From Alphaproteobacteria bacterium (GTDB lineage: Bacteria; Pseudomonadota; Alphaproteobacteria; Sphingomonadales; Sphingomonadaceae): a DNA stretch of 49,829 nucleotides. The notes beneath the pieces were generated by a model. The model did not search any database. It was not told the DNA's origin and saw nothing but the letters and a program-made list of their open reading frames with translations. Of this stretch, positions 1 to 49,829 are shown piece after piece. Within the stretch, counting starts at the first letter, position 1. Each line of letters starts with the position of its first letter. Position numbers and translations under genes: made by a program. The stretch is from assembly GCA_030431435.1 (NCBI GenBank), contig JAUIJI010000006.1:1-49829 (forward strand), written 5' to 3'.

Positions 1-309
1 CCATTCGGCGATCTGTTCTACCTCTACGCGAGGGGATCGGGCGTGGAGGTAGAACTCGGCGGTGGCAACCTTGTGTAACAAGCCGCCGCGCCGTTCGCCA
101 AGCAACTGGCGAACCTCGTCCCACCGCTCGCCATCTATCGCGCGGAAGACCGAGCGGTAATAGGCGGCATCGCTATCGGATAGCTGTCGCGGTGCATCGT
201 TCTGCGCCACATGGGCGACGAAATATTCGCGCGAACCTTGCGCATTGGCAGGCGTCGAAAGCGATGCTGCAGCAAACCCGGCCGCTGCTGCAAATAGCCA
301 ATTTCTCAT
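1..309 (-). CDS. Exported protein, N-terminal fragment; possible soluble lytic murein transglycosylase
   Basis: This minus-strand gene starts with ATG at 309 and runs off the left edge, so only about 103 N-terminal residues are visible. It opens with a clear Sec signal peptide: a short basic start (MRN), an Ala-rich core and a likely cleavage site after ANA at about residue 23. The following helical stretch resembles the N-terminal superhelix of soluble lytic transglycosylases, but the catalytic domain lies outside the window, so the function is inferred. Its start overlaps the stop of the upstream glycosylase-like gene (ATGA), so the two are translationally coupled. The existence of the gene is well supported; the transglycosylase call is tentative. 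Confidence 0.5.
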   Translation of the reverse strand, partial: MRNWLFAAAAGFAAASLSTPANAQGSREYFVAHVAQNDAPRQLSDSDAAYYRSVFRAIDGERWDEVRQLLGERRGGLLHKVATAEFYLHARSPRVEVEQIAEW

Positions 310-1049
310 GCTTTTCCCGTCCAGTCGAGCCAGCGCCGCCACAAGTCGGCGCGCAGCCTTGCGTTCTCGAGCAGATTTTCCGGAGCGAAGCTTGCCAGCA
401 GATGAATCGATTGATCGGCCATGGTCAATTCCAGCACGCCTCGTCGCTTTTCGAGGCCCAGCAGCGGCAGGATATCGCCGCCAAGCACCAGCAGCCGCTT
501 TGGGGCAGCCAACGCGATGTGATGCACCAGCACAGCGCCTAGCCCTGCGTTATGCAGCCCCTGCCAGTCAGCCAGCGGCATATGACGGGGCAGGGCCGAT
601 GCGATGTAGGATTGCTCCGGCACGATCTCCATCGCTCGCAACATATTGGCCACCAGCTTGCCTTGGGCGCCGGACAACAGCGTGTCGCTGTCATCGGCTT
701 CAGGCATCGGCACCAGCACCATCAGTTCCGCACCATGCACACCGCGCGGCGGTAGGCGGCGGTCCGTGCGGCCATCATCGAGTGAAGCTTCGCTGGTCCA
801 CCAAGGGACGAATCCTTCAAGCGATTGCGGCCAGTTCGTCCGGTCGCCGCCAAGCATCACTTTCGGCGGTTCTGGAGCCGTTGTGGTCTTTTCAGTCGCT
901 TTAGGGGCGCGCTGAGGCTCCTCGGCCGGAGCATCTTCCAGCAGCTTTTGCGGGGTATCCGTATAGTCATGATCCACACCCGCCTCGCGCCACCAGTCGA
1001 GGGCGGCTGCGAGCTGGTCTTCCAGCGAATGATCGGCGTGACTATCCAT
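306..1049 (-). CDS. Uracil-DNA glycosylase family protein (degenerate)
   Basis: A 247-residue protein of the uracil-DNA glycosylase fold. A linker rich in Glu, Pro, Ala and Thr (about residues 38-62) precedes the fold. The part around residues 110-140 (VPMPEADDSD, then LSGAQGKLVANML) aligns with family-4 motif A and the segment after it, but the usual GE-PG-D residues are largely lost. The C-terminal LLASFAPENLLEN (about 217-229) occupies the place of the motif that normally reads HPSxLL. No four-cysteine iron-sulfur set is present. It probably keeps the fold but may lack glycosylase activity. I chose the ATG at 1049 because the longer frame would run toward the divergent gene. It couples to the downstream exported protein by an ATGA overlap. 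Confidence 0.75.
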   Translation of the reverse strand: MDSHADHSLEDQLAAALDWWREAGVDHDYTDTPQKLLEDAPAEEPQRAPKATEKTTTAPEPPKVMLGGDRTNWPQSLEGFVPWWTSEASLDDGRTDRRLPPRGVHGAELMVLVPMPEADDSDTLLSGAQGKLVANMLRAMEIVPEQSYIASALPRHMPLADWQGLHNAGLGAVLVHHIALAAPKRLLVLGGDILPLLGLEKRRGVLELTMADQSIHLLASFAPENLLENARLRADLWRRWLDWTGKA

Positions 1050-1134
1050 AAGCACTTGCCTGATGCTCTTGACCTGCTGGCACCCAGCGATCAAGTCCCT
1101 AGCCAATGATCTACCCTGTTATGGAGGCCCGAGC

Positions 1135-2781
1135 ATGAGCGAACGCGAAAGCATGCCGGTTGATGTTGTCATCGTCGGAGCGGGACCCGCAGGCCTTTCG
1201 GCCGCGATCCGCCTCAAGCAGCTTAATGAAGAGCTGGAAGTCGTAGTGCTGGAAAAGGGCGCCGAAGTGGGCGCGCATATCCTGTCCGGCGCGGTGATCG
1301 ATCCGCGCGCGCTCGATGAATTGCTGCCGACCTGGCGCGAGGATGGATGCCCGCTGGCGGAAACTCCGGTGACGGAGAACCACCACTGGCTGCTCACTGC
1401 CTCGGGCAAATGGGAGATGCCGCATCTCGCGCTGCCGCCGCTGATGTCCAACACCGGCAATTACACCGGATCGCTCGGCAATCTGTGCCGCTGGCTGGCC
1501 GAACTGGCCGAGGGCATGGGCGTGCAGGTCTTCCCGGCATTCCCCGCTTCCGAAGTGCTGTTCGACGATGCCGGAAACGTCATGGGCGTAGCGACGCAGG
1601 ACATGGGCATCGCTGCAGATGGCAGCCACAAGCCGGAATACGAGCCCGGGATCGAACTCCACGCCAAATACACGCTGTTTGCCGAGGGTGCTCGCGGCAG
1701 CCTGACCAAGCAGATGAAGGCGCACTTCGACCTGGAGGCCGATTGCCAGCCGCAGGTCTATGGGCTTGGAATCAAGGAGTTGTGGGACATCGATCCCGCG
1801 AAACATGAACCGGGCAGGGTGATCCACACGCAGGGCTGGCCCTTGTCGGAAAGCGACACCTGGGGCGGCGGCTTCCTTTATCATCAGGCCAATGGGCAGG
1901 TGGCTTTGGGCTACGTGACCGCGCTCGATTACGCCAACCCCTATGTCCATCCCTATCAGGAATTCCAGCGCTGGAAGCACCATCCGGCGATCCTCGAGGT
2001 TATCGAGGGCGGAAAACGCGTGGCCTACGGTGCACGCGCGATCAACGAGGGCGGCTGGCAGAGCGTGCCCAAGCTGGCCTTCCCCGGCGGCGCGCTGATC
2101 GGCTGTTCTGCGGGCTTCGTGAACGTGCCGCGCATCAAGGGCACCCACACCGCAATGAAGAGCGGTATGCTGGCTGCGGAAAGCATTGCCTCCGCCGTGG
2201 CGGCAGGCCGCGAGAAGGACGCACTGGAAGACTACGATGCCGCCCTACGCGACAGCTGGATCGCCACCGAACTCAAGAAAGTCCGCAATGCGCAGCCGTT
2301 CGTCGCCAAGTTCGGCGAAGGACTCGGCACCGCGCTCGCCGGGATCGACATGTGGATGCGCACGCTGAAGATCGGCCTGCCGTTCAGCCTCGGCCACCAC
2401 AAGGATGCCGAATGCCTCAACCGCGCTGACCTCTACAAGCCGATCGACTATCCCAAGCCGGACGGGAAGATCAGCTTCGACAGGCTGACTTCGGTATCGT
2501 TCAGCGCGACCAACCACGCCGAAGACCAGCCCTGCCATCTCAAGGTGGCGGACTTGGAGCTGCAGAAGGACAGCGAGTTCGCGATCTATGCCGGACCATC
2601 TGCCCGCTATTGCCCCGCAGGCGTTTACGAATGGGTGATCGAGGACGGCGAAGAACCGAAATTCGTGATCAATTCGCAGAACTGCGTCCACTGCAAGACC
2701 TGCGATATCAAGGATCCCAACGGCAACATCACCTGGGTCACGCCCGAAGGTGGCGGCGGGCCGATGTATCCGAATATGTAG
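1135..2781 (+). CDS. Electron transfer flavoprotein-ubiquinone oxidoreductase
   Basis: A 548-residue inner-membrane-associated flavoprotein that passes electrons from reduced ETF (fatty-acid and amino-acid dehydrogenation) to ubiquinone. The N-terminus carries the FAD-binding motif VIVGAGPAGLSAA (about residues 12-24), followed by LEKG.EVGAHILSGAV, typical of ETF-QO. The C-terminus holds the cysteines for the single [4Fe-4S] cluster (YCPAG, then NCVHCKTCDIKDP) and ends in GGGGPMYPNM, as in the family. Length is normal. The ATG at 1135 is preceded by GGAGG-like sequence (atggaggcccgagc). It is divergent from the glycosylase-like gene and about 85 bp separates the two starts. Confidence 0.95.
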   Translation: MSERESMPVDVVIVGAGPAGLSAAIRLKQLNEELEVVVLEKGAEVGAHILSGAVIDPRALDELLPTWREDGCPLAETPVTENHHWLLTASGKWEMPHLALPPLMSNTGNYTGSLGNLCRWLAELAEGMGVQVFPAFPASEVLFDDAGNVMGVATQDMGIAADGSHKPEYEPGIELHAKYTLFAEGARGSLTKQMKAHFDLEADCQPQVYGLGIKELWDIDPAKHEPGRVIHTQGWPLSESDTWGGGFLYHQANGQVALGYVTALDYANPYVHPYQEFQRWKHHPAILEVIEGGKRVAYGARAINEGGWQSVPKLAFPGGALIGCSAGFVNVPRIKGTHTAMKSGMLAAESIASAVAAGREKDALEDYDAALRDSWIATELKKVRNAQPFVAKFGEGLGTALAGIDMWMRTLKIGLPFSLGHHKDAECLNRADLYKPIDYPKPDGKISFDRLTSVSFSATNHAEDQPCHLKVADLELQKDSEFAIYAGPSARYCPAGVYEWVIEDGEEPKFVINSQNCVHCKTCDIKDPNGNITWVTPEGGGGPMYPNM

Positions 2782-2795
2782 TTTCGAGCGGCTTC

Positions 2796-2878
2796 GTCAT
2801 TGCGAGAAGCGTAGCGACGAAGCAATCCAGAGCGGGGCGCGAGGCGCTCTGGATCGCTTCGCTTTGCTCGCGATGACG
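2796..2878. repeat. Palindromic dispersed repeat (RHCEERSDEAIQ-type)
   Basis: The stretch begins gtcattgcgagaagcgtagc, continues with gacgaagcaatccag, and ends with ctggatcgcttcgctttgct then cgcgatgac, which is an imperfect reverse complement of the beginning. The halves can fold into a long hairpin around aggcgctc. Translated, it gives the recurrent artefact peptide RHCEKRSDEAIQ, seen in many unrelated bacterial genomes. It fills the gap between etfQO and ispE and could act as a transcript-end or mRNA-stability hairpin. Only one copy was seen in this window. Confidence 0.85.
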
Positions 2879-2888
2879 AGTTATCTGC

Positions 2889-3701
2889 TTGACCCTCTCC
2901 GAAACCGCCTACGCCAAGATCAACCTTGCCCTGCATGTGCGGCGTAGGCGGGATGACGGCTATCACGAGCTGGAGACGCTGTTCGCCTTTGTCGATGCGG
3001 GCGACGAACTGGTGGCTCGCTCGTGCGAGGCGGACAGGCTGGAAGTGGTGGGCGAGTTTGCGGGCACGCTGAGCAATCCGTTCGACAATATCGTGGCCAG
3101 GGCGCTCACCGCCTTGCCGCATCCCGGCGGGCTTTGCGTGACGCTGGAGAAGAACCTCCCCGTCGCGGCAGGGCTTGGCGGCGGTTCGGCTGACGCGGGC
3201 GCAATCTTCCGGATAATCCGCGAGGCGCATGGTTTGCCGGATGACTGGCGGGAGCGCGCCGCCAAGTTGGGTGCGGACGTGCCAGCCTGCGTCGATTCCA
3301 CCACCCACATCGGGCTCGGCGTGGGCGAGCAGCGCGAGGAGGTGGAGAATGATCTTGCGGGCATGGCTTGCCTGCTCGTCAATCCGCGAGTTCCGCTCTC
3401 GACCGGGCCGGTGTTCAAGGCATGGGATGGGAAGGATCGCGGCGGATTGCCATCCGGAAGTGCGCGGGAAATCGCCCAATCAGGCCGCAATGACCTGCGC
3501 GATCCGGCGATCGGCCTGTGTCCGGAGATTCGCCAGGTGCTTGACCGACTTGAAGAAACGTCACCATGGATGGCCGAGATGTCAGGCTCCGGCGCAACCT
3601 GCTTTGCGCTGTATGAAAGCACCGATAAGCGAGACGAAGCCGCGCAGATGCTCGCAAAGCTGGAACCTGACTGGTGGCAGATGGTAGGATGCTTGCGATG
3701 A
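2889..3701 (+). CDS. ispE: 4-diphosphocytidyl-2-C-methyl-D-erythritol kinase
   Basis: A 270-residue GHMP kinase that phosphorylates CDP-methylerythritol in the MEP pathway to isoprenoid precursors. The N-terminal AYAKINLALHV contains the catalytic Lys (about residue 10), GYHELET follows at about 24, and the ATP-binding glycine loop PVAAGLGGGSADAGA lies at about 91-105. GADVPAC gives the catalytic Asp near 130, and MSGSGATCFAL is the third GHMP motif near the C-terminus. The start is TTG at 2889, directly after the palindromic repeat, with no better in-frame start upstream. The stop overlaps the next start (ATGA at 3698-3701), so the downstream amidohydrolase is translationally coupled. Confidence 0.95.
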   Translation: MTLSETAYAKINLALHVRRRRDDGYHELETLFAFVDAGDELVARSCEADRLEVVGEFAGTLSNPFDNIVARALTALPHPGGLCVTLEKNLPVAAGLGGGSADAGAIFRIIREAHGLPDDWRERAAKLGADVPACVDSTTHIGLGVGEQREEVENDLAGMACLLVNPRVPLSTGPVFKAWDGKDRGGLPSGSAREIAQSGRNDLRDPAIGLCPEIRQVLDRLEETSPWMAEMSGSGATCFALYESTDKRDEAAQMLAKLEPDWWQMVGCLR

Positions 3702-4429
3702 CATTCCAGCCTTTCTCCCAGATCGGCCCCGCCACCCGCCCGGGCGGTATAGTTGCCGTTTGCGACCATGCGTCCAATTTCGTGCCCGAGGATATCGAGC
3801 TCGGCATCCCGGATGAGGCGATGCGCAAGCATATCGCATGGGACATTGGCGCAGCCGGAGTGGTGGACCGCATGTCCCGCCGCCACGGCATTCCTGCGCA
3901 TCTGGGCGAAGTGAGCCGCCTCGTGATCGACCTGCACCGCGAGGAAGAGGTCGATGGCCTGATACCCACCTCGAGCGACGGCATGCTGATCCCCGGCAAT
4001 ATCGGTGCTGACCGGGAAGGGCGGCTGGAGAAATACTATCGCCCCTATCACGATGCGCTGGCAAACTGGCTTGATGCGCATGATCCGGGCCTGATCCTGT
4101 CGATCCACAGCTTCACGCCCAGCCTCGAGAGCGACCCGACGAAAGAACGCCCGTGGGAAATCGGCCTGCTCTACAACCAGGATGACCGCGCCGCGCAGCA
4201 CGCCATCCGCCTGTTTTCGGAGCTTGGCGTGACCGTAGGCGATAACGAGCCTTATTCGGGCAAACTGCTCAACGCCACGATGAACCGCCATGCGGAGGCG
4301 CATGGTCGCCCCTATTGCGCGATTGAAATCCGCAATGACCTGATCACGACCGAGGCAGGACAGGCGCGCTATGCGGATATCGTGGCCGACGTGGCGGGCC
4401 GCGTCCTCCTGGCGCTCGAGGCGAGCTGA
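3698..4429 (+). CDS. N-formylglutamate amidohydrolase family protein
   Basis: A 243-residue member of the zinc-dependent N-formylglutamate amidohydrolase (HutG-like) family. Family motifs visible are VCDHASNFVP near residue 21, HIAWDIGAAGV, SRLVIDLHRE near 75, LSIHSFTP near 132 and AIEIRNDLI near the end; the His, Asp and Glu residues in these are the expected metal ligands. No histidine-utilisation genes surround it, so the physiological substrate may be another N-acyl amino acid; this is inference. I chose the ATG at 3698 because it overlaps the ispE stop. A hairpin about 20 bp beyond its stop may end the transcript. Confidence 0.85.
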   Translation: MTFQPFSQIGPATRPGGIVAVCDHASNFVPEDIELGIPDEAMRKHIAWDIGAAGVVDRMSRRHGIPAHLGEVSRLVIDLHREEEVDGLIPTSSDGMLIPGNIGADREGRLEKYYRPYHDALANWLDAHDPGLILSIHSFTPSLESDPTKERPWEIGLLYNQDDRAAQHAIRLFSELGVTVGDNEPYSGKLLNATMNRHAEAHGRPYCAIEIRNDLITTEAGQARYADIVADVAGRVLLALEAS

Positions 4430-4447
4430 GCGCTCCCACAAGTCCAC

Positions 4448-4463
4448 GGTTGCTTTTGCAACC
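4448..4463 (+). terminator. Perfect 6-bp hairpin after the amidohydrolase gene
   Basis: GGTTGC-tttt-GCAACC is a perfect stem with a four-T loop, followed by gcattttcgctt, which is only weakly T-rich. It could be a weak terminator, or a site overlapping the ilvD promoter region. Confidence 0.35.
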
Positions 4464-4480
4464 GCATTTTCGCTTAGAAT
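4450..4480 (+). promoter_or_regulatory. Candidate ilvD promoter
   Basis: TTGCTT at 4450-4455 and TAGAAT at 4475-4480 resemble -35 and -10 boxes, with a long 19-bp spacer. The transcript would begin near 4488, leaving a leader of about 50 nt before ilvD. The -35 lies inside the small hairpin. No leader peptide rich in branched-chain codons was seen. Confidence 0.35.
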
Positions 4481-4538
4481 GCGCGCCATACTGCGGTAGA
4501 GGCGCGTGAAATAGTCGCACTTTCCCCACGGAGTTACC

Positions 4539-6404
4539 ATGCCTGCCTATCGTTCCCGCACTTCCACCCACGGCCGCAACATGGCCGGCGCGCGCGGCCT
4601 GTGGCGCGCGACGGGCATGAAGGATGGCGATTTCGGCAAGCCGATCATCGCCGTGGTCAACAGCTTCACCCAGTTCGTGCCCGGCCATGTGCACCTGAAG
4701 GACCTTGGCCAGCTGGTCGCACGCGAGATCGAGGCGGCTGGCGGCGTTGCCAAGGAATTCAACACCATCGCGGTCGATGATGGCATCGCGATGGGCCATG
4801 ACGGCATGCTTTACAGCCTGCCGAGCCGTGACCTGATCGCCGACAGTGTCGAATACATGGTCAACGCCCATTGCGCGGATGCGATGGTGTGCATCTCCAA
4901 CTGCGACAAGATCACGCCCGGCATGCTGATGGCTGCGATGCGGATCAATATCCCGGTCGTGTTCGTGTCCGGCGGGCCGATGGAAGCGGGCAAGGTTGTG
5001 CTGAAGGGCAAGGAAGTGGCGCTTGACCTCGTCGATGCCATGGTTGCCGCGGCGGATGAAAGCTACACTGACGAGGAAGTGACCGAGATCGAGCGTTCGG
5101 CTTGCCCCACCTGCGGCTCTTGCTCGGGAATGTTCACGGCCAACTCGATGAACTGCCTGACCGAGGCGCTGGGCCTGTCTTTGCCGGGCAATGGCTCGCA
5201 GCTTGCCACCCATTCGGACCGGCAGGGCCTGTTCGAGCGGGCGGGGCGGCTCGTGGTGGCGCTCGCCAAGCGTTACTACGAGGAGGACGATGACAGCGTC
5301 CTGCCGCGCAATATCGCCAGCTTCGAAGCCTTCGAAAACGCGATGAGCCTCGATATCGCGATGGGCGGTTCGACCAACACCGTGCTCCACCTGCTCGCTG
5401 CCGCGAAGGAAGCCGGCGTTGATTTCACCATGGAAGATATCGACCGCCTCAGCCGCAAGGTGCCGTGCCTGTCCAAGGTCGCTCCGGCCAAGAATGACGT
5501 TCACATGGAAGACGTTCACCGCGCGGGAGGGATCATGGCGATCCTCGGCCAGCTCGATCGTGCCGGGCTGCTCCACACGGCGCTGCCCACCGTGCACAGC
5601 CCGACGATGGGCGATGCGCTGGACGATTGGGACATTTCGCGCACCGAGAACCCCAAGGTGCAGGAATTCTACAAGGCCGCCCCGGGTGGCGTGCCCACGC
5701 AGACCGCCTTCAGCCAGAGCCGCCGCTGGGACGAGCTCGACACGGACCGTGAGAACGGCGTCATTCGCAGCAAGGAACACGCCTTCAGCCAGGATGGCGG
5801 GCTCGCCGTACTCTATGGCAATATCGCCCGCGATGGCTGCATCGTGAAGACTGCGGGCGTGGACGAGAGCATCCTGAAGTTTTCCGGCCCGGCAAAGGTT
5901 TTCGAGAGCCAGGACGATGCCGTGACCGCCATCCTGACCGAACAGGTCAAGGCCGGTGATGTGGTGGTGATCCGCTATGAAGGCCCCAAGGGCGGGCCGG
6001 GGATGCAGGAGATGCTCTATCCCACCAGCTACCTCAAGTCGAAGGGGCTGGGCGCCGCTTGCGCGCTTCTCACTGATGGCCGTTTTTCCGGCGGCACCTC
6101 GGGCCTGTCCATCGGCCACGTTTCGCCCGAAGCGGCGGAAGGCGGCGACATCGGGCTGGTCGAGGAAGGCGACATGATCGAGATCGACATTCCGAACCGC
6201 ACCATCCACCTCGCGGTGTCGGATGCGGACCTTGCCGCACGGCGCGACGCGATGGATGCTAAGGGCGAAGCCGGGTGGCAGCCTGCCAAGGAACGCCCGC
6301 GCAAGGTTTCCCCTGCGTTGCAAGCCTATGCGGCGATGACGACCAGCGCCGCCAAGGGGGCGGTGCGTGATGTCACGCAGTTGAAGGGCGTCAAGAATGG
6401 CTAG
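4539..6404 (+). CDS. ilvD: Dihydroxy-acid dehydratase
   Basis: A 621-residue iron-sulfur dehydratase that converts 2,3-dihydroxy-3-methylbutanoate and its homologue to the 2-oxo acids in valine and isoleucine synthesis. It is very similar to the E. coli enzyme throughout: [18 protein letters not shown] at the start, [13 protein letters not shown] near residue 122, and [19 protein letters not shown] near 189 with the cluster cysteines. The C-terminal domain has [20 protein letters not shown]. This indicates the oxygen-sensitive [4Fe-4S] type. Start and length match the family. Its last 8 bp overlap the start of a small lipoprotein gene. Confidence 0.97.
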
Positions 6405-6777
6405 GCTGGTTGCCTCGCTTCCGGTTTTCGCGATGCTGCTTGCGGGCTGTTCCGGCGGCGGTGAAGCGCCGGTCGAGGATGGCTCTGCCGCCGCCGATCC
6501 CGAAGACATCATCGCCTGCGCCATAGGCAGCGCGAGCGAGTTCACGCGCAATTGCACCGTGGAGCGCGAGGTGCAGGAAGGTATGCTCTTTCTCACCATC
6601 CACCACGAGGACGGAGGTTTCCGGCGACTGCAGGTCATGGAGGACGGTAGCGGGGTTACCGCCGCCGATGGTGCGGACCAGGCACTGATTACGGTGTTCG
6701 ACGGCGAGATCGAGGTTTCGCTTGGCGGTGATCGCTACCTGCTGCCCGCGACTATCACCGGCAATGCCTCCCAGTAA
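6397..6777 (+). CDS. Small lipoprotein, function unknown
   Basis: A 126-residue protein with a lipoprotein signal peptide; the lipobox LLAGC puts the acylated Cys at about residue 18. A Gly/Ala/Glu-rich linker follows. The mature part has two more cysteines (IIACAIG and TRNCTVE) that could form a disulfide, and a beta-rich segment ([21 protein letters not shown]). I do not recognise a family. The gene overlaps ilvD by 8 bp and the NAD(P)HX repair gene by 14 bp, so it is part of one transcript with both. Its likely place is the inner leaflet of the outer membrane or the periplasmic face of the inner membrane. Confidence 0.8.
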
Positions 6778-8152
6778 CCAGATCCTCACCGTCGCCCAGA
6801 TGCAGGCTGCCGAACAGGCGCTGATCGATGGCGGCGAGACGGTCTCCACCCTGATGGAGACTGCGGGAAGAGGCGCTGCAGACTGGGTCTGGCGTGTCGC
6901 GGCGCATCGCCCTGTCACCGTACTTTGCGGTCCCGGGAACAATGGCGGCGATGGCTATGTCATCGCCCGCGTCTTGCAGGAGCGCGGGCTTACCGTGCGC
7001 GTCATCGCGCCCTTCGAACCGAAGACAGAGGCAGCAAAGGCCGCTCGCGCTGCCTGGGGCGGCGAGACAGTCGAGGAGGCATCAGGCGGTGTCTTCGTTG
7101 ATTGCCTGTTTGGCAGCGGGCTGACGCGGGCGCTGGATGACGATCTCTGCGCGCGGCTTTGTACCCTTTCGCAGGCGCATGAGCTTTCGATCGCGGTCGA
7201 CCTGCCCAGCGGCGTCGATGCGGACGGCGGCGAACTGCTGAATGACATTCTGCCCATCTATCACCTGACGGTCGCTCTCGGCGCGTGGAAATTCGCGCAT
7301 TGGATGATGCCCGCGATGGAGATCATGGGGGAATTGCGGCTGGTCGATATCGGGGTGGCCCATTCGGACGAAGTGGCCAGCGCTGCAGAGCGCCCGCATC
7401 TCTACGCGCCCGATCGCGATGCGCATAAATACAGCCGCGGGTTGCTGGGCGTTATTGGTGGCGAGATGCCGGGTGCGTCGATGCTATCGGCAGTCGCGGC
7501 GATGCATGGCGGGGCAGGCTATGTGAAGCTGTTCTCGTCGCACGAAGTGGGTGCACCTGCAGAACTGGTGGTGGAGCAGGAATCGCTATCCGCGTTGCTG
7601 ACGGACGAGCGCCTTGTCGCGGTGCTGATCGGACCGGGGCTGGGGCGCGATGCTGACGCCCATGCGCGCCTCGCTTGGACCCTGGGCTGCGACATTCCCA
7701 CAGTGTGTGATGCCGACGCGCTGCATTTGCTCGAGCCGGTGATGGTGGAGGGGCGCTCGGCCCCGTTGATCATCACCCCGCACGCCGGCGAGCTGGCTGC
7801 GCTCGGCAATGCCTTCGGCACCGTCGGACTCGATCGGATAGACGAGATTTGCGAGCTGGCCGAAGCGATCGAGGGCGTGGTGGTCGCCAAGGGGCCGGAT
7901 ACGATCATCGCGGCGGCAGGAGAGCCGCCCACGATCATGCCGCCAGCGCCCAGCTGGCTGAGCACGGCAGGCACGGGAGACGTGCTCGCAGGCCTCATCG
8001 CCAGCCAGTTGGCGGTGGGATCGTGCCGCGCGGTGCAAGTGGCGCGCAATGGCTGCTGGCTCCACAGGGAGGCCGCACGCCTCGCCGGACCAGCATTCAC
8101 GGCGGGCACGCTTATTGATTCCATTCCAGAGGCTTACGGAACATTCCTGTGA
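6764..8152 (+). CDS. Bifunctional NAD(P)HX epimerase / ADP-dependent NAD(P)HX dehydratase
   Basis: A 462-residue fusion that repairs hydrated NADH and NADPH. The N-terminal epimerase domain (about residues 1-200) contains VLCGPGNNGGDGYVIARVL and IAVDLPSGVDADGG. The C-terminal kinase-fold dehydratase domain (about 225-460) contains GVIGGEMPGASMLSAVAAMHGGAGYVKL, TPHAGELAALG, VVAKGPDTIIAA and LSTAGTGDVLAGLIASQLA, the ribokinase-like nucleotide and catalytic motifs. I chose the ATG at 6764 because the protein then begins [16 protein letters not shown], the usual first strand. It overlaps the lipoprotein gene by 14 bp, and its TGA stop overlaps the next GTG start. Confidence 0.93.
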   Translation: MPPSNQILTVAQMQAAEQALIDGGETVSTLMETAGRGAADWVWRVAAHRPVTVLCGPGNNGGDGYVIARVLQERGLTVRVIAPFEPKTEAAKAARAAWGGETVEEASGGVFVDCLFGSGLTRALDDDLCARLCTLSQAHELSIAVDLPSGVDADGGELLNDILPIYHLTVALGAWKFAHWMMPAMEIMGELRLVDIGVAHSDEVASAAERPHLYAPDRDAHKYSRGLLGVIGGEMPGASMLSAVAAMHGGAGYVKLFSSHEVGAPAELVVEQESLSALLTDERLVAVLIGPGLGRDADAHARLAWTLGCDIPTVCDADALHLLEPVMVEGRSAPLIITPHAGELAALGNAFGTVGLDRIDEICELAEAIEGVVVAKGPDTIIAAAGEPPTIMPPAPSWLSTAGTGDVLAGLIASQLAVGSCRAVQVARNGCWLHREAARLAGPAFTAGTLIDSIPEAYGTFL

Positions 8153-9357
8153 GTGAGCATGAGTTGATAATTCGCATCGCGGCCAAGGGCGATGGCGTCA
8201 CCGCGTCTGGCCATCATGTTGCCGGGGCGGCACCGGGCGATACGGTCGACTCCAGCGGGATCGTGAAGCGCGGTCCGCACTATGTGCAGCCGCCTTGCAG
8301 GCATTTCGAACGCTGTGGCGGCTGCGAGTTGCAGCATTGCGACGATGCCTCGCTGGCAGAATTTGTGAGCAACCGCGTGCTGTTCGCCGCACAATCGCAC
8401 GGGCTTGACCCGCAGGTGGTGAAGCCTGCGCATCTCTCGCCACCAATGAGCCGCCGCCGCGCTACGCTGCACGCAGTAAACGGCGGTGGTGGCAAGGCGA
8501 TGATCGGCTTTCGCGAGGCCGGATCGCACCGTGTTGTCGGCCTCAGCGAGTGCCACATTCTCGCACCAGATCTTTTTGCACTGGTCGGTCCGCTTGGAGC
8601 ATGGCTGTCGAAGCGCAAGGGCAAATACGCCGCCGATATCGACCTTGCGCTTGTTGACCAGGGCGTGGACTGCGCGATCCGTAACATCACGGTCGAAGGT
8701 CTCGACCAGATCGAGGACCTGCTCGATTTCTGCCGCGACAATGGCGTGGCGCGCCTCGGGCTGGATCAGGGCTTCGGCCCGGAGACCTTCTGGGAGCCTG
8801 AGCCTGTCACCGTCACGCTGGGCGGCATGCCCGTCGCCTATCCCGCAGGTTCCTTCCTGCAAGCCACGGCGGACGGCGAAGCGGCATTGGTGAATGCCGT
8901 GACCGAATGGCTCGATGGATGCTCGCAGGTGGCAGACCTGTTCTCAGGTCTCGGCACCTTCGCCTTCGCGCTGGGCCGCAAGAGCCAGGTCACTGCCTAT
9001 GAAGCCGCGCGCGATGCCGTGCTCGCCTGCAAATCTGCCAATCGCGGTCCTGCCAAATCGGTAGAGACCGAGCATCGCGACCTATTCCGCAATCCTCTGC
9101 GGCCTGATGAGCTGGCGCGCTTTGATGGCGTCGTCCTCGATCCGCCGCGTGCAGGCGCTCGCTCACAAGTCGAGCAACTGGCACAATCTTCGGTGCCGCG
9201 CATTGCCTATGTCAGCTGCAATCCTTCCAGCTGGGCGCGTGACGGGGCCTTGTTGAAGGAGGCGGGATACGATCTGGTGGAAGTGCGCCCGGTGGGCCAG
9301 TTCCGCTGGTCAACCCATGTCGAGCTGGCGAGCCTGTTCGTGAAGGGCGGCGAGTAA
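8149..9357 (+). CDS. 23S rRNA (uracil-C5) methyltransferase, RumA/RlmD-like
   Basis: A 402-residue SAM-dependent RNA m5U methyltransferase. Four cysteines spaced as C-x5-C-x2-C-x4-C (CRHFERCGGCELQHC, about residues 50-64) match the [4Fe-4S] site of RlmD/RlmC enzymes. The C-terminal methyltransferase domain has DLFSGLGTFAFAL (SAM binding), LDPPRAGA, and YVSCNPSSWARD with the catalytic Cys. The N-terminal TRAM-like region is short, as in alphaproteobacterial members. The start is GTG at 8149 in a GTGA overlap with the upstream stop. Its last 48 bp overlap the 3' end of the convergent hydrolase gene. Which uridine is modified cannot be read from the sequence. Confidence 0.92.
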   Translation: MSEHELIIRIAAKGDGVTASGHHVAGAAPGDTVDSSGIVKRGPHYVQPPCRHFERCGGCELQHCDDASLAEFVSNRVLFAAQSHGLDPQVVKPAHLSPPMSRRRATLHAVNGGGGKAMIGFREAGSHRVVGLSECHILAPDLFALVGPLGAWLSKRKGKYAADIDLALVDQGVDCAIRNITVEGLDQIEDLLDFCRDNGVARLGLDQGFGPETFWEPEPVTVTLGGMPVAYPAGSFLQATADGEAALVNAVTEWLDGCSQVADLFSGLGTFAFALGRKSQVTAYEAARDAVLACKSANRGPAKSVETEHRDLFRNPLRPDELARFDGVVLDPPRAGARSQVEQLAQSSVPRIAYVSCNPSSWARDGALLKEAGYDLVEVRPVGQFRWSTHVELASLFVKGGE

Positions 9358-10104
9358 CTCGTTGTAAAGCCAGTCCCTTGCATGGTCCTCGGCAAAGGAA
9401 TGACCGGCGTTTTCGCAGATATGCCAGCGATCCTCGGTCTCGGGAATGGCTGACATGAAAGCCTGACCCGTCCGGTCATTCTCGGCGATGAGGAAGCGCA
9501 CATCCCCTGCATAGGTGGCGAGGCCAGCGCGCATCTGCTCTGCCAACGATGACGGCGGTGCGGGGGGCGAAAGGGCTCGCCTGATCCCTCCAGCCAGCTT
9601 GGAAAGCGACACACCGCCGGTCAGCAGGCGGACGAGCTCGCGCGGGTTTTTCAGCTTTTCCACATAGCGCCGACGCACCGCGTCTGGCGGGGGAGCTTCG
9701 TCAACAGCGTCAAATGTCCACGGATTGGCAAGGACCAGTGCGCTGCAGCCCGATCCGCCGTTGAGCAACAGCGCGCTGGCAGCGTCACAATTGCCAAAGC
9801 CGACGACGGCGATGCCGGGGATGTCCTCCTCAAATGCAAGCAGAGCCTTGGCCACGTCCGCTTCGCTCGCTTCAAACCCGCCATTTTCGCCGCCACTGTC
9901 GCCCACGCCGCGGCGGTCGAAGCGCAGGACGGGGAAGCCAGCAGCGGCAATGCGCGCGGCCAGTTGTGACTGCCCGGAAAAGGCACCCGCGCGTGTCTCG
10001 TTCCCTCCTGACACGATCAGCAGGCCGACCTTGCCGGGGGCTTCGTCGAGCGTGCAGGCGATCGCATCTCCCTCGCAATCGACCAGGAAGTGGCGGCGGC
10101 TCAT
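9310..10104 (-). CDS. Exosortase A system-associated alpha/beta hydrolase 1
   Basis: A 264-residue alpha/beta hydrolase of the type found only near exosortase A loci. The oxyanion region IVSGGNETRAGAFSGQSQLA (about residues 31-50), FDRRGVGDSGG and the nucleophile elbow VGFGNCDAASALLL are visible. In the elbow the usual GxSxG reads G-N-C-D-A, so Cys may replace Ser, as in dienelactone hydrolases. The late HSFAEDHARDWL supplies the His. Substrate is unknown. It starts at ATG 10104 in an ATGA overlap with hydrolase 2, and its 3' end overlaps the convergent rRNA methyltransferase gene by 48 bp. It is the last gene of a four-gene minus-strand unit. Confidence 0.88.
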   Translation of the reverse strand: MSRRHFLVDCEGDAIACTLDEAPGKVGLLIVSGGNETRAGAFSGQSQLAARIAAAGFPVLRFDRRGVGDSGGENGGFEASEADVAKALLAFEEDIPGIAVVGFGNCDAASALLLNGGSGCSALVLANPWTFDAVDEAPPPDAVRRRYVEKLKNPRELVRLLTGGVSLSKLAGGIRRALSPPAPPSSLAEQMRAGLATYAGDVRFLIAENDRTGQAFMSAIPETEDRWHICENAGHSFAEDHARDWLYNELLAALHEQARQLDMG

Positions 10105-10766
10105 TCAACTAGCCCTCGAGCGACGAGTGCGGCGAGCGCGGCGGCCTGCGCCTCGTCATGTTCTGGCTCGGCGCGCAGCCACAGGGCGGGGCCGCCAAGC
10201 TCTGCCTGCCTGATTTCTGTGAGTGCGGATTCGCTCGGCAATTCTGCTCCTGAAAGCTGCTCGATCATTCTCGGGCCCAGCTCATAACCCGCCAGTTCCA
10301 GCCCTTCAGCCTTGCCGAGTTCCAGCAGATCCGTGCTTTTCTCTTCACGCCCGGCTTCCTTGGCTGAGATCGTTCGCGCGCGAAGCAAGGCGCGCAAGGC
10401 AGACTTGCCGGCCAGCGGAGCATAGGCAAAGCCGGGAAGTGCGGGCGCGATATTGGCTCCGGCGCGGATGGCGAGGATATGGGTGCAGCCCAGCTTTCCT
10501 GCCGCGCTTGCTGCCGCTCCGCGCCAGCTATCGAGGTCCTGTTCCTGCATCAGCGCGAGGCTTTCATTGCATCCCGGCAGGTCGGGCAAGACGCTCGCAA
10601 TCCCGCGCTTCTCCAGCAACCGCATCGTCTGGATGGTGAAGTGCCTCAGCTTGTTGCTCTCGTCGAACCAGGCAGGGAGCACCAGCAGGCGCGGGGCCTT
10701 GTTCGGGCCGAAACGGATCGCCAGTTCCTCGCTGCCACCGGGCGCTTGCCAGGATTGCAGCTGCAA
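10101..10766 (-). CDS. Exosortase A system-associated hydrolase 2
   Basis: A 221-residue protein with an alpha/beta-hydrolase-like layout. LLVLPAWFDESNKLRHFT (about residues 31-48) is typical of the exosortase-associated hydrolase 2 family, and PDLPGCNESLALMQEQDLDSW follows. The position of the nucleophile reads ILAIRAGANIAPAL, with no Ser, Cys or Asp in the elbow, so catalysis in the ordinary way is doubtful. It may be a partner of hydrolase 1 or a binding protein. It is ATGA-coupled to hydrolase 1 and lies 11 bp after the acyl carrier protein gene. I accept the ATG at 10766, which gives the family's usual start. Confidence 0.82.
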   Translation of the reverse strand: MQLQSWQAPGGSEELAIRFGPNKAPRLLVLPAWFDESNKLRHFTIQTMRLLEKRGIASVLPDLPGCNESLALMQEQDLDSWRGAAASAAGKLGCTHILAIRAGANIAPALPGFAYAPLAGKSALRALLRARTISAKEAGREEKSTDLLELGKAEGLELAGYELGPRMIEQLSGAELPSESALTEIRQAELGGPALWLRAEPEHDEAQAAALAALVARGLVE

Positions 10767-10777
10767 GGCGGACCCTC

Positions 10778-11071
10778 TCAGCCTTCTTCGCGCTTGGCGG
10801 TGACAAAGGCGAGTAGGCCGCCGAAGGTTTCGAGCATTTCGCCGTCTACCTCGTCATCCTCGATCAGGATATCGAGGCGGTCTTCCACTTCGGTCAGCAG
10901 CCCTGCTACGGCCATGGAATCGAGCTCAGGCAGATGGCCGAACAGCCCGGTGTCCTCGGTGAATTCGGCAACCTCCTCGGCATCAAGGCCGAGCACGTCC
11001 TGCAGCACCTGGCGCAGGATCAGCTCCACCTCGATATCATCGTCGCGAACGGCAGGCAGGTTATCGCTCAT
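10778..11071 (-). CDS. Acyl carrier protein, exosortase-associated
   Basis: A 97-residue acidic four-helix carrier protein. The phosphopantetheine site is Ser at about residue 52 in PELDSMAVAGLL, matching the DSM/DSL motif. Flanking helices fit the fold (VELILRQVLQDVLGL; LLTEVEDRLDILIEDDEV). It sits between the GNAT-like transferase and hydrolase 2 on the minus strand, within a module that also has an acyl-CoA ligase, so it probably carries the activated acyl or aminoacyl group for polymer or protein decoration. It is distinct from the fatty-acid ACP because no fab genes are nearby and its helix I is extended. Spacing is 9 bp to the upstream gene and 11 bp to the downstream gene. Confidence 0.9.
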   Translation of the reverse strand: MSDNLPAVRDDDIEVELILRQVLQDVLGLDAEEVAEFTEDTGLFGHLPELDSMAVAGLLTEVEDRLDILIEDDEVDGEMLETFGGLLAFVTAKREEG

Positions 11072-11080
11072 GCAGCGCCT

Positions 11081-12064
11081 CTAGCCAGCACTTTGCCGGG
11101 AAACAAGCTTGCGCAACGCCGCCTTGGCGATAATCGGCCAGTTGGCAGGCGATCCGGGGCGCAGGCAGGTGAGCGAGAAGCGCGGCCGGGTGGCTTCCAT
11201 CCAGTCTGCCTTGTAGCCATCGTTGCCGGTACCGAAATCGACTTCGGAGACGCCGTCTCTGTCGATCACTTCCTCGAACAGCGCGGCTGTCAGAGTGGTG
11301 CCCGGTGAGAGCTTCTGTGCGCTTTCGAGATGCGCCAGCTTGTGGATGTAGGCCGTTCCGCCTTCAACGGTCCAGAATTGCGCCGCGACGGGTTCCCCCT
11401 CGGCCAGCGCCATGCCGAACAGGTAATGACCCTTGGCGCTTTCGCTTTCGGCAAAGGCGCGCAGCAGGGCGGGATCGCCTTCCTCGGGCTTCCAGCTTTC
11501 GGCGTAGATCGCCTCATAGGCGGCCCAGTCAGCGGGATCGAAGGTGCGTTTGAGGATCACTTCCACCTTCTTCGCCTTGCGTTTCAGCGTGGTGCGCAAT
11601 TTTCCGGGGCGCGACGCGATGTATTCAGCGTAGCTGCGGCCATTGACGGGCAGGTAGTGGTTGGTGTCGCACTCCTCGCGGATCACCGTCCATCCGGCAG
11701 TGCGGAAACCGGCTTCGAGCTTCGATGTGAGCGGGTTTTCGGGAGCGAGCTTGGCGAAGTTTACGCGGCTACGCTTCTCAGCCAGATTCTTCGCCAACTT
11801 ACAGAACAGTTCGGGGCGAGGCTCGCCTTTCACCAATGGCGACCAGGTGAAGGCATACCAGTTGGTAAAGACTTCCAGCCCGTCCGGACCCGTCGTCAGC
11901 GGCAGGCAGACGGATGCGTTCTCGCCACTCGCCACGGCGAGCAATGGCCGGTGTCCAGCCTCTTCCAGCAAGGCAAACCAGCCCGGCTGCGCGAAGGGGC
12001 CCTTGCCCGAAAGGCCAAGGGGATGCAGATGTTTAACGGTATCGTGATAGCTGATCGCTTCCAC
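11081..12064 (-). CDS. GNAT family N-acyltransferase (CelD/BioF2-like)
   Basis: A 327-residue protein of the FemAB/CelD-type double GNAT fold. Recognisable parts are LRTTLKRKAKKVEV (about residues 153-166), then YAESWKPEEGDP, VAAQFWTVEGGTAYIHKLAHLESAQKLSPGTTL (about 230-262) and VDFGTGNDGYKADWM. The last resembles acetyltransferase-like proteins of polysaccharide loci. It probably transfers an acyl group from the neighbouring carrier protein or CoA to an amine; the substrate is unknown. The start is GTG at 12064, only 23 bp from the divergent ligase start. It is the first gene of the minus-strand unit with the carrier protein and both hydrolases. Confidence 0.8.
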   Translation of the reverse strand: MEAISYHDTVKHLHPLGLSGKGPFAQPGWFALLEEAGHRPLLAVASGENASVCLPLTTGPDGLEVFTNWYAFTWSPLVKGEPRPELFCKLAKNLAEKRSRVNFAKLAPENPLTSKLEAGFRTAGWTVIREECDTNHYLPVNGRSYAEYIASRPGKLRTTLKRKAKKVEVILKRTFDPADWAAYEAIYAESWKPEEGDPALLRAFAESESAKGHYLFGMALAEGEPVAAQFWTVEGGTAYIHKLAHLESAQKLSPGTTLTAALFEEVIDRDGVSEVDFGTGNDGYKADWMEATRPRFSLTCLRPGSPANWPIIAKAALRKLVSRQSAG

Positions 12065-12087
12065 AGTAATTCGCCCCGGAGCCTTTC

Positions 12088-13602
12088 TTGCCTGTACCGC
12101 TCGATCCCGTTGCTAAACCGCTCGACCATCTTGCCCTGATCGGACGCGATGAGGATATGGCATTGGTCCTGCGCGGGCAAAGCCTTAGCTGGAAGGACTT
12201 AAGAAGCCGTGTGAGCCTGCTTGCGTCGTGGCTGGCGGAGTTGGTGCCGACCAAGGGCGCGCGGGTGGCGACATGGGCGGCAAAGGGTGAACTCACGTGC
12301 TTAATGCCGCTCGCCGCAGCACGGGCAGGGCTGGTGCATGTGCCCATCAATCCGCTGCTCAAACATGCGCAAGTAAAGCACATTCTGGCAGACAGCGGCA
12401 CAAGCGCCCTGATCGGCACCGAAGCGCGCCTGAAAAGCCTTGAGGAGGGCGATGCGCCCGCTGATTGCATGGTGATTGGCGAAAAAGCGGCGTGGGAGCA
12501 GGCAGAGGCGCTCGGCGCCAATCTTGGGCCATCCGATAGTGATCCGGAAAGCCTGTGCGCGATCCTCTACACCAGCGGGTCCACAGGCAAGCCCAAGGGT
12601 GTGATGCTGAGCCATGCGAACCTGTGGCTCGGCGCGGTGAGCGTGGCGCATTACCTCGGCATGGAAAGCGACGATGTGACGCTGGCGGTCTTGCCCCTCA
12701 GCTTCGACTACGGGCAGAACCAGCTGCTTTCGACCTGGTATGCCGGTGGCTGCGTGGTGCCGCTGGATTATCTGACCCCGCGCGATGTGCTGAAGGCTTG
12801 CGCCAACCACGGTATTACGACCCTCGCAGCCGTGCCTCCGCTGTGGGTGCAACTGGTTGAGCAGGACTGGCCGCAAGAGGCGGTGACGCCAATGCGCCGC
12901 CTGACGAACAGTGGCGGCGCGCTCACCACAGAGCTGGTGAGAGATTTGCGGCGTATCTTCCCGCAATCACGTCTTTTTCCCATGTACGGCCTTACCGAGG
13001 CCTTCCGTTCAACCTATCTCCATCCCAAGTGGGTGGACGAGCATCCGACCTCGATGGGCATGGCCATTCCCTTCGCTGAAATCCTTGTGATTGCCGATGA
13101 TGGCGAACTGGCCGGGGCCTTGGAGGAGGGCGAGCTTGTTCACTGCGGACCTTTGGTGGCGCAAGGGTACTGGCAGGATGCGGAGCGCACCGCCGAACGC
13201 TTCAAGCCCGCCCCGTCGATGTCCGAATATGGTGGAACCGCCGTGTGGTCAGGAGACCGCGTGTTTCGCGATGTTGAGGGCCTGCTCTATTTTGTCGGCA
13301 GGCGCGATGCGATGATAAAGAGCGCGGGCAACCGCATCAGCCCGCAGGAAGTGGAGGACGCCGCCGTGGCCACCGGATTTGCCGAAGAAGCCGTCGCCAT
13401 CGGCGTGCCTGACGACAGGCTGGGCCAGGCGATCCACCTCGTCGTGCGGGGGTCGGGCGATGAGGAGGCCTTGCGCAAGGCGCTGCGCAAGGACCTGCCC
13501 AATTTCATGCAGCCTGCCGAAATCCGCTGGCTCGATGCCATGCCGCTCAACCCCAATGGCAAGATCGATCGCAGCCTGCTGGCACGTGAGGCGCGGGCAT
13601 GA
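12088..13602 (+). CDS. Acyl-CoA ligase (AMP-forming), exosortase A system-associated
   Basis: A 504-residue adenylate-forming enzyme that activates a carboxylic acid with ATP and transfers it to CoA or a carrier protein. The AMP-binding loop YTSGSTGKPKG lies at about residues 161-171, MYGLTEAF near 297, SGDRVFRDVEGLLYFVGRRD near 392-411, and the C-terminal catalytic Lys is in NPNGKIDRS near 490. The start is TTG at 12088 with GGAG six bases before it; an ATG 69 bp downstream is possible but would remove the first strand. It is divergent from the GNAT gene and ATGA-coupled to the decarboxylase. The specific acid is not known. Confidence 0.92.
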   Translation: MPVPLDPVAKPLDHLALIGRDEDMALVLRGQSLSWKDLRSRVSLLASWLAELVPTKGARVATWAAKGELTCLMPLAAARAGLVHVPINPLLKHAQVKHILADSGTSALIGTEARLKSLEEGDAPADCMVIGEKAAWEQAEALGANLGPSDSDPESLCAILYTSGSTGKPKGVMLSHANLWLGAVSVAHYLGMESDDVTLAVLPLSFDYGQNQLLSTWYAGGCVVPLDYLTPRDVLKACANHGITTLAAVPPLWVQLVEQDWPQEAVTPMRRLTNSGGALTTELVRDLRRIFPQSRLFPMYGLTEAFRSTYLHPKWVDEHPTSMGMAIPFAEILVIADDGELAGALEEGELVHCGPLVAQGYWQDAERTAERFKPAPSMSEYGGTAVWSGDRVFRDVEGLLYFVGRRDAMIKSAGNRISPQEVEDAAVATGFAEEAVAIGVPDDRLGQAIHLVVRGSGDEEALRKALRKDLPNFMQPAEIRWLDAMPLNPNGKIDRSLLAREARA

Positions 13603-14825
13603 AGGCGCTTGGTCCGATCCCCGCCGGATTCGCCGCTCTCGATGGCGAACTGGCCATCGGTGGCCGCAAGGTGAGTGTGCTGGTGAAGGAAGCGGGCGAC
13701 ACGCCGCTGTTCGTCTATTCCCGTGACATGATCGATGCCCGCTTGGCGGCGCTTCGTGGAGCGATGCCGGAACGGCTCAACATCCACTATGCGATGAAGG
13801 CGAACCCGTTTGCGTCTTTGCTGGAACATATGGCCGAACTGGTGGACGGTCTCGACATCGCATCCGGTGGAGAGCTCAGGCAAGCCCGCGATGCCGGCTT
13901 CCTGCCGCGCGAGATCAGTTTCGCAGGCCCCGGCAAACGCGATGCGGAAATTTTCGCCGCCGTAAAGGCAGGGGTCACGCTCAACCTCGAATCCGCCAAT
14001 GAAGCGCAGCGTGCGCTTGAAGCGGGCACCGCGCTTGGCATCGCGCCCCGCCTTGCGATCCGGGTGAATCCCGACTTCGAACTGCGCGGTTCGGGGATGA
14101 AGATGGGTGGCGGGGCCAAACCTTTCGGGATCGATAAGGCACAGGTTCCTGAACTGGCGAAGAAAATCATCGCAGCTGGTGCCCAATGGCGCGGGCTGCA
14201 TATCTACACCGGCAGTCAGGCGCTGGATGCCGATGCGGTGATCGAGACCCAGGCCAATGTTCTGGACCTTGCCGCGCAATTGTCTGAGGAAATCGGCACG
14301 CCATTGCCGCATCTCAACATGGGTGGTGGCTTCGGCATTCCATATTTCGACAAGGACACGCCGCTGGATATTGCAAAGGTCGGAGCAGCGTTGAAAGAGC
14401 GATTCGCTGCCTTGCCGTCGATCCTGCAAGAGACTGATTTTGCAATTGAACTGGGCCGCTATCTGGTGGGCGAGGCGGGGGTTTACCTGACCCGCATCGT
14501 GGACCGGAAGGTGAGCCACGGCGTGACCTACCTCGTCACCGATGGCGGATTGCATCACCAGCTGGCTGCGTCCGGCAATTTCGGCACCGTCGTGCGCCGC
14601 AACTATCCCGCTGCGATCGCTACCCGGTTCGGGGCCGAGCCGGAGGAAGAGGTCAATATCGTCGGCTGCCTGTGCACTCCGCTCGACAGGCTTGCGGATC
14701 AGGCGATGATGCCTCGTGCCGAAGTGGGCGATATTGTCGCCATTTTCTGCGCCGGAGCCTATGGCGCAAGCGCCAGCCCGGCCTCTTTCCTTGGCCAGGG
14801 TCCGGCAAAGGAAATGCTGGTTTAA
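13599..14825 (+). CDS. PLP-dependent decarboxylase, exosortase A system-associated
   Basis: A 408-residue fold-type III enzyme of the ornithine/diaminopimelate/arginine decarboxylase group. The PLP Lys is about residue 67 in HYAMKANP. Further motifs are DIASGGEL, GLHIYTGSQ near 200, NMGGGFGIPY near 240, the ELGRYLVGEAGVY phosphate/active-site stretch, CLCTPLDRL with the across-interface Cys, and GAYGASAS near the end. It probably decarboxylates an amino acid to give an amine for the module; which one cannot be read. The start ATG overlaps the ligase stop (ATGA), so both are made together. The stop is followed by the leader region of the exopolysaccharide operon. Confidence 0.92.
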   Translation: MKALGPIPAGFAALDGELAIGGRKVSVLVKEAGDTPLFVYSRDMIDARLAALRGAMPERLNIHYAMKANPFASLLEHMAELVDGLDIASGGELRQARDAGFLPREISFAGPGKRDAEIFAAVKAGVTLNLESANEAQRALEAGTALGIAPRLAIRVNPDFELRGSGMKMGGGAKPFGIDKAQVPELAKKIIAAGAQWRGLHIYTGSQALDADAVIETQANVLDLAAQLSEEIGTPLPHLNMGGGFGIPYFDKDTPLDIAKVGAALKERFAALPSILQETDFAIELGRYLVGEAGVYLTRIVDRKVSHGVTYLVTDGGLHHQLAASGNFGTVVRRNYPAAIATRFGAEPEEEVNIVGCLCTPLDRLADQAMMPRAEVGDIVAIFCAGAYGASASPASFLGQGPAKEMLV

Positions 14826-15015
14826 CGCCGGCGCTGCGCCGCGTCCCCATTTGGGACAGGCCTTCAAAAACCCGGCTGAAACCGCCCGTTTGGCCGAAAG
14901 GCTAACGCAATGTTCACCCTTTTTCGCGAGAAGCATCAACGGATCCGCAGGTAGCGGGATCGTGTCGGCAGCGTCCGGGGCGTCTCCCATGCCTGAAACC
15001 CTTGAGGACGCGAAG
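14826..15015 (+). promoter_or_regulatory. Leader region of the exopolysaccharide operon
   Basis: These 190 bp separate the decarboxylase from the export gene and are the largest gap in the locus, so a promoter for the operon is likely here. A small GC-rich hairpin (ggcgctgcgcc) lies just after the decarboxylase stop. I see no convincing sigma-70 pair, and the nearest sigma-54-like sequence (ttgggacaggccttca) lacks the invariant GC at -12. Confidence 0.4.
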
Positions 15016-15660
15016 ATGCGAACGAACACACTTACCCGCCTTCTGGCAGCCGGAGCCACGGCTTCGCTGGCGCTAACCGGTTGCAACAGCACCGCCAATG
15101 CACCGCAGCTGGCCCCGGCAACCTTTGTTGCCATGCAGGAAGGTCCGGGCGAGGAATATGTCATTGGCCCGCTTGATGAATTGACCATCCACGTCTGGCG
15201 CAATGACGAGCTGGGCGCGCAGGTGCAGGTCCGTCCGGACGGGCGCATCACCACGCCGCTGGTGCCGGACATGCCCGCCGTGGGCAAGACGCCGACGATG
15301 CTGGCAGAGGACGTTCGCCTGCAGCTTTCGCAGTATATCTCCGATCCGCTGGTGACGGTGATCGTCAACAAGTTTGCCGGCACGTTCAGCCAGCAGGTTC
15401 GCGTTGTCGGCGCGACTGACCAGCCTGCATCGCTGCCTTACCGCGCCAATATGACGCTGCTCGACGCGATGATTTCGGTCGGCGGCCTTTCCGAATTCGC
15501 ATCGGGTAACAAGGCCAAGCTGATCCGCTTCGACCGGACGACCGGCCGTCAGGAAGAGTACGCGCTGCGCCTGGGAGACCTCCTCCGCAAGGGCGAGAGC
15601 GAGGCGAACGTGATGCTCATGCCGGGTGATGTGATCATCATCCCGGAAAGCATGTTCTGA
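15016..15660 (+). CDS. XrtA-system polysaccharide export lipoprotein (Wza-like)
   Basis: A 214-residue periplasmic/outer-membrane lipoprotein of the polysaccharide export family. The lipobox ALTGC places the acylated Cys at about residue 23. The export domain begins EEYVIGPLDELTIHVWRNDELGAQVQVRPDGRI (about 46-78) and is followed by one SLBB-like domain (VRVVGATDQPASLPYRANMTLLDAMISVGGLSEFA). It ends MLMPGDVIIIPESMF, the usual finish. I chose the ATG at 15016 because GAGGA lies seven bases upstream and a signal peptide follows directly; earlier in-frame ATGs lack these. It is the first gene of the operon and probably forms the outer-membrane end of the export channel. Confidence 0.92.
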   Translation: MRTNTLTRLLAAGATASLALTGCNSTANAPQLAPATFVAMQEGPGEEYVIGPLDELTIHVWRNDELGAQVQVRPDGRITTPLVPDMPAVGKTPTMLAEDVRLQLSQYISDPLVTVIVNKFAGTFSQQVRVVGATDQPASLPYRANMTLLDAMISVGGLSEFASGNKAKLIRFDRTTGRQEEYALRLGDLLRKGESEANVMLMPGDVIIIPESMF

Positions 15661-15685
15661 GGCTGACGAGGCAGGGAACACGAAC

Positions 15686-17203
15686 TTGAACCAGCTTCTC
15701 GAAGAACTGCGCGCAGCGATCTGGTCGGTCTGGAACCGCCGCTGGATTGCGCTTGCCACAGCCTGGGGCATCTGCCTGCTGGGCTGGCTGGCCGTGGCGC
15801 TGATCCCCAATTCCTACGAATCGCAGTCGCGCATTTTCGTGCAGCTGGACGATGTCCTGGCTGAGCAGATCGGCATGGGCTCGGGCAGCCGCCAGCGCGA
15901 CCTTGATCGTGTGCGGCAGACGCTGGTGTCTGCAGTGAACCTTGAGAAGGTGGTGCGATCCACCCGGCTTGGTGACCAGATCACGGATGCCAGCCAGATG
16001 GAGACCGCCACGAGCCGCCTTGCGGACGATATCAAGGTTGTGTCCGAAGGAGAGAACCTGTTCGAGATCACCGCAGTCAGCGGTCGCAGCGATCTTTCCG
16101 ACGCCGAGAACGCCCAGCTTGCGCAGGTGATCGTGCAGCGCATGATCGACATCTTCCGTGAAGAGAACATGGGCGGTGCGCGCGGCGACATGCGCGAGAC
16201 GCTCGACTTCATCAACGCCCAGCTTGAGGCGCGCCAGCGGGAACTGGAAGCGGCTGAACAGCGCCGTCTCGAGTTCGAGGCACAGTATCCGGAACTGATC
16301 GGTGGCACCGCCGCGCTACAACAGGAACTGAACGGCACGCGTTCCGAACTGCGCAGCGTGGAAGCAGACCTTGCTGCTGCCGAAAGCGCACTCGCTGCGA
16401 TCGACGGCCAGATGGCCAGCACGCCGCGCACCCTGCTTACGCCGGGCTCGGGTGGCCCTGCCGCCGCTCTGGCACAGGCCGAAGCGACGCTCGCACAATA
16501 TCGTTCGCAAGGCCTGACAGACCAGCACCCTGATGTTGTCGCCCTGAACCGCCAGATTGCGACCTTGCGCGAACGCGCGGCTGCCGATGGCGGCGTTAGC
16601 GGCACTCCGAACCCTGCTTATACCTCGCTCGTTTCTATCCGTTCGCAACGCCTTGCCAATGTCCAGGCCCTGCAATCGCGCGCTGCCGCCTTGCGAGCGG
16701 AGATTTCCGCCATCATGGACAGCCAGTCACGTGAACCGGGCGTGGCGGCCGAAGCCCAGCGCATTTCCCGTGATTACGACGTGCTGCGCCAGCAGTATGA
16801 AGAACTGTTGCAGGACCGCGAAGAACTGCGCCTGCGTGGTCAGGTCGAGAATGAGCGTAGTGCGGTGCAGTTCGAAGTGGTCGATCCGCCTTCGACGCCG
16901 CGCACTCCTGCGGCTCCCAATCGCCCCCTGCTGCTGGTCGCGGTGCTGATTGTCGGCCTCGGCGGTGGTGCCGGTTTCGCCTTTGCACTCGGGAAGCTGG
17001 GTTCGACATTCGCCACCGCAAGCCAACTGGAACGGCGCTTCGACTTGCCGGTCATCGGCACGATTTCGCACACGGTGACAGAAGCCGGCAGGGCGCTGCG
17101 CCGCAAGCACCTCAAGTATTTCGCTGCTGCCAGCGCGTCTCTGGGCGTGCTTTTCATCGTGTTGCTGGGCGTGGAATTCGTCCAGCGCGGATTGGTCGCG
17201 TGA
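15686..17203 (+). CDS. XrtA-system chain-length determinant (Wzz/PCP type)
   Basis: A 505-residue inner-membrane polysaccharide co-polymerase that sets chain length and links to the export pore. A first membrane helix at about residues 21-39 (IALATAWGICLLGWLAVAL) is followed by the Wzz domain, then long coiled coil at about 160-260 (Gln/Glu/Ala-rich heptads). A second helix (LLLVAVLIVGLGGGAGFAFAL) lies near 413-433 and a third (ASLGVLFIVLLGVEF) near 484-498. The start is TTG at 15686 with a gcaggga Shine-Dalgarno. No kinase domain is fused; the separate tyrosine kinase follows 10 bp later. The third C-terminal helix after a cytoplasmic linker is typical of the XrtA version. Confidence 0.92.
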   Translation: MNQLLEELRAAIWSVWNRRWIALATAWGICLLGWLAVALIPNSYESQSRIFVQLDDVLAEQIGMGSGSRQRDLDRVRQTLVSAVNLEKVVRSTRLGDQITDASQMETATSRLADDIKVVSEGENLFEITAVSGRSDLSDAENAQLAQVIVQRMIDIFREENMGGARGDMRETLDFINAQLEARQRELEAAEQRRLEFEAQYPELIGGTAALQQELNGTRSELRSVEADLAAAESALAAIDGQMASTPRTLLTPGSGGPAAALAQAEATLAQYRSQGLTDQHPDVVALNRQIATLRERAAADGGVSGTPNPAYTSLVSIRSQRLANVQALQSRAAALRAEISAIMDSQSREPGVAAEAQRISRDYDVLRQQYEELLQDREELRLRGQVENERSAVQFEVVDPPSTPRTPAAPNRPLLLVAVLIVGLGGGAGFAFALGKLGSTFATASQLERRFDLPVIGTISHTVTEAGRALRRKHLKYFAAASASLGVLFIVLLGVEFVQRGLVA

Positions 17204-17213
17204 GGGGGATGGC

Positions 17214-18242
17214 ATGACTGAACACAGCAAGATTCCCGTCCCCGGAAAGGACGCCAAGAAGGGCAAGTCGCTGTTCGAGCGCGCCGAAGGCATGTTTGGC
17301 GGCGAGGGTTATGCACCGGCTCCAGTGCCCAAGGATCTGGCCAAACCGGTCAATCGCAAGGTGGCAAAGCCCAAGGTTCCTGCTGCGGCACAGCCTGCGG
17401 CAGAACAGCCTGCGCCTGCACCCGCGCCTGCTGCATCTGTCACACCGCAGGCGGCTGCTGCACCCGCTCCGGTGGAACAGCCAGCGGCGCCCGTGGCCAA
17501 GCCGCGCATCGGCTTCTCCGGTGATCGCCACCCGGTTGATCGCGAATTGCTGGCGCATCATGGACTGATCATGCCCGATGGGCCGGTCACCGGCCTGCTC
17601 GAGGAGTTCCGCATCGTTAAGCGCCAGCTGCTCAAGGCGGCGCGCGCCGATGCGAGCGGTATGGCCAGCCGTATCCTTGTCTGCTCGCCGCTGCCGGACG
17701 AGGGCAAGACCTTCTGCGCTACCAACCTCGCCCTTGCCATGGCGAGCGAGCGGGACTGCGAAGTGGTGCTGGTTGATGCCGATGTGGCCAAGCCCTCGGT
17801 GCTCTCCACTCTTGGGCTGCCCAAGGGGCCGGGCCTGATGGACGCGCTCGCCAATCCCGAGATCGCGGTGGAAGACTGCGTGATCGCCACCGATATTTCC
17901 GGCCTGTTCGTGCTTCCAGCCGGAAACCAGACCAGTGCTGACAGCGAATATCTCGCCAGCGCCCGCACAAGCGAGGTGCTCGCTCGCCTGACGCAAGGCG
18001 CGCCCGAACGTGTGCTGGTGTTCGACAGCCCGCCTGCACTCGCAGCTTCGCCTGCTGCGGACCTTGCCAATCACGTCGGTCAGGCGCTCGTCGTCGCCCG
18101 GGCGGACAAGACCGGACAGAGTGCGCTGGAAGATGCGCTGTCGCTGCTTTCGAACTGCCCTGACATCAAACTGCTGCTCAATGATGCCCACTTCAGCCCC
18201 AGCGGACGCCGCTTCGGGGCCTACTATGGATATGGAGGCTAG
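17214..18242 (+). CDS. XrtA-associated tyrosine autokinase (BY-kinase)
   Basis: A 342-residue cytoplasmic bacterial tyrosine kinase of the CpsD/CapB type. A variable N-terminal part contains a Pro/Ala-rich linker (about residues 55-97). The kinase domain has Walker A SPLPDEGKTF (about 158-167), Walker A' VVLVDADVAKPS (about 184-195) and Walker B VLVFDSPPA. The C-terminus ends FGAYYGYGG, a small tyrosine cluster for autophosphorylation. It should act with the preceding chain-length protein to cycle polymerisation. ATG at 17214 follows gagggggATG-like spacing; the preceding gene stops 10 bp upstream. It ends 4 bp before the next start, with the downstream GGAGG lying inside its last codons. Confidence 0.92.
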   Translation: MTEHSKIPVPGKDAKKGKSLFERAEGMFGGEGYAPAPVPKDLAKPVNRKVAKPKVPAAAQPAAEQPAPAPAPAASVTPQAAAAPAPVEQPAAPVAKPRIGFSGDRHPVDRELLAHHGLIMPDGPVTGLLEEFRIVKRQLLKAARADASGMASRILVCSPLPDEGKTFCATNLALAMASERDCEVVLVDADVAKPSVLSTLGLPKGPGLMDALANPEIAVEDCVIATDISGLFVLPAGNQTSADSEYLASARTSEVLARLTQGAPERVLVFDSPPALAASPAADLANHVGQALVVARADKTGQSALEDALSLLSNCPDIKLLLNDAHFSPSGRRFGAYYGYGG

Positions 18243-18246
18243 GGAG

Positions 18247-19908
18247 ATGCCATCTTCTCTTCGCCAATCTCAACTGATCGCAACCGCGGCAGCCATCGTG
18301 CTGGCCCTGCCGTTTCCTGCCCTTGCGCAGGTTGATGGCGGCTATGACGATGTGGAAAGCGAGGGCGTGCGCGGTCGTACGGTCGCAGTGCAGCCCTATA
18401 TCGAGGCGGCGCAGGTCCTCACCGCAGAACTCTCACCGGGCGACGATGTGGTCACCTATACCCGTGTTGCAGCGGGTGTGGACGCCACGGTTGCAGGCCG
18501 GAACAGCGCCGGTTCGGTGTCGGTCCGCTACGAGCGCCGCATCGGCTATGGCAGCGTGTCCGATGGAGACACCATCAGCGGCATCGCCCGCGGTGCGCTC
18601 GCCATCGTGCCGCGTCGCCTGAATTTCGAGGCTGGCGCGCTGGCATCGCGTGCTCGCGTTGAAGGTGGTGGTGCCACCACCATCGGCGGCAACAGCGTGG
18701 ACGATAGCTCCACCAGCCAGATCTACTCCGCCTATGCCGGGCCTTCGTTGCAGACCAACGTGGGCGATCTGGCTGTCACCGGTGCTTACCGGATCGGCTA
18801 CACGCGGGTTGAGGCACCTGACGCGATCACGCTGGCACCGGGCGACGAGCCGGTCGACATCTTTGACGACAGCCTGACGCAGCAAGCCAATGTCCGCGCG
18901 GGCTTCGCCCCCGGCACCGCGCTGCCCATCGGCATTGGCGTTGGCGGTGGCTGGAACCGGCAAGATGTGTCCAATCTGGATCAACGCATCGATGATCGCT
19001 ACGTGCGCGCCGATGTCACCGTGCCGGTATCTCGCACGCTCGCCCTGATCGGTGGCGTGGGTTACGAGGATGTCGAGGTTTCCGGCCGCGACGCGGTACG
19101 CGATGTGAACGATGATCCGGTCATCGGCGCAGATGGCCGCTTCGTCACTGACAAGAGCGCCCCGCGCCAGATCGCCTATCAGACAGACGGCCTGATCTGG
19201 GATGCCGGCGTGATGTGGCGTCCAAGCCGCCGCACCGCGCTGCAAGCCACCGTGGGCCGCCGCTACGGTTCGAGGAGCTATACCGGATCGTTCTCCTACG
19301 CACCCAACCAGCGCACCAGCGTGAATGTGGGTGTTTATGACAACCTCACCGGATTTGGCGGCACGCTGATCGACAACCTGGCAGACTTGCCGACCGAATT
19401 CTCGGCCTTCCGCAACCTGCTGACGGGCGATCTGGGCGGCTGCGTGGATTCACTCGAAAGCGGCAATTGCGCTCTCGGCAACCTTGGCTCGCTGCGCAGC
19501 TCGGTATTCCGCAGCCGCGGCGTGGTGGGCAATGTCTCGCGCAGCGATGGTCGTACGTCCTACGGCATCGCCGGTGGCTATGACCGCCGCAGCTTCCTTG
19601 GCGCTCAAGGCACCGCACTGGCGGACGTCGATGGTGTGCTCAACGAGAACTACTGGCTGGCACTCTACGCGGCTCGCCAGCTTGATGAACGCTCCAACCT
19701 CTCTGCCAATGCCTATGCCAACTGGTTCGAAAGTGGATTCGATGGCGATGGCAACGGCATGGGTTACAGCGCATCGCTTTCCTACAACCGCCAGATCATT
19801 CGCGGGCTGAGCGGCACCGCTGCGGTGGGTCTCGACGGCGTCACACGCGATGAACTGCCTGACTACACCAACGCATCGGCCCTGCTTGGCCTGCGCTATT
19901 CCTTCTGA
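18247..19908 (+). CDS. XrtA-system outer-membrane beta-barrel protein
   Basis: A 553-residue exported protein. A signal peptide at about residues 1-28 ends in FPALAQ. The rest is a series of amphipathic strands, consistent with a large outer-membrane barrel, and it ends ALLGLRYSF, with the terminal Phe expected for BAM-dependent insertion. Two cysteines (GGCVDSLESGNCAL) could form a disulfide in a surface loop. It matches the uncharacterised outer-membrane family placed at this position in exosortase A loci. I chose ATG 18247 because GGAGG sits eight bases upstream; an ATG 15 bp earlier is possible. It may be the outer-membrane pore or a surface anchor for the polymer. Confidence 0.85.
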   Translation: MPSSLRQSQLIATAAAIVLALPFPALAQVDGGYDDVESEGVRGRTVAVQPYIEAAQVLTAELSPGDDVVTYTRVAAGVDATVAGRNSAGSVSVRYERRIGYGSVSDGDTISGIARGALAIVPRRLNFEAGALASRARVEGGGATTIGGNSVDDSSTSQIYSAYAGPSLQTNVGDLAVTGAYRIGYTRVEAPDAITLAPGDEPVDIFDDSLTQQANVRAGFAPGTALPIGIGVGGGWNRQDVSNLDQRIDDRYVRADVTVPVSRTLALIGGVGYEDVEVSGRDAVRDVNDDPVIGADGRFVTDKSAPRQIAYQTDGLIWDAGVMWRPSRRTALQATVGRRYGSRSYTGSFSYAPNQRTSVNVGVYDNLTGFGGTLIDNLADLPTEFSAFRNLLTGDLGGCVDSLESGNCALGNLGSLRSSVFRSRGVVGNVSRSDGRTSYGIAGGYDRRSFLGAQGTALADVDGVLNENYWLALYAARQLDERSNLSANAYANWFESGFDGDGNGMGYSASLSYNRQIIRGLSGTAAVGLDGVTRDELPDYTNASALLGLRYSF

Positions 19909-19932
19909 CGGGTCACAGAGGAGACCAGACCC

Positions 19933-21102
19933 ATGTATGACGACTACTACGGTTTTACCGGCAAACCCTTCCAGCTGACGCCTGATCCGGAATTCTATTT
20001 CCGCTCGATCACGCATCGCAAGGCGCTGTCCTATCTCGGATACGGGCTTGCGCAGGGCGAGGGCTTCATCGTCATCACGGGCGAAGTTGGCGCGGGTAAG
20101 TCCACGCTGGTTGCGCACATGATGGCCAGCATCGATCCTGCCCAGGTAACCGTGGCGCAGGTGGTCACCAGCAAGCTTGACGAAGACGAGATCATCCACG
20201 TCGTCGCGCGCAGCTTTGGCCTCGATGTTGCCGGGCATGACAAGGCGAGTGCGCTGGGCGCAATCGAAAGCCTGCTGCATGAAGAGGCCCGCAATGGCCG
20301 CCGCTGCCTGCTGGTCGTAGACGAATCGCAGAACCTTTCGGTCGAGGCCCTCGAAGAACTGCGCATGCTCTCCAACTTCCAGCTCGGCAGCCATCCTCTG
20401 CTGCAAACGCTGCTCCTCGGCCAGCCGGAATTCCGCACGATGCTGCAGAACCACAGCGGTCTGGAACAGCTTCGCCAGCGGGTGATCGCGGCGCACCATC
20501 TGGAAGCGATGGAAGCGACCGAAGTCGAACCCTATGTGCTGCATCGCCTGCAGAAGGTCGGCTGGGAAGGCAATCCTGCCTTCGATGCTGAAGTCTTCGC
20601 TGAACTGCATGCAGCAAGCGGCGGTATTCCGCGCCGCGTAAACCAGATCGCCAACCGCCTGCTTCTGCTGGGTGCGGTTGAGGACAGCGAGACGATCGAT
20701 CTCGAGATGCTGCAGCTGGTACTTGCAGAAATGGAAGGCGAAAAGGCCTCTAGCCTTTCTTCCGCTCCCGAGCCGCAGAAGGCTGGCGCTCCGGTTGAAG
20801 ACACAGCGCAGCAGGAAGTGGTTGCAGAACCGGCTCAGCCCGCGCTTGATCCGCAGCTTGTCGAAGACCTGCTGGCAGAGCGCGACGCGCAGATCCAGGA
20901 GTTGCAGCAGGCAGTGGTCGAACTGTCCAATGTTCAGGACGATGTGATCGTCCAGGCAGTGCAGCCGCAACTGCAGGCCATGCAGGAACAGATCGCCCGC
21001 CTCGAAGCCAAGACCTTCGAGCAGGAGCGCACCATCCGCCAGACGCTGACGATGCTGATCGAATGGATCGAAAGCGAAATGGACGAAGAGAAAGCCGCTT
21101 AA
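19933..21102 (+). CDS. XrtA-system ATPase (ExeA-like AAA+)
   Basis: A 389-residue AAA+ ATPase similar to the ExeA/general secretion ATPases. It opens MYDDYYGFTGKPFQLTPDP, the family's N-terminal signature. Walker A GEVGAGKST lies at about residues 50-58 and Walker B LLVVDESQN near 129-137; LRMLSNFQ and RRVNQIANRLLLL are the sensor regions. From about residue 275 an acidic linker is followed by a coiled coil (about 315-385) rich in Gln and Glu. It may energise assembly of the export machine; the exact job is unknown. It starts 24 bp after the barrel gene and precedes the deacetylase by 15 bp. Confidence 0.9.
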   Translation: MYDDYYGFTGKPFQLTPDPEFYFRSITHRKALSYLGYGLAQGEGFIVITGEVGAGKSTLVAHMMASIDPAQVTVAQVVTSKLDEDEIIHVVARSFGLDVAGHDKASALGAIESLLHEEARNGRRCLLVVDESQNLSVEALEELRMLSNFQLGSHPLLQTLLLGQPEFRTMLQNHSGLEQLRQRVIAAHHLEAMEATEVEPYVLHRLQKVGWEGNPAFDAEVFAELHAASGGIPRRVNQIANRLLLLGAVEDSETIDLEMLQLVLAEMEGEKASSLSSAPEPQKAGAPVEDTAQQEVVAEPAQPALDPQLVEDLLAERDAQIQELQQAVVELSNVQDDVIVQAVQPQLQAMQEQIARLEAKTFEQERTIRQTLTMLIEWIESEMDEEKAA

Positions 21103-21117
21103 GGGAGCAATCGGGCT

Positions 21118-22020
21118 GTGAACGCGGTCAACTCGCAACCAGAGGTGCCGGCCGGTAATCGTATCGTCAACGGACTGTCCGTTGACGTCGAAGACTGGTT
21201 CCAGGTCGGCGCTTTCGAGGACGTGATCGAGCGCGACGCATGGGCGACGCTCGACGATCGCGTTGACCGCAACGTGCGCGAAATCCTTGACCTGTTTGAC
21301 GAGGCGAATGCCACGGCGACCTTCTTCACTCTGGGCTGGGTGGCCAAGCGCCACGGCCCTCTGTTGCGCGAGATCGTGGCGAGGGGGCACGAGATGGCCA
21401 GCCATGGCTGGGACCATGCCCGCGTCCACACGCTGACCCGCCAGCAATTCGGCGAAGACATCGCGAGGGCGCGCAAGCAGATAGAGGATGCCAGCGGTGT
21501 TCGCGTCACCGGCTACCGGGCGCCAAGCTTCTCGATCGATCAGCGCACGCCATGGGCCTATATGGAACTGGCGGAACAGGGCTATGCATATTCCTCCAGC
21601 GTCTCGCCCGTCACTCACGATCATTATGGCTGGGCAGCCGCGCCGCGTTTTGCCTTCAAGCCGCTGCCGTGGGCCGGTCTGGTGGAAATCCCGGTCACCA
21701 CTGCGATGTTTGCTGGCAAGCGCCTCGCTGCTGGCGGTGGCGGGTTCTTCCGCGTGCTGCCCTATGCGTTCTCTCGCTGGGCGATCCGGCAGGTCAACCG
21801 GCAGGACCAGCGCCCTGCGGTTTTCTATTTCCATCCTTGGGAGATTGATCCCGGGCAGCCGCGCGTGGCCGGTGCGCCGCTCAAGTCACGCCTGAGGCAT
21901 TATACCAATCTGGAAAAGATGGCGCCCAAGCTGCGCCAGCTGATCCATGATTTCGAATGGGGCCGCATGGATGTGCTGGCTCACCGCGAGAAGGCACAGC
22001 TTGACGCGGTGGCAGCATGA
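21118..22020 (+). CDS. XrtA-system polysaccharide deacetylase
   Basis: A 300-residue carbohydrate esterase family 4 (NodB-like) enzyme, predicted to remove N-acetyl groups from the polymer or its precursor. Family motifs are LSVDVEDWFQ with the catalytic base Asp pair (about residues 20-29), TATFFTLGWVAKRH, GHEMASHGWDH with the metal His residues (about 90-100), GYRAPSFSID and the late FYFHPWEIDP. No signal peptide is seen, so it is probably cytoplasmic. The start is GTG at 21118 with AGGGAG upstream. Its stop overlaps the FemAB start (ATGA). Free amines exposed by it would be natural acceptors for the neighbouring transferases; that link is inference. Confidence 0.92.
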   Translation: MNAVNSQPEVPAGNRIVNGLSVDVEDWFQVGAFEDVIERDAWATLDDRVDRNVREILDLFDEANATATFFTLGWVAKRHGPLLREIVARGHEMASHGWDHARVHTLTRQQFGEDIARARKQIEDASGVRVTGYRAPSFSIDQRTPWAYMELAEQGYAYSSSVSPVTHDHYGWAAAPRFAFKPLPWAGLVEIPVTTAMFAGKRLAAGGGGFFRVLPYAFSRWAIRQVNRQDQRPAVFYFHPWEIDPGQPRVAGAPLKSRLRHYTNLEKMAPKLRQLIHDFEWGRMDVLAHREKAQLDAVAA

Positions 22021-23075
22021 ATGCGCCCGTCGCTCTCTCCGCACTTTCCCTGAGGGAACCCGACCTGCGCCAGCCGGACGAGGTGGCGCGGATTGAAGCT
22101 TTCGTGCGTTCGAGCGAAGGTTCTCTTTTTCACCGGCCGGCATGGCTGCTTGCAGTGGAGCGGGGCACCGGTAACCGCGCCTGCGGAGTCGTGGCGGAGA
22201 AGGGCGGGGCGCTGGTTGGCTGGTTGCCCCTGAGCGTGGTCCATTCACCGGTGTTTGGCCGCATGCTTGCGTCGAGCGGGTTTGCCGTCGAAGGCGGTCC
22301 GCTTGCTAATGATGAAGCTGTAGCAGAGGCGCTGTGCCGCGCGGCGGAGGAACTGGCGCTGCGGTATTGCTGCCCGACAGTGGAATTGCGCGGCGGCACT
22401 GCTCCGGCTGACTGGGATTTGAGGACGGACAGCCATTGCGGCTTTGTCTGCGATCTCGCGGCGGATGACGAGGCGCAGCTTACCGCCATCCCGCGCAAGC
22501 AGCGCGCCGAAGTGCGCAAGGGCCTCAAGAACGAATTGCAGGTCAGCGTCGGTACGTCAGAGCAAGATCGTTCGGCACATTATGCCATTTATGCCGAAAG
22601 CGTGCGCAACCTTGGAACGCCGGTGTTTCCGCGCACCCTGTTCGAAGCTGCGCTGGATAGCCTGGATGGCGACATCCTGACGGTCAGCCACGAAGGCCGC
22701 CCGGTGGCCAGCGTCCTGTCGTTCTACCATGACGGCGCAGTGCTGCCCTATTGGGGTGGCGGCACGTGGGATGCGCGCCGCCTGCGCGCGAATGACGTGA
22801 TGTATTATGCGCTGATGAACCATGCGCGGGAGCGTGGTTGCGCCCGCTTCGACTTCGGGCGCAGCAAGACCGGCAGCGGTGCCTACAGTTTCAAGAAGAA
22901 CTGGGGTTTCGAGCCGCAGCCGCTCTCCTATGCCAGCTGGACGGCACCGGGCGCGGACAAGCGTGATGCCGATCCCACCAGCAGCAAGCATGCCGCGCGT
23001 ATTGCTGCATGGCAGAAGCTGCCGCTTGCCATAGCCAATCGCATTGGCCCGCTCATCGCTCGCGGGCTGGGCTGA
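22017..23075 (+). CDS. XrtA-system FemAB-like aminoacyl/acyl transferase
   Basis: A 352-residue protein of the FemAB family with the two-GNAT-domain layout. Characteristic parts are LFHRPAWLLAVERGTGN, IPRKQRAEVRKGLKN (about residues 159-173), VFPRTLFEAAL, VASVLSFYHDGAVLPYWGGG (about 225-244) and ARFDFGRSKTGSGAYSFKKNWGFEP near 280. FemAB enzymes form amide bonds between an activated amino acid and an amine, so a role in aminoacylating deacetylated sugars is plausible but unproven. ATGA-coupled to the deacetylase and TGATG-coupled to the glycosyltransferase. Confidence 0.9.
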   Translation: MNAPVALSALSLREPDLRQPDEVARIEAFVRSSEGSLFHRPAWLLAVERGTGNRACGVVAEKGGALVGWLPLSVVHSPVFGRMLASSGFAVEGGPLANDEAVAEALCRAAEELALRYCCPTVELRGGTAPADWDLRTDSHCGFVCDLAADDEAQLTAIPRKQRAEVRKGLKNELQVSVGTSEQDRSAHYAIYAESVRNLGTPVFPRTLFEAALDSLDGDILTVSHEGRPVASVLSFYHDGAVLPYWGGGTWDARRLRANDVMYYALMNHARERGCARFDFGRSKTGSGAYSFKKNWGFEPQPLSYASWTAPGADKRDADPTSSKHAARIAAWQKLPLAIANRIGPLIARGLG

Positions 23076-24304
23076 TGAGTGGAGAAATCCTCTTCCTGGC
23101 GCATCGCCTGCCGTTCCCGCCTGATCGTGGGGACCGCATCCGTTCGTGCAATGTGCTGAAGGCTCTGGCGAAGATCGCGTCTGTGCATGTCGGTTGTTTT
23201 GTCGATAGCGAGGAGGACCGCGCCCACACCGCCGAACTGGCCAAGGTGGCCAGCAGCTGGTGCGTGGTGAAGCGGGCAAAGCCTTTGGCTCTCGCCGGGC
23301 TGGAATCGCTGGTCCGCCGCGAACCGGTGAGCCTTTCCGCCTTTCGCAGCGATGACCTGTCGCGCTGGGTGGAGCAGTTGCTGGCAAGTGGCAAGATCGC
23401 AGCGGTCTATGTGTTTTCGGGCCAGATGGGCCAGTTTGTCCCTGCAAGCTGGCAGGGGAGACTGGTGATCGATCTGGTGGACGTCGATTCGGCAAAGTTT
23501 GAAGCCTATGCCGAAGAGGCCGGGTTGCCGCACAGGCTGATCCATGCGCGCGAAGGCCGCTTGCTCGCTCAGGGAGAGACAAGCCTTGCCGCGCGCGCTG
23601 ATCATACGCTGCTGGTGAGCGATGACGAGGCCAACCTCCTGCGCAGCCGTGCTGGCGATACCGGCCACATCATGGCCATGGGCAATGGCATCGACGCCGA
23701 ATTTTTCGACCCCGCAGGCGCAGAGCCCGCACCTGAAATGGGCGGGGAGGGTCCACATTTCCTGTTCACAGGGCAGATGGATTATCCGCCCAATGTCGCC
23801 GCCGTCGAACGCATGGCTCAGCGGATCATGCCCGAAGTGCGCAAGGCTTTGCCGCAGGCGCAGTTCCACATCGCCGGCCGCGCTCCCGCCAGGCAGGTCG
23901 AGCAGCTTGAAGGCGTAAACGGCACGCATGTGTGGGGCGCAGTCCCCGATATGCGCAAGTGGCTTGCGGGCGCTGACGTGGTCGTCGCCCCGCTCACCAT
24001 CGCACGCGGCATCCAGAACAAGGTGCTCGAAGCAATGGCGATGGCCAGGCCTGTGGTGGCTTCTCCCGAAGCGGCGACGGGCATCGCTGCCCGCTCCGAC
24101 CAGGAATTTGCGATTGCCGAAAGTGACGCGGCCTTCATCGCTCGTTTAATCGAACTCAGCCAGGACAAGGCAACCGCCGCCGCCATGGGCCAAGCAGCGC
24201 GCGCATTCGTGGTCGAGCAGCAGGGCTGGGAGGCGATGCTGTCCGATCTGCCGGAGCTGCTGGGCTTGTCCGGGAAAAAGCGGGAGCATCGCGATGCCGC
24301 TTGA
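23075..24304 (+). CDS. XrtA-system glycosyltransferase (GT4-type)
   Basis: A 409-residue glycosyltransferase of the GT-B fold. It begins EILFLAHRLPFPPDRGDRIR, typical of the exosortase A-linked sugar transferase. The C-terminal nucleotide-sugar domain has FLFTGQMDYPPNVAAVERM (about residues 227-245), HIAGRAPARQVEQL, VWGAVPDMRKWLAGADVVVAPLTIARGIQNKVLEAMAMARPVVAS with the donor-binding Glu, and TGIAA. It adds one sugar of the repeat unit; which sugar is unknown. The start is ATG at 23075 in a TGATG overlap with the FemAB gene; 11 bp at the 3' end overlap xrtA. It is the only glycosyltransferase recognised in the locus. Confidence 0.9.
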   Translation: MSGEILFLAHRLPFPPDRGDRIRSCNVLKALAKIASVHVGCFVDSEEDRAHTAELAKVASSWCVVKRAKPLALAGLESLVRREPVSLSAFRSDDLSRWVEQLLASGKIAAVYVFSGQMGQFVPASWQGRLVIDLVDVDSAKFEAYAEEAGLPHRLIHAREGRLLAQGETSLAARADHTLLVSDDEANLLRSRAGDTGHIMAMGNGIDAEFFDPAGAEPAPEMGGEGPHFLFTGQMDYPPNVAAVERMAQRIMPEVRKALPQAQFHIAGRAPARQVEQLEGVNGTHVWGAVPDMRKWLAGADVVVAPLTIARGIQNKVLEAMAMARPVVASPEAATGIAARSDQEFAIAESDAAFIARLIELSQDKATAAAMGQAARAFVVEQQGWEAMLSDLPELLGLSGKKREHRDAA

Positions 24305-25850
24305 TCTCACGCTGAAGCGCCAAGCCACGCTTTCCTCGCGCCTGCCAGATGCGTGGAAAGGGCCGCTGCTGCACCTCGCCATTGCCTGGGCCATGCTGTT
24401 CGTGCTGTTTGCGCCTGTCTTCGTGGACATGCTGCTGCAATATTGGGACAGCTCCACCTACAACCACATCCTGTTCGTTCCGCTGATCATCGGCTGGCTC
24501 GTCAAGCTGCGTGCACCAGAGCTTGCGAAGCTCGCCCCTCGCGCGTGGTGGCCGGGGCTGGTTCCCTTTGCCGGGGCAATGTTCCTGTGGCTGGTGGCAG
24601 ATGTGACCGGCATCGCACTGGGCGAGCATCTGGCCGTGGTGGTGGCGCTGCAATCCACCGTGCTCGCCATCCTCGGCCCGCGTGTGTGTGCGGCCCTGCT
24701 GTTCCCGCTGCTTTACGGGTTGTTCCTCGTGCCGTTCGGGGACGAGCTTGTGCCGACCCTGCAGATGATCACCGCCGACCTCACCATCGCGCTGACGCAC
24801 TGGAGCGGCATTCCCGCGGTGATCGAGGGTGTATTCATCGATACGCCAGCCGGGCTGTTCGAAGTGGCCGAAGCCTGTTCTGGCGTGAAATTCCTGATCG
24901 CGATGATCGCGCTGGGAACGCTTACCGCGCATGTCTGCTTTGCCAGCTGGAAGCGGCGGGCGATCTTCATGGCTGTGGCGGTGGTCCTGCCGATCCTTGC
25001 CAATGGCGTGCGGGCCTGGGGTACGATCTACATCGCCCAGTCGCAGGGCATCGAGTTTGCTGCAGGTTTCGATCACATCTTCTACGGCTGGATATTCTTC
25101 GCCATCGTCATGGGCCTGCTGCTGGCGCTGAGCTGGCGGCACTTCGATCGCCCGCGCGATGACAGCTTCATCGATGGCGATGCACTGGCGGACTCAGCCC
25201 TGTTTGACGCAATGGAACGCACCTCCATCACCGGTGCGCGCGCGCTTCTGGGGCTGGCGGCGCTGGCGCTCGTATTCGTGGCCTGGTCTGCCCAGGCACG
25301 GCAGGTCGAAGCTGCAATGCCCGCGCAGATCGTATTGCCGCAGGTCGAAGGCTGGCAACGGGCACCCTTTGCGAACACCGTCTGGTGGGAGCCGCGCGCT
25401 TCGGGTGCGGACCACCGGCTTATCGGATCCTATGTCAACGCCGATGGCGCGCGGGTGGAATTGTTCTTCGCGCTCTACGGGGCGCAGGAGGACGGGCGCG
25501 AGGCCGGTGCATTCGGTGAAGGCGCGCTGGTGCCGGACAGCAGCTGGCGCTGGCATTCGCCGGGTCCTGACCTGGGCATGGGCATCAGCGAGCGCCTGCA
25601 ATCAGGCAGTAACCTGCAACGCCTTGCCCTGACGACCTATCGCCACCGCGACCTGACGACGAGCAGCATAGCGGCGCTCAAACTGTCCAACATGCGGGAC
25701 CGGCTGACCTTCAGCGCAGAGCCGACGATGATGGTGATTATCTCGGCAGTGGACAGAGGTCCCGTCCCGGCAGAGGCTGCCATCGCCGATTTCGTGGAAT
25801 CCACCGGCGACTTCGGCGCATGGATGGACCGCATCGCGCAAAAGCCGTAA
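24294..25850 (+). CDS. xrtA: Exosortase A fused to an EpsI domain
   Basis: A 518-residue fusion. The N-terminal exosortase domain (about residues 25-285) has about eight membrane helices and the catalytic triad: Cys195 in EACSGVKFL, Arg240 in NGVRAW and His261 in FDHIFYGW. It cleaves PEP-CTERM tails and is thought to transfer the protein to a lipid or polymer carrier. The C-terminal part (about 300-518) after a further helix is an EpsI/DUF3485-like periplasmic domain (LPQVEGWQRA, YVNADGARVELFFALYGAQEDGREAG), probably needed for export. The gene overlaps the glycosyltransferase by 11 bp and precedes the amidotransferase by 10 bp. No PEP-CTERM substrate is visible in the window. Confidence 0.95.
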   Translation: MPLDLTLKRQATLSSRLPDAWKGPLLHLAIAWAMLFVLFAPVFVDMLLQYWDSSTYNHILFVPLIIGWLVKLRAPELAKLAPRAWWPGLVPFAGAMFLWLVADVTGIALGEHLAVVVALQSTVLAILGPRVCAALLFPLLYGLFLVPFGDELVPTLQMITADLTIALTHWSGIPAVIEGVFIDTPAGLFEVAEACSGVKFLIAMIALGTLTAHVCFASWKRRAIFMAVAVVLPILANGVRAWGTIYIAQSQGIEFAAGFDHIFYGWIFFAIVMGLLLALSWRHFDRPRDDSFIDGDALADSALFDAMERTSITGARALLGLAALALVFVAWSAQARQVEAAMPAQIVLPQVEGWQRAPFANTVWWEPRASGADHRLIGSYVNADGARVELFFALYGAQEDGREAGAFGEGALVPDSSWRWHSPGPDLGMGISERLQSGSNLQRLALTTYRHRDLTTSSIAALKLSNMRDRLTFSAEPTMMVIISAVDRGPVPAEAAIADFVESTGDFGAWMDRIAQKP

Positions 25851-25860
25851 CGCATCACCC

Positions 25861-27756
25861 ATGTGCGGGATCGCCGGGATATTCCATTGCGGGACCATCA
25901 AGCCGGTCGATCCAGTGCGGGTCGAACGGATGTGCGACGTCATGGCCCATCGCGGCCCTGATGGCTCCGGCGTGTGGACAGCACCCGGCGTGGGGCTGGG
26001 CCACCGCCGCCTGTCGATCATCGACCTTGCCGGATCGCCGCAACCCATGGCCTCGGCAGACGAGCGCGCGGTCATCACTTTTAACGGAGAAATCTACAAC
26101 TACCGCGAATTGCGGCGCGAGCTGGAAGGGATGGGCGCGGAATTCCGCACCGATGGCGATACCGAGGTGATCCTTGCCGCATGGCAGCGCTGGGGCACCG
26201 ATTGCCTGTCGCGCCTTCACGGCATGTTCGCCTTCGCGATCTACGACAAGGCGGATCGCACGCTGTTCCTCGCGCGCGATCGCTTCGGAGTGAAGCCGCT
26301 GTTCATGGCGATGCTCAGCGATGGCAGCATGGCCTTCGCCAGCGAGCTGAAGGGCTTGATGGCGCATCCGCTGCTGCGCCGCGAAGTCGATCCGCTGGCG
26401 GTCGAGGATTACATGGCGTGGGGCTATGTGCCCGATCACCGCTCGATCCTGAAGGGCGTAGAGAAGCTGCCTGCGGGCCATTTCCGCTTGCTAAAGCACG
26501 ATGCAGAGCCTGCCAGGCCGCAGCAATATTGGGACATCTCCTTTGCCCAGCGCCACAAGGGCAAGGCGAAGGACCTTGAGGCAGAGCTGCTCCATCACCT
26601 GCGGCAAGCGGTGGAATCGCGCATGGTTTCCGACGTGCCGCTGGGCGCATTCCTGTCTGGCGGTGTCGACAGCTCCAGCGTGGTCGCGATGATGGCCGAG
26701 GCGAGCCGCGATCCCGTGCGCACATGCTCGATCGGCTTCGATGTCGAGGCGGTGGACGAAACATCCTACGCCGAGAAGGTGGCGAAACTGTTCGCCACCG
26801 ATCACGCGGCGCGGATCGTGAGTTCGGACCAGTACGATGCGCTGGACGAGTTGGCAGGCATGTTCGACGAACCCTTTGCGGACGGATCGGCCTTGCCGAC
26901 ATGGCGGGTCTGCCAGCTGGCGCGCGAGAGCGTGACGGTGGCCTTGTCCGGCGATGGCGCGGATGAGGCAATGGCAGGTTATCGCCGGCAGGTTTTCCAT
27001 CATCACGAGGAACGCTTGCGGCGGCTGATGCCGGAAAGCCTGCGGGCGAAGGTCCTTGCACCGCTTGGCCGGGCATGGCCGAAGATGGACTGGGCACCGC
27101 GCCCCTTGCGCGCCAAGAGCACGCTAATGGCACTGGGGGCGAGCGGGGCGGAAGGCTATGCCCGCGCTGTGGGCGCGGTGCCGCCGGAACAGCGTTTCGC
27201 GATCTATGGCAGCGAGATGGCGAAGCAGCTGGGCGAATACCGCGCCGAGGTGCCTTTCATGGAAATGATGGCCAAGGCTCCGGCGCGCTCCGGCCTCGAT
27301 GCGGCGCAATATGCGGACCTCAAGTTCTGGATGCCGGGCGATATCCTTACCAAGGTGGACCGCACCAGCATGGCAGTGAGCCTTGAAGCGCGCGAGCCGC
27401 TGCTCGATCATCGCCTCGTCGAATTCGCCGCCGGATTGCCCGAAGGGCTGCGGGTCAAAGGCAGGCAGGGCAAGTATCTGCTCAAGAAGGCGATGGAACG
27501 CTACCTGCCCGACGACATCCTCTATCGCCCCAAGCAGGGCTTCGTCACGCCGATTGCCGAATGGCTGCGCGGACCGCTTCAGGCGCAGACCCGCGCCATC
27601 GCCACGAGCAGTGCACTTGCCCGTACGGGATGGTTCGACAAGGGCCAGCTTTCGCGCATGGCCGAAGCGCATATCTCTGGCCGGAGCGACAATTCACGAC
27701 TGCTGTGGCAGCTGATCATGCTCGACAAGTCTCTGGAAAGGCTGGGAGTTTCCTAG
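25861..27756 (+). CDS. XrtA-system asparagine-synthase-like amidotransferase
   Basis: A 631-residue class II glutamine amidotransferase. Cys2 (MCGIAGIFH) is the glutaminase nucleophile, with RGPDGSG, NGEIYN and DGDTEV as the remaining glutaminase motifs. The synthetase domain has the PP-loop FLSGGVDSSSV near residue 260, SGDGADEAMAGY near 362 and DHRLVEFAAGLP near 515. It probably amidates a sugar acid or a carboxyl on the polymer rather than making asparagine. It ends the operon; its stop overlaps the 3' end of the convergent zapE gene by 4 bp. Start ATG 25861 is forced by the catalytic Cys2. Confidence 0.93.
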   Translation: MCGIAGIFHCGTIKPVDPVRVERMCDVMAHRGPDGSGVWTAPGVGLGHRRLSIIDLAGSPQPMASADERAVITFNGEIYNYRELRRELEGMGAEFRTDGDTEVILAAWQRWGTDCLSRLHGMFAFAIYDKADRTLFLARDRFGVKPLFMAMLSDGSMAFASELKGLMAHPLLRREVDPLAVEDYMAWGYVPDHRSILKGVEKLPAGHFRLLKHDAEPARPQQYWDISFAQRHKGKAKDLEAELLHHLRQAVESRMVSDVPLGAFLSGGVDSSSVVAMMAEASRDPVRTCSIGFDVEAVDETSYAEKVAKLFATDHAARIVSSDQYDALDELAGMFDEPFADGSALPTWRVCQLARESVTVALSGDGADEAMAGYRRQVFHHHEERLRRLMPESLRAKVLAPLGRAWPKMDWAPRPLRAKSTLMALGASGAEGYARAVGAVPPEQRFAIYGSEMAKQLGEYRAEVPFMEMMAKAPARSGLDAAQYADLKFWMPGDILTKVDRTSMAVSLEAREPLLDHRLVEFAAGLPEGLRVKGRQGKYLLKKAMERYLPDDILYRPKQGFVTPIAEWLRGPLQAQTRAIATSSALARTGWFDKGQLSRMAEAHISGRSDNSRLLWQLIMLDKSLERLGVS

Positions 27757-28856
27757 CCTTCCTCGCCATGGCCCAGCGCCATGTATTCCTCGCTCTGCAT
27801 TTCCTTCAATCGGCTTACGGTGCGTTCGAATTCGAAGGAACCATCGCCTGACGGGTAAAGCTCCTCAGGCTTGACTTCGGCGGTCGCGAACAGCTTCACC
27901 CGGTTTTCATATAGCGCATCGATCAGCGTCACGAAGCGCGCCGCCTCGTTGCGCATGTCGCGGTCCATCTGCGGGATGCCGACAATGATGACGGTGTGAT
28001 ATTCGCGGGCAATGGCGAGATAGTCCGATGCGCCGCGCGCTTCCTTGCACAAGCGCTTGAAGCTGAACACCGCCACGCCTTTGAGGCTCTTGGGCACATG
28101 CAGCGTCCGTCCGCCACCAAGGTCGAGATCAGCCGAGGGGACATGCTCGGCATCCTCTGGCGCGAAGTCTGTCAGGCGGAAGAACAGTTCGCGCACCTGC
28201 GCGGTGGCTTCGGGGCCGATGGGGGAATGCCAGCTGGCCATGCCGCCGATCCGATCCAGCCGGTAGTCGGTGGGGCCGTTGAGTTCGACAACGTCCAGCT
28301 GCTTTTCGATCAGGTCGATGAACGGCAGGAAGTGCTCGCGGTTGAGCCCGTCCTTGTAGAGATCGCGGGGAGGGCGGTTGCTGGTTGTGACCACGCACAC
28401 GCCGTGTTCCACAATCAGCGCGGTGAACAGGCGCGACATGATCGCGGCATCGGGCGAATTGTTCACCACCATCTCGTCAAAGGCGAGGCAGCGCACTTCC
28501 TCTGCAATCGCCGCGGCCACAGGCGGGATGGGATCGCCGGCCTCCTTCTTGCGCTCCTCGCGAATGCGGGCATGAACTTCGATCATGAAGGCGTGGAAGT
28601 GGACGCGGCGCTTGGCATCAATGGCCAGCGTATCGTGGAACAAGTCCATCAGCATGGACTTCCCGCGCCCAACACCGCCCCACATATAGGCGCCGCGCAC
28701 CGCCTCGCGCCCTGCAATCAACCGGTGGAAGAAGCCGGTATTCGTCCTGCTTTCAAGCCCTTGCTGGACGCGGGCGAGCACGTCCACGGCTGCGCGCTGT
28801 TCTGCATCAGGGCGCAATTCGCCTGATGCCAGCAATTCCTCGTAACGTGCGATCAA
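27753..28856 (-). CDS. zapE: Cell division ATPase ZapE (AFG1-like)
   Basis: An AFG1-family ATPase of about 367 residues that modulates Z-ring function. Walker A is WGGVGRGKSMLMDLF; next come RRVHFHAFMIEVH, LAFDEMVVNN (Walker B, DEM), VVTTSNRPPRDLYKDGLNREHFLPFI and the late RFVTLIDALYENRVKL. Start is uncertain: the open frame reaches ATG 28943, inside sdhB, but homologues begin near SGLIARYEELLASGELRPD. That fits TTG at 28856 (chosen, 10 bp after the sdhB stop) or CTG at 28865. It is probably cotranscribed with sdhB, and its 3' end overlaps the amidotransferase by 4 bp on the opposite strand. Confidence 0.88.
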   Translation of the reverse strand: MIARYEELLASGELRPDAEQRAAVDVLARVQQGLESRTNTGFFHRLIAGREAVRGAYMWGGVGRGKSMLMDLFHDTLAIDAKRRVHFHAFMIEVHARIREERKKEAGDPIPPVAAAIAEEVRCLAFDEMVVNNSPDAAIMSRLFTALIVEHGVCVVTTSNRPPRDLYKDGLNREHFLPFIDLIEKQLDVVELNGPTDYRLDRIGGMASWHSPIGPEATAQVRELFFRLTDFAPEDAEHVPSADLDLGGGRTLHVPKSLKGVAVFSFKRLCKEARGASDYLAIAREYHTVIIVGIPQMDRDMRNEAARFVTLIDALYENRVKLFATAEVKPEELYPSGDGSFEFERTVSRLKEMQSEEYMALGHGEEG

Positions 28857-28866
28857 CCCGGACAGG

Positions 28867-29649
28867 TCAGATCTGCCGTTCGGCCTGCATCTTCTTGATT
28901 TCGGCGATGGCGCGCGCCGGGCTGAGGCCCTTGGGGCAGACATTGGCGCAGTTCATGATCGTGTGGCAGCGATAGAGGCGGAAGGGATCCTCCAGCTCGT
29001 CCAGACGCTCTCCGGTCATTTCATCGCGACTGTCAGCCAGCCAGCGATAGGCTTGCAGCAGGATCGCGGGGCCAAGGAACTTGTCCGAATTCCACCAGTA
29101 GCTGGGGCAGGAGGTGGAGCAGCAGGCGCACAGGATGCACTCGTAAAGGCCATCCAGCTTCTCGCGCTGCTCGGGGCTCTGCAAACGTTCCTTGCCGCTC
29201 GGCGTGTTGGAAACCGTCTGCAACCACGGGCGGATCGAGGCATATTGCGCGTAGAAATGCGTGAAATCGGGCACCAGGTCCTTCACCACATCCATGTGCG
29301 GCAGCGGGGTGATGCGGATCTCGCCCTTCAGATCCTCGATCGCGGTGGTGCAGGCGAGCCCGTTCTTGCCATTCAGGTTCATCGCGCAGGAACCGCAAAT
29401 GCCTTCGCGGCATGAGCGGCGGAAAGTCAGTGTCGGGTCAATCTCGTTCTTGATCTTGATGATCGCGTCGAGAACCATCGGGCCGCAATCGTCAAGGTCG
29501 ATCTCGAACGTATCGTAACGCGGGTTCTGGCCACTATCCGGGTCCCAGCGGTAAACCTTGAACTTGCGAATGCGCGAACCGCCGGAAGCTTTATGCTCCT
29601 TGCCGGGACCGTTGATCTTGCTGTTCTTCGGGAGGGTGAAGGTTGCCAT
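28867..29649 (-). CDS. sdhB: Succinate dehydrogenase iron-sulfur subunit
   Basis: A 260-residue subunit of respiratory complex II that carries electrons from the flavoprotein to quinone. The plant-type ferredoxin part has [19 protein letters not shown] and LACTTAI ([2Fe-2S]); the C-terminal part has [17 protein letters not shown] and [15 protein letters not shown] ([4Fe-4S] and [3Fe-4S]). The SYWWN stretch is the quinone-site signature. I chose ATG 29649 ([10 protein letters not shown]) since the longer frame adds an unconserved tail; AGCGGA lies upstream. The sdhC, sdhD and sdhA genes are not in the window, so this sdhB is transcribed apart from its partners, here with zapE. Confidence 0.96.
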
Positions 29650-29678
29650 GACTATCCGCTTTCGCTGTCCTTGCGCCC

Positions 29679-29706
29679 TATCTACCCATTCATGCCGCAA
29701 GGGCAA
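29679..29706 (-). promoter_or_regulatory. Candidate sdhB promoter
   Basis: On the minus strand TTGCCC (29706-29701) and TAGATA (29684-29679) are separated by 16 bp and lie about 30 bp before the sdhB start. The rest of this 231-bp gap holds a tandem 9-bp repeat (atggaacac twice, 29755-29772) and a small hairpin (gcggg/cccgc, 29795-29810). Confidence 0.3.
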
Positions 29707-29880
29707 GGCAGACCTTGGGGAAGATTGGCGGTTTTGCCCTTTTTGAGCTGTTGGATGGAACACATGGAACACGGTCCTGTTGTCAATAAAGCTCGCGGGC
29801 GGAAACCCGCTTTGAATACCCCGCCTGATATGGCGAAAAGGCCATGTTCCCATCATCGCCTAGCTGCCTAGATTGATGCG

Positions 29881-30633
29881 ATGTTGGTAGGAAAGTCTCG
29901 GGAAAGCGACCAGCTGTCATGGCCCCGCCGTGCAGCCGTGTTCGGTGCATCTGGCGGCATCGGGGCTGCAATCTGCCGCCTGCTCGCCGATAACGGCGTG
30001 CAGGTCCACGCCGGATCGCGCTCTGGCGAGGTGCCCAAGCACCAGCACATCATCCCGTTCCATTTCGATCTGGAAGACGAGGCGAGCATCGCAAAGGCTG
30101 CAGAAGACATGGCCGATGCTCCGCCGCAACTGACGCTGATCGCCACAGGTGTGCTGACGCTGGCTGACGGAACCGGACCCGAACGGTCAATGAAGGCCAC
30201 TGATCCGCAAGCGATGGCCCGCGTGATGGCGATCAACACCACCGGCCCGGCGCTGATCGCCAAGCATATCCTGCCGCTGATGCCGCGTGACGATCGCTTT
30301 GTCTTCGCCGCAATTTCGGCCAAGGTCGGCTCGATCTCTGATAACGCGATCGGTGGCTGGCATTCTTATCGGGCGAGCAAGGCTGCGCTCAACATGCTGG
30401 TGAAAAACTGGGCGATCGAGATGGGGCGGACGCACCAACACGGCGCGATCCTGGCGCTCCATCCGGGAACGGTGGACACCGCACTGTCGAAGCCGTTCCA
30501 GGCGAACCTGCCAGACGGGCAGCTGACCACAAGGCGCGATGCGGCGCTCAATTTGCTGGATGTGATGCTGGATGCAGGCCCGGGAGATAGCGGCAAGCTT
30601 CTGAACTACAGGGGCGACGAAATTCTCCCGTAA
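29881..30633 (+). CDS. Short-chain dehydrogenase/reductase
   Basis: A 250-residue SDR with a classical layout. The cofactor loop is AAVFGASGGIGAAI (about residues 18-31), NTTG is near 116, Ser in FAAISAKVGS near 141 and the YRASK active site near 161-165. HPGTVDTALSKPF (about 196-208) follows as usual. It resembles the C-factor-type SDRs of unknown substrate in alphaproteobacteria. The ATG at 29881 lacks a strong Shine-Dalgarno, so the start is uncertain. It is divergent from sdhB and followed after 67 bp by a methyltransferase in the same direction. Confidence 0.88.
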   Translation: MLVGKSRESDQLSWPRRAAVFGASGGIGAAICRLLADNGVQVHAGSRSGEVPKHQHIIPFHFDLEDEASIAKAAEDMADAPPQLTLIATGVLTLADGTGPERSMKATDPQAMARVMAINTTGPALIAKHILPLMPRDDRFVFAAISAKVGSISDNAIGGWHSYRASKAALNMLVKNWAIEMGRTHQHGAILALHPGTVDTALSKPFQANLPDGQLTTRRDAALNLLDVMLDAGPGDSGKLLNYRGDEILP

Positions 30634-30700
30634 GGCAGTTTGCCGTTTGCATCATGTCCATTTTGGGTAAGATCGTGACAAGAGCCTGAGAGGGAAGACG

Positions 30701-31336
30701 ATGAGCCTTGGAAACTGGTACGAAGAGACGGTGCTGCCCAAACTCATCGGCTTTGGGTGTGGCAGTGACGAGGTGACGGAGCTTCGCCGCGAAGTCGTTC
30801 CCCTCGCACAAGGCAAGGTTTTCGAGATCGGTTGCGGAGGCGGCTTCAACCAGGCGCTCTATCGCAAGGATGCCATCACCCAGTTTGCCGGTATCGATCC
30901 CAACGCCAGCCTGCTCGATGCGGCTCGTCAACGGGCGCAGGAACAGGGCGGGGAAGCCGAGATCAGGCAGGGAGTGGGAGAAGCCATTCCCTTTGCTGAC
31001 GGCTCATTCGATACGGTCGTGTGCACTTACACGCTGTGTTCGGTGAACAGCCAGCAGCAGGTGCTTTCCGAATTGCGGCGCATCCTCAAGCCGGGCGGCA
31101 GGCTGCTGTATCTGGAGCACGGCAAGGCGCCAGATCCCGGCCCGGCAAAATGGCAGAAGCGCATCGAGCCGGTGTGGAAGAAGGTGATGGGCAATTGCCA
31201 TCTGGCGCGCGAGGTGGGCGGTGCCATCCGCCATGCCGGGTTCGAGGTTGAGCCGATCGGGCAGAAATACTTCGAGAAAGCACCCAGATGGGCCGGGTGG
31301 ATGGAATGGGGTGTGGCGCGCAAGGTTGGCCCCTGA
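30701..31336 (+). CDS. Class I SAM-dependent methyltransferase
   Basis: A 211-residue methyltransferase of the UbiE/type 11 group. The SAM loop FEIGCGGGFNQALY (about residues 41-54) is followed by GIDPNASLLDAA, the acidic motif II region DGSFDTVVCTYTLCSV (about 100-115) and LRRILKPGGRLLYLEHGKAPD. The C-terminal half resembles small methyltransferases acting on lipids or small molecules; the substrate is unknown. ATG 30701 follows gagagggaagacg, a good ribosome-binding site. It converges on rne, with a hairpin between the two. Confidence 0.88.
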   Translation: MSLGNWYEETVLPKLIGFGCGSDEVTELRREVVPLAQGKVFEIGCGGGFNQALYRKDAITQFAGIDPNASLLDAARQRAQEQGGEAEIRQGVGEAIPFADGSFDTVVCTYTLCSVNSQQQVLSELRRILKPGGRLLYLEHGKAPDPGPAKWQKRIEPVWKKVMGNCHLAREVGGAIRHAGFEVEPIGQKYFEKAPRWAGWMEWGVARKVGP

Positions 31337-31363
31337 TCCCGCATTTCTCACCGCAGAATCGAT

Positions 31364-31394
31364 TGTGGCCGACGCAGGATTTGCGCCGGCCACA
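31364..31394. terminator. Hairpin between convergent methyltransferase and rne genes
   Basis: TGTGGCCG and CGGCCACA form an 8-bp perfect stem, extended by three inner pairs after one mismatch (loop aggattt). It lies 28 bp past the methyltransferase stop and 51 bp past the rne stop. Neither side has a strong T-tract, so termination is plausible rather than certain; it could also protect the 3' ends. Confidence 0.45.
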
Positions 31395-31444
31395 TGATCG
31401 TTAGGCTATAGTGCGTGTGCCGCGCGCCATGTGCGGGTGACGCA

Positions 31445-34240
31445 TCAGTTGCCGAAAGTGCGTTGCCACCAGCCGCGACGCGGTTCGCCGTTCTCGTCTT
31501 CGCCTTCTGCAGCATCATTGCCGGTTTCGAGGTTATCCGACGTCACTGATGCATCGTTGGCGGACTTGGCTGCCGTTTCCTCTGCCGGCTTCTTTGTGGC
31601 TGGCTTCTTGGCAGCGGGCTTCTTGCGAGGTGCACGCTTCTTGGCCGCAGGCTTGGCGGGTTCGTCGGATTCCTCCTTGGCCGGGGCTTTCGCAGCTTCG
31701 CTTGTTTCCGCATCGGCCTCAACGTCAGCCTTCTTGCGGCGTGTGCGTCGCTTGGGCTTTTCCTCTACCTCAGCTTCGCTGCTTTCGGCGGTATCATCAG
31801 ACATTTCCTTGGCGGGCTCTGCCTCTGCATCGGGTTCGGCCTTCTTTCGACGCGTGCGGCGTTTCGGCTTCTCGTCTGCTTCCGGAGCGGCTTCTGTATG
31901 GGTTTCCGCTTCGGACTGGGGTTCGGCTTCGGCATTTCCGGTTTCGCCGTCGGCTTGGTCACCCTCAGCCTCAGAAGATTCGTTCTCGCCCGATCCCTTG
32001 CCATCTTCGGCTTCGGAGCCGTTCCTGCGTCCACGTCCGCGGCCACCACGGCGGCGGCGGCGCTTGGGCTTTTCTTCGCCATCGCTCTCGCCGTTGTCTC
32101 CGCCTTCGGCATCGTTGTCCGAATTGCCGCTGTCGTCGTCGCTATCGTTATCGTTCTCACCGTCGTTATCGTCACGATCACGGCTGCGATTGCGATTGCG
32201 TCCACCGCGACGACGGCGACGACGCTTCTTGCGCTCGCCACCATCGCCCTCGTTTTCATCCTCGCTCTCTTCGTCTTCGATATCGTCCAGATCGCTGTCA
32301 TCGTCATCGTCGACGATGGGCTCGAACTTGGGCGCTTGCGAGGGGCGCGGGCCAGAGGAGGTCACGCGCATCTTGGCGCCTTCGTCCTCGCCTTCGGGGA
32401 CGACCTGCACCGTCACGCCGTAACGCTGCTCGATCTCGGCGAGGTCAGCACGCTTGGTATTGAGCAAGTAGACTGCAGCCTCGGTGGAGGCATAGAGCGT
32501 GATGACCGTGCCTTTGCCCTTGGCGGCTTCATCCTCGATGAAGCGCAGCGCGGACAGGCCGGCAGACGATGCCGTGCGCACAAGACCGGTGCCATCGCAA
32601 TGCGGGCAGGTGCGGGTGGTGGCTTCGAGCACGCCGGTGCGCAGGCGCTGGCGGCTCATTTCCATCAGGCCGAAGCCCGAAATGCGCCCGACCTGGATGC
32701 GAGCCCGGTCGTTCTTGAGCGAATCCTTCATGCACCGCTCGACTTTGCGGATATTGGAGTTGTGCTCCATGTCGATGAAGTCGATTACGACAAGGCCAGC
32801 CATGTCACGCAGGCGCAGCTGGCGGGCGATTTCCTTCGCCGCTTCGAGGTTGGTGTGCAGAGCGGTCTGCTCGATCCCGTGTTCCTTGGTGGAACGGCCG
32901 GAGTTGATGTCGATGGAGACCAGTGCCTCTGTCGGATTGATGATCAGATAGCCGCCGGATTTCAACTGCACCATCGGATCATACATTGCCGAAAGCTGGT
33001 CTTCCGCGCCGTAACGCTGGAACAGCGGCACGGGATCGGAATAGGCCTTCACCCGGCGCGCGTGGCTGGGCATCAGCAGTTTCATGAAGGCCTTGGCGGC
33101 CTTGTAGCCATCCTCGCCCTCGACCACGACTTCCTCGATCTCGCGATTGTAGATGTCGCGGATCGCGCGCTTGATAAGGTCTGAATCCGAATGGATCATC
33201 TTTGGCGCGCTTGAGCCCAGCGTGCGTTCGCGAATCTCGTCCCACAGGCGGGCGAGATAGTCGAAATCGCGCTTGATCTCGGTCTTGGTGCGCTGCAGCC
33301 CGGCGGTGCGCACGATCAGCCCCATGCTCTTGGGCAGGGTCAGGTCGTTGACGATCTGCTTCAGGCGCTTGCGATCGGAACCATTTGAAATCTTGCGCGA
33401 AATGCCGCCGCCATGGCTGGAGTTGGGCATCAGCACGCAATAGCGGCCAGCGAGCGAAAGATAGGTGGTGAGGGCAGCGCCCTTGTTGCCACGCTCTTCC
33501 TTCACGACCTGGACCAGCAGCACCTGGCGGCGCTGGATGACGTCCTGGATCTTGTAGCGGCGACGCAGCGCCTGGCGCTTGGCGCGGACATCGTCGATTT
33601 CCTTGGCGCGGCTGCCACGGCGGCGGTTGTCGCCACCTTTCTGGCCGCGCCCCTGGCGGCGGCCACGACCGCGGCGAGAGCGACCACGGCGTGTTTTGCC
33701 ATCGTCGTCGCTGTCTTCCTCGTCGTCGGACTCTTCGCCGTCGTCGTCGGAGTCGTCATCTTCCGACGATTCGTCAGATGAATCTTCGCCTTCGCCATTC
33801 TCGAGCTGGCCGTCCTCGATGGTCGAGACATCGTCCTTTTCCGAGGTGTCGATTTCTTCGACGCCGGGTTCTTCCTCGTCCTGCTCGTCATCTGTGAGGA
33901 CTTCTTCCTCGTCCTCATCCTCTTCCGCGCGCAGGGCCGCTTCTTCTTCAGCTGCGGCCTGTTCCTCGGCCAGCAGGGCCTGACGGTCCTCGGCCGGGAT
34001 CTGGTAATAGTCGGGATGGATTTCGCTGAAGGCGAGGAAGCCGTGGCGATTGCCACCGAAATCGACGAAAGCCGCCTGCAGCGAGGGTTCTACGCGGGTA
34101 ACCTTGGCGAGATAGATATTGCCCTTGATCTGCTTGTGATCAGCAGATTCGAAATCGAATTCCTCAATCCGGTTTCCCTTGAGCACCGCCACCCGTGTTT
34201 CTTCCGGGTGGCGCGCATCGATAAGCATGCGCGTTGCCAT
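31445..34240 (-). CDS. rne: Ribonuclease E/G
   Basis: A 931-residue endoribonuclease for mRNA decay and rRNA/tRNA processing. It starts MATRMLIDARHPEETRVAV, and the S1 domain (about residues 36-95 and resuming near 230) is split by an insertion. The insertion is very acidic (about 93-183, mostly Asp/Glu/Ser) and then Arg/Gly-rich (about 183-205). The catalytic core has IVRTAG, VVEGEDGYKAAKAF, INPTEALVSIDINSGRST, GLVVIDFIDM and the zinc-link CPHC near 542. The C-terminal tail is disordered and has repeated KPKRRTRRKKA blocks near 790 and 830, ending RRGWWQRTFGN. ATG 34240 has GGAG eight bases upstream. Confidence 0.95.
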   Translation of the reverse strand: MATRMLIDARHPEETRVAVLKGNRIEEFDFESADHKQIKGNIYLAKVTRVEPSLQAAFVDFGGNRHGFLAFSEIHPDYYQIPAEDRQALLAEEQAAAEEEAALRAEEDEDEEEVLTDDEQDEEEPGVEEIDTSEKDDVSTIEDGQLENGEGEDSSDESSEDDDSDDDGEESDDEEDSDDDGKTRRGRSRRGRGRRQGRGQKGGDNRRRGSRAKEIDDVRAKRQALRRRYKIQDVIQRRQVLLVQVVKEERGNKGAALTTYLSLAGRYCVLMPNSSHGGGISRKISNGSDRKRLKQIVNDLTLPKSMGLIVRTAGLQRTKTEIKRDFDYLARLWDEIRERTLGSSAPKMIHSDSDLIKRAIRDIYNREIEEVVVEGEDGYKAAKAFMKLLMPSHARRVKAYSDPVPLFQRYGAEDQLSAMYDPMVQLKSGGYLIINPTEALVSIDINSGRSTKEHGIEQTALHTNLEAAKEIARQLRLRDMAGLVVIDFIDMEHNSNIRKVERCMKDSLKNDRARIQVGRISGFGLMEMSRQRLRTGVLEATTRTCPHCDGTGLVRTASSAGLSALRFIEDEAAKGKGTVITLYASTEAAVYLLNTKRADLAEIEQRYGVTVQVVPEGEDEGAKMRVTSSGPRPSQAPKFEPIVDDDDDSDLDDIEDEESEDENEGDGGERKKRRRRRRGGRNRNRSRDRDDNDGENDNDSDDDSGNSDNDAEGGDNGESDGEEKPKRRRRRGGRGRGRRNGSEAEDGKGSGENESSEAEGDQADGETGNAEAEPQSEAETHTEAAPEADEKPKRRTRRKKAEPDAEAEPAKEMSDDTAESSEAEVEEKPKRRTRRKKADVEADAETSEAAKAPAKEESDEPAKPAAKKRAPRKKPAAKKPATKKPAEETAAKSANDASVTSDNLETGNDAAEGEDENGEPRRGWWQRTFGN

Positions 34241-34708
34241 TGAATATTCTCCAGGCATGTGATCCTCGGTTGGCGCCGGGCGCCGCTTGAGCATGCCGAT
34301 ATGTGTGGATTCCCCTGGGCGCGGGGCAATTGCCGGGCGCTTGCGGGAGGTATGATTGGGCGCCGCTGCCGGATTGCCGGTGGCGTGCGCTGCGGAATGT
34401 GTCTGCTACAAGGAAAAGGCGCAGGGTTTCTGTCTGCGCGAGAGCGCCGGTCGCCACAATGCAACCCTGCGGCTGCTGGCTGACCTTCTGGCTCTTGCTT
34501 CTCATTACGGCATCAACCTGTATTCAAGACCGAAACCACAAGGATTGGCGGCTTCGGAGAACCCGGGCAAGATTTGCCACGGACGATCAAATGGCTAGCA
34601 TTTGGGGACAGGCTGGGCAACCTTATTGCGTCACCTGGTCATTTTCCCTTGGGTAAGCTGGCATATCCATGGTGAAGATACGGATAAGGAAGCGATAGGG
34701 GATCGGAT
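34241..34708. other. Intergenic region between rne and amidase; probable long rne leader
   Basis: These 468 bp separate two divergent genes. Short open frames exist on both strands but lack start signals and protein-like composition. On the minus strand this is the rne leader; a hairpin gcgcag/ctgcgc (near 34419-34440) is the clearest fold. No convincing rne promoter was found. A candidate promoter for the amidase lies at 34574-34601. Confidence 0.5.
34574..34601 (+). promoter_or_regulatory. Candidate amidase promoter
   Basis: TTGCCA (34574-34579) and TAGCAT (34596-34601) are 16 bp apart and about 107 bp before the TTG start of the amidase. The match to consensus is moderate. Confidence 0.3.
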
Positions 34709-35608
34709 TTGCTGTGGTATCGCGTGCAGATTGCGCTGGTTTTCCTGGCGCCTGTACTGGTGTTTTCCGGGCTTGTCGTTTTCGGCAAGGCGATCCCGGT
34801 GCCCTATCTTGGCCGCGACTACGTGATCCGCATCCATTTGCCGGAACCGGGCACCACGGTGGTCCTGCCCGAGATTGCTGGTCCCGATGATCCCTCGCGC
34901 CCGCTGGTGGTAATCGATGCCGGGCATGGCGGGCATGATCCCGGGGCGAGCGGAGCAGGCTATGTCGAGAAATCGCTCGTGCTTGGCCTGTCGCGCAACT
35001 TGCGGGATGAGCTGCTGCAAGGAGGGGGAATCCGCGTTGCCATGACGCGCGAAGACGATCGCTACCTGACGCTTGCCGAGCGCGTCCAGATTGCCCGCGC
35101 GCTGGGTGCCGATCTGTTCCTGTCGATCCACGCCGATTCTGCCGGCGAACAGGACTCGGTGCGAGGTGCGAGCATTTATGTCCTGTCAGAGGAAGCCAAT
35201 TCGGAAGCTGCCGCACGTTTCGCCCAGCGCGAGAACGAGGCGGATCTGGTCAACGGCACACTGCTTTCCGCAGAGACCGACAACGTCAACGCCATACTTG
35301 TCGAGCTTGCCCAGCGGCGCACTGCTGAATCCTCCGGCGAGTTTGCGGACTTGATCATCCGTGAAGGTGAAGGTGTCATGCCTTTCCACCCTCAGGCGCG
35401 CCGCTCTGCCGCGCTGGGCGTATTGCGAGCGCCCGATGTGCCCTCCGTTCTGTTCGAGGCCGGGTTCATCAGCAATCCTGCCGAAGCTCGCAGGTTGTCA
35501 TCGGCCGAAGGCCAGCGCGCCTTTGCCCGATCCATGGCCCAGGCCATTCGCGTGTTTTTTGCCCGAAGCAGTATGCAGCAGGATGTTGCGGGCCTTGAGC
35601 CCGGGTAA
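34709..35608 (+). CDS. N-acetylmuramoyl-L-alanine amidase (AmiC-like)
   Basis: A 299-residue zinc amidase that cleaves the stem peptide from peptidoglycan during cell separation. An N-terminal membrane helix (about residues 6-24, IALVFLAPVLVFSGLVVFG) may be an uncleaved anchor. The amidase_3 domain has VVIDAGHGGHDPGA (zinc His, about 70-83), YVEKSLVLGLSRNL (zinc Glu), LFLSIHADSA (zinc His) and the late PSVLFEAGFISNPAEA with the catalytic Glu. There is no AMIN domain, so it is shorter than E. coli AmiC. The start is TTG at 34709 with GGGGA upstream; no better codon exists in frame. PBP1A follows after 51 bp, a cell-wall pair. Confidence 0.92.
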   Translation: MLWYRVQIALVFLAPVLVFSGLVVFGKAIPVPYLGRDYVIRIHLPEPGTTVVLPEIAGPDDPSRPLVVIDAGHGGHDPGASGAGYVEKSLVLGLSRNLRDELLQGGGIRVAMTREDDRYLTLAERVQIARALGADLFLSIHADSAGEQDSVRGASIYVLSEEANSEAAARFAQRENEADLVNGTLLSAETDNVNAILVELAQRRTAESSGEFADLIIREGEGVMPFHPQARRSAALGVLRAPDVPSVLFEAGFISNPAEARRLSSAEGQRAFARSMAQAIRVFFARSSMQQDVAGLEPG

Positions 35609-35659
35609 ACGCATTCATTCTGGCGCCAGACAGAAATGGCATGCTAAGGGCAGCGCAAG

Positions 35660-38221
35660 ATGGAAGAGAATGACGAAAACGGCGTGCAGGCAATGCGCTA
35701 TCGCATAACCCGCAGTGCGGGAGGCGCTGCCGCCTGGGCCAGCGATGTCTGGCGCGATTCTTCGGTCCTGAACTGGTGGCGTGACAATTGGCACAACAAG
35801 CGCTGGTTCCGTTGGCTTGGCTGGGCAGGGTTGGCCGGTTTGGTGGTGCTGGTCACTGGCTGGGTCATGATCGCGCGCGATCTGCCGGACGCCGGCATGC
35901 TCAACGATTATGAGCCGAACCTGCCATCGGTCGTGCGCGGCATGGATGGCGAGATCGTCCACCGTTACGAGCGTGAACGCCGGGTGGAATTGCAGTTCAA
36001 GGATCTTCCGGCACAGCTGATCAACGCCTATACCAGTGCCGAGGACAAGACCTTCTGGAGCCATGGCGGCATCGATGCAGGCGGTTTCATCGGCGCGGTT
36101 ATCGACTATGTCACCAAGATCGGGTCGGACGAGCGCGCAGTAGGCGGATCGACCATCACCCAGCAGGTGGCCAAGAACATCCTGCTCGATGACGAATATT
36201 CGATCACCCGCAAGCTGCGCGAGATGGTTCTGGCAACGCGCATCGAAGCAGCCCTGACGAAACAGGACATCATCACGCTCTACCTCAACGAGATCGCGCT
36301 GGGGCGTCGCAGCTTCGGCGTGCAGGCGGCATCGCGCGCCTATTTCGACAAGGACGTGGATGACCTTGAACTGCACGAGATGGCCTATCTCGCCATCCTG
36401 CCGAAAGCTCCGGAAACCTACAGCCGCGAGCGCAATTTCGACGAGGCCATGGTGCGTCGGAACATCGTTCTCGACCAGATGGAAGACAATGGCCACATCA
36501 CTGCAGCCCAGCGCGACGCGGCCAAGGCCATGCCGCTCGGCATCGTTACGGGGCAGCGGCAAAGCCGTTCTGCCGATGCCGGCTATTTCCTTGAGGAAGT
36601 GCGCCGTCAGCTGATCAGTCGCTTTGGTGAAGAGGCCGAAGACGGCAGGAACTCTGTATACGCCGGCGGCCTGTGGGTGCGCACCTCGCTCGACACCGAA
36701 CTTCAGGATGCCGCGCGCGATGCCTTGCGCGCCGGCCTGATGCGTTACCAGGGCAACCGCGGATGGGGTGGGCCGATCGCCACGATCAATCCGGGTGACG
36801 GCGACATGAAACGCCAGTTGGCCAGCTCCTACCTGTCGATCAATTACGAGGACTGGCGCATCGGCGTTGTCATGCAGCGCAGCGGCCAGTCTGCCACCGT
36901 GGGCTTTTCCGATGGCAGCGATGGGCCGCTTTCCGGATTGCCCGATGCGCTGAAGGCCGGTGACGTGATTGCTGTCTCGCCCTCCGGAAATGGCTGGCGC
37001 GTACGGACGCCGCCCGCACTGGAAGGCGGTTTTCTGGCGCTTGATCCCAATTCAGGCCGGGTACTGGCCATGCAGGGCGGCTTCGACAGCCGTTTGAGCG
37101 ACTTCAATCGCGCAACTCAGGCTGAACGCCAGTCCGGCTCGACCATCAAGCCTTTCGTCTACGCCTCCGGTCTCGACAACGGGATGACACCGGCAACGAT
37201 GATCCCGGATTCGCAATATTGCTATTACCAGGGCGCAAACCTGGGCGAAAAGTGCTTCACCAACTTTGGCGGCAGCCGCGGCGGCGGTGAATATCCGATG
37301 CGCTACGGCCTCGAACAGTCGAAGAACCTGATGACCGTCCATATCGCGATGGATGCCGGAATGGACAAGGTGGTGGACGATATCCAGCGCCTGGGCATCA
37401 GCGAGGAGCGTTACGATCCCTATCCGGCTTATGCACTGGGTTCGGGCAACACTACCGTGCAGCGCATGGCCAATGCTTATGCCACGCTGGTCAACCACGG
37501 CCGGATGAACGAGCCGACCGTGATCGATTACGTCCAGGATCGCGATGGCAAGGTTATCTGGCGGTCGGACGAGCGCGAGTGCCAGGGCTGCAACATGGCC
37601 GAATGGGATGGCTCGCCCATGCCGCGCCTGCGCCCCTTGGGCCGGCAGGTAATGGACGGGCGCACCGCCTTCCAGGTCACCAATATGCTGACCGGCACCG
37701 TGCAGCGCGGCACCGCCACCCGCCTGCGCGATCTTGGCCTGCCGATGTTCGGTAAGACCGGAACTTCGACAGGCCCGAACGACGCATGGTTCGTTGGCGG
37801 TACACCTGAAGTGGTGGTCGGCCTCTATGTCGGCTTCGACCAGCCGCGCAGCATGGGTGGCTGGATCCAGGGCGGCAACACCGCAGTTCCCATCATGCGG
37901 GATTTCATGGTCGCGACACGTGACCGCTGGCACGCAAAGCCGTTCCTTGCGCCGGAAGGTGTACGGATGGTTCGCGTGGATCGTCGCACCGGGCGGCGCG
38001 TGTTCGATGCGTGGCCATCCGATGATCCGTTGTCCGGTGTTATCTGGGAAGCGTTCAAGCCCGATACCGAACCGCGCCGCACCCAGCGGCAGGACGAGAT
38101 TGACCAGATGCGCGAGATGATCCTGGCCCGCCTTCGCGGCGAGGGACAGCGCAGCAACGCCGTGCCAGTCAACACAAACAGTCCCGAGAACTTCGTGGAG
38201 GAGCAGGGCGGGTTGTACTAG
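35660..38221 (+). CDS. Penicillin-binding protein 1A
   Basis: An 853-residue bifunctional class A PBP that polymerises and crosslinks peptidoglycan. A cytoplasmic segment rich in Trp precedes one membrane helix (about residues 52-71). The glycosyltransferase domain has SAEDKTFWSHGGID (about 127-140), GGSTITQQVAKN and RKLREMVLATRIE. An OB-like insert sits near 390-455. The transpeptidase has SGSTIKP (catalytic Ser, near 494), SKN near 555 and KTGTS near 699. The tail (about 745-853) is Arg/Asp-rich. ATG 35660 is preferred; ATG 35693 is an alternative. It forms an operon with the upstream amidase. Confidence 0.93.
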   Translation: MEENDENGVQAMRYRITRSAGGAAAWASDVWRDSSVLNWWRDNWHNKRWFRWLGWAGLAGLVVLVTGWVMIARDLPDAGMLNDYEPNLPSVVRGMDGEIVHRYERERRVELQFKDLPAQLINAYTSAEDKTFWSHGGIDAGGFIGAVIDYVTKIGSDERAVGGSTITQQVAKNILLDDEYSITRKLREMVLATRIEAALTKQDIITLYLNEIALGRRSFGVQAASRAYFDKDVDDLELHEMAYLAILPKAPETYSRERNFDEAMVRRNIVLDQMEDNGHITAAQRDAAKAMPLGIVTGQRQSRSADAGYFLEEVRRQLISRFGEEAEDGRNSVYAGGLWVRTSLDTELQDAARDALRAGLMRYQGNRGWGGPIATINPGDGDMKRQLASSYLSINYEDWRIGVVMQRSGQSATVGFSDGSDGPLSGLPDALKAGDVIAVSPSGNGWRVRTPPALEGGFLALDPNSGRVLAMQGGFDSRLSDFNRATQAERQSGSTIKPFVYASGLDNGMTPATMIPDSQYCYYQGANLGEKCFTNFGGSRGGGEYPMRYGLEQSKNLMTVHIAMDAGMDKVVDDIQRLGISEERYDPYPAYALGSGNTTVQRMANAYATLVNHGRMNEPTVIDYVQDRDGKVIWRSDERECQGCNMAEWDGSPMPRLRPLGRQVMDGRTAFQVTNMLTGTVQRGTATRLRDLGLPMFGKTGTSTGPNDAWFVGGTPEVVVGLYVGFDQPRSMGGWIQGGNTAVPIMRDFMVATRDRWHAKPFLAPEGVRMVRVDRRTGRRVFDAWPSDDPLSGVIWEAFKPDTEPRRTQRQDEIDQMREMILARLRGEGQRSNAVPVNTNSPENFVEEQGGLY

Positions 38222-38327
38222 ATCTCCCGCCAGCTGGCACCAGTACGGCGCAAAACTCGTCTCTATTCCCTTTCGCTTGGCGCAAGCCTGCGCTAACCGC
38301 CGCGCCTGATATATTTGGAGAAAACCT

Positions 38328-39458
38328 ATGCGTGCCGAAGGGCAGGCTCACATTGATCGTATCGAAGCCGCGCTGGCGCTGGTGCGCAAGTCGCTCGACT
38401 GGGAGCGCGCGCTGCGCCGCCTCGAGGAGCTGGACGCGCGCGTCCAGGATCCGGACCTGTGGAACGATCCCAAGCAGGCGCAGGCCATCACCCGCGAGCA
38501 GAAACTGCTCGAAAATGCCATTGGCACGGTCAACGAGATTTCATCCGAAATGGCGGACGCCGTGGAATTTGTCGAACTGGGCGAGATGGAAGGAGACGAT
38601 GCGGTAATTTCCGAAGGCCTCGAAAGCCTGAAGTCGCTGGCTGATCGTGCTGATGCGGACAAGGTCTCCGCGCTGCTTTCGGGTGAGGCTGACGGGAACG
38701 ACACCTATCTCGAAATCCATGCGGGTGCAGGTGGCACGGAAAGCCAGGATTGGGCAGAAATGCTGCTGCGGATGTACTCCCGCTGGGCCGAACGGCGCGG
38801 TTTCAAGGTGGAGACGGTGGAATATCAGGCGGGCGAGCAGGCCGGCATCAAGTCTGCCACCCTGCTGATCAAGGGCGAGAACGCCTATGGCTATGCCAAG
38901 ACGGAGAGCGGCGTGCATCGCCTTGTCCGCATCAGCCCCTACGACAGTTCGGCGCGGCGCCACACGTCATTCAGCTCGGTCTGGGTCTATCCGGTGATTG
39001 ACGACGATATCGAGATCGAGATCAACGAAGGCGACCTGCGGATCGACACCTATCGGGCCTCGGGCGCTGGTGGGCAGCATGTGAACACCACCGACTCCGC
39101 CGTTCGTATCACGCATATTCCTACCGGGATCGTCGTCGCCAGCCAGAATGACCGATCCCAGCACAAGAACCGCGCCACGGCGATGAACATGCTCAAGGCG
39201 CGCCTGTTCGAACGCGAAATGGCAGAGCGCGAAGCAGCGGCAGCGGGCGAATATCAGGAAAAGACCGATATTGGCTGGGGTCACCAGATCCGCTCTTACG
39301 TGTTGCAGCCCTATCAGATGGTCAAGGATTTGCGCACGGGCGTGACCTCCAGCGCACCCGACGACGTGCTTGATGGTGCAATCGATGACTATATCGCAGC
39401 AGCGCTTGCCCAGCGCGTGACGGGCGAGACCGTAGATGTCGAGGATGATGTGGAATAG
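38328..39458 (+). CDS. prfB: Peptide chain release factor 2
   Basis: A 376-residue class I release factor. The GGQ motif is in YRASGAGGQHVNTTDSA (about residues 241-257), where Gln contacts the peptidyl-tRNA ester. The codon-recognition loop reads RISPYDSSARRHTSF, so the tripeptide is S203-P204-Y205 in place of the SPF of E. coli RF2. Other RF2 blocks are IHAGAGGTESQDWAEML and TDIGWGHQIRSYVL. The gene is one continuous frame and lacks the CTTTGA programmed frameshift of E. coli prfB. ATG 38328 follows ttggagaaaacct. It lies about 106 bp after the PBP1A gene. Confidence 0.95.
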   Translation: MRAEGQAHIDRIEAALALVRKSLDWERALRRLEELDARVQDPDLWNDPKQAQAITREQKLLENAIGTVNEISSEMADAVEFVELGEMEGDDAVISEGLESLKSLADRADADKVSALLSGEADGNDTYLEIHAGAGGTESQDWAEMLLRMYSRWAERRGFKVETVEYQAGEQAGIKSATLLIKGENAYGYAKTESGVHRLVRISPYDSSARRHTSFSSVWVYPVIDDDIEIEINEGDLRIDTYRASGAGGQHVNTTDSAVRITHIPTGIVVASQNDRSQHKNRATAMNMLKARLFEREMAEREAAAAGEYQEKTDIGWGHQIRSYVLQPYQMVKDLRTGVTSSAPDDVLDGAIDDYIAAALAQRVTGETVDVEDDVE

Positions 39459-39515
39459 GCGCATTGTCTTGCGCGGCCGCGATGGACAGCTGCCGGTGAG
39501 GGGGGAGAGGATCGC

Positions 39516-40538
39516 ATGAGTTTTGGTTCGAAGCGCGCGTTGCTGCTGGCGGCCGTGCCGTTTGTCGCATTGGCGCAACCTGCGCAGGCCGACATCGTGA
39601 TCGGCCCACGCTTTTCCTATTACTTCGATAATTCGAACCTGCGCACATCGAACCAGACAAGCTTCGATGATGTTGGCGCTAACCGTGTGTCCGAGCTGGA
39701 AGAGCTGTTCGAGCAGACCCAGGATATCTCCCCGACGATCATCGCGGAAGATCCGTCCTCGTCCGTGCTGGCAGACCAGATCGCCTTCCCGATGTATGGT
39801 GCGATGATCAACTTCGGCAATGACCGGGACCGGGTGACACTGACCGGCATGTATGGCCGCGGCAAGGGTGAGGCGCGCACCGTCACGCAGCGCCGGCTGA
39901 TTGGCCTTTTTGGTGCTGGCGGGACAACCATTACCGATTTTGAAGTGAGCAATTTTGTTGCCTCGAACTCGATCGACCGGATCGATGTCGAGGGCACCTG
40001 GCAGCGTCGTCTGAACGAGAACCTCGCGTTGAATGCGGGTGTTCGTTACGAGCGGCTCGATGTGAAGGTGGTCGGGCTGGAAACGATCGACAGCACCAAC
40101 CAGATCATCGCCTTTGCCTTCGATGATCCTTTCCTGCTGTTCGAAGACGGGTTGCGCGGGGATAGCACTGGCGAGCAGACCATCCAGACATTCTCGATCA
40201 GGGCAGGCGGCACCGCATTCGTGCCGCTGGACAACAATTTCAACGTGTTCCTCTCGGGCATGCTGCAAGGCAGCTACCAGCCTTCATCGCGCCTGGTGGG
40301 TTCGGCGGTGTTTCCGACGCGCGACGAACCACTGTTCTTCGATATCGACGAGCGTAACCCTTCCGAACTCAGCGTGGGGCCGGATATCGCCGTGGGTGGA
40401 CAGTTGATCATATTCGACAACCTCGCTCTCGACTTGCGATATCGTGCGGTGATCTTTTTCCCGGTCACGGGCGAGTTCGAATTCACCGATGCGCGCGTGA
40501 ACCATGGCGTGAATGTGGGGCTTTCGCTGCGCCTGTGA
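39516..40538 (+). CDS. Exported beta-rich protein, probable outer-membrane barrel
   Basis: A 340-residue protein with a signal peptide (about residues 1-25, ending AQPAQA). The mature part alternates short hydrophobic strands with acidic loops, for example VTLTGMYGRGKG, NLALNAGVRYERLDVKVVG and NLALDLRYRAVIFFPV. It ends NVGLSLRL, with an aromatic-poor but barrel-like last strand. I do not recognise a named family. It starts 57 bp after prfB, preceded by gaggggggagagga-like purine-rich sequence, and its stop overlaps the caspase gene start (GTGA). Its function is probably tied to that neighbour. Barrel topology is inferred from pattern only. Confidence 0.75.
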   Translation: MSFGSKRALLLAAVPFVALAQPAQADIVIGPRFSYYFDNSNLRTSNQTSFDDVGANRVSELEELFEQTQDISPTIIAEDPSSSVLADQIAFPMYGAMINFGNDRDRVTLTGMYGRGKGEARTVTQRRLIGLFGAGGTTITDFEVSNFVASNSIDRIDVEGTWQRRLNENLALNAGVRYERLDVKVVGLETIDSTNQIIAFAFDDPFLLFEDGLRGDSTGEQTIQTFSIRAGGTAFVPLDNNFNVFLSGMLQGSYQPSSRLVGSAVFPTRDEPLFFDIDERNPSELSVGPDIAVGGQLIIFDNLALDLRYRAVIFFPVTGEFEFTDARVNHGVNVGLSLRL

Positions 40539-41368
40539 CGATTCTGCGCGCCTTGTTGTCCGCATGCGTGCTGGCTCTTCTTGCGGCAAGTCCTGCTCAG
40601 GCAGCCACGAAGGTGCTGATCGTGGCATCGAGCTATGAGGCATCCGGCAATGACCAGCTCATGCTGGACAACCCGGAGGCGGATGCTTTGCTGATGCAGG
40701 CAGCACTGCGGCGCACTTCGGTGGCGGATGAGAACGTCACGATCCTGAACGATCCCGGTGTCGAAGAATGGGAATCGGGCTTCAATGCCTTTGCCGCCTC
40801 GCTGGAAGAGGATGACATCGCCTTCTTCTATTATGCCGGGCACGGTTTCCAGGTGGACGGAGTGAATTACTTCCTCACCTCTGACGGAGCCTCGCTGATT
40901 TCGCTGGATTCGCTGCTGCAAACGCTGACCCAGCGTGCGCGCGGCACGATCGTAGTGGTCGATGCCTGTCGCAATAATCCCTATTCCTACGCTGACGAGG
41001 CGAACGAGATGCGCATGGTCGAGGTGACCGGCAGCACACGCCAGCTGGTCGCGCTTTCTGTCGAAGACTTGTCCAACACCGGCAGCGGTCTGGCCCAGCT
41101 GGGCAATTTGCGCGGGCTTTCTGCCGTGGTGTTCTTCTCCACCGAGCCGGGCAATGTGGCGGAAGATGGCGATACCCCGGGGCTGGGCAGCCCCTTCGCC
41201 AAGGAATTCTCCGCGCAGATCGCCCGGCGCCAGTCGCTGGACGAAGTGTTCCGCCGCACCGCCGTAGAGGTCAACTCGGTGACAGACGGCAGGCAGTCCC
41301 CCTGGCGGCAGGGCGACCTGCCGTTCAATGTCTTTGTTGCAGGAATGCGGGCTTTGCCGATACCGTGA
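40535..41368 (+). CDS. Exported caspase-fold peptidase (C14 family)
   Basis: A 277-residue protein with a signal peptide (about residues 1-23, ending SPAQA) followed directly by a caspase-type p20-like domain. The catalytic dyad is visible: His103 in FFYYAGHGFQ and Cys145 in IVVVDACRNNP, with the usual spacing. Later VVFFSTEPGNVAEDG and SPFAKEFSAQI match the rest of the fold. There is no additional effector domain, so the protein is a free exported protease. Bacterial caspase-fold proteins are often cytoplasmic; an exported one coupled to a barrel is notable. The start is GTG at 40535 in a GTGA overlap, and the stop overlaps the next GTG start the same way. Confidence 0.88.
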   Translation: MTILRALLSACVLALLAASPAQAATKVLIVASSYEASGNDQLMLDNPEADALLMQAALRRTSVADENVTILNDPGVEEWESGFNAFAASLEEDDIAFFYYAGHGFQVDGVNYFLTSDGASLISLDSLLQTLTQRARGTIVVVDACRNNPYSYADEANEMRMVEVTGSTRQLVALSVEDLSNTGSGLAQLGNLRGLSAVVFFSTEPGNVAEDGDTPGLGSPFAKEFSAQIARRQSLDEVFRRTAVEVNSVTDGRQSPWRQGDLPFNVFVAGMRALPIP

Positions 41369-42120
41369 CGATCACGATGAAGAATGTCCTGCCTTGCCTG
41401 CCTGCTGCTGTCGCCATGCTGGCGCTGACGGCTTGCGAACCTGTCGACACCGACAGGCCGGAAACCTCGCGTGACTTTCCGCGGGCATACCGCCCCGTGT
41501 CCGAAACCGGCAGCAACGCCTTTTCCACCGAACAGCAGCGTGATGACCGGCGCGAAGCCCAGACAGTCATGGACAAGGCTGAGATTGCCGAAGGCATGAC
41601 CGTAGCCGATATCGGCGCTGGCGAAGGCTATTACACCGTGCGACTAGCCGCGCGGGTGGGCGAGAACGGCCGCGTGCTGGCGCAGGATATCGATGAGGCT
41701 GCATTGCGCCGCCTTGGCAATCGTGTCGAGCGCGACGGGCTCGAGAATGTATCGATCACCCTTGGCGGAGAGGACGATCCGCATCTTCCGCCCGCCAGTT
41801 TCGACCGCATTTTCATGGTCCATATGTATCATGAGGTGACCGAGCCTTACGCTTTTCTTTGGCGTCTGCGTCCGGCGCTGCGCGAGGGCGGACAGGTTAT
41901 CGTGGTGGATGTCGATCGCCCGGCAGACCAGCATGGCATTGACCCGCAGCTACTCTTCTGCGAATTCGAGCGGGTCGGCTTTCGCCTGGTTGATTTCGAC
42001 CTGAAACCCGAGATTGCCGGATATTACGCGCAATTCGAGGCGGTGGGCACTCGCCCGGAGCCACATGAGATAGAGCCGTGCGTGCAGCCCGGCGAAGATG
42101 AAACGGAATTGTCGTCCTGA
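41365..42120 (+). CDS. Lipoprotein with class I SAM methyltransferase domain
   Basis: A 251-residue protein with a lipoprotein-type signal (lipobox LTAC, Cys at about residue 24 from the GTG, or 20 from the ATG at 41377). The remainder is a methyltransferase fold: TVADIGAGEGYYTVRLAARVG (about 79-99), LAQDID, HLPPASFDRIFMVHMYHEV and LREGGQVIVVDVDRPADQHG. A SAM enzyme outside the cytoplasm is odd because SAM is not expected there, so the domain may bind another ligand, or the signal may only anchor it. GTG 41365 is chosen because of the GTGA overlap with the caspase gene; ATG 41377 is an alternative. Confidence 0.82.
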   Translation: MTITMKNVLPCLPAAVAMLALTACEPVDTDRPETSRDFPRAYRPVSETGSNAFSTEQQRDDRREAQTVMDKAEIAEGMTVADIGAGEGYYTVRLAARVGENGRVLAQDIDEAALRRLGNRVERDGLENVSITLGGEDDPHLPPASFDRIFMVHMYHEVTEPYAFLWRLRPALREGGQVIVVDVDRPADQHGIDPQLLFCEFERVGFRLVDFDLKPEIAGYYAQFEAVGTRPEPHEIEPCVQPGEDETELSS

Positions 42121-42147
42121 ATTTTGGACGCTCCGCTGAGGGACTGA

Positions 42148-43554
42148 ATGGAATTCAAGGGTCTTAAGAAGATCAATTACGGCGGCAAGGAAGTCTGGCC
42201 GCTGATTGAGGGTGGCAAGGGCGTTTCGGCAACCAACCACAAGAGCTCGGGCGCATGGGCTGCTGCGGGCGGGATTGGCACGGTCAGCGCCGTCAATGCG
42301 GACAGCTATGACGCCGAAGGCAAGATCATACCGCAGGTCTACCAGTCGCTGACCCGCAAGGAACGGCACCGCGAGCTGATCCAGTACGGTATCGATGGTG
42401 CCGTGGCGCAGGTCACTCGCGCTCACGAGATTTCCGGCGGCAAGGGCGCGATCAACATCAATGTGCTGTGGGAAATGGGCGGCGCGCAGGAAATTCTCGA
42501 AGGGGTTCTGGCGCGCACCAAGGGCATGGTCACCGGCGTTACCTGCGGTGCAGGCATGCCGTACAAGCTCTCCGAGATCGCCGAGCGGCACAATGTGCAT
42601 TACCTGCCCATCGTCAGCTCGGGCCGGGCGTTTCGCGCGTTGTGGAAGCGCGCCTATCACAAGGTGCCGCAGCTGCTGGGCGCGGTTGTGTATGAAGACC
42701 CGTGGCTGGCTGGTGGGCATAACGGCCTGTCCAATGCGGAAGACCCGCGCAAGCCCGAAGATCCCTATCCCCGCGTCGCCGCCTTGCGCGAAGTGATGCG
42801 CAAGGAAGGTATTTCGGATGAAGTGCCCATCGTAATGGCTGGCGGTGTGTGGTTCCTGCGCGAATGGAACAACTGGATCGACAATCCCGAGCTTGGCAGC
42901 ATCGCCTTCCAGTTCGGTACGCGCCCGCTGCTGACGCATGAAAGCCCGATCCCGCAGGGTTGGAAGGACATGCTTCGTACGCTTGAACCCGGCGATGTGC
43001 TGCTGCATCGCTTCAGCCCGACCGGCTTTTATTCCTCCGCCGTTCGCAACCCCTTCCTGCGCAACCTTGAACAGCGCAGCGAGCGCCAGATTCCTTACAG
43101 CAAGGTTGAGGCCGGTGAGCATACCGTGCAGCTCGACGTGGGCGTGAAGGGCAAGAACTTCTGGGTCACCCCGAAGGACCGTGAGCGCGCCCGTGGCTGG
43201 GTGGCTGAAGGCTTCACCGATGCGCTGAAGACACCGGATGACACTGTGGTCTTCGTGACGCCTGAGGAGCGCGCCGAGATCCGCCAGGACCAGGCCGATT
43301 GCATGGGCTGCCTGTCGCATTGCGGCTTTTCTTCGTGGAAGGACCACGATGATTACACCACCGGCCGCCTCGCCGATCCGCGCAGCTTCTGCATCCAGAA
43401 GACCCTGCAGGACATCGCTCATGGCGGGGACGTGGACAAGAACCTCGCCTTCGCCGGCCATGCGGCTTATAACTTCAAGACGGATCCCTTCTATTCCAAC
43501 AACTTTACCCCCACGGTGAAGGAGCTGGTGGACCGGATCCTGACGGGCGACTGA
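42148..43554 (+). CDS. Nitronate monooxygenase-like flavin oxidoreductase
   Basis: A 468-residue protein of the 2-nitropropane dioxygenase/nitronate monooxygenase TIM-barrel group, which uses FMN. Visible parts are KGVSATNHKSSGAWAAAGGIGTVSA near residues 24-48, GAININVLWEMGG, GVTCGAGMPYKLSEIA near 130, VPIVMAGGVW and IAFQFGTRPLLTHES. It is longer than typical enzymes and adds a C-terminal part with clustered cysteines: DCMGCLSHCGFSSW near 388-400 and a further Cys in RSFCIQKTL. These could bind a metal or cluster. ATG 42148 has GAGGG upstream. A frameshifted gene follows two bases after the stop. Confidence 0.82.
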   Translation: MEFKGLKKINYGGKEVWPLIEGGKGVSATNHKSSGAWAAAGGIGTVSAVNADSYDAEGKIIPQVYQSLTRKERHRELIQYGIDGAVAQVTRAHEISGGKGAININVLWEMGGAQEILEGVLARTKGMVTGVTCGAGMPYKLSEIAERHNVHYLPIVSSGRAFRALWKRAYHKVPQLLGAVVYEDPWLAGGHNGLSNAEDPRKPEDPYPRVAALREVMRKEGISDEVPIVMAGGVWFLREWNNWIDNPELGSIAFQFGTRPLLTHESPIPQGWKDMLRTLEPGDVLLHRFSPTGFYSSAVRNPFLRNLEQRSERQIPYSKVEAGEHTVQLDVGVKGKNFWVTPKDRERARGWVAEGFTDALKTPDDTVVFVTPEERAEIRQDQADCMGCLSHCGFSSWKDHDDYTTGRLADPRSFCIQKTLQDIAHGGDVDKNLAFAGHAAYNFKTDPFYSNNFTPTVKELVDRILTGD

Positions 43555-43555
43555 T

Positions 43556-44285
43556 TTGCCGAGCGACGCTTCAGCATTGCCAACGCCGCGCGAAGCGCTG
43601 CTGGCAACGCTTGAGTGCGTTTTGGCTGAACTTCCCGATGCGGGTTTGCGGATCGTGAAATCCGGTCCGCTATTGAGGACCAGTGACAAGGATTTTCCGG
43701 GGGAACTCTGTTTTTACGGCAACCGTTGGAACCGGGCCGGGCACCTTGCCGAATTCCATGACTGCAGCAATTCATGCTCAGGGCCTGAAAGCTTGGCGCA
43801 AGGCGCAGCTATTGCCCGTTGGGCATTCGGGGGAGGATGAGTCAGCTCTAATTGCGGCCAAAGCATTTCCCGACCCCCGCAAGCCCTCTGAATATTATAG
43901 CTGGGATGTGAACGGGCCTGATATCAGGAAGGACACAGTAGATGGCCTTGTCTCAACGATCAGGAATGAATGCCTTCCTTGGCTGAAAGCATGCAGGGAT
44001 CCCCGAAACTTCCCGGAACTCGAACTGGCATGGATATTTGCGGGGGACTTCGTCGAACTGGCGTTGATGCAAGGCGATCGCGACACCGCCAATTGGCTTG
44101 CCGAATACGCGGTTAAGGCAATGCAGGATGAGGCAATACAATCATCACAGAAGACCGGAAAGCCGATGCCGGATCTCACATTTGCGGACGAGTCCCTCGA
44201 AGATCTTGTCCGCTTCCATGATGTCTGCCGTAACCTCAAGGGCCGGATCGAGATGTACGGCCTCGATGTAAAGTGGCCAAAATGA
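43556..44285 (+). pseudogene. Frameshifted gene of unknown function
   Basis: Two overlapping frames appear to be halves of one protein. The first runs from TTG 43556 (MPSDASALPTPREALL) and gives GELCFYGNRWNRAGHLAEFHDCS. The second, one base ahead, continues IHAQGLKAWRKAQLLP through YYSWDVNGPDIRKDTVDGL to the stop at 44285. Removing one A near 43769-43770 joins them into a single frame of 242 codons. The first frame otherwise decays into a Ser/Cys/Gly-rich tail and stops at 43840, and the second lacks a good start. The product is predicted to be soluble and acidic; I do not recognise a family with certainty. It may be a true pseudogene or a sequencing error. Confidence 0.6.
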
Positions 44286-44386
44286 TCAGTTCATTGTCCG
44301 ACTAGAGTGTTTCAAAGCCTGATGGGTGGAGAATGCAAACCGTTGCTTGCGCCGTGAGGCACAACCTCAGCGAGGGATAATCTGCC

Positions 44387-44424
44387 AAAAAGCAAACGGG
44401 CGGCAAGGTCGCCCCTGCCGCCCG
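44387..44424 (-). terminator. Rho-independent terminator of the ammonium transporter gene
   Basis: Read on the minus strand, CGGGCGGCA and TGCCGCCCG form a perfect 9-bp stem (44397-44405 with 44416-44424), followed by TTTGCTTTTT (44396-44387). It lies 25 bp beyond the amt stop. The T-tract orientation fits the minus strand only. Confidence 0.85.
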
Positions 44425-44449
44425 CTCGATCAGACTATTGCCAGTCGGC

Positions 44450-45748
44450 TCAGTCGAATTCCCAGCCGCGCTCGCCGTGGCTGGAGATGTCGAGGCCTTG
44501 TACCTCGTCATCCTCGCTGGTGCGCATGGGCACGAAGAGGTTAAGGCCCAGCGCGATCAACGCGGTGGCGATGGCGGAGAATGCTGCCACGGCAACCACG
44601 CCCAGCGCCTGCACGCCAACCATCGAACCCATGGCCATGCCTTCTGCATAGCCTGCGCCGCCAAGGCTTTCGGACATGAAGATGCCGAGCAGCAGCGTGC
44701 CGAGCATGCCGCCGACGCCGTGGACGGCGAACACGTCAAGCGAATCGTCGATGTGCATCTTCATCTTCACCAGCTGGATGGCGTAGTAGCAGACCACCGA
44801 GGCCGCTATTCCGATCAGGATCGATGCCCCCGGCGATACGAAGCCTGCGGCAGGGGTGATCGTGGCGAGGCCGGCAATCGCGCCGGTGGCAAAGCCCACG
44901 GTGGTCGGCTTGCCGAAGCTGATCCGCTCGATCAGGATCCACACCAGCGCCGCCACGGAAGCCGCGACATGGGTGTTGAGAATAGCGTTGGAAGCGTCAG
45001 CCGATGCGGACAGGGCCGAGCCGCCGTTGAAGCCGAACCAGCCCACCCACAGCAGGACGGAGCCGAGCATGGTAATGCCCGGTGCATGCGGCAGCAGGGC
45101 GCTGGAGGGGAAGCCCTTGCGCTTGCCCAGCAGCATGGCAATCACCAGCGCGGAAACGCCAGCGGTGGTGTGCACCACGATGCCGCCGGCGAAGTCGAGC
45201 ACGCCCAGTCCCGAAAGCCAGCCGCCGCCCCAGACCCAGTGAGCGACCGGTGCATAGACCACAAGGCCCCAGATCGCGCAGAACAGCACCACCCAGCTGA
45301 AGCGCGCACGCTCCACCCATGCACCTACCATCAGTGCAGGCGTGATGGCGGCAAAAGTCATCTGGAACAGGGCAAAGGTGCTTTCAGGTATTTCGAGGCC
45401 GTCGAACACAGGAGCAAGATCGTAGAGCATCCAGTGCTGCCCGCCGCCGAGGAAACCGCTCATCGAGCTGTCGCCGAAGGCCAGCGTGTAACCGACCACG
45501 ATCCACAGAACCGAAGCAACCGCTGCGATCGCGCCCACCTGCAGGAACACCGAGAGGAAGTTCTTGGCGCGGACAAGTCCGCCGTAGAACAGGCCAAGGC
45601 CGGGCAGCGTCATCAGCAGTACCAGTGCGGCCGATACGAGGATCCAGGCGGTGCTGCCGGAATTCTCAACCACCTCTACCGTGTCCTGCGCATAGGCCGC
45701 GGCAGGCATGGCGGCCAGTGCCGCGAAGGCTACGATTTTTCGAAACAT
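44450..45748 (-). CDS. amt: Ammonium transporter (Amt family)
   Basis: A 432-residue inner-membrane channel for ammonium. A signal peptide (about residues 1-21, ending AAAYAQ) precedes eleven predicted helices. Motifs include WILVSAALVLLMTLPGLGLFYGGLVRAKN near 36-64, the pore His in DFAGGIVVHTTAGVSALV near 187-204, the second pore His in FAVHGVGGMLGTLL near 340 and WVGWFGFNGGSAL. The tail is short and ends SSHGERGWEFD. The start ATG is preceded by GGGGG. No glnK or glnB gene adjoins it, unlike the usual pair, so PII control must be encoded elsewhere. A terminator follows the gene. Confidence 0.95.
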   Translation of the reverse strand: MFRKIVAFAALAAMPAAAYAQDTVEVVENSGSTAWILVSAALVLLMTLPGLGLFYGGLVRAKNFLSVFLQVGAIAAVASVLWIVVGYTLAFGDSSMSGFLGGGQHWMLYDLAPVFDGLEIPESTFALFQMTFAAITPALMVGAWVERARFSWVVLFCAIWGLVVYAPVAHWVWGGGWLSGLGVLDFAGGIVVHTTAGVSALVIAMLLGKRKGFPSSALLPHAPGITMLGSVLLWVGWFGFNGGSALSASADASNAILNTHVAASVAALVWILIERISFGKPTTVGFATGAIAGLATITPAAGFVSPGASILIGIAASVVCYYAIQLVKMKMHIDDSLDVFAVHGVGGMLGTLLLGIFMSESLGGAGYAEGMAMGSMVGVQALGVVAVAAFSAIATALIALGLNLFVPMRTSEDDEVQGLDISSHGERGWEFD

Positions 45749-45888
45749 TGTTACCCCCTATAGTCCCGCTCTGACGACGGGATTACTCCTGTGCCCATCG
45801 TTATGACAAAATCTTTCGCAGGGGCAAGAGCATGCTGTTTGTTCAATGTGGATGCTTGAAGCGAATCCGCCGAGGGCGCTACAAGCAC
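45749..45888. promoter_or_regulatory. Divergent promoter region between amt and the SH3-like gene
   Basis: These 140 bp must hold promoters for both genes. On the minus strand TTGCCC and CATAAC, 16 bp apart, are the best pair before amt. I looked for a sigma-54 site and an NtrC-type palindrome, which often control amt, and saw neither. Confidence 0.35.
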
Positions 45889-46368
45889 ATGATGCCCAGA
45901 ATATCGATGCTCATCTTGCCAGTTCTTGCACTTTTTGCGGGCTTGCCGGTTGCGGTTGCAGCGCAGGAGCGTGAGGTGCCATACTGGGCCAGCCTCGATG
46001 ATGACGAGGTCTATATGCGAGTAGGGCCCAGCGATCGCTACCGGATTGCGTGGGTCTACAAGCGCGAAGGACTGCCGGTGAAGGTTGTGCGACTGCAGCA
46101 GGGCTGGCGCCTGATCGAAGAACCGGATGGCACCCAAGGCTGGGTCTGGAACCAGCTGCTGTCATTGCGGCGAACCGCAATTGTGACAGGTGATGACGAA
46201 GTCTCGCTGCTGGCCTTGCCGGAAGGCGGTGCGCAACTCCTCTGGCATGTCGAACCCGGCGTTACCGGTGATCTTGGTGATTGCCAGGATGGCTGGTGTC
46301 AATTCGATGTGGAGGGCCGTGCTGGCTGGATCACCCAGGACCGCTTGTGGGGTGCCGGAGCACCCTGA
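45889..46368 (+). CDS. Exported SH3-like domain protein
   Basis: A 159-residue protein with a signal peptide (about residues 1-24, ending AVAAQ). The rest has two bacterial SH3-like units: EVYMRVGPSDRYRIAWVYKREGLPVKVVRLQQGWRLI plus EPDGTQGWVWNQLL (about 36-90), and a second, weaker one ending GWITQDRLWG. Such domains usually bind peptidoglycan or peptides in the periplasm. Two cysteines (LGDCQDGWCQF) may form a disulfide. Of the ATGs at 45832, 45889 and 45892, the one at 45889 gives the natural signal peptide. Function is not known. It converges with a lipoprotein gene. Confidence 0.85.
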   Translation: MMPRISMLILPVLALFAGLPVAVAAQEREVPYWASLDDDEVYMRVGPSDRYRIAWVYKREGLPVKVVRLQQGWRLIEEPDGTQGWVWNQLLSLRRTAIVTGDDEVSLLALPEGGAQLLWHVEPGVTGDLGDCQDGWCQFDVEGRAGWITQDRLWGAGAP

Positions 46369-46428
46369 CGGGCGCTTGTTGTGATATCCTGCTGGCAAGC
46401 AGCAATTCGAAAGGCCCGGAACAGGAAA

Positions 46429-46450
46429 GGGGCGACATGGTAGCCGCCCC
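46429..46450. terminator. Possible bidirectional terminator
   Basis: GGGGCG and CGCCCC form a 6-bp stem with a ten-base loop, flanked by aggaaa on the left and cttcattt on the right. It lies between the convergent SH3-like and lipoprotein genes, about 60 bp past one stop and 30 bp past the other. The stem is strong; the T-tracts are weak. Confidence 0.45.
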
Positions 46451-46480
46451 CTTCATTTCACTTGATTGTCACGTGGTGCG

Positions 46481-46876
46481 TTACAGCTTGGGAACGGTCA
46501 TTTCGCTGCCATCAGGCCCGCGCATGTGCAGAGAGCCATCATCATTGACTTCCAGCAGCGTCATGCACGTCTGTTCGGCGGTTTCGCCTTCCATCACCGC
46601 AGGATTGAAACAGATCTCGTCATCGGTGTGCGACCACGTTCCCGTTTCGGTCACTTCACCAGCGACACTGTCTTCATAGGTGCCATCGGCGTTGATCGTG
46701 GAAGTCCACGGCTCGTCATCTTCAGTCGTGCCGCCGTAAGTGCCGACCAGCGGGCTGTCGACGAAGGCGGTTTCAACTTCGGTGCCGGCCGTCGCGTCAA
46801 CCGGTTCAACATCAGCTTCGGCACTGCCGCAGGCGACGAGTGCGCAAGCGCTCGCCATGGCAATGATATTTCTCAT
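46481..46876 (-). CDS. Small lipoprotein, paralogue of its neighbour
   Basis: A 131-residue lipoprotein. The lipobox LVAC puts the acylated Cys at about residue 16, followed by an acidic linker. The mature domain is beta-rich, with GTYGGTTEDDEPWTS, NADGTYEDSVAGEVTETGTW and DDEICFNPAVMEGETAEQTC, then MTLLEVNDDGSLHMRGPDG. The order GTY ... TGTW ... CF ... C ... DGS matches the neighbour at 47047-47472, so the two look like an old tandem duplication. I chose ATG 46876 because it begins the signal peptide and has GGGGGAC upstream. The function is unknown; two Cys may pair. Confidence 0.8.
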   Translation of the reverse strand: MRNIIAMASACALVACGSAEADVEPVDATAGTEVETAFVDSPLVGTYGGTTEDDEPWTSTINADGTYEDSVAGEVTETGTWSHTDDEICFNPAVMEGETAEQTCMTLLEVNDDGSLHMRGPDGSEMTVPKL

Positions 46877-46992
46877 GATTTGCGTCCCCCAAGAGATTGG
46901 TAAACGGTAAGTATCACGAGAAAGCAAATGTGCAAGGCGGCAATTGCACCGTTTCGGATTTGAATAAAACTGTTGCGTAACGATGTCAGTCA

Positions 46993-47028
46993 GCCGTCAA
47001 TTCACCATCGAAACGGTGAATTGACGGC
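46993..47028. terminator. Perfect 14-bp stem-loop between the two lipoprotein genes
   Basis: GCCGTCAATTCACC and GGTGAATTGACGGC are exact inverted repeats around an 8-base loop (atcgaaac). It lies 18 bp past the stop of the upstream (minus-strand) lipoprotein. No T-tract follows on either strand, so it could be a 3'-end stabiliser, a terminator of unusual form, or a protein-binding site. Confidence 0.5.
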
Positions 47029-47046
47029 GCTGGTAAGACCAGTGTC

Positions 47047-47472
47047 TCAGGCTTCTCCGGCAGTCGCCAGATCACCTTCGATGGGGCGCACGGTTGCCAC
47101 GTCGCCATCATCCGCAGTCGTCTGCATGCTTCCGTCTTCCTGCACGGGGCCATCGACGAAGCAATTGTGCCCTTCGACACCTTCGACGACGAAGCAGGTC
47201 TTGCCGTCCTGCATGAAGATGGTCCCGCCGGTGGCTTCGCCGTCAGCGGCGATGCGCGAGAAGGTCATGCCCGGGTGGATTGTGATATTGTCGATGTCGC
47301 CATTGGCGTGTTCGACTTCATAAGTGCCCGGAGCAACTGCCTCGAAGCCGGGTTCCTCGCCCGCAAATTCGATTTCTCCTTCAGCGGCCATTTCGTCACC
47401 GGCATCGGCAGCTTCTTCCTGCGCGCAAGCAGAGAGTGCCAGGACGGCTGCCACGGCAATAATCTTCTTCAT
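47047..47472 (-). CDS. Small lipoprotein, paralogue of its neighbour
   Basis: A 141-residue lipoprotein. The lipobox LSAC places the acylated Cys at about residue 16, followed by an unusually acidic linker (QEEAADAGDEMAAEGEIEF). The beta-rich domain has GTYEVEHANGDIDNITIHPG, TGGTIFMQDGKTCFVVEGVEGHNCFVDG and QEDGSMQTTADDG, which follows the same pattern as the lipoprotein at 46481-46876. The two Cys (TCF and NCF) may form a disulfide. The start ATG 47472 has ggaggaggaaa upstream, a strong ribosome-binding site. It lies after the thiolase gene on the same strand with 66 bp between. Confidence 0.85.
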   Translation of the reverse strand: MKKIIAVAAVLALSACAQEEAADAGDEMAAEGEIEFAGEEPGFEAVAPGTYEVEHANGDIDNITIHPGMTFSRIAADGEATGGTIFMQDGKTCFVVEGVEGHNCFVDGPVQEDGSMQTTADDGDVATVRPIEGDLATAGEA

Positions 47473-47538
47473 GGTGTTTTCCTCCTCCTCACCAAACGCC
47501 GCTTTGTGTCAGATGTTCCGGCGCTTGACCATGGGTTA

Positions 47539-48735
47539 TCAGGCCAGTTCAACAGCCACGGCAGTTGCCTCGCCGCCGCCGATGCACAGGCTTGCGATAC
47601 CCTTCTTGAGGCCGCGTGCCTTGAGTGCAGCAACCAGCGTGACAATGATACGCGAGCCGCTGGCGCCAATCGGGTGGCCCAGCGCAGTACCGCCGCCATT
47701 CACATTGATCTTGTCATGCGCAATGCCGATGTCCTGCATGGCGAACATTGTGACGCAGGCGAAGGCTTCGTTCACTTCCCACAGGTCAACATCGTCCACG
47801 CTCCAGCCGGTCTTTTGGAGCAGCTTCTCGATTGCGCCGACGGGGGCCGTGGTGAAGGCTTCGGGTTCATGGGCATGCGCGGTCATACCGACCAGCGTGG
47901 CCACAGGCGTCAGGCCCTTGTCAGCGGCAACGCTGGCGCGCGTCAGCACAAGGGCAGAGGCGCCATCAGAAATGGACGAGGAGGTTGCTGCCGTGATCGT
48001 GCCATCCTTGGCAAAGGCGGGGCGAAGCGTCGGGATCTTGTCAGGGCGGCCCTTGGAGGGGGATTCGTCCGTATCGACAACCACATCGCCCTTGCGGGTG
48101 GAGATGGTAACCGGGACAATTTCGTCTGCAAAGGCACCGCTCGACACGGCCGCGTTGGCACGGGCGAGGGAGGTGATCGAGTACTCGTCCATCTGCTCGC
48201 GGGTCAGCTCGTACTTGTTGGCCATTTCCTGGGCGTAGGAGCCCATGGCGGTGCCAGCCTTGTAAGCATCTTCCAGACCATCGAGGAACATGTGGTCATA
48301 GGCAGTGTCGTGGCCAAGTCGCGCGCCGCCGCGATGCTTCTTCAGCAGGTAAGGCGCGTTGGTCATGCTTTCCATGCCGCCGGCAACGACGATGTCTGCG
48401 CCGCCAGAGGCGAGGGCTTCTGCCCCCATGATGATCGTCTGCATGCCGCTGCCGCAAACCTTGTTGACGGTGGTGGCTTCGGCGCTCTTGGGCAGGCCTG
48501 CCTTCAGTGCAGCCTGGCGGGCAGGGGCCTGGCCGAGGCCGGCCGGGAGCACGCAGCCCATGTAAACCCGGTCGATATCCTCGCCAGCCGTGCCTGCGCG
48601 CTCGACGGCGCCCTTTACGGCGGTCGCGCCTAGGTCAGTCGCTGCCGCATCGGACAAGGCGCCCTGCATCGCGCCCATCGGGGTGCGGGCATAGGACAGG
48701 ATGACGACGGGATCGGATTCGTTGAAAGTGGCCAT
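47539..48735 (-). CDS. Acetyl-CoA C-acetyltransferase (thiolase)
   Basis: A 398-residue thiolase that condenses two acetyl-CoA or cleaves 3-ketoacyl-CoA. The nucleophile is Cys94 in VNKVCGSGMQ. NEAFACV near residue 327, GGGTALGHPIGASGSRI with the catalytic His near 356, and SLCIGGGEA with the second Cys near 386 complete the set. The start ATG 48735 gives the normal family start (DPVVILSYARTPMG). Whether it works in biosynthesis, in ketone-body or polyhydroxyalkanoate metabolism, or in breakdown cannot be told; no partner enzymes adjoin it. It is divergent from the gene at 48806. Confidence 0.95.
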   Translation of the reverse strand: MATFNESDPVVILSYARTPMGAMQGALSDAAATDLGATAVKGAVERAGTAGEDIDRVYMGCVLPAGLGQAPARQAALKAGLPKSAEATTVNKVCGSGMQTIIMGAEALASGGADIVVAGGMESMTNAPYLLKKHRGGARLGHDTAYDHMFLDGLEDAYKAGTAMGSYAQEMANKYELTREQMDEYSITSLARANAAVSSGAFADEIVPVTISTRKGDVVVDTDESPSKGRPDKIPTLRPAFAKDGTITAATSSSISDGASALVLTRASVAADKGLTPVATLVGMTAHAHEPEAFTTAPVGAIEKLLQKTGWSVDDVDLWEVNEAFACVTMFAMQDIGIAHDKINVNGGGTALGHPIGASGSRIIVTLVAALKARGLKKGIASLCIGGGEATAVAVELA

Positions 48736-48805
48736 GGGATATTTGCCTTTTGGCTATTGGAAAGGGATGATGTTCTCGGTGACACACCTAGGGGGCAATT
48801 ACTAC

Positions 48806-49829
48806 ATGCGCAAGATTGTGCAGTGCAGCATCATGGCGTTGGCGGCCCTTCTGGGAGCATGCGCGCATGACATGCCCGCTCATGCTCAATCTGGCGACTG
48901 GCGTGCTGTCGATGCCGCAACGGGCCAGCTCGATGGGCTGGAAGAACTTGAGCAGCTTGCACTCGATTTTCCCGATAGCGGATCTGTCAAACTGCGGCTG
49001 CTGAATGCTGCACTGGAAGCGGAAGCGACGGATGTCGCGCTTGCACAGGCAATGGCGCTGGCGCGCAGGGGGTATCGTTTCAGCGAAGGCGCACAGGCGC
49101 AACTATTGCAGCTGTTCGCGGGTGAGGGCGCAGAGGAACTGGAAACGGCGTTTGTTTCTGTGCGCGGGGCAATCGAGGGCAGCAAGGAGTATGCGACCGT
49201 ACCGGCTGAAGCGCAGCTGGTTGAGGGGCTTGTCTTCAATCCCGGCGGTGGAGACCTGGCCGTGACTGCAGTCGTTTCCCGAGAAGTCTGGAATTTGCGA
49301 GACGGAGAATGGCAGTCCCATTCCTATGCGCATCTCGGAAACCTCAGCGGTATTGCATTTGATGCGAACCGTGGCGGTTGGCTGGCATCCGGTGATCTCG
49401 GCATGTTGACCGAAGGAAGCGAAGCCGCTTCAGGATTGGTTCTGGTAAGCCCCGGTAACCGAGAGGGCGAACAATTCGCGGTTCCTGCCGGGGTCAACCT
49501 CTCCGACATAACGCTTGGAACCGATGGCACTGTCTATGCCAGCGATCCACTTGGCGGAGGTGTTTACCGGCTTCGTCAGGAATCCGATGAAATCGAGCCG
49601 TTTGTCTTGCCCGGCACGTTCCGGTCACCTCAAGGCCTTGCGACAAGCGCGGATGGCCTATGGCTCTATGTCAGCGACTATCGGTATGGGCTTGCTGCCA
49701 TCGATCTGGAAACCGGAGCAGCGCATCGGCTGACGACAGACCTTCCGATTCTGCTCGACGGGATCGACGCCCTCTTGCGCCATGGCAACGAACTGATTGC
49801 TGTGCAGAACGGCGCCAGTCCCAAGCAGA
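48806..49829 (+). CDS. Lipoprotein with TPR-like and propeller-like regions (partial)
   Basis: An open frame of 341 codons runs from ATG 48806 through the right edge, so the C-terminus is missing. A lipoprotein signal has lipobox LGAC with Cys at about residue 19. The next section (about 30-115) is helical and Ala/Leu/Glu-rich (LEELEQLALDFPDSGSVKLRLLNAAL), like a TPR-type repeat. From about residue 130 it becomes beta-rich with repeated blade-like elements: LSGIAFDANRGGWLASGD, LSDITLGTDGTVYASDPLGGGVYRL and PQGLATSADGLWLYVSDYRYGLAAIDL. These resemble SMP-30/NHL six-blade propellers. The function is unknown. Divergent from the thiolase gene. Confidence 0.82.
   Translation, partial: MRKIVQCSIMALAALLGACAHDMPAHAQSGDWRAVDAATGQLDGLEELEQLALDFPDSGSVKLRLLNAALEAEATDVALAQAMALARRGYRFSEGAQAQLLQLFAGEGAEELETAFVSVRGAIEGSKEYATVPAEAQLVEGLVFNPGGGDLAVTAVVSREVWNLRDGEWQSHSYAHLGNLSGIAFDANRGGWLASGDLGMLTEGSEAASGLVLVSPGNREGEQFAVPAGVNLSDITLGTDGTVYASDPLGGGVYRLRQESDEIEPFVLPGTFRSPQGLATSADGLWLYVSDYRYGLAAIDLETGAAHRLTTDLPILLDGIDALLRHGNELIAVQNGASPKQ

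Follow-up and report, generated by a model that had tools for sequence, protein, structure and literature searches.

The analysis described here points to a carrier-bound route to beta-alanine in the Sphingomonadales, in which a ligase, a carrier protein and a PLP decarboxylase probably act together to serve those members of the order that lack PanD, and from which a transferase may draw in exosortase A clusters. The genes lie in the window, by which we mean the whole 49,829-nucleotide stretch of DNA that was analysed, and whose own assembly is 90.5% complete. The ligase would adenylate the beta (side-chain) carboxylate of L-aspartate and load the holo-carrier to give beta-aspartyl-carrier, from which the decarboxylase would strip the alpha-carboxylate, still on the carrier, to leave beta-alanyl-S-carrier. 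Where PanD is lacking, the trio would then release free beta-alanine for the PanC step, and hence for pantothenate and CoA. In exosortase A clusters the tandem-GNAT transferase, perhaps with the Cys hydrolase, may move the beta-alanyl group from the carrier to an amine or hydroxyl, the acceptor most plausibly belonging to the exopolysaccharide pathway.

In its wider form, which we favour with slightly less assurance, the proposal is that the PanD reaction takes place on a carrier protein in much of the order, that its CoA synthesis depends on its own product, and that a FemX-like transferase uses beta-alanyl-carrier instead of tRNA. The phosphopantetheine arm of carriers contains beta-alanine, so the pathway would need its own end product in order to run. 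To our knowledge, the chemistry of carrier-bound aspartate decarboxylation is so far known only from antibiotic-type pathways.

All six genes that the initial annotation placed upstream of the exopolysaccharide operon are open frames at the coordinates of Table 1, and the residues it had pointed out are present: the carrier serine in DSM is Ser52, the AMP-binding loop of the ligase reads YTSGSTGKPKG, and the PLP lysine of the decarboxylase is Lys67 in AMKANP. Its ATGA couplings hold for one junction in each arm (13599-13602 and 10104-10101), but the other minus-arm junctions are spaced, by 9 bp between transferase and carrier and by 11 bp between carrier and hydrolase 2. Its statement that no product has been assigned to the module agrees with a search of the open-access PMC literature (subscription journals lay outside its scope), in which none was found; the parts consulted of papers on floc formation (PMC9850573) and on aminolipids (PMC11631085) do not treat these genes. 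Exosortase A itself is encoded downstream (24294-25850), together with polysaccharide export, chain-length, deacetylase, FemAB and amidotransferase genes.

Table 1. Positions, strands and assignments of the features discussed
Feature	Position	Strand	Match and assignment
Hydrolase 1	9310..10104	-	TIGR03100, 191 bits (cut-off 168); alpha/beta-hydrolase; Cys106, Asp210, His235
Hydrolase 2	10101..10766	-	TIGR03101-like, 39.1 bits (cut-off 202.75); Arg in nucleophile elbow
Carrier protein	10778..11071	-	PP-binding, 24.8 bits (cut-off 20.8); Ser52 in ELDSM, phosphopantetheine site
Transferase	11081..12064	-	PF13480 Acetyltransf_6, 67.8 bits (cut-off 22); tandem-GNAT, probable aminoacyl transferase
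Ligase	12088..13602	+	TIGR03098, 635.4 bits (cut-off 592.35); proposed L-aspartate (beta-carboxyl):carrier ligase
PLP decarboxylase	13599..14825	+	TIGR03099, 595.5 bits (cut-off 478.45); proposed beta-aspartyl-carrier decarboxylase, BtrK type
ATGA overlap, ligase/decarboxylase	13599..13602	+	Sequence
ATGA overlap, hydrolase 2/hydrolase 1	10101..10104	-	Sequence
Exosortase A / exopolysaccharide genes	14899..27756	+	Context, outside the ligase-carrier-decarboxylase trio

Over its full length the ligase matches a gramicidin synthase domain, which we take to be of the glycine type, better than VinN (261 bits in two stretches against 177 bits); for the substrate region alone VinN is the top match, narrowly (85 against 82 bits for the runner-up). 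Ligase residues D207, Y208, S275, F306 and R307 align with VinN D230, F231, S299, K330 and R331, and the shortened beta13-beta14 loop of VinN is reproduced without a gap, so that the window ligase has D, Y, S and R at the four positions that, with this loop, define a VinN-type pocket. The roles of Asp230, position 231, Ser299, Arg331 and the loop are those given in passages of PMC11253843 and PMC7756342, according to which Asp230 meets the amino group and Arg331 the carboxylate. Counted in an alignment of 43 ligases (a regular expression applied to 122 ligases had failed to find all or part of the pocket in 16, whose frames are over-long or cut), Asp230, Arg331 and the short loop are kept in all 43, Ser or Thr stands at Ser299 in 42, and position 231 is aromatic in 38 and Ala in the other five. 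Lys330 is not kept: the window ligase has Phe there, as have 39 of the 43, with His in three and Tyr in one; the relevant passage of PMC7756342 leaves it out when listing the conserved residues of BolO. Arg331 was found in only one of 12 control ligases, a misread frame (L116), the other 11 having been judged by motifs. The ligase thus most likely has an amino-acid pocket of the VinN type and is not an acyl-acid ligase, and L-aspartate, taken through its beta-carboxyl, is the substrate that we propose for TIGR03098.

The nearest solved relatives of the decarboxylase are BtrK structures (7ru7/2j66, 238 bits), against 142 bits for the best diaminopimelate decarboxylase. It shares with BtrK the motifs MGG, [YF]xG[ST]Q and GPLCTPxD, where diaminopimelate decarboxylases have STG, HIGSQ and GP[VI]CE[ST]xD; the window protein carries G-C-L-C-T-P-L-D. 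In a tree, all 12 rows with GP[VI]CE[ST]xD split away from the decarboxylase (100/99), while the BtrK branch is long and its exact position unsure. The paralogue comparison used 15 of the 20 regions fetched, of which five (L132-L136) are by motif not diaminopimelate decarboxylases; L122-L125 and L128, in which the longest frame is not the decarboxylase, were left out, and these include the window genome's own presumed lysA. From these likenesses the window enzyme is most likely of the BtrK type, acting on a carrier-held substrate. Taken with the pocket of the ligase, this makes it most likely that one and the same amino acid is activated and loaded, and then loses a carboxylate while bound to the carrier. 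The initial annotation had an acid activated and loaded, an amine made separately and the two joined by the transferase; loading by the ligase remains plausible and the transferase may pass the product on, but the amino-acid pocket and the BtrK-type decarboxylase do not fit a separate amine.

The core of the locus is formed by the ligase, carrier and decarboxylase, which travel together, and the six do not make up a single unit. The linkage of the trio exceeds chance: it falls within 19 kb in 30 of 32 regions around decarboxylase matches in other genomes, and it is complete in every one of the 62 named loci that exceed 15 kb (from 80 fetched with the decarboxylase as query, the window left out of the total). 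Fifty-one of the 62 lie near an XrtA export gene; hydrolases were seen in 51 and the transferase in 50, and are missing from 11 and 12 respectively, one GNAT match (L212, 18 bits) being discounted as spurious. For three loci with a transferase and no hydrolases seen (L205, L211 and L220) the contigs stop about 2 kb beyond the carrier, and hydrolases may lie further away. No gene is common to the flanks of all trio-only loci, nor is any release enzyme common to all trio loci. In all 17 loci without an exopolysaccharide export gene (16 assemblies, since L152 and L072 come from the same one) the pocket, the decarboxylase motif and the carrier Ser are intact. The families do recur with exosortase A, as the initial annotation stated: of the 42 exosortase A genomes in a phylum sample, 29 have a TIGR03099 match above cut-off, but only 3 of the remaining 355 genomes do. 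The link is loose, however, since 25 of 113 decarboxylase-bearing Sphingomonadales genomes have no exosortase A over cut-off, which rejects a strict exosortase A role for the trio, and 22 of 110 exosortase A-bearing genomes of the order have no decarboxylase. With the gaps in transferase and hydrolases, this refutes the co-occurrence of six genes across exosortase A genomes that the initial annotation had put forward as its check, and with it an exosortase-specific six-gene unit; the trio passes the same comparison.

The transferase is probably an aminoacyl transferase and an optional partner of the trio. Its predicted model (pLDDT 90) has a tandem GNAT fold, and its top 20 hits in Foldseek consist of Sba18/Sbb17 (E 1e-14 to 2e-13), MprF, FemX and aminoacyl-phosphatidylglycerol synthases, with acetyltransferases after them; PDB sequence searches gave nothing useful and no solved relative. 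Transferase and carrier form one open frame in two genera, in a congener (L068 and L142, which are one assembly) and in Blastomonas marina (L183). While hydrolase 1 has Cys, Asp and His (residue counts are from an aligned version, a regular expression having missed 7 of 58 rows), hydrolase 2 has Arg in the nucleophile's place and is probably a non-catalytic partner; it is divergent and falls short of the TIGR03101 cut-off, its kinship being read from position and the shared Arg elbow, and its counts come from a clean profile with antisense ligase frames excluded.

The relation to PanD suggests what the trio supplies. Among 162 Sphingomonadales genomes, in which the decarboxylase alone stood for the trio, 113 carry the decarboxylase, 19 carry PanD and none carries both; PanC accompanies the decarboxylase in 111 of the 113, the two exceptions being drafts (99% and 90% complete). 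In one genus the two systems occupy the same place: truA-panD-trxB in G503 corresponds to truA-[decarboxylase-ligase-carrier]-trxB in its close relatives G504, G460 and G457, and a second lineage with panD (G526) has lost the trio from the truA-trxB site. All ten decarboxylase-bearing genomes of this genus are without exosortase A. Mutual exclusion, the presence of PanC, the exosortase-free genomes and the in-place swap together make the trio the most likely candidate, on genomic grounds, for the source of beta-alanine in place of PanD. Few independent events underlie the exclusion (one PanD-bearing family, and two lineages within a single genus), and common descent is left out of account in the Fisher test. 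PanC occurs with neither decarboxylase nor PanD in 19 of the 162 genomes, which indicates another beta-alanine source there or draft gaps; in G452 the contig stops 6.5 kb past the exosortase gene, before the expected position of the trio. Outside the order PanD does not discriminate: it is missing from all 10 genomes whose TIGR03099 match exceeds the cut-off, but only 1 of the 11 exosortase A genomes that lack such a match has it, as do 2 of 10 with below-cut-off relatives (G010 and G117). By our count of Table A2 of PMC7142369, the part of that source used here, 17 of 22 Sphingomonadales have PanC and lack PanD, beta-alanine synthase and GAD, and candidate transaminases (AAM, GabT) are given for many; PMC7142369 also assigns GAD to E. 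litoralis HTCC2594 and Erythrobacter sp. NAP1. Zymomonas mobilis, another sphingomonad, reportedly requires pantothenate because it has no aspartate decarboxylase (Gliessman 2017, as cited in PMC10370309).

The trio could instead make beta-alanyl-carrier for the exopolysaccharide only, an amino sugar or lipid-linked intermediate being decorated and the absence of PanD being coincidental. The export gene, hydrolases and transferase near most loci, the preference of TIGR03099 for exosortase A genomes and a transferase model that folds like aminoacyl transferases all suit such a role, which we nevertheless consider unlikely given the 25 decarboxylase genomes without exosortase A, the intact active sites in every locus without an export gene, and the replacement of the trio by panD in a genus whose decarboxylase genomes have no exosortase A. 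Rather less likely again is the same chemistry with a substrate other than aspartate, either glutamate, from which GABA-carrier would arise as it does in butirosin, or 3-methylaspartate. Passages of PMC7857480 and PMC11284099 lend this some weight, BtrK acting on glutamyl-BtrI and VinN being specific for 3-methylaspartate with low efficiency on Asp, as does the Ala at position 231 in five ligases; the VinN-type pocket with its mostly aromatic position 231 argues against it, the PanD swap favours beta-alanine, and no glutamate mutase or BtrJ-like ligase is found among the annotated window genes.

The coupling of an acid on the carrier to an amine from a free amino acid is suggested by the family names 'acyl-CoA ligase' and 'decarboxylase', and is very improbable in view of the two active sites and of the 12 loci that have no transferase to perform it. 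We give hardly any credence to the decarboxylase being a duplicated diaminopimelate or polyamine decarboxylase. It does match TIGR01048 (lysA) at 241 bits, but this score (240.7) is below the cut-off of 297.9, against 595.5 for TIGR03099, and CTPLD replaces CE[ST]GD (CE[ST]xD in the motif as searched), the motif that recognises the distal end of diaminopimelate. The window genome has a second homologue, on C8 (202.9 bits to TIGR03099), which is presumably its true lysA. Both identities are therefore rejected for the window enzyme.

If the carrier-bound beta-alanine pathway is correct, TIGR03098 and TIGR03099, hitherto named by their association with exosortase A, would gain a function, and primary metabolism a new beta-alanine route that fills this step in many Sphingomonadales. 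Genome-based prediction of pantothenate prototrophy would change, and a carrier-bound decarboxylation of the kind seen in secondary metabolism would have to be counted as part of vitamin metabolism. It would also become possible to test what the exosortase-associated transferase does, beta-alanyl being the group to seek in the polymer.

The proposed net product, beta-alanine from aspartate, is that of the aspartate 1-decarboxylase PanD, the enzyme that usually makes beta-alanine, but PanD is a small, unrelated pyruvoyl enzyme that acts on free aspartate. The NCBIfam entries TIGR03098-TIGR03101, 'exosortase A system-associated', into which the ligase, decarboxylase and hydrolase 1 fall above cut-off, are hypothetical-equivalog names with no reaction assigned. 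Butirosin BtrI/BtrK resembles the present system in that BtrK, the closest solved structure to the window decarboxylase, has a carrier-held substrate; there, however, the amino acid is glutamate, loaded by the ATP-grasp enzyme BtrJ and not by an adenylating ligase of the TIGR03098 family. Vicenistatin VinN/VinL/VinO, a precedent for decarboxylation of a carrier-loaded amino acid (passages of PMC11284099), offers the sequence that we propose here, of beta-carboxylate adenylation, carrier loading and on-carrier PLP decarboxylation, with Asp230, Ser299 and Arg331 in common; it differs in using 3-methylaspartate for a polyketide starter and in having Lys330 where Phe stands here, and the likeness rests on VinN and not on the sequence of VinO. 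Bolagladin BolO/BolC/BolN of Burkholderia gladioli likewise combines a VinN-like ligase that keeps Asp230, Ser299 and Arg331, a free-standing carrier and a BtrK-like decarboxylase, for which beta-alanyl-carrier from Asp has been proposed (PMC7756342, in part). Whereas the bolagladin genes feed a nonribosomal peptide synthetase, the annotated window genes include no NRPS or PKS, and the trio is spread widely over an order, exclusive of PanD.

The frames and family matches in the window bear out the six genes that the initial annotation had described, with their order and strands; of the ATGA couplings that it placed within each arm, one overlap per arm was found. Hydrolase 2 scores far under its family's cut-off in the family profile search. 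The window makes up a single contig from a genome of 2.9 Mb, 90.5 % complete, and the nearest named relatives of its decarboxylase are from Alteraurantiacibacter (80 %) and Aurantiacibacter (79 %), both Sphingomonadales. This genome encodes one PF01648 phosphopantetheinyl transferase, which in principle could arm the carrier. Farther along the window, an ARAGORN tRNA-Ala call is probably a false positive, since an Rfam search of the whole window yields nothing at or above a family's gathering score.

Features of the window discussed in the text
Feature	Positions	Strand	Family or remark
Hydrolase 1	9310-10104	-	TIGR03100
Hydrolase 2	10101-10766	-	
Carrier	10778-11071	-	PP-binding
Transferase	11081-12064	-	PF13480, GNAT-like
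Ligase	12088-13602	+	TIGR03098
Decarboxylase	13599-14825	+	TIGR03099; exosortase A/exopolysaccharide genes come next
tRNA-Ala (ggc) call	18608-18693		Within frame 18010-19908
Neighbour of caspase-domain protein	39516-40538		No Pfam/NCBIfam match at thresholds used
Caspase-domain protein	40535-41368		Peptidase_C14; downstream of prfB

The ligase, carrier and decarboxylase form a trio that is the unit here. It is complete within 19 kb in 30 of 32 regions (L062-L093). A decarboxylase query yielded 80 named loci; 62 of them exceed 15 kb, and each of the 62 has the trio. The module of six proposed earlier therefore holds for the trio and not for the six as one unit, since the transferase is found in 50 of these 62 loci and both hydrolases in 51; the export gene of the exosortase A cluster is likewise present in 51. 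Eight of the 62 have the trio alone, four have hydrolases without the transferase, and three have the transferase without hydrolases, with only about 2 kb of contig remaining there. In 14 further regions, from G107 and 13 genomes below the decarboxylase family cut-off, all three genes occur in 11, the carrier often at just 20 to 40 bits, and exosortase A is over cut-off in none of the 14 genomes. In one genome (G102, L069) the ligase match lies about 1.9 Mb away from the decarboxylase, and in another (G264, L081) no carrier was seen in the fetched 19 kb.

The link with exosortase A is strong, as first suggested, but not strict. In the phylum sample of 397 genomes, 42 have exosortase A over cut-off, and likewise over cut-off are TIGR03099 in 32 and TIGR03098 in 31; exosortase A and the decarboxylase coincide in 29, with three genomes having only the decarboxylase (G107, G146 and G342) and 13 only exosortase A. 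Within the Sphingomonadales, 25 of 113 decarboxylase genomes are without exosortase A over cut-off, and 22 genomes have exosortase A and no decarboxylase, 14 of these having PanD (aspartate 1-decarboxylase). At trio loci without the export gene (17 loci, 16 assemblies) the ligase pocket, decarboxylase motif and carrier Ser are intact in 17/17, and this persistence without exopolysaccharide genes suggests a housekeeping role.

It had been proposed that an acid is loaded on the carrier, that a separate amino acid is decarboxylated to an amine and that the transferase joins both; this scheme would be reversed by the VinN-type amino-acid pocket of the ligase and the BtrK-type, carrier-substrate character of the decarboxylase. 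With the whole ligase, amino-acid adenylation domains rank top: a linear gramicidin synthase module leads at 261 bits in two stretches and VinN follows at 177, above the CoA ligases. When the query is limited to the substrate region, VinN takes the first rank by a narrow margin (85 versus 82 bits for the next). VinN Asp230 contacts the amino group, and Ser299 and Arg331 are proposed to hold the remaining carboxylate of 3-methylaspartate (PMC11253843, PMC7756342). Mapped on 43 family ligases, this pocket retains Asp and Arg in all 43, Ser/Thr in 42 and an aromatic residue at 231 in 38; the Arg-bearing loop has the VinN length in 43/43, and VinN Lys330 is not conserved in the 43 aligned ligases. 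A VinN-type Arg was seen in one of 12 control AMP-binding proteins, that one a misread frame. The ligase thus looks like a VinN-type amino-acid adenylating enzyme, and a subgroup with Ala at VinN 231 and Thr at 299 (L062, L063, L064, L066 and L095) may differ in the amino acid loaded.

Judged by structure matches, active-site motifs and a tree, the decarboxylase is of the type that would act on a carrier-bound amino acid. Its best matches among all solved structures are BtrK (7ru7, 2j66) at 238 bits, the best diaminopimelate decarboxylase reaching 142 bits; BtrK decarboxylates glutamate attached to the carrier BtrI (PMC7857480). The motifs MGG, [YF]xG[ST]Q and GPLCTPxD, the last reading GCLCTPLD in the window, are common to TIGR03099 proteins and BtrK. 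Diaminopimelate decarboxylases from the genomes sampled instead have STG, HIGSQ and GP[VI]CE[ST]xD (15 of 20 fetched paralogue regions were usable for this comparison, the last motif being found in 10 of those 15). In a 71-row tree, the 12 rows with GP[VI]CE[ST]xD form a split with support 100/99 and BtrK lies on the opposite side, its exact position unsure on a long branch and the outlier L132 unplaced. A divergent decarboxylase with CSP replacing CTP (L232, 7649-10306) adjoins ligase, carrier, hydrolases and export gene in G400, a genome in which exosortase A is not over cut-off. A separate BtrK-like group (L109-L114), at about 300 bits to TIGR03099, has HV[YF]AASG replacing [YF]xG[ST]Q and is alone, with ligase and carrier beside it in 0/6; a further group (L133-L136), from genomes of families f43 and f82, has the motifs GPLCTS and HIFQWGN.

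PanC uses beta-alanine for pantothenate synthesis, and PanD is the maker of beta-alanine in many bacteria. On the best-supported reading, the trio would replace PanD. All 32 genomes of the phylum sample in which TIGR03099 is over cut-off are without PanD (56 genomes examined, PanD in five). Outside the Sphingomonadales this absence tells little: PanD is also missing from 10 of 11 genomes that have exosortase A and not TIGR03099, and is present in two of the 10 with relatives below cut-off. In 162 Sphingomonadales genomes, each at least 90 % complete and searched for the decarboxylase on behalf of the trio, we found the decarboxylase in 113 (112 over cut-off), PanD in 19, PanC in 149 (148 over cut-off) and exosortase A over cut-off in 110. 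Decarboxylase and PanD occur together in 0/162 (Fisher 7e-12, descent ignored), and PanC is present in 111 of the 113 decarboxylase genomes. By genus, the decarboxylase is found in 44/58 and PanD in 5/58; both occur only in genus g232, and there in different species. In genus g265, 11 genomes (G416, G421, G423 and eight more) are without PanC, PanD and decarboxylase, and are predicted to be pantothenate auxotrophs. PanC without decarboxylase or PanD occurs in 19/162, and another beta-alanine source is needed there.

A survey of 204 alphaproteobacteria, prompted by PanD absence in Rhizobium etli, covers 22 Sphingomonadales, 19 under that order and three Erythrobacter placed under Rhodospirillales; by our count, PanC is recorded in 21, PanD in none, and beta-alanine synthase and GAD in two each (PMC7142369). 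Seventeen of the 22 have PanC without PanD, beta-alanine synthase or GAD, and many of these list candidate transaminases. For Erythrobacter sp. SD-21 the same data list PanC but neither PanD, beta-alanine synthase, GAD nor any transaminase; its locus (L157) has the trio alone.

An in-place swap within g232 is the strongest evidence for a beta-alanine function of the trio. The decarboxylase is present in ten sampled species of this genus, 0/10 with exosortase A, and the trio in 7/7 of those fetched; two other genomes, G503 and G526, have PanD instead. The order in G504, G460 and G457 is truA - decarboxylase - ligase - carrier - trxB - pyrG, and in G503 truA - panD - trxB - pyrG, with panD occupying the trio's place; tblastn with the trio proteins (E up to 1) gave no match in the G503 region. 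G526 keeps trxB - pyrG, with the trio missing beside trxB and panD about 5 kb off, in a fetched stretch that does not reach the truA side. By trxB (six genomes) and pyrG (five genomes), G503 is nearest to trio-bearing G504 (95.7 % and 92.6 %) and G526 to trio-bearing G460 (86.1 % and 82.4 %); between G503 and G526, the two with panD, the likeness in this comparison is 79 %, and their PanD proteins are 74 % identical. Since each is nearest a different trio-bearing genome, either the swap occurred twice or panD was transferred between lineages.

The transferase is modelled (pLDDT 90) as a tandem GNAT. The first 20 ranks of its structural matches are Sba18 and Sbb17, then MprF, FemX and aminoacyl-phosphatidylglycerol synthases, with acetyltransferases after; the Sba18/Sbb17 structure titles name aminoacyl-tRNA-dependent peptide synthases with streptothrisamine. 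Transferase and carrier form one open frame in Alteraurantiacibacter aquimixticola (L142, the L068 assembly, counted to the window's genus) and in Blastomonas marina (L183), by assembly error or mere stop-codon loss possibly; single frames fit a transferase taking its group from the trio carrier. A polysaccharide deacetylase next to exosortase A would expose amines, making a beta-alanyl amide on the exopolysaccharide plausible. In the hydrolase 1 alignment, Cys is conserved in 56/58 rows (one gap, one Gly) and Asp and His in 55/55 rows with letters; the model (pLDDT 85) places the Cys between strand 99-105 and helix 107-115, and its fold gives modest-score matches to many alpha/beta-hydrolases, including RhlA and a thioesterase domain. 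At this nucleophile position all 59 hydrolase 2 rows have Arg. From the conserved residues and the model we infer that hydrolase 1 may act through its Cys as an acyl-transfer or thioesterase subunit, with hydrolase 2 as its non-catalytic partner. Beta-alanine release at trio-only loci would not depend on the hydrolases, which are missing there.

In kind, the three proteins of the exosortase-associated trio correspond to vicenistatin VinN/VinL/VinO and bolagladin BolO/BolC/BolN. To our knowledge, carrier-bound decarboxylation systems of this kind are so far known from antibiotic-type pathways. In vicenistatin synthesis, VinN puts 3-methylaspartate on VinL and VinO then decarboxylates it there, loading being the obligatory first step (PMC11284099); for bolagladin, BolO, BolC and BolN are proposed to convert aspartate to a beta-alanyl-carrier, and beta-alanine gave no rescue of a bolN deletion (PMC7756342). 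This match in protein kinds leads us to predict that the trio would load aspartate as a beta-aspartyl-carrier, which would then be decarboxylated to a beta-alanyl-carrier; aspartate is the predicted substrate in view of the ligase pocket residues, the precedent of bolagladin and the swap with PanD. The chemistry of the trio would be of a known kind, and its use in vitamin metabolism appears to be new within the literature searchable.
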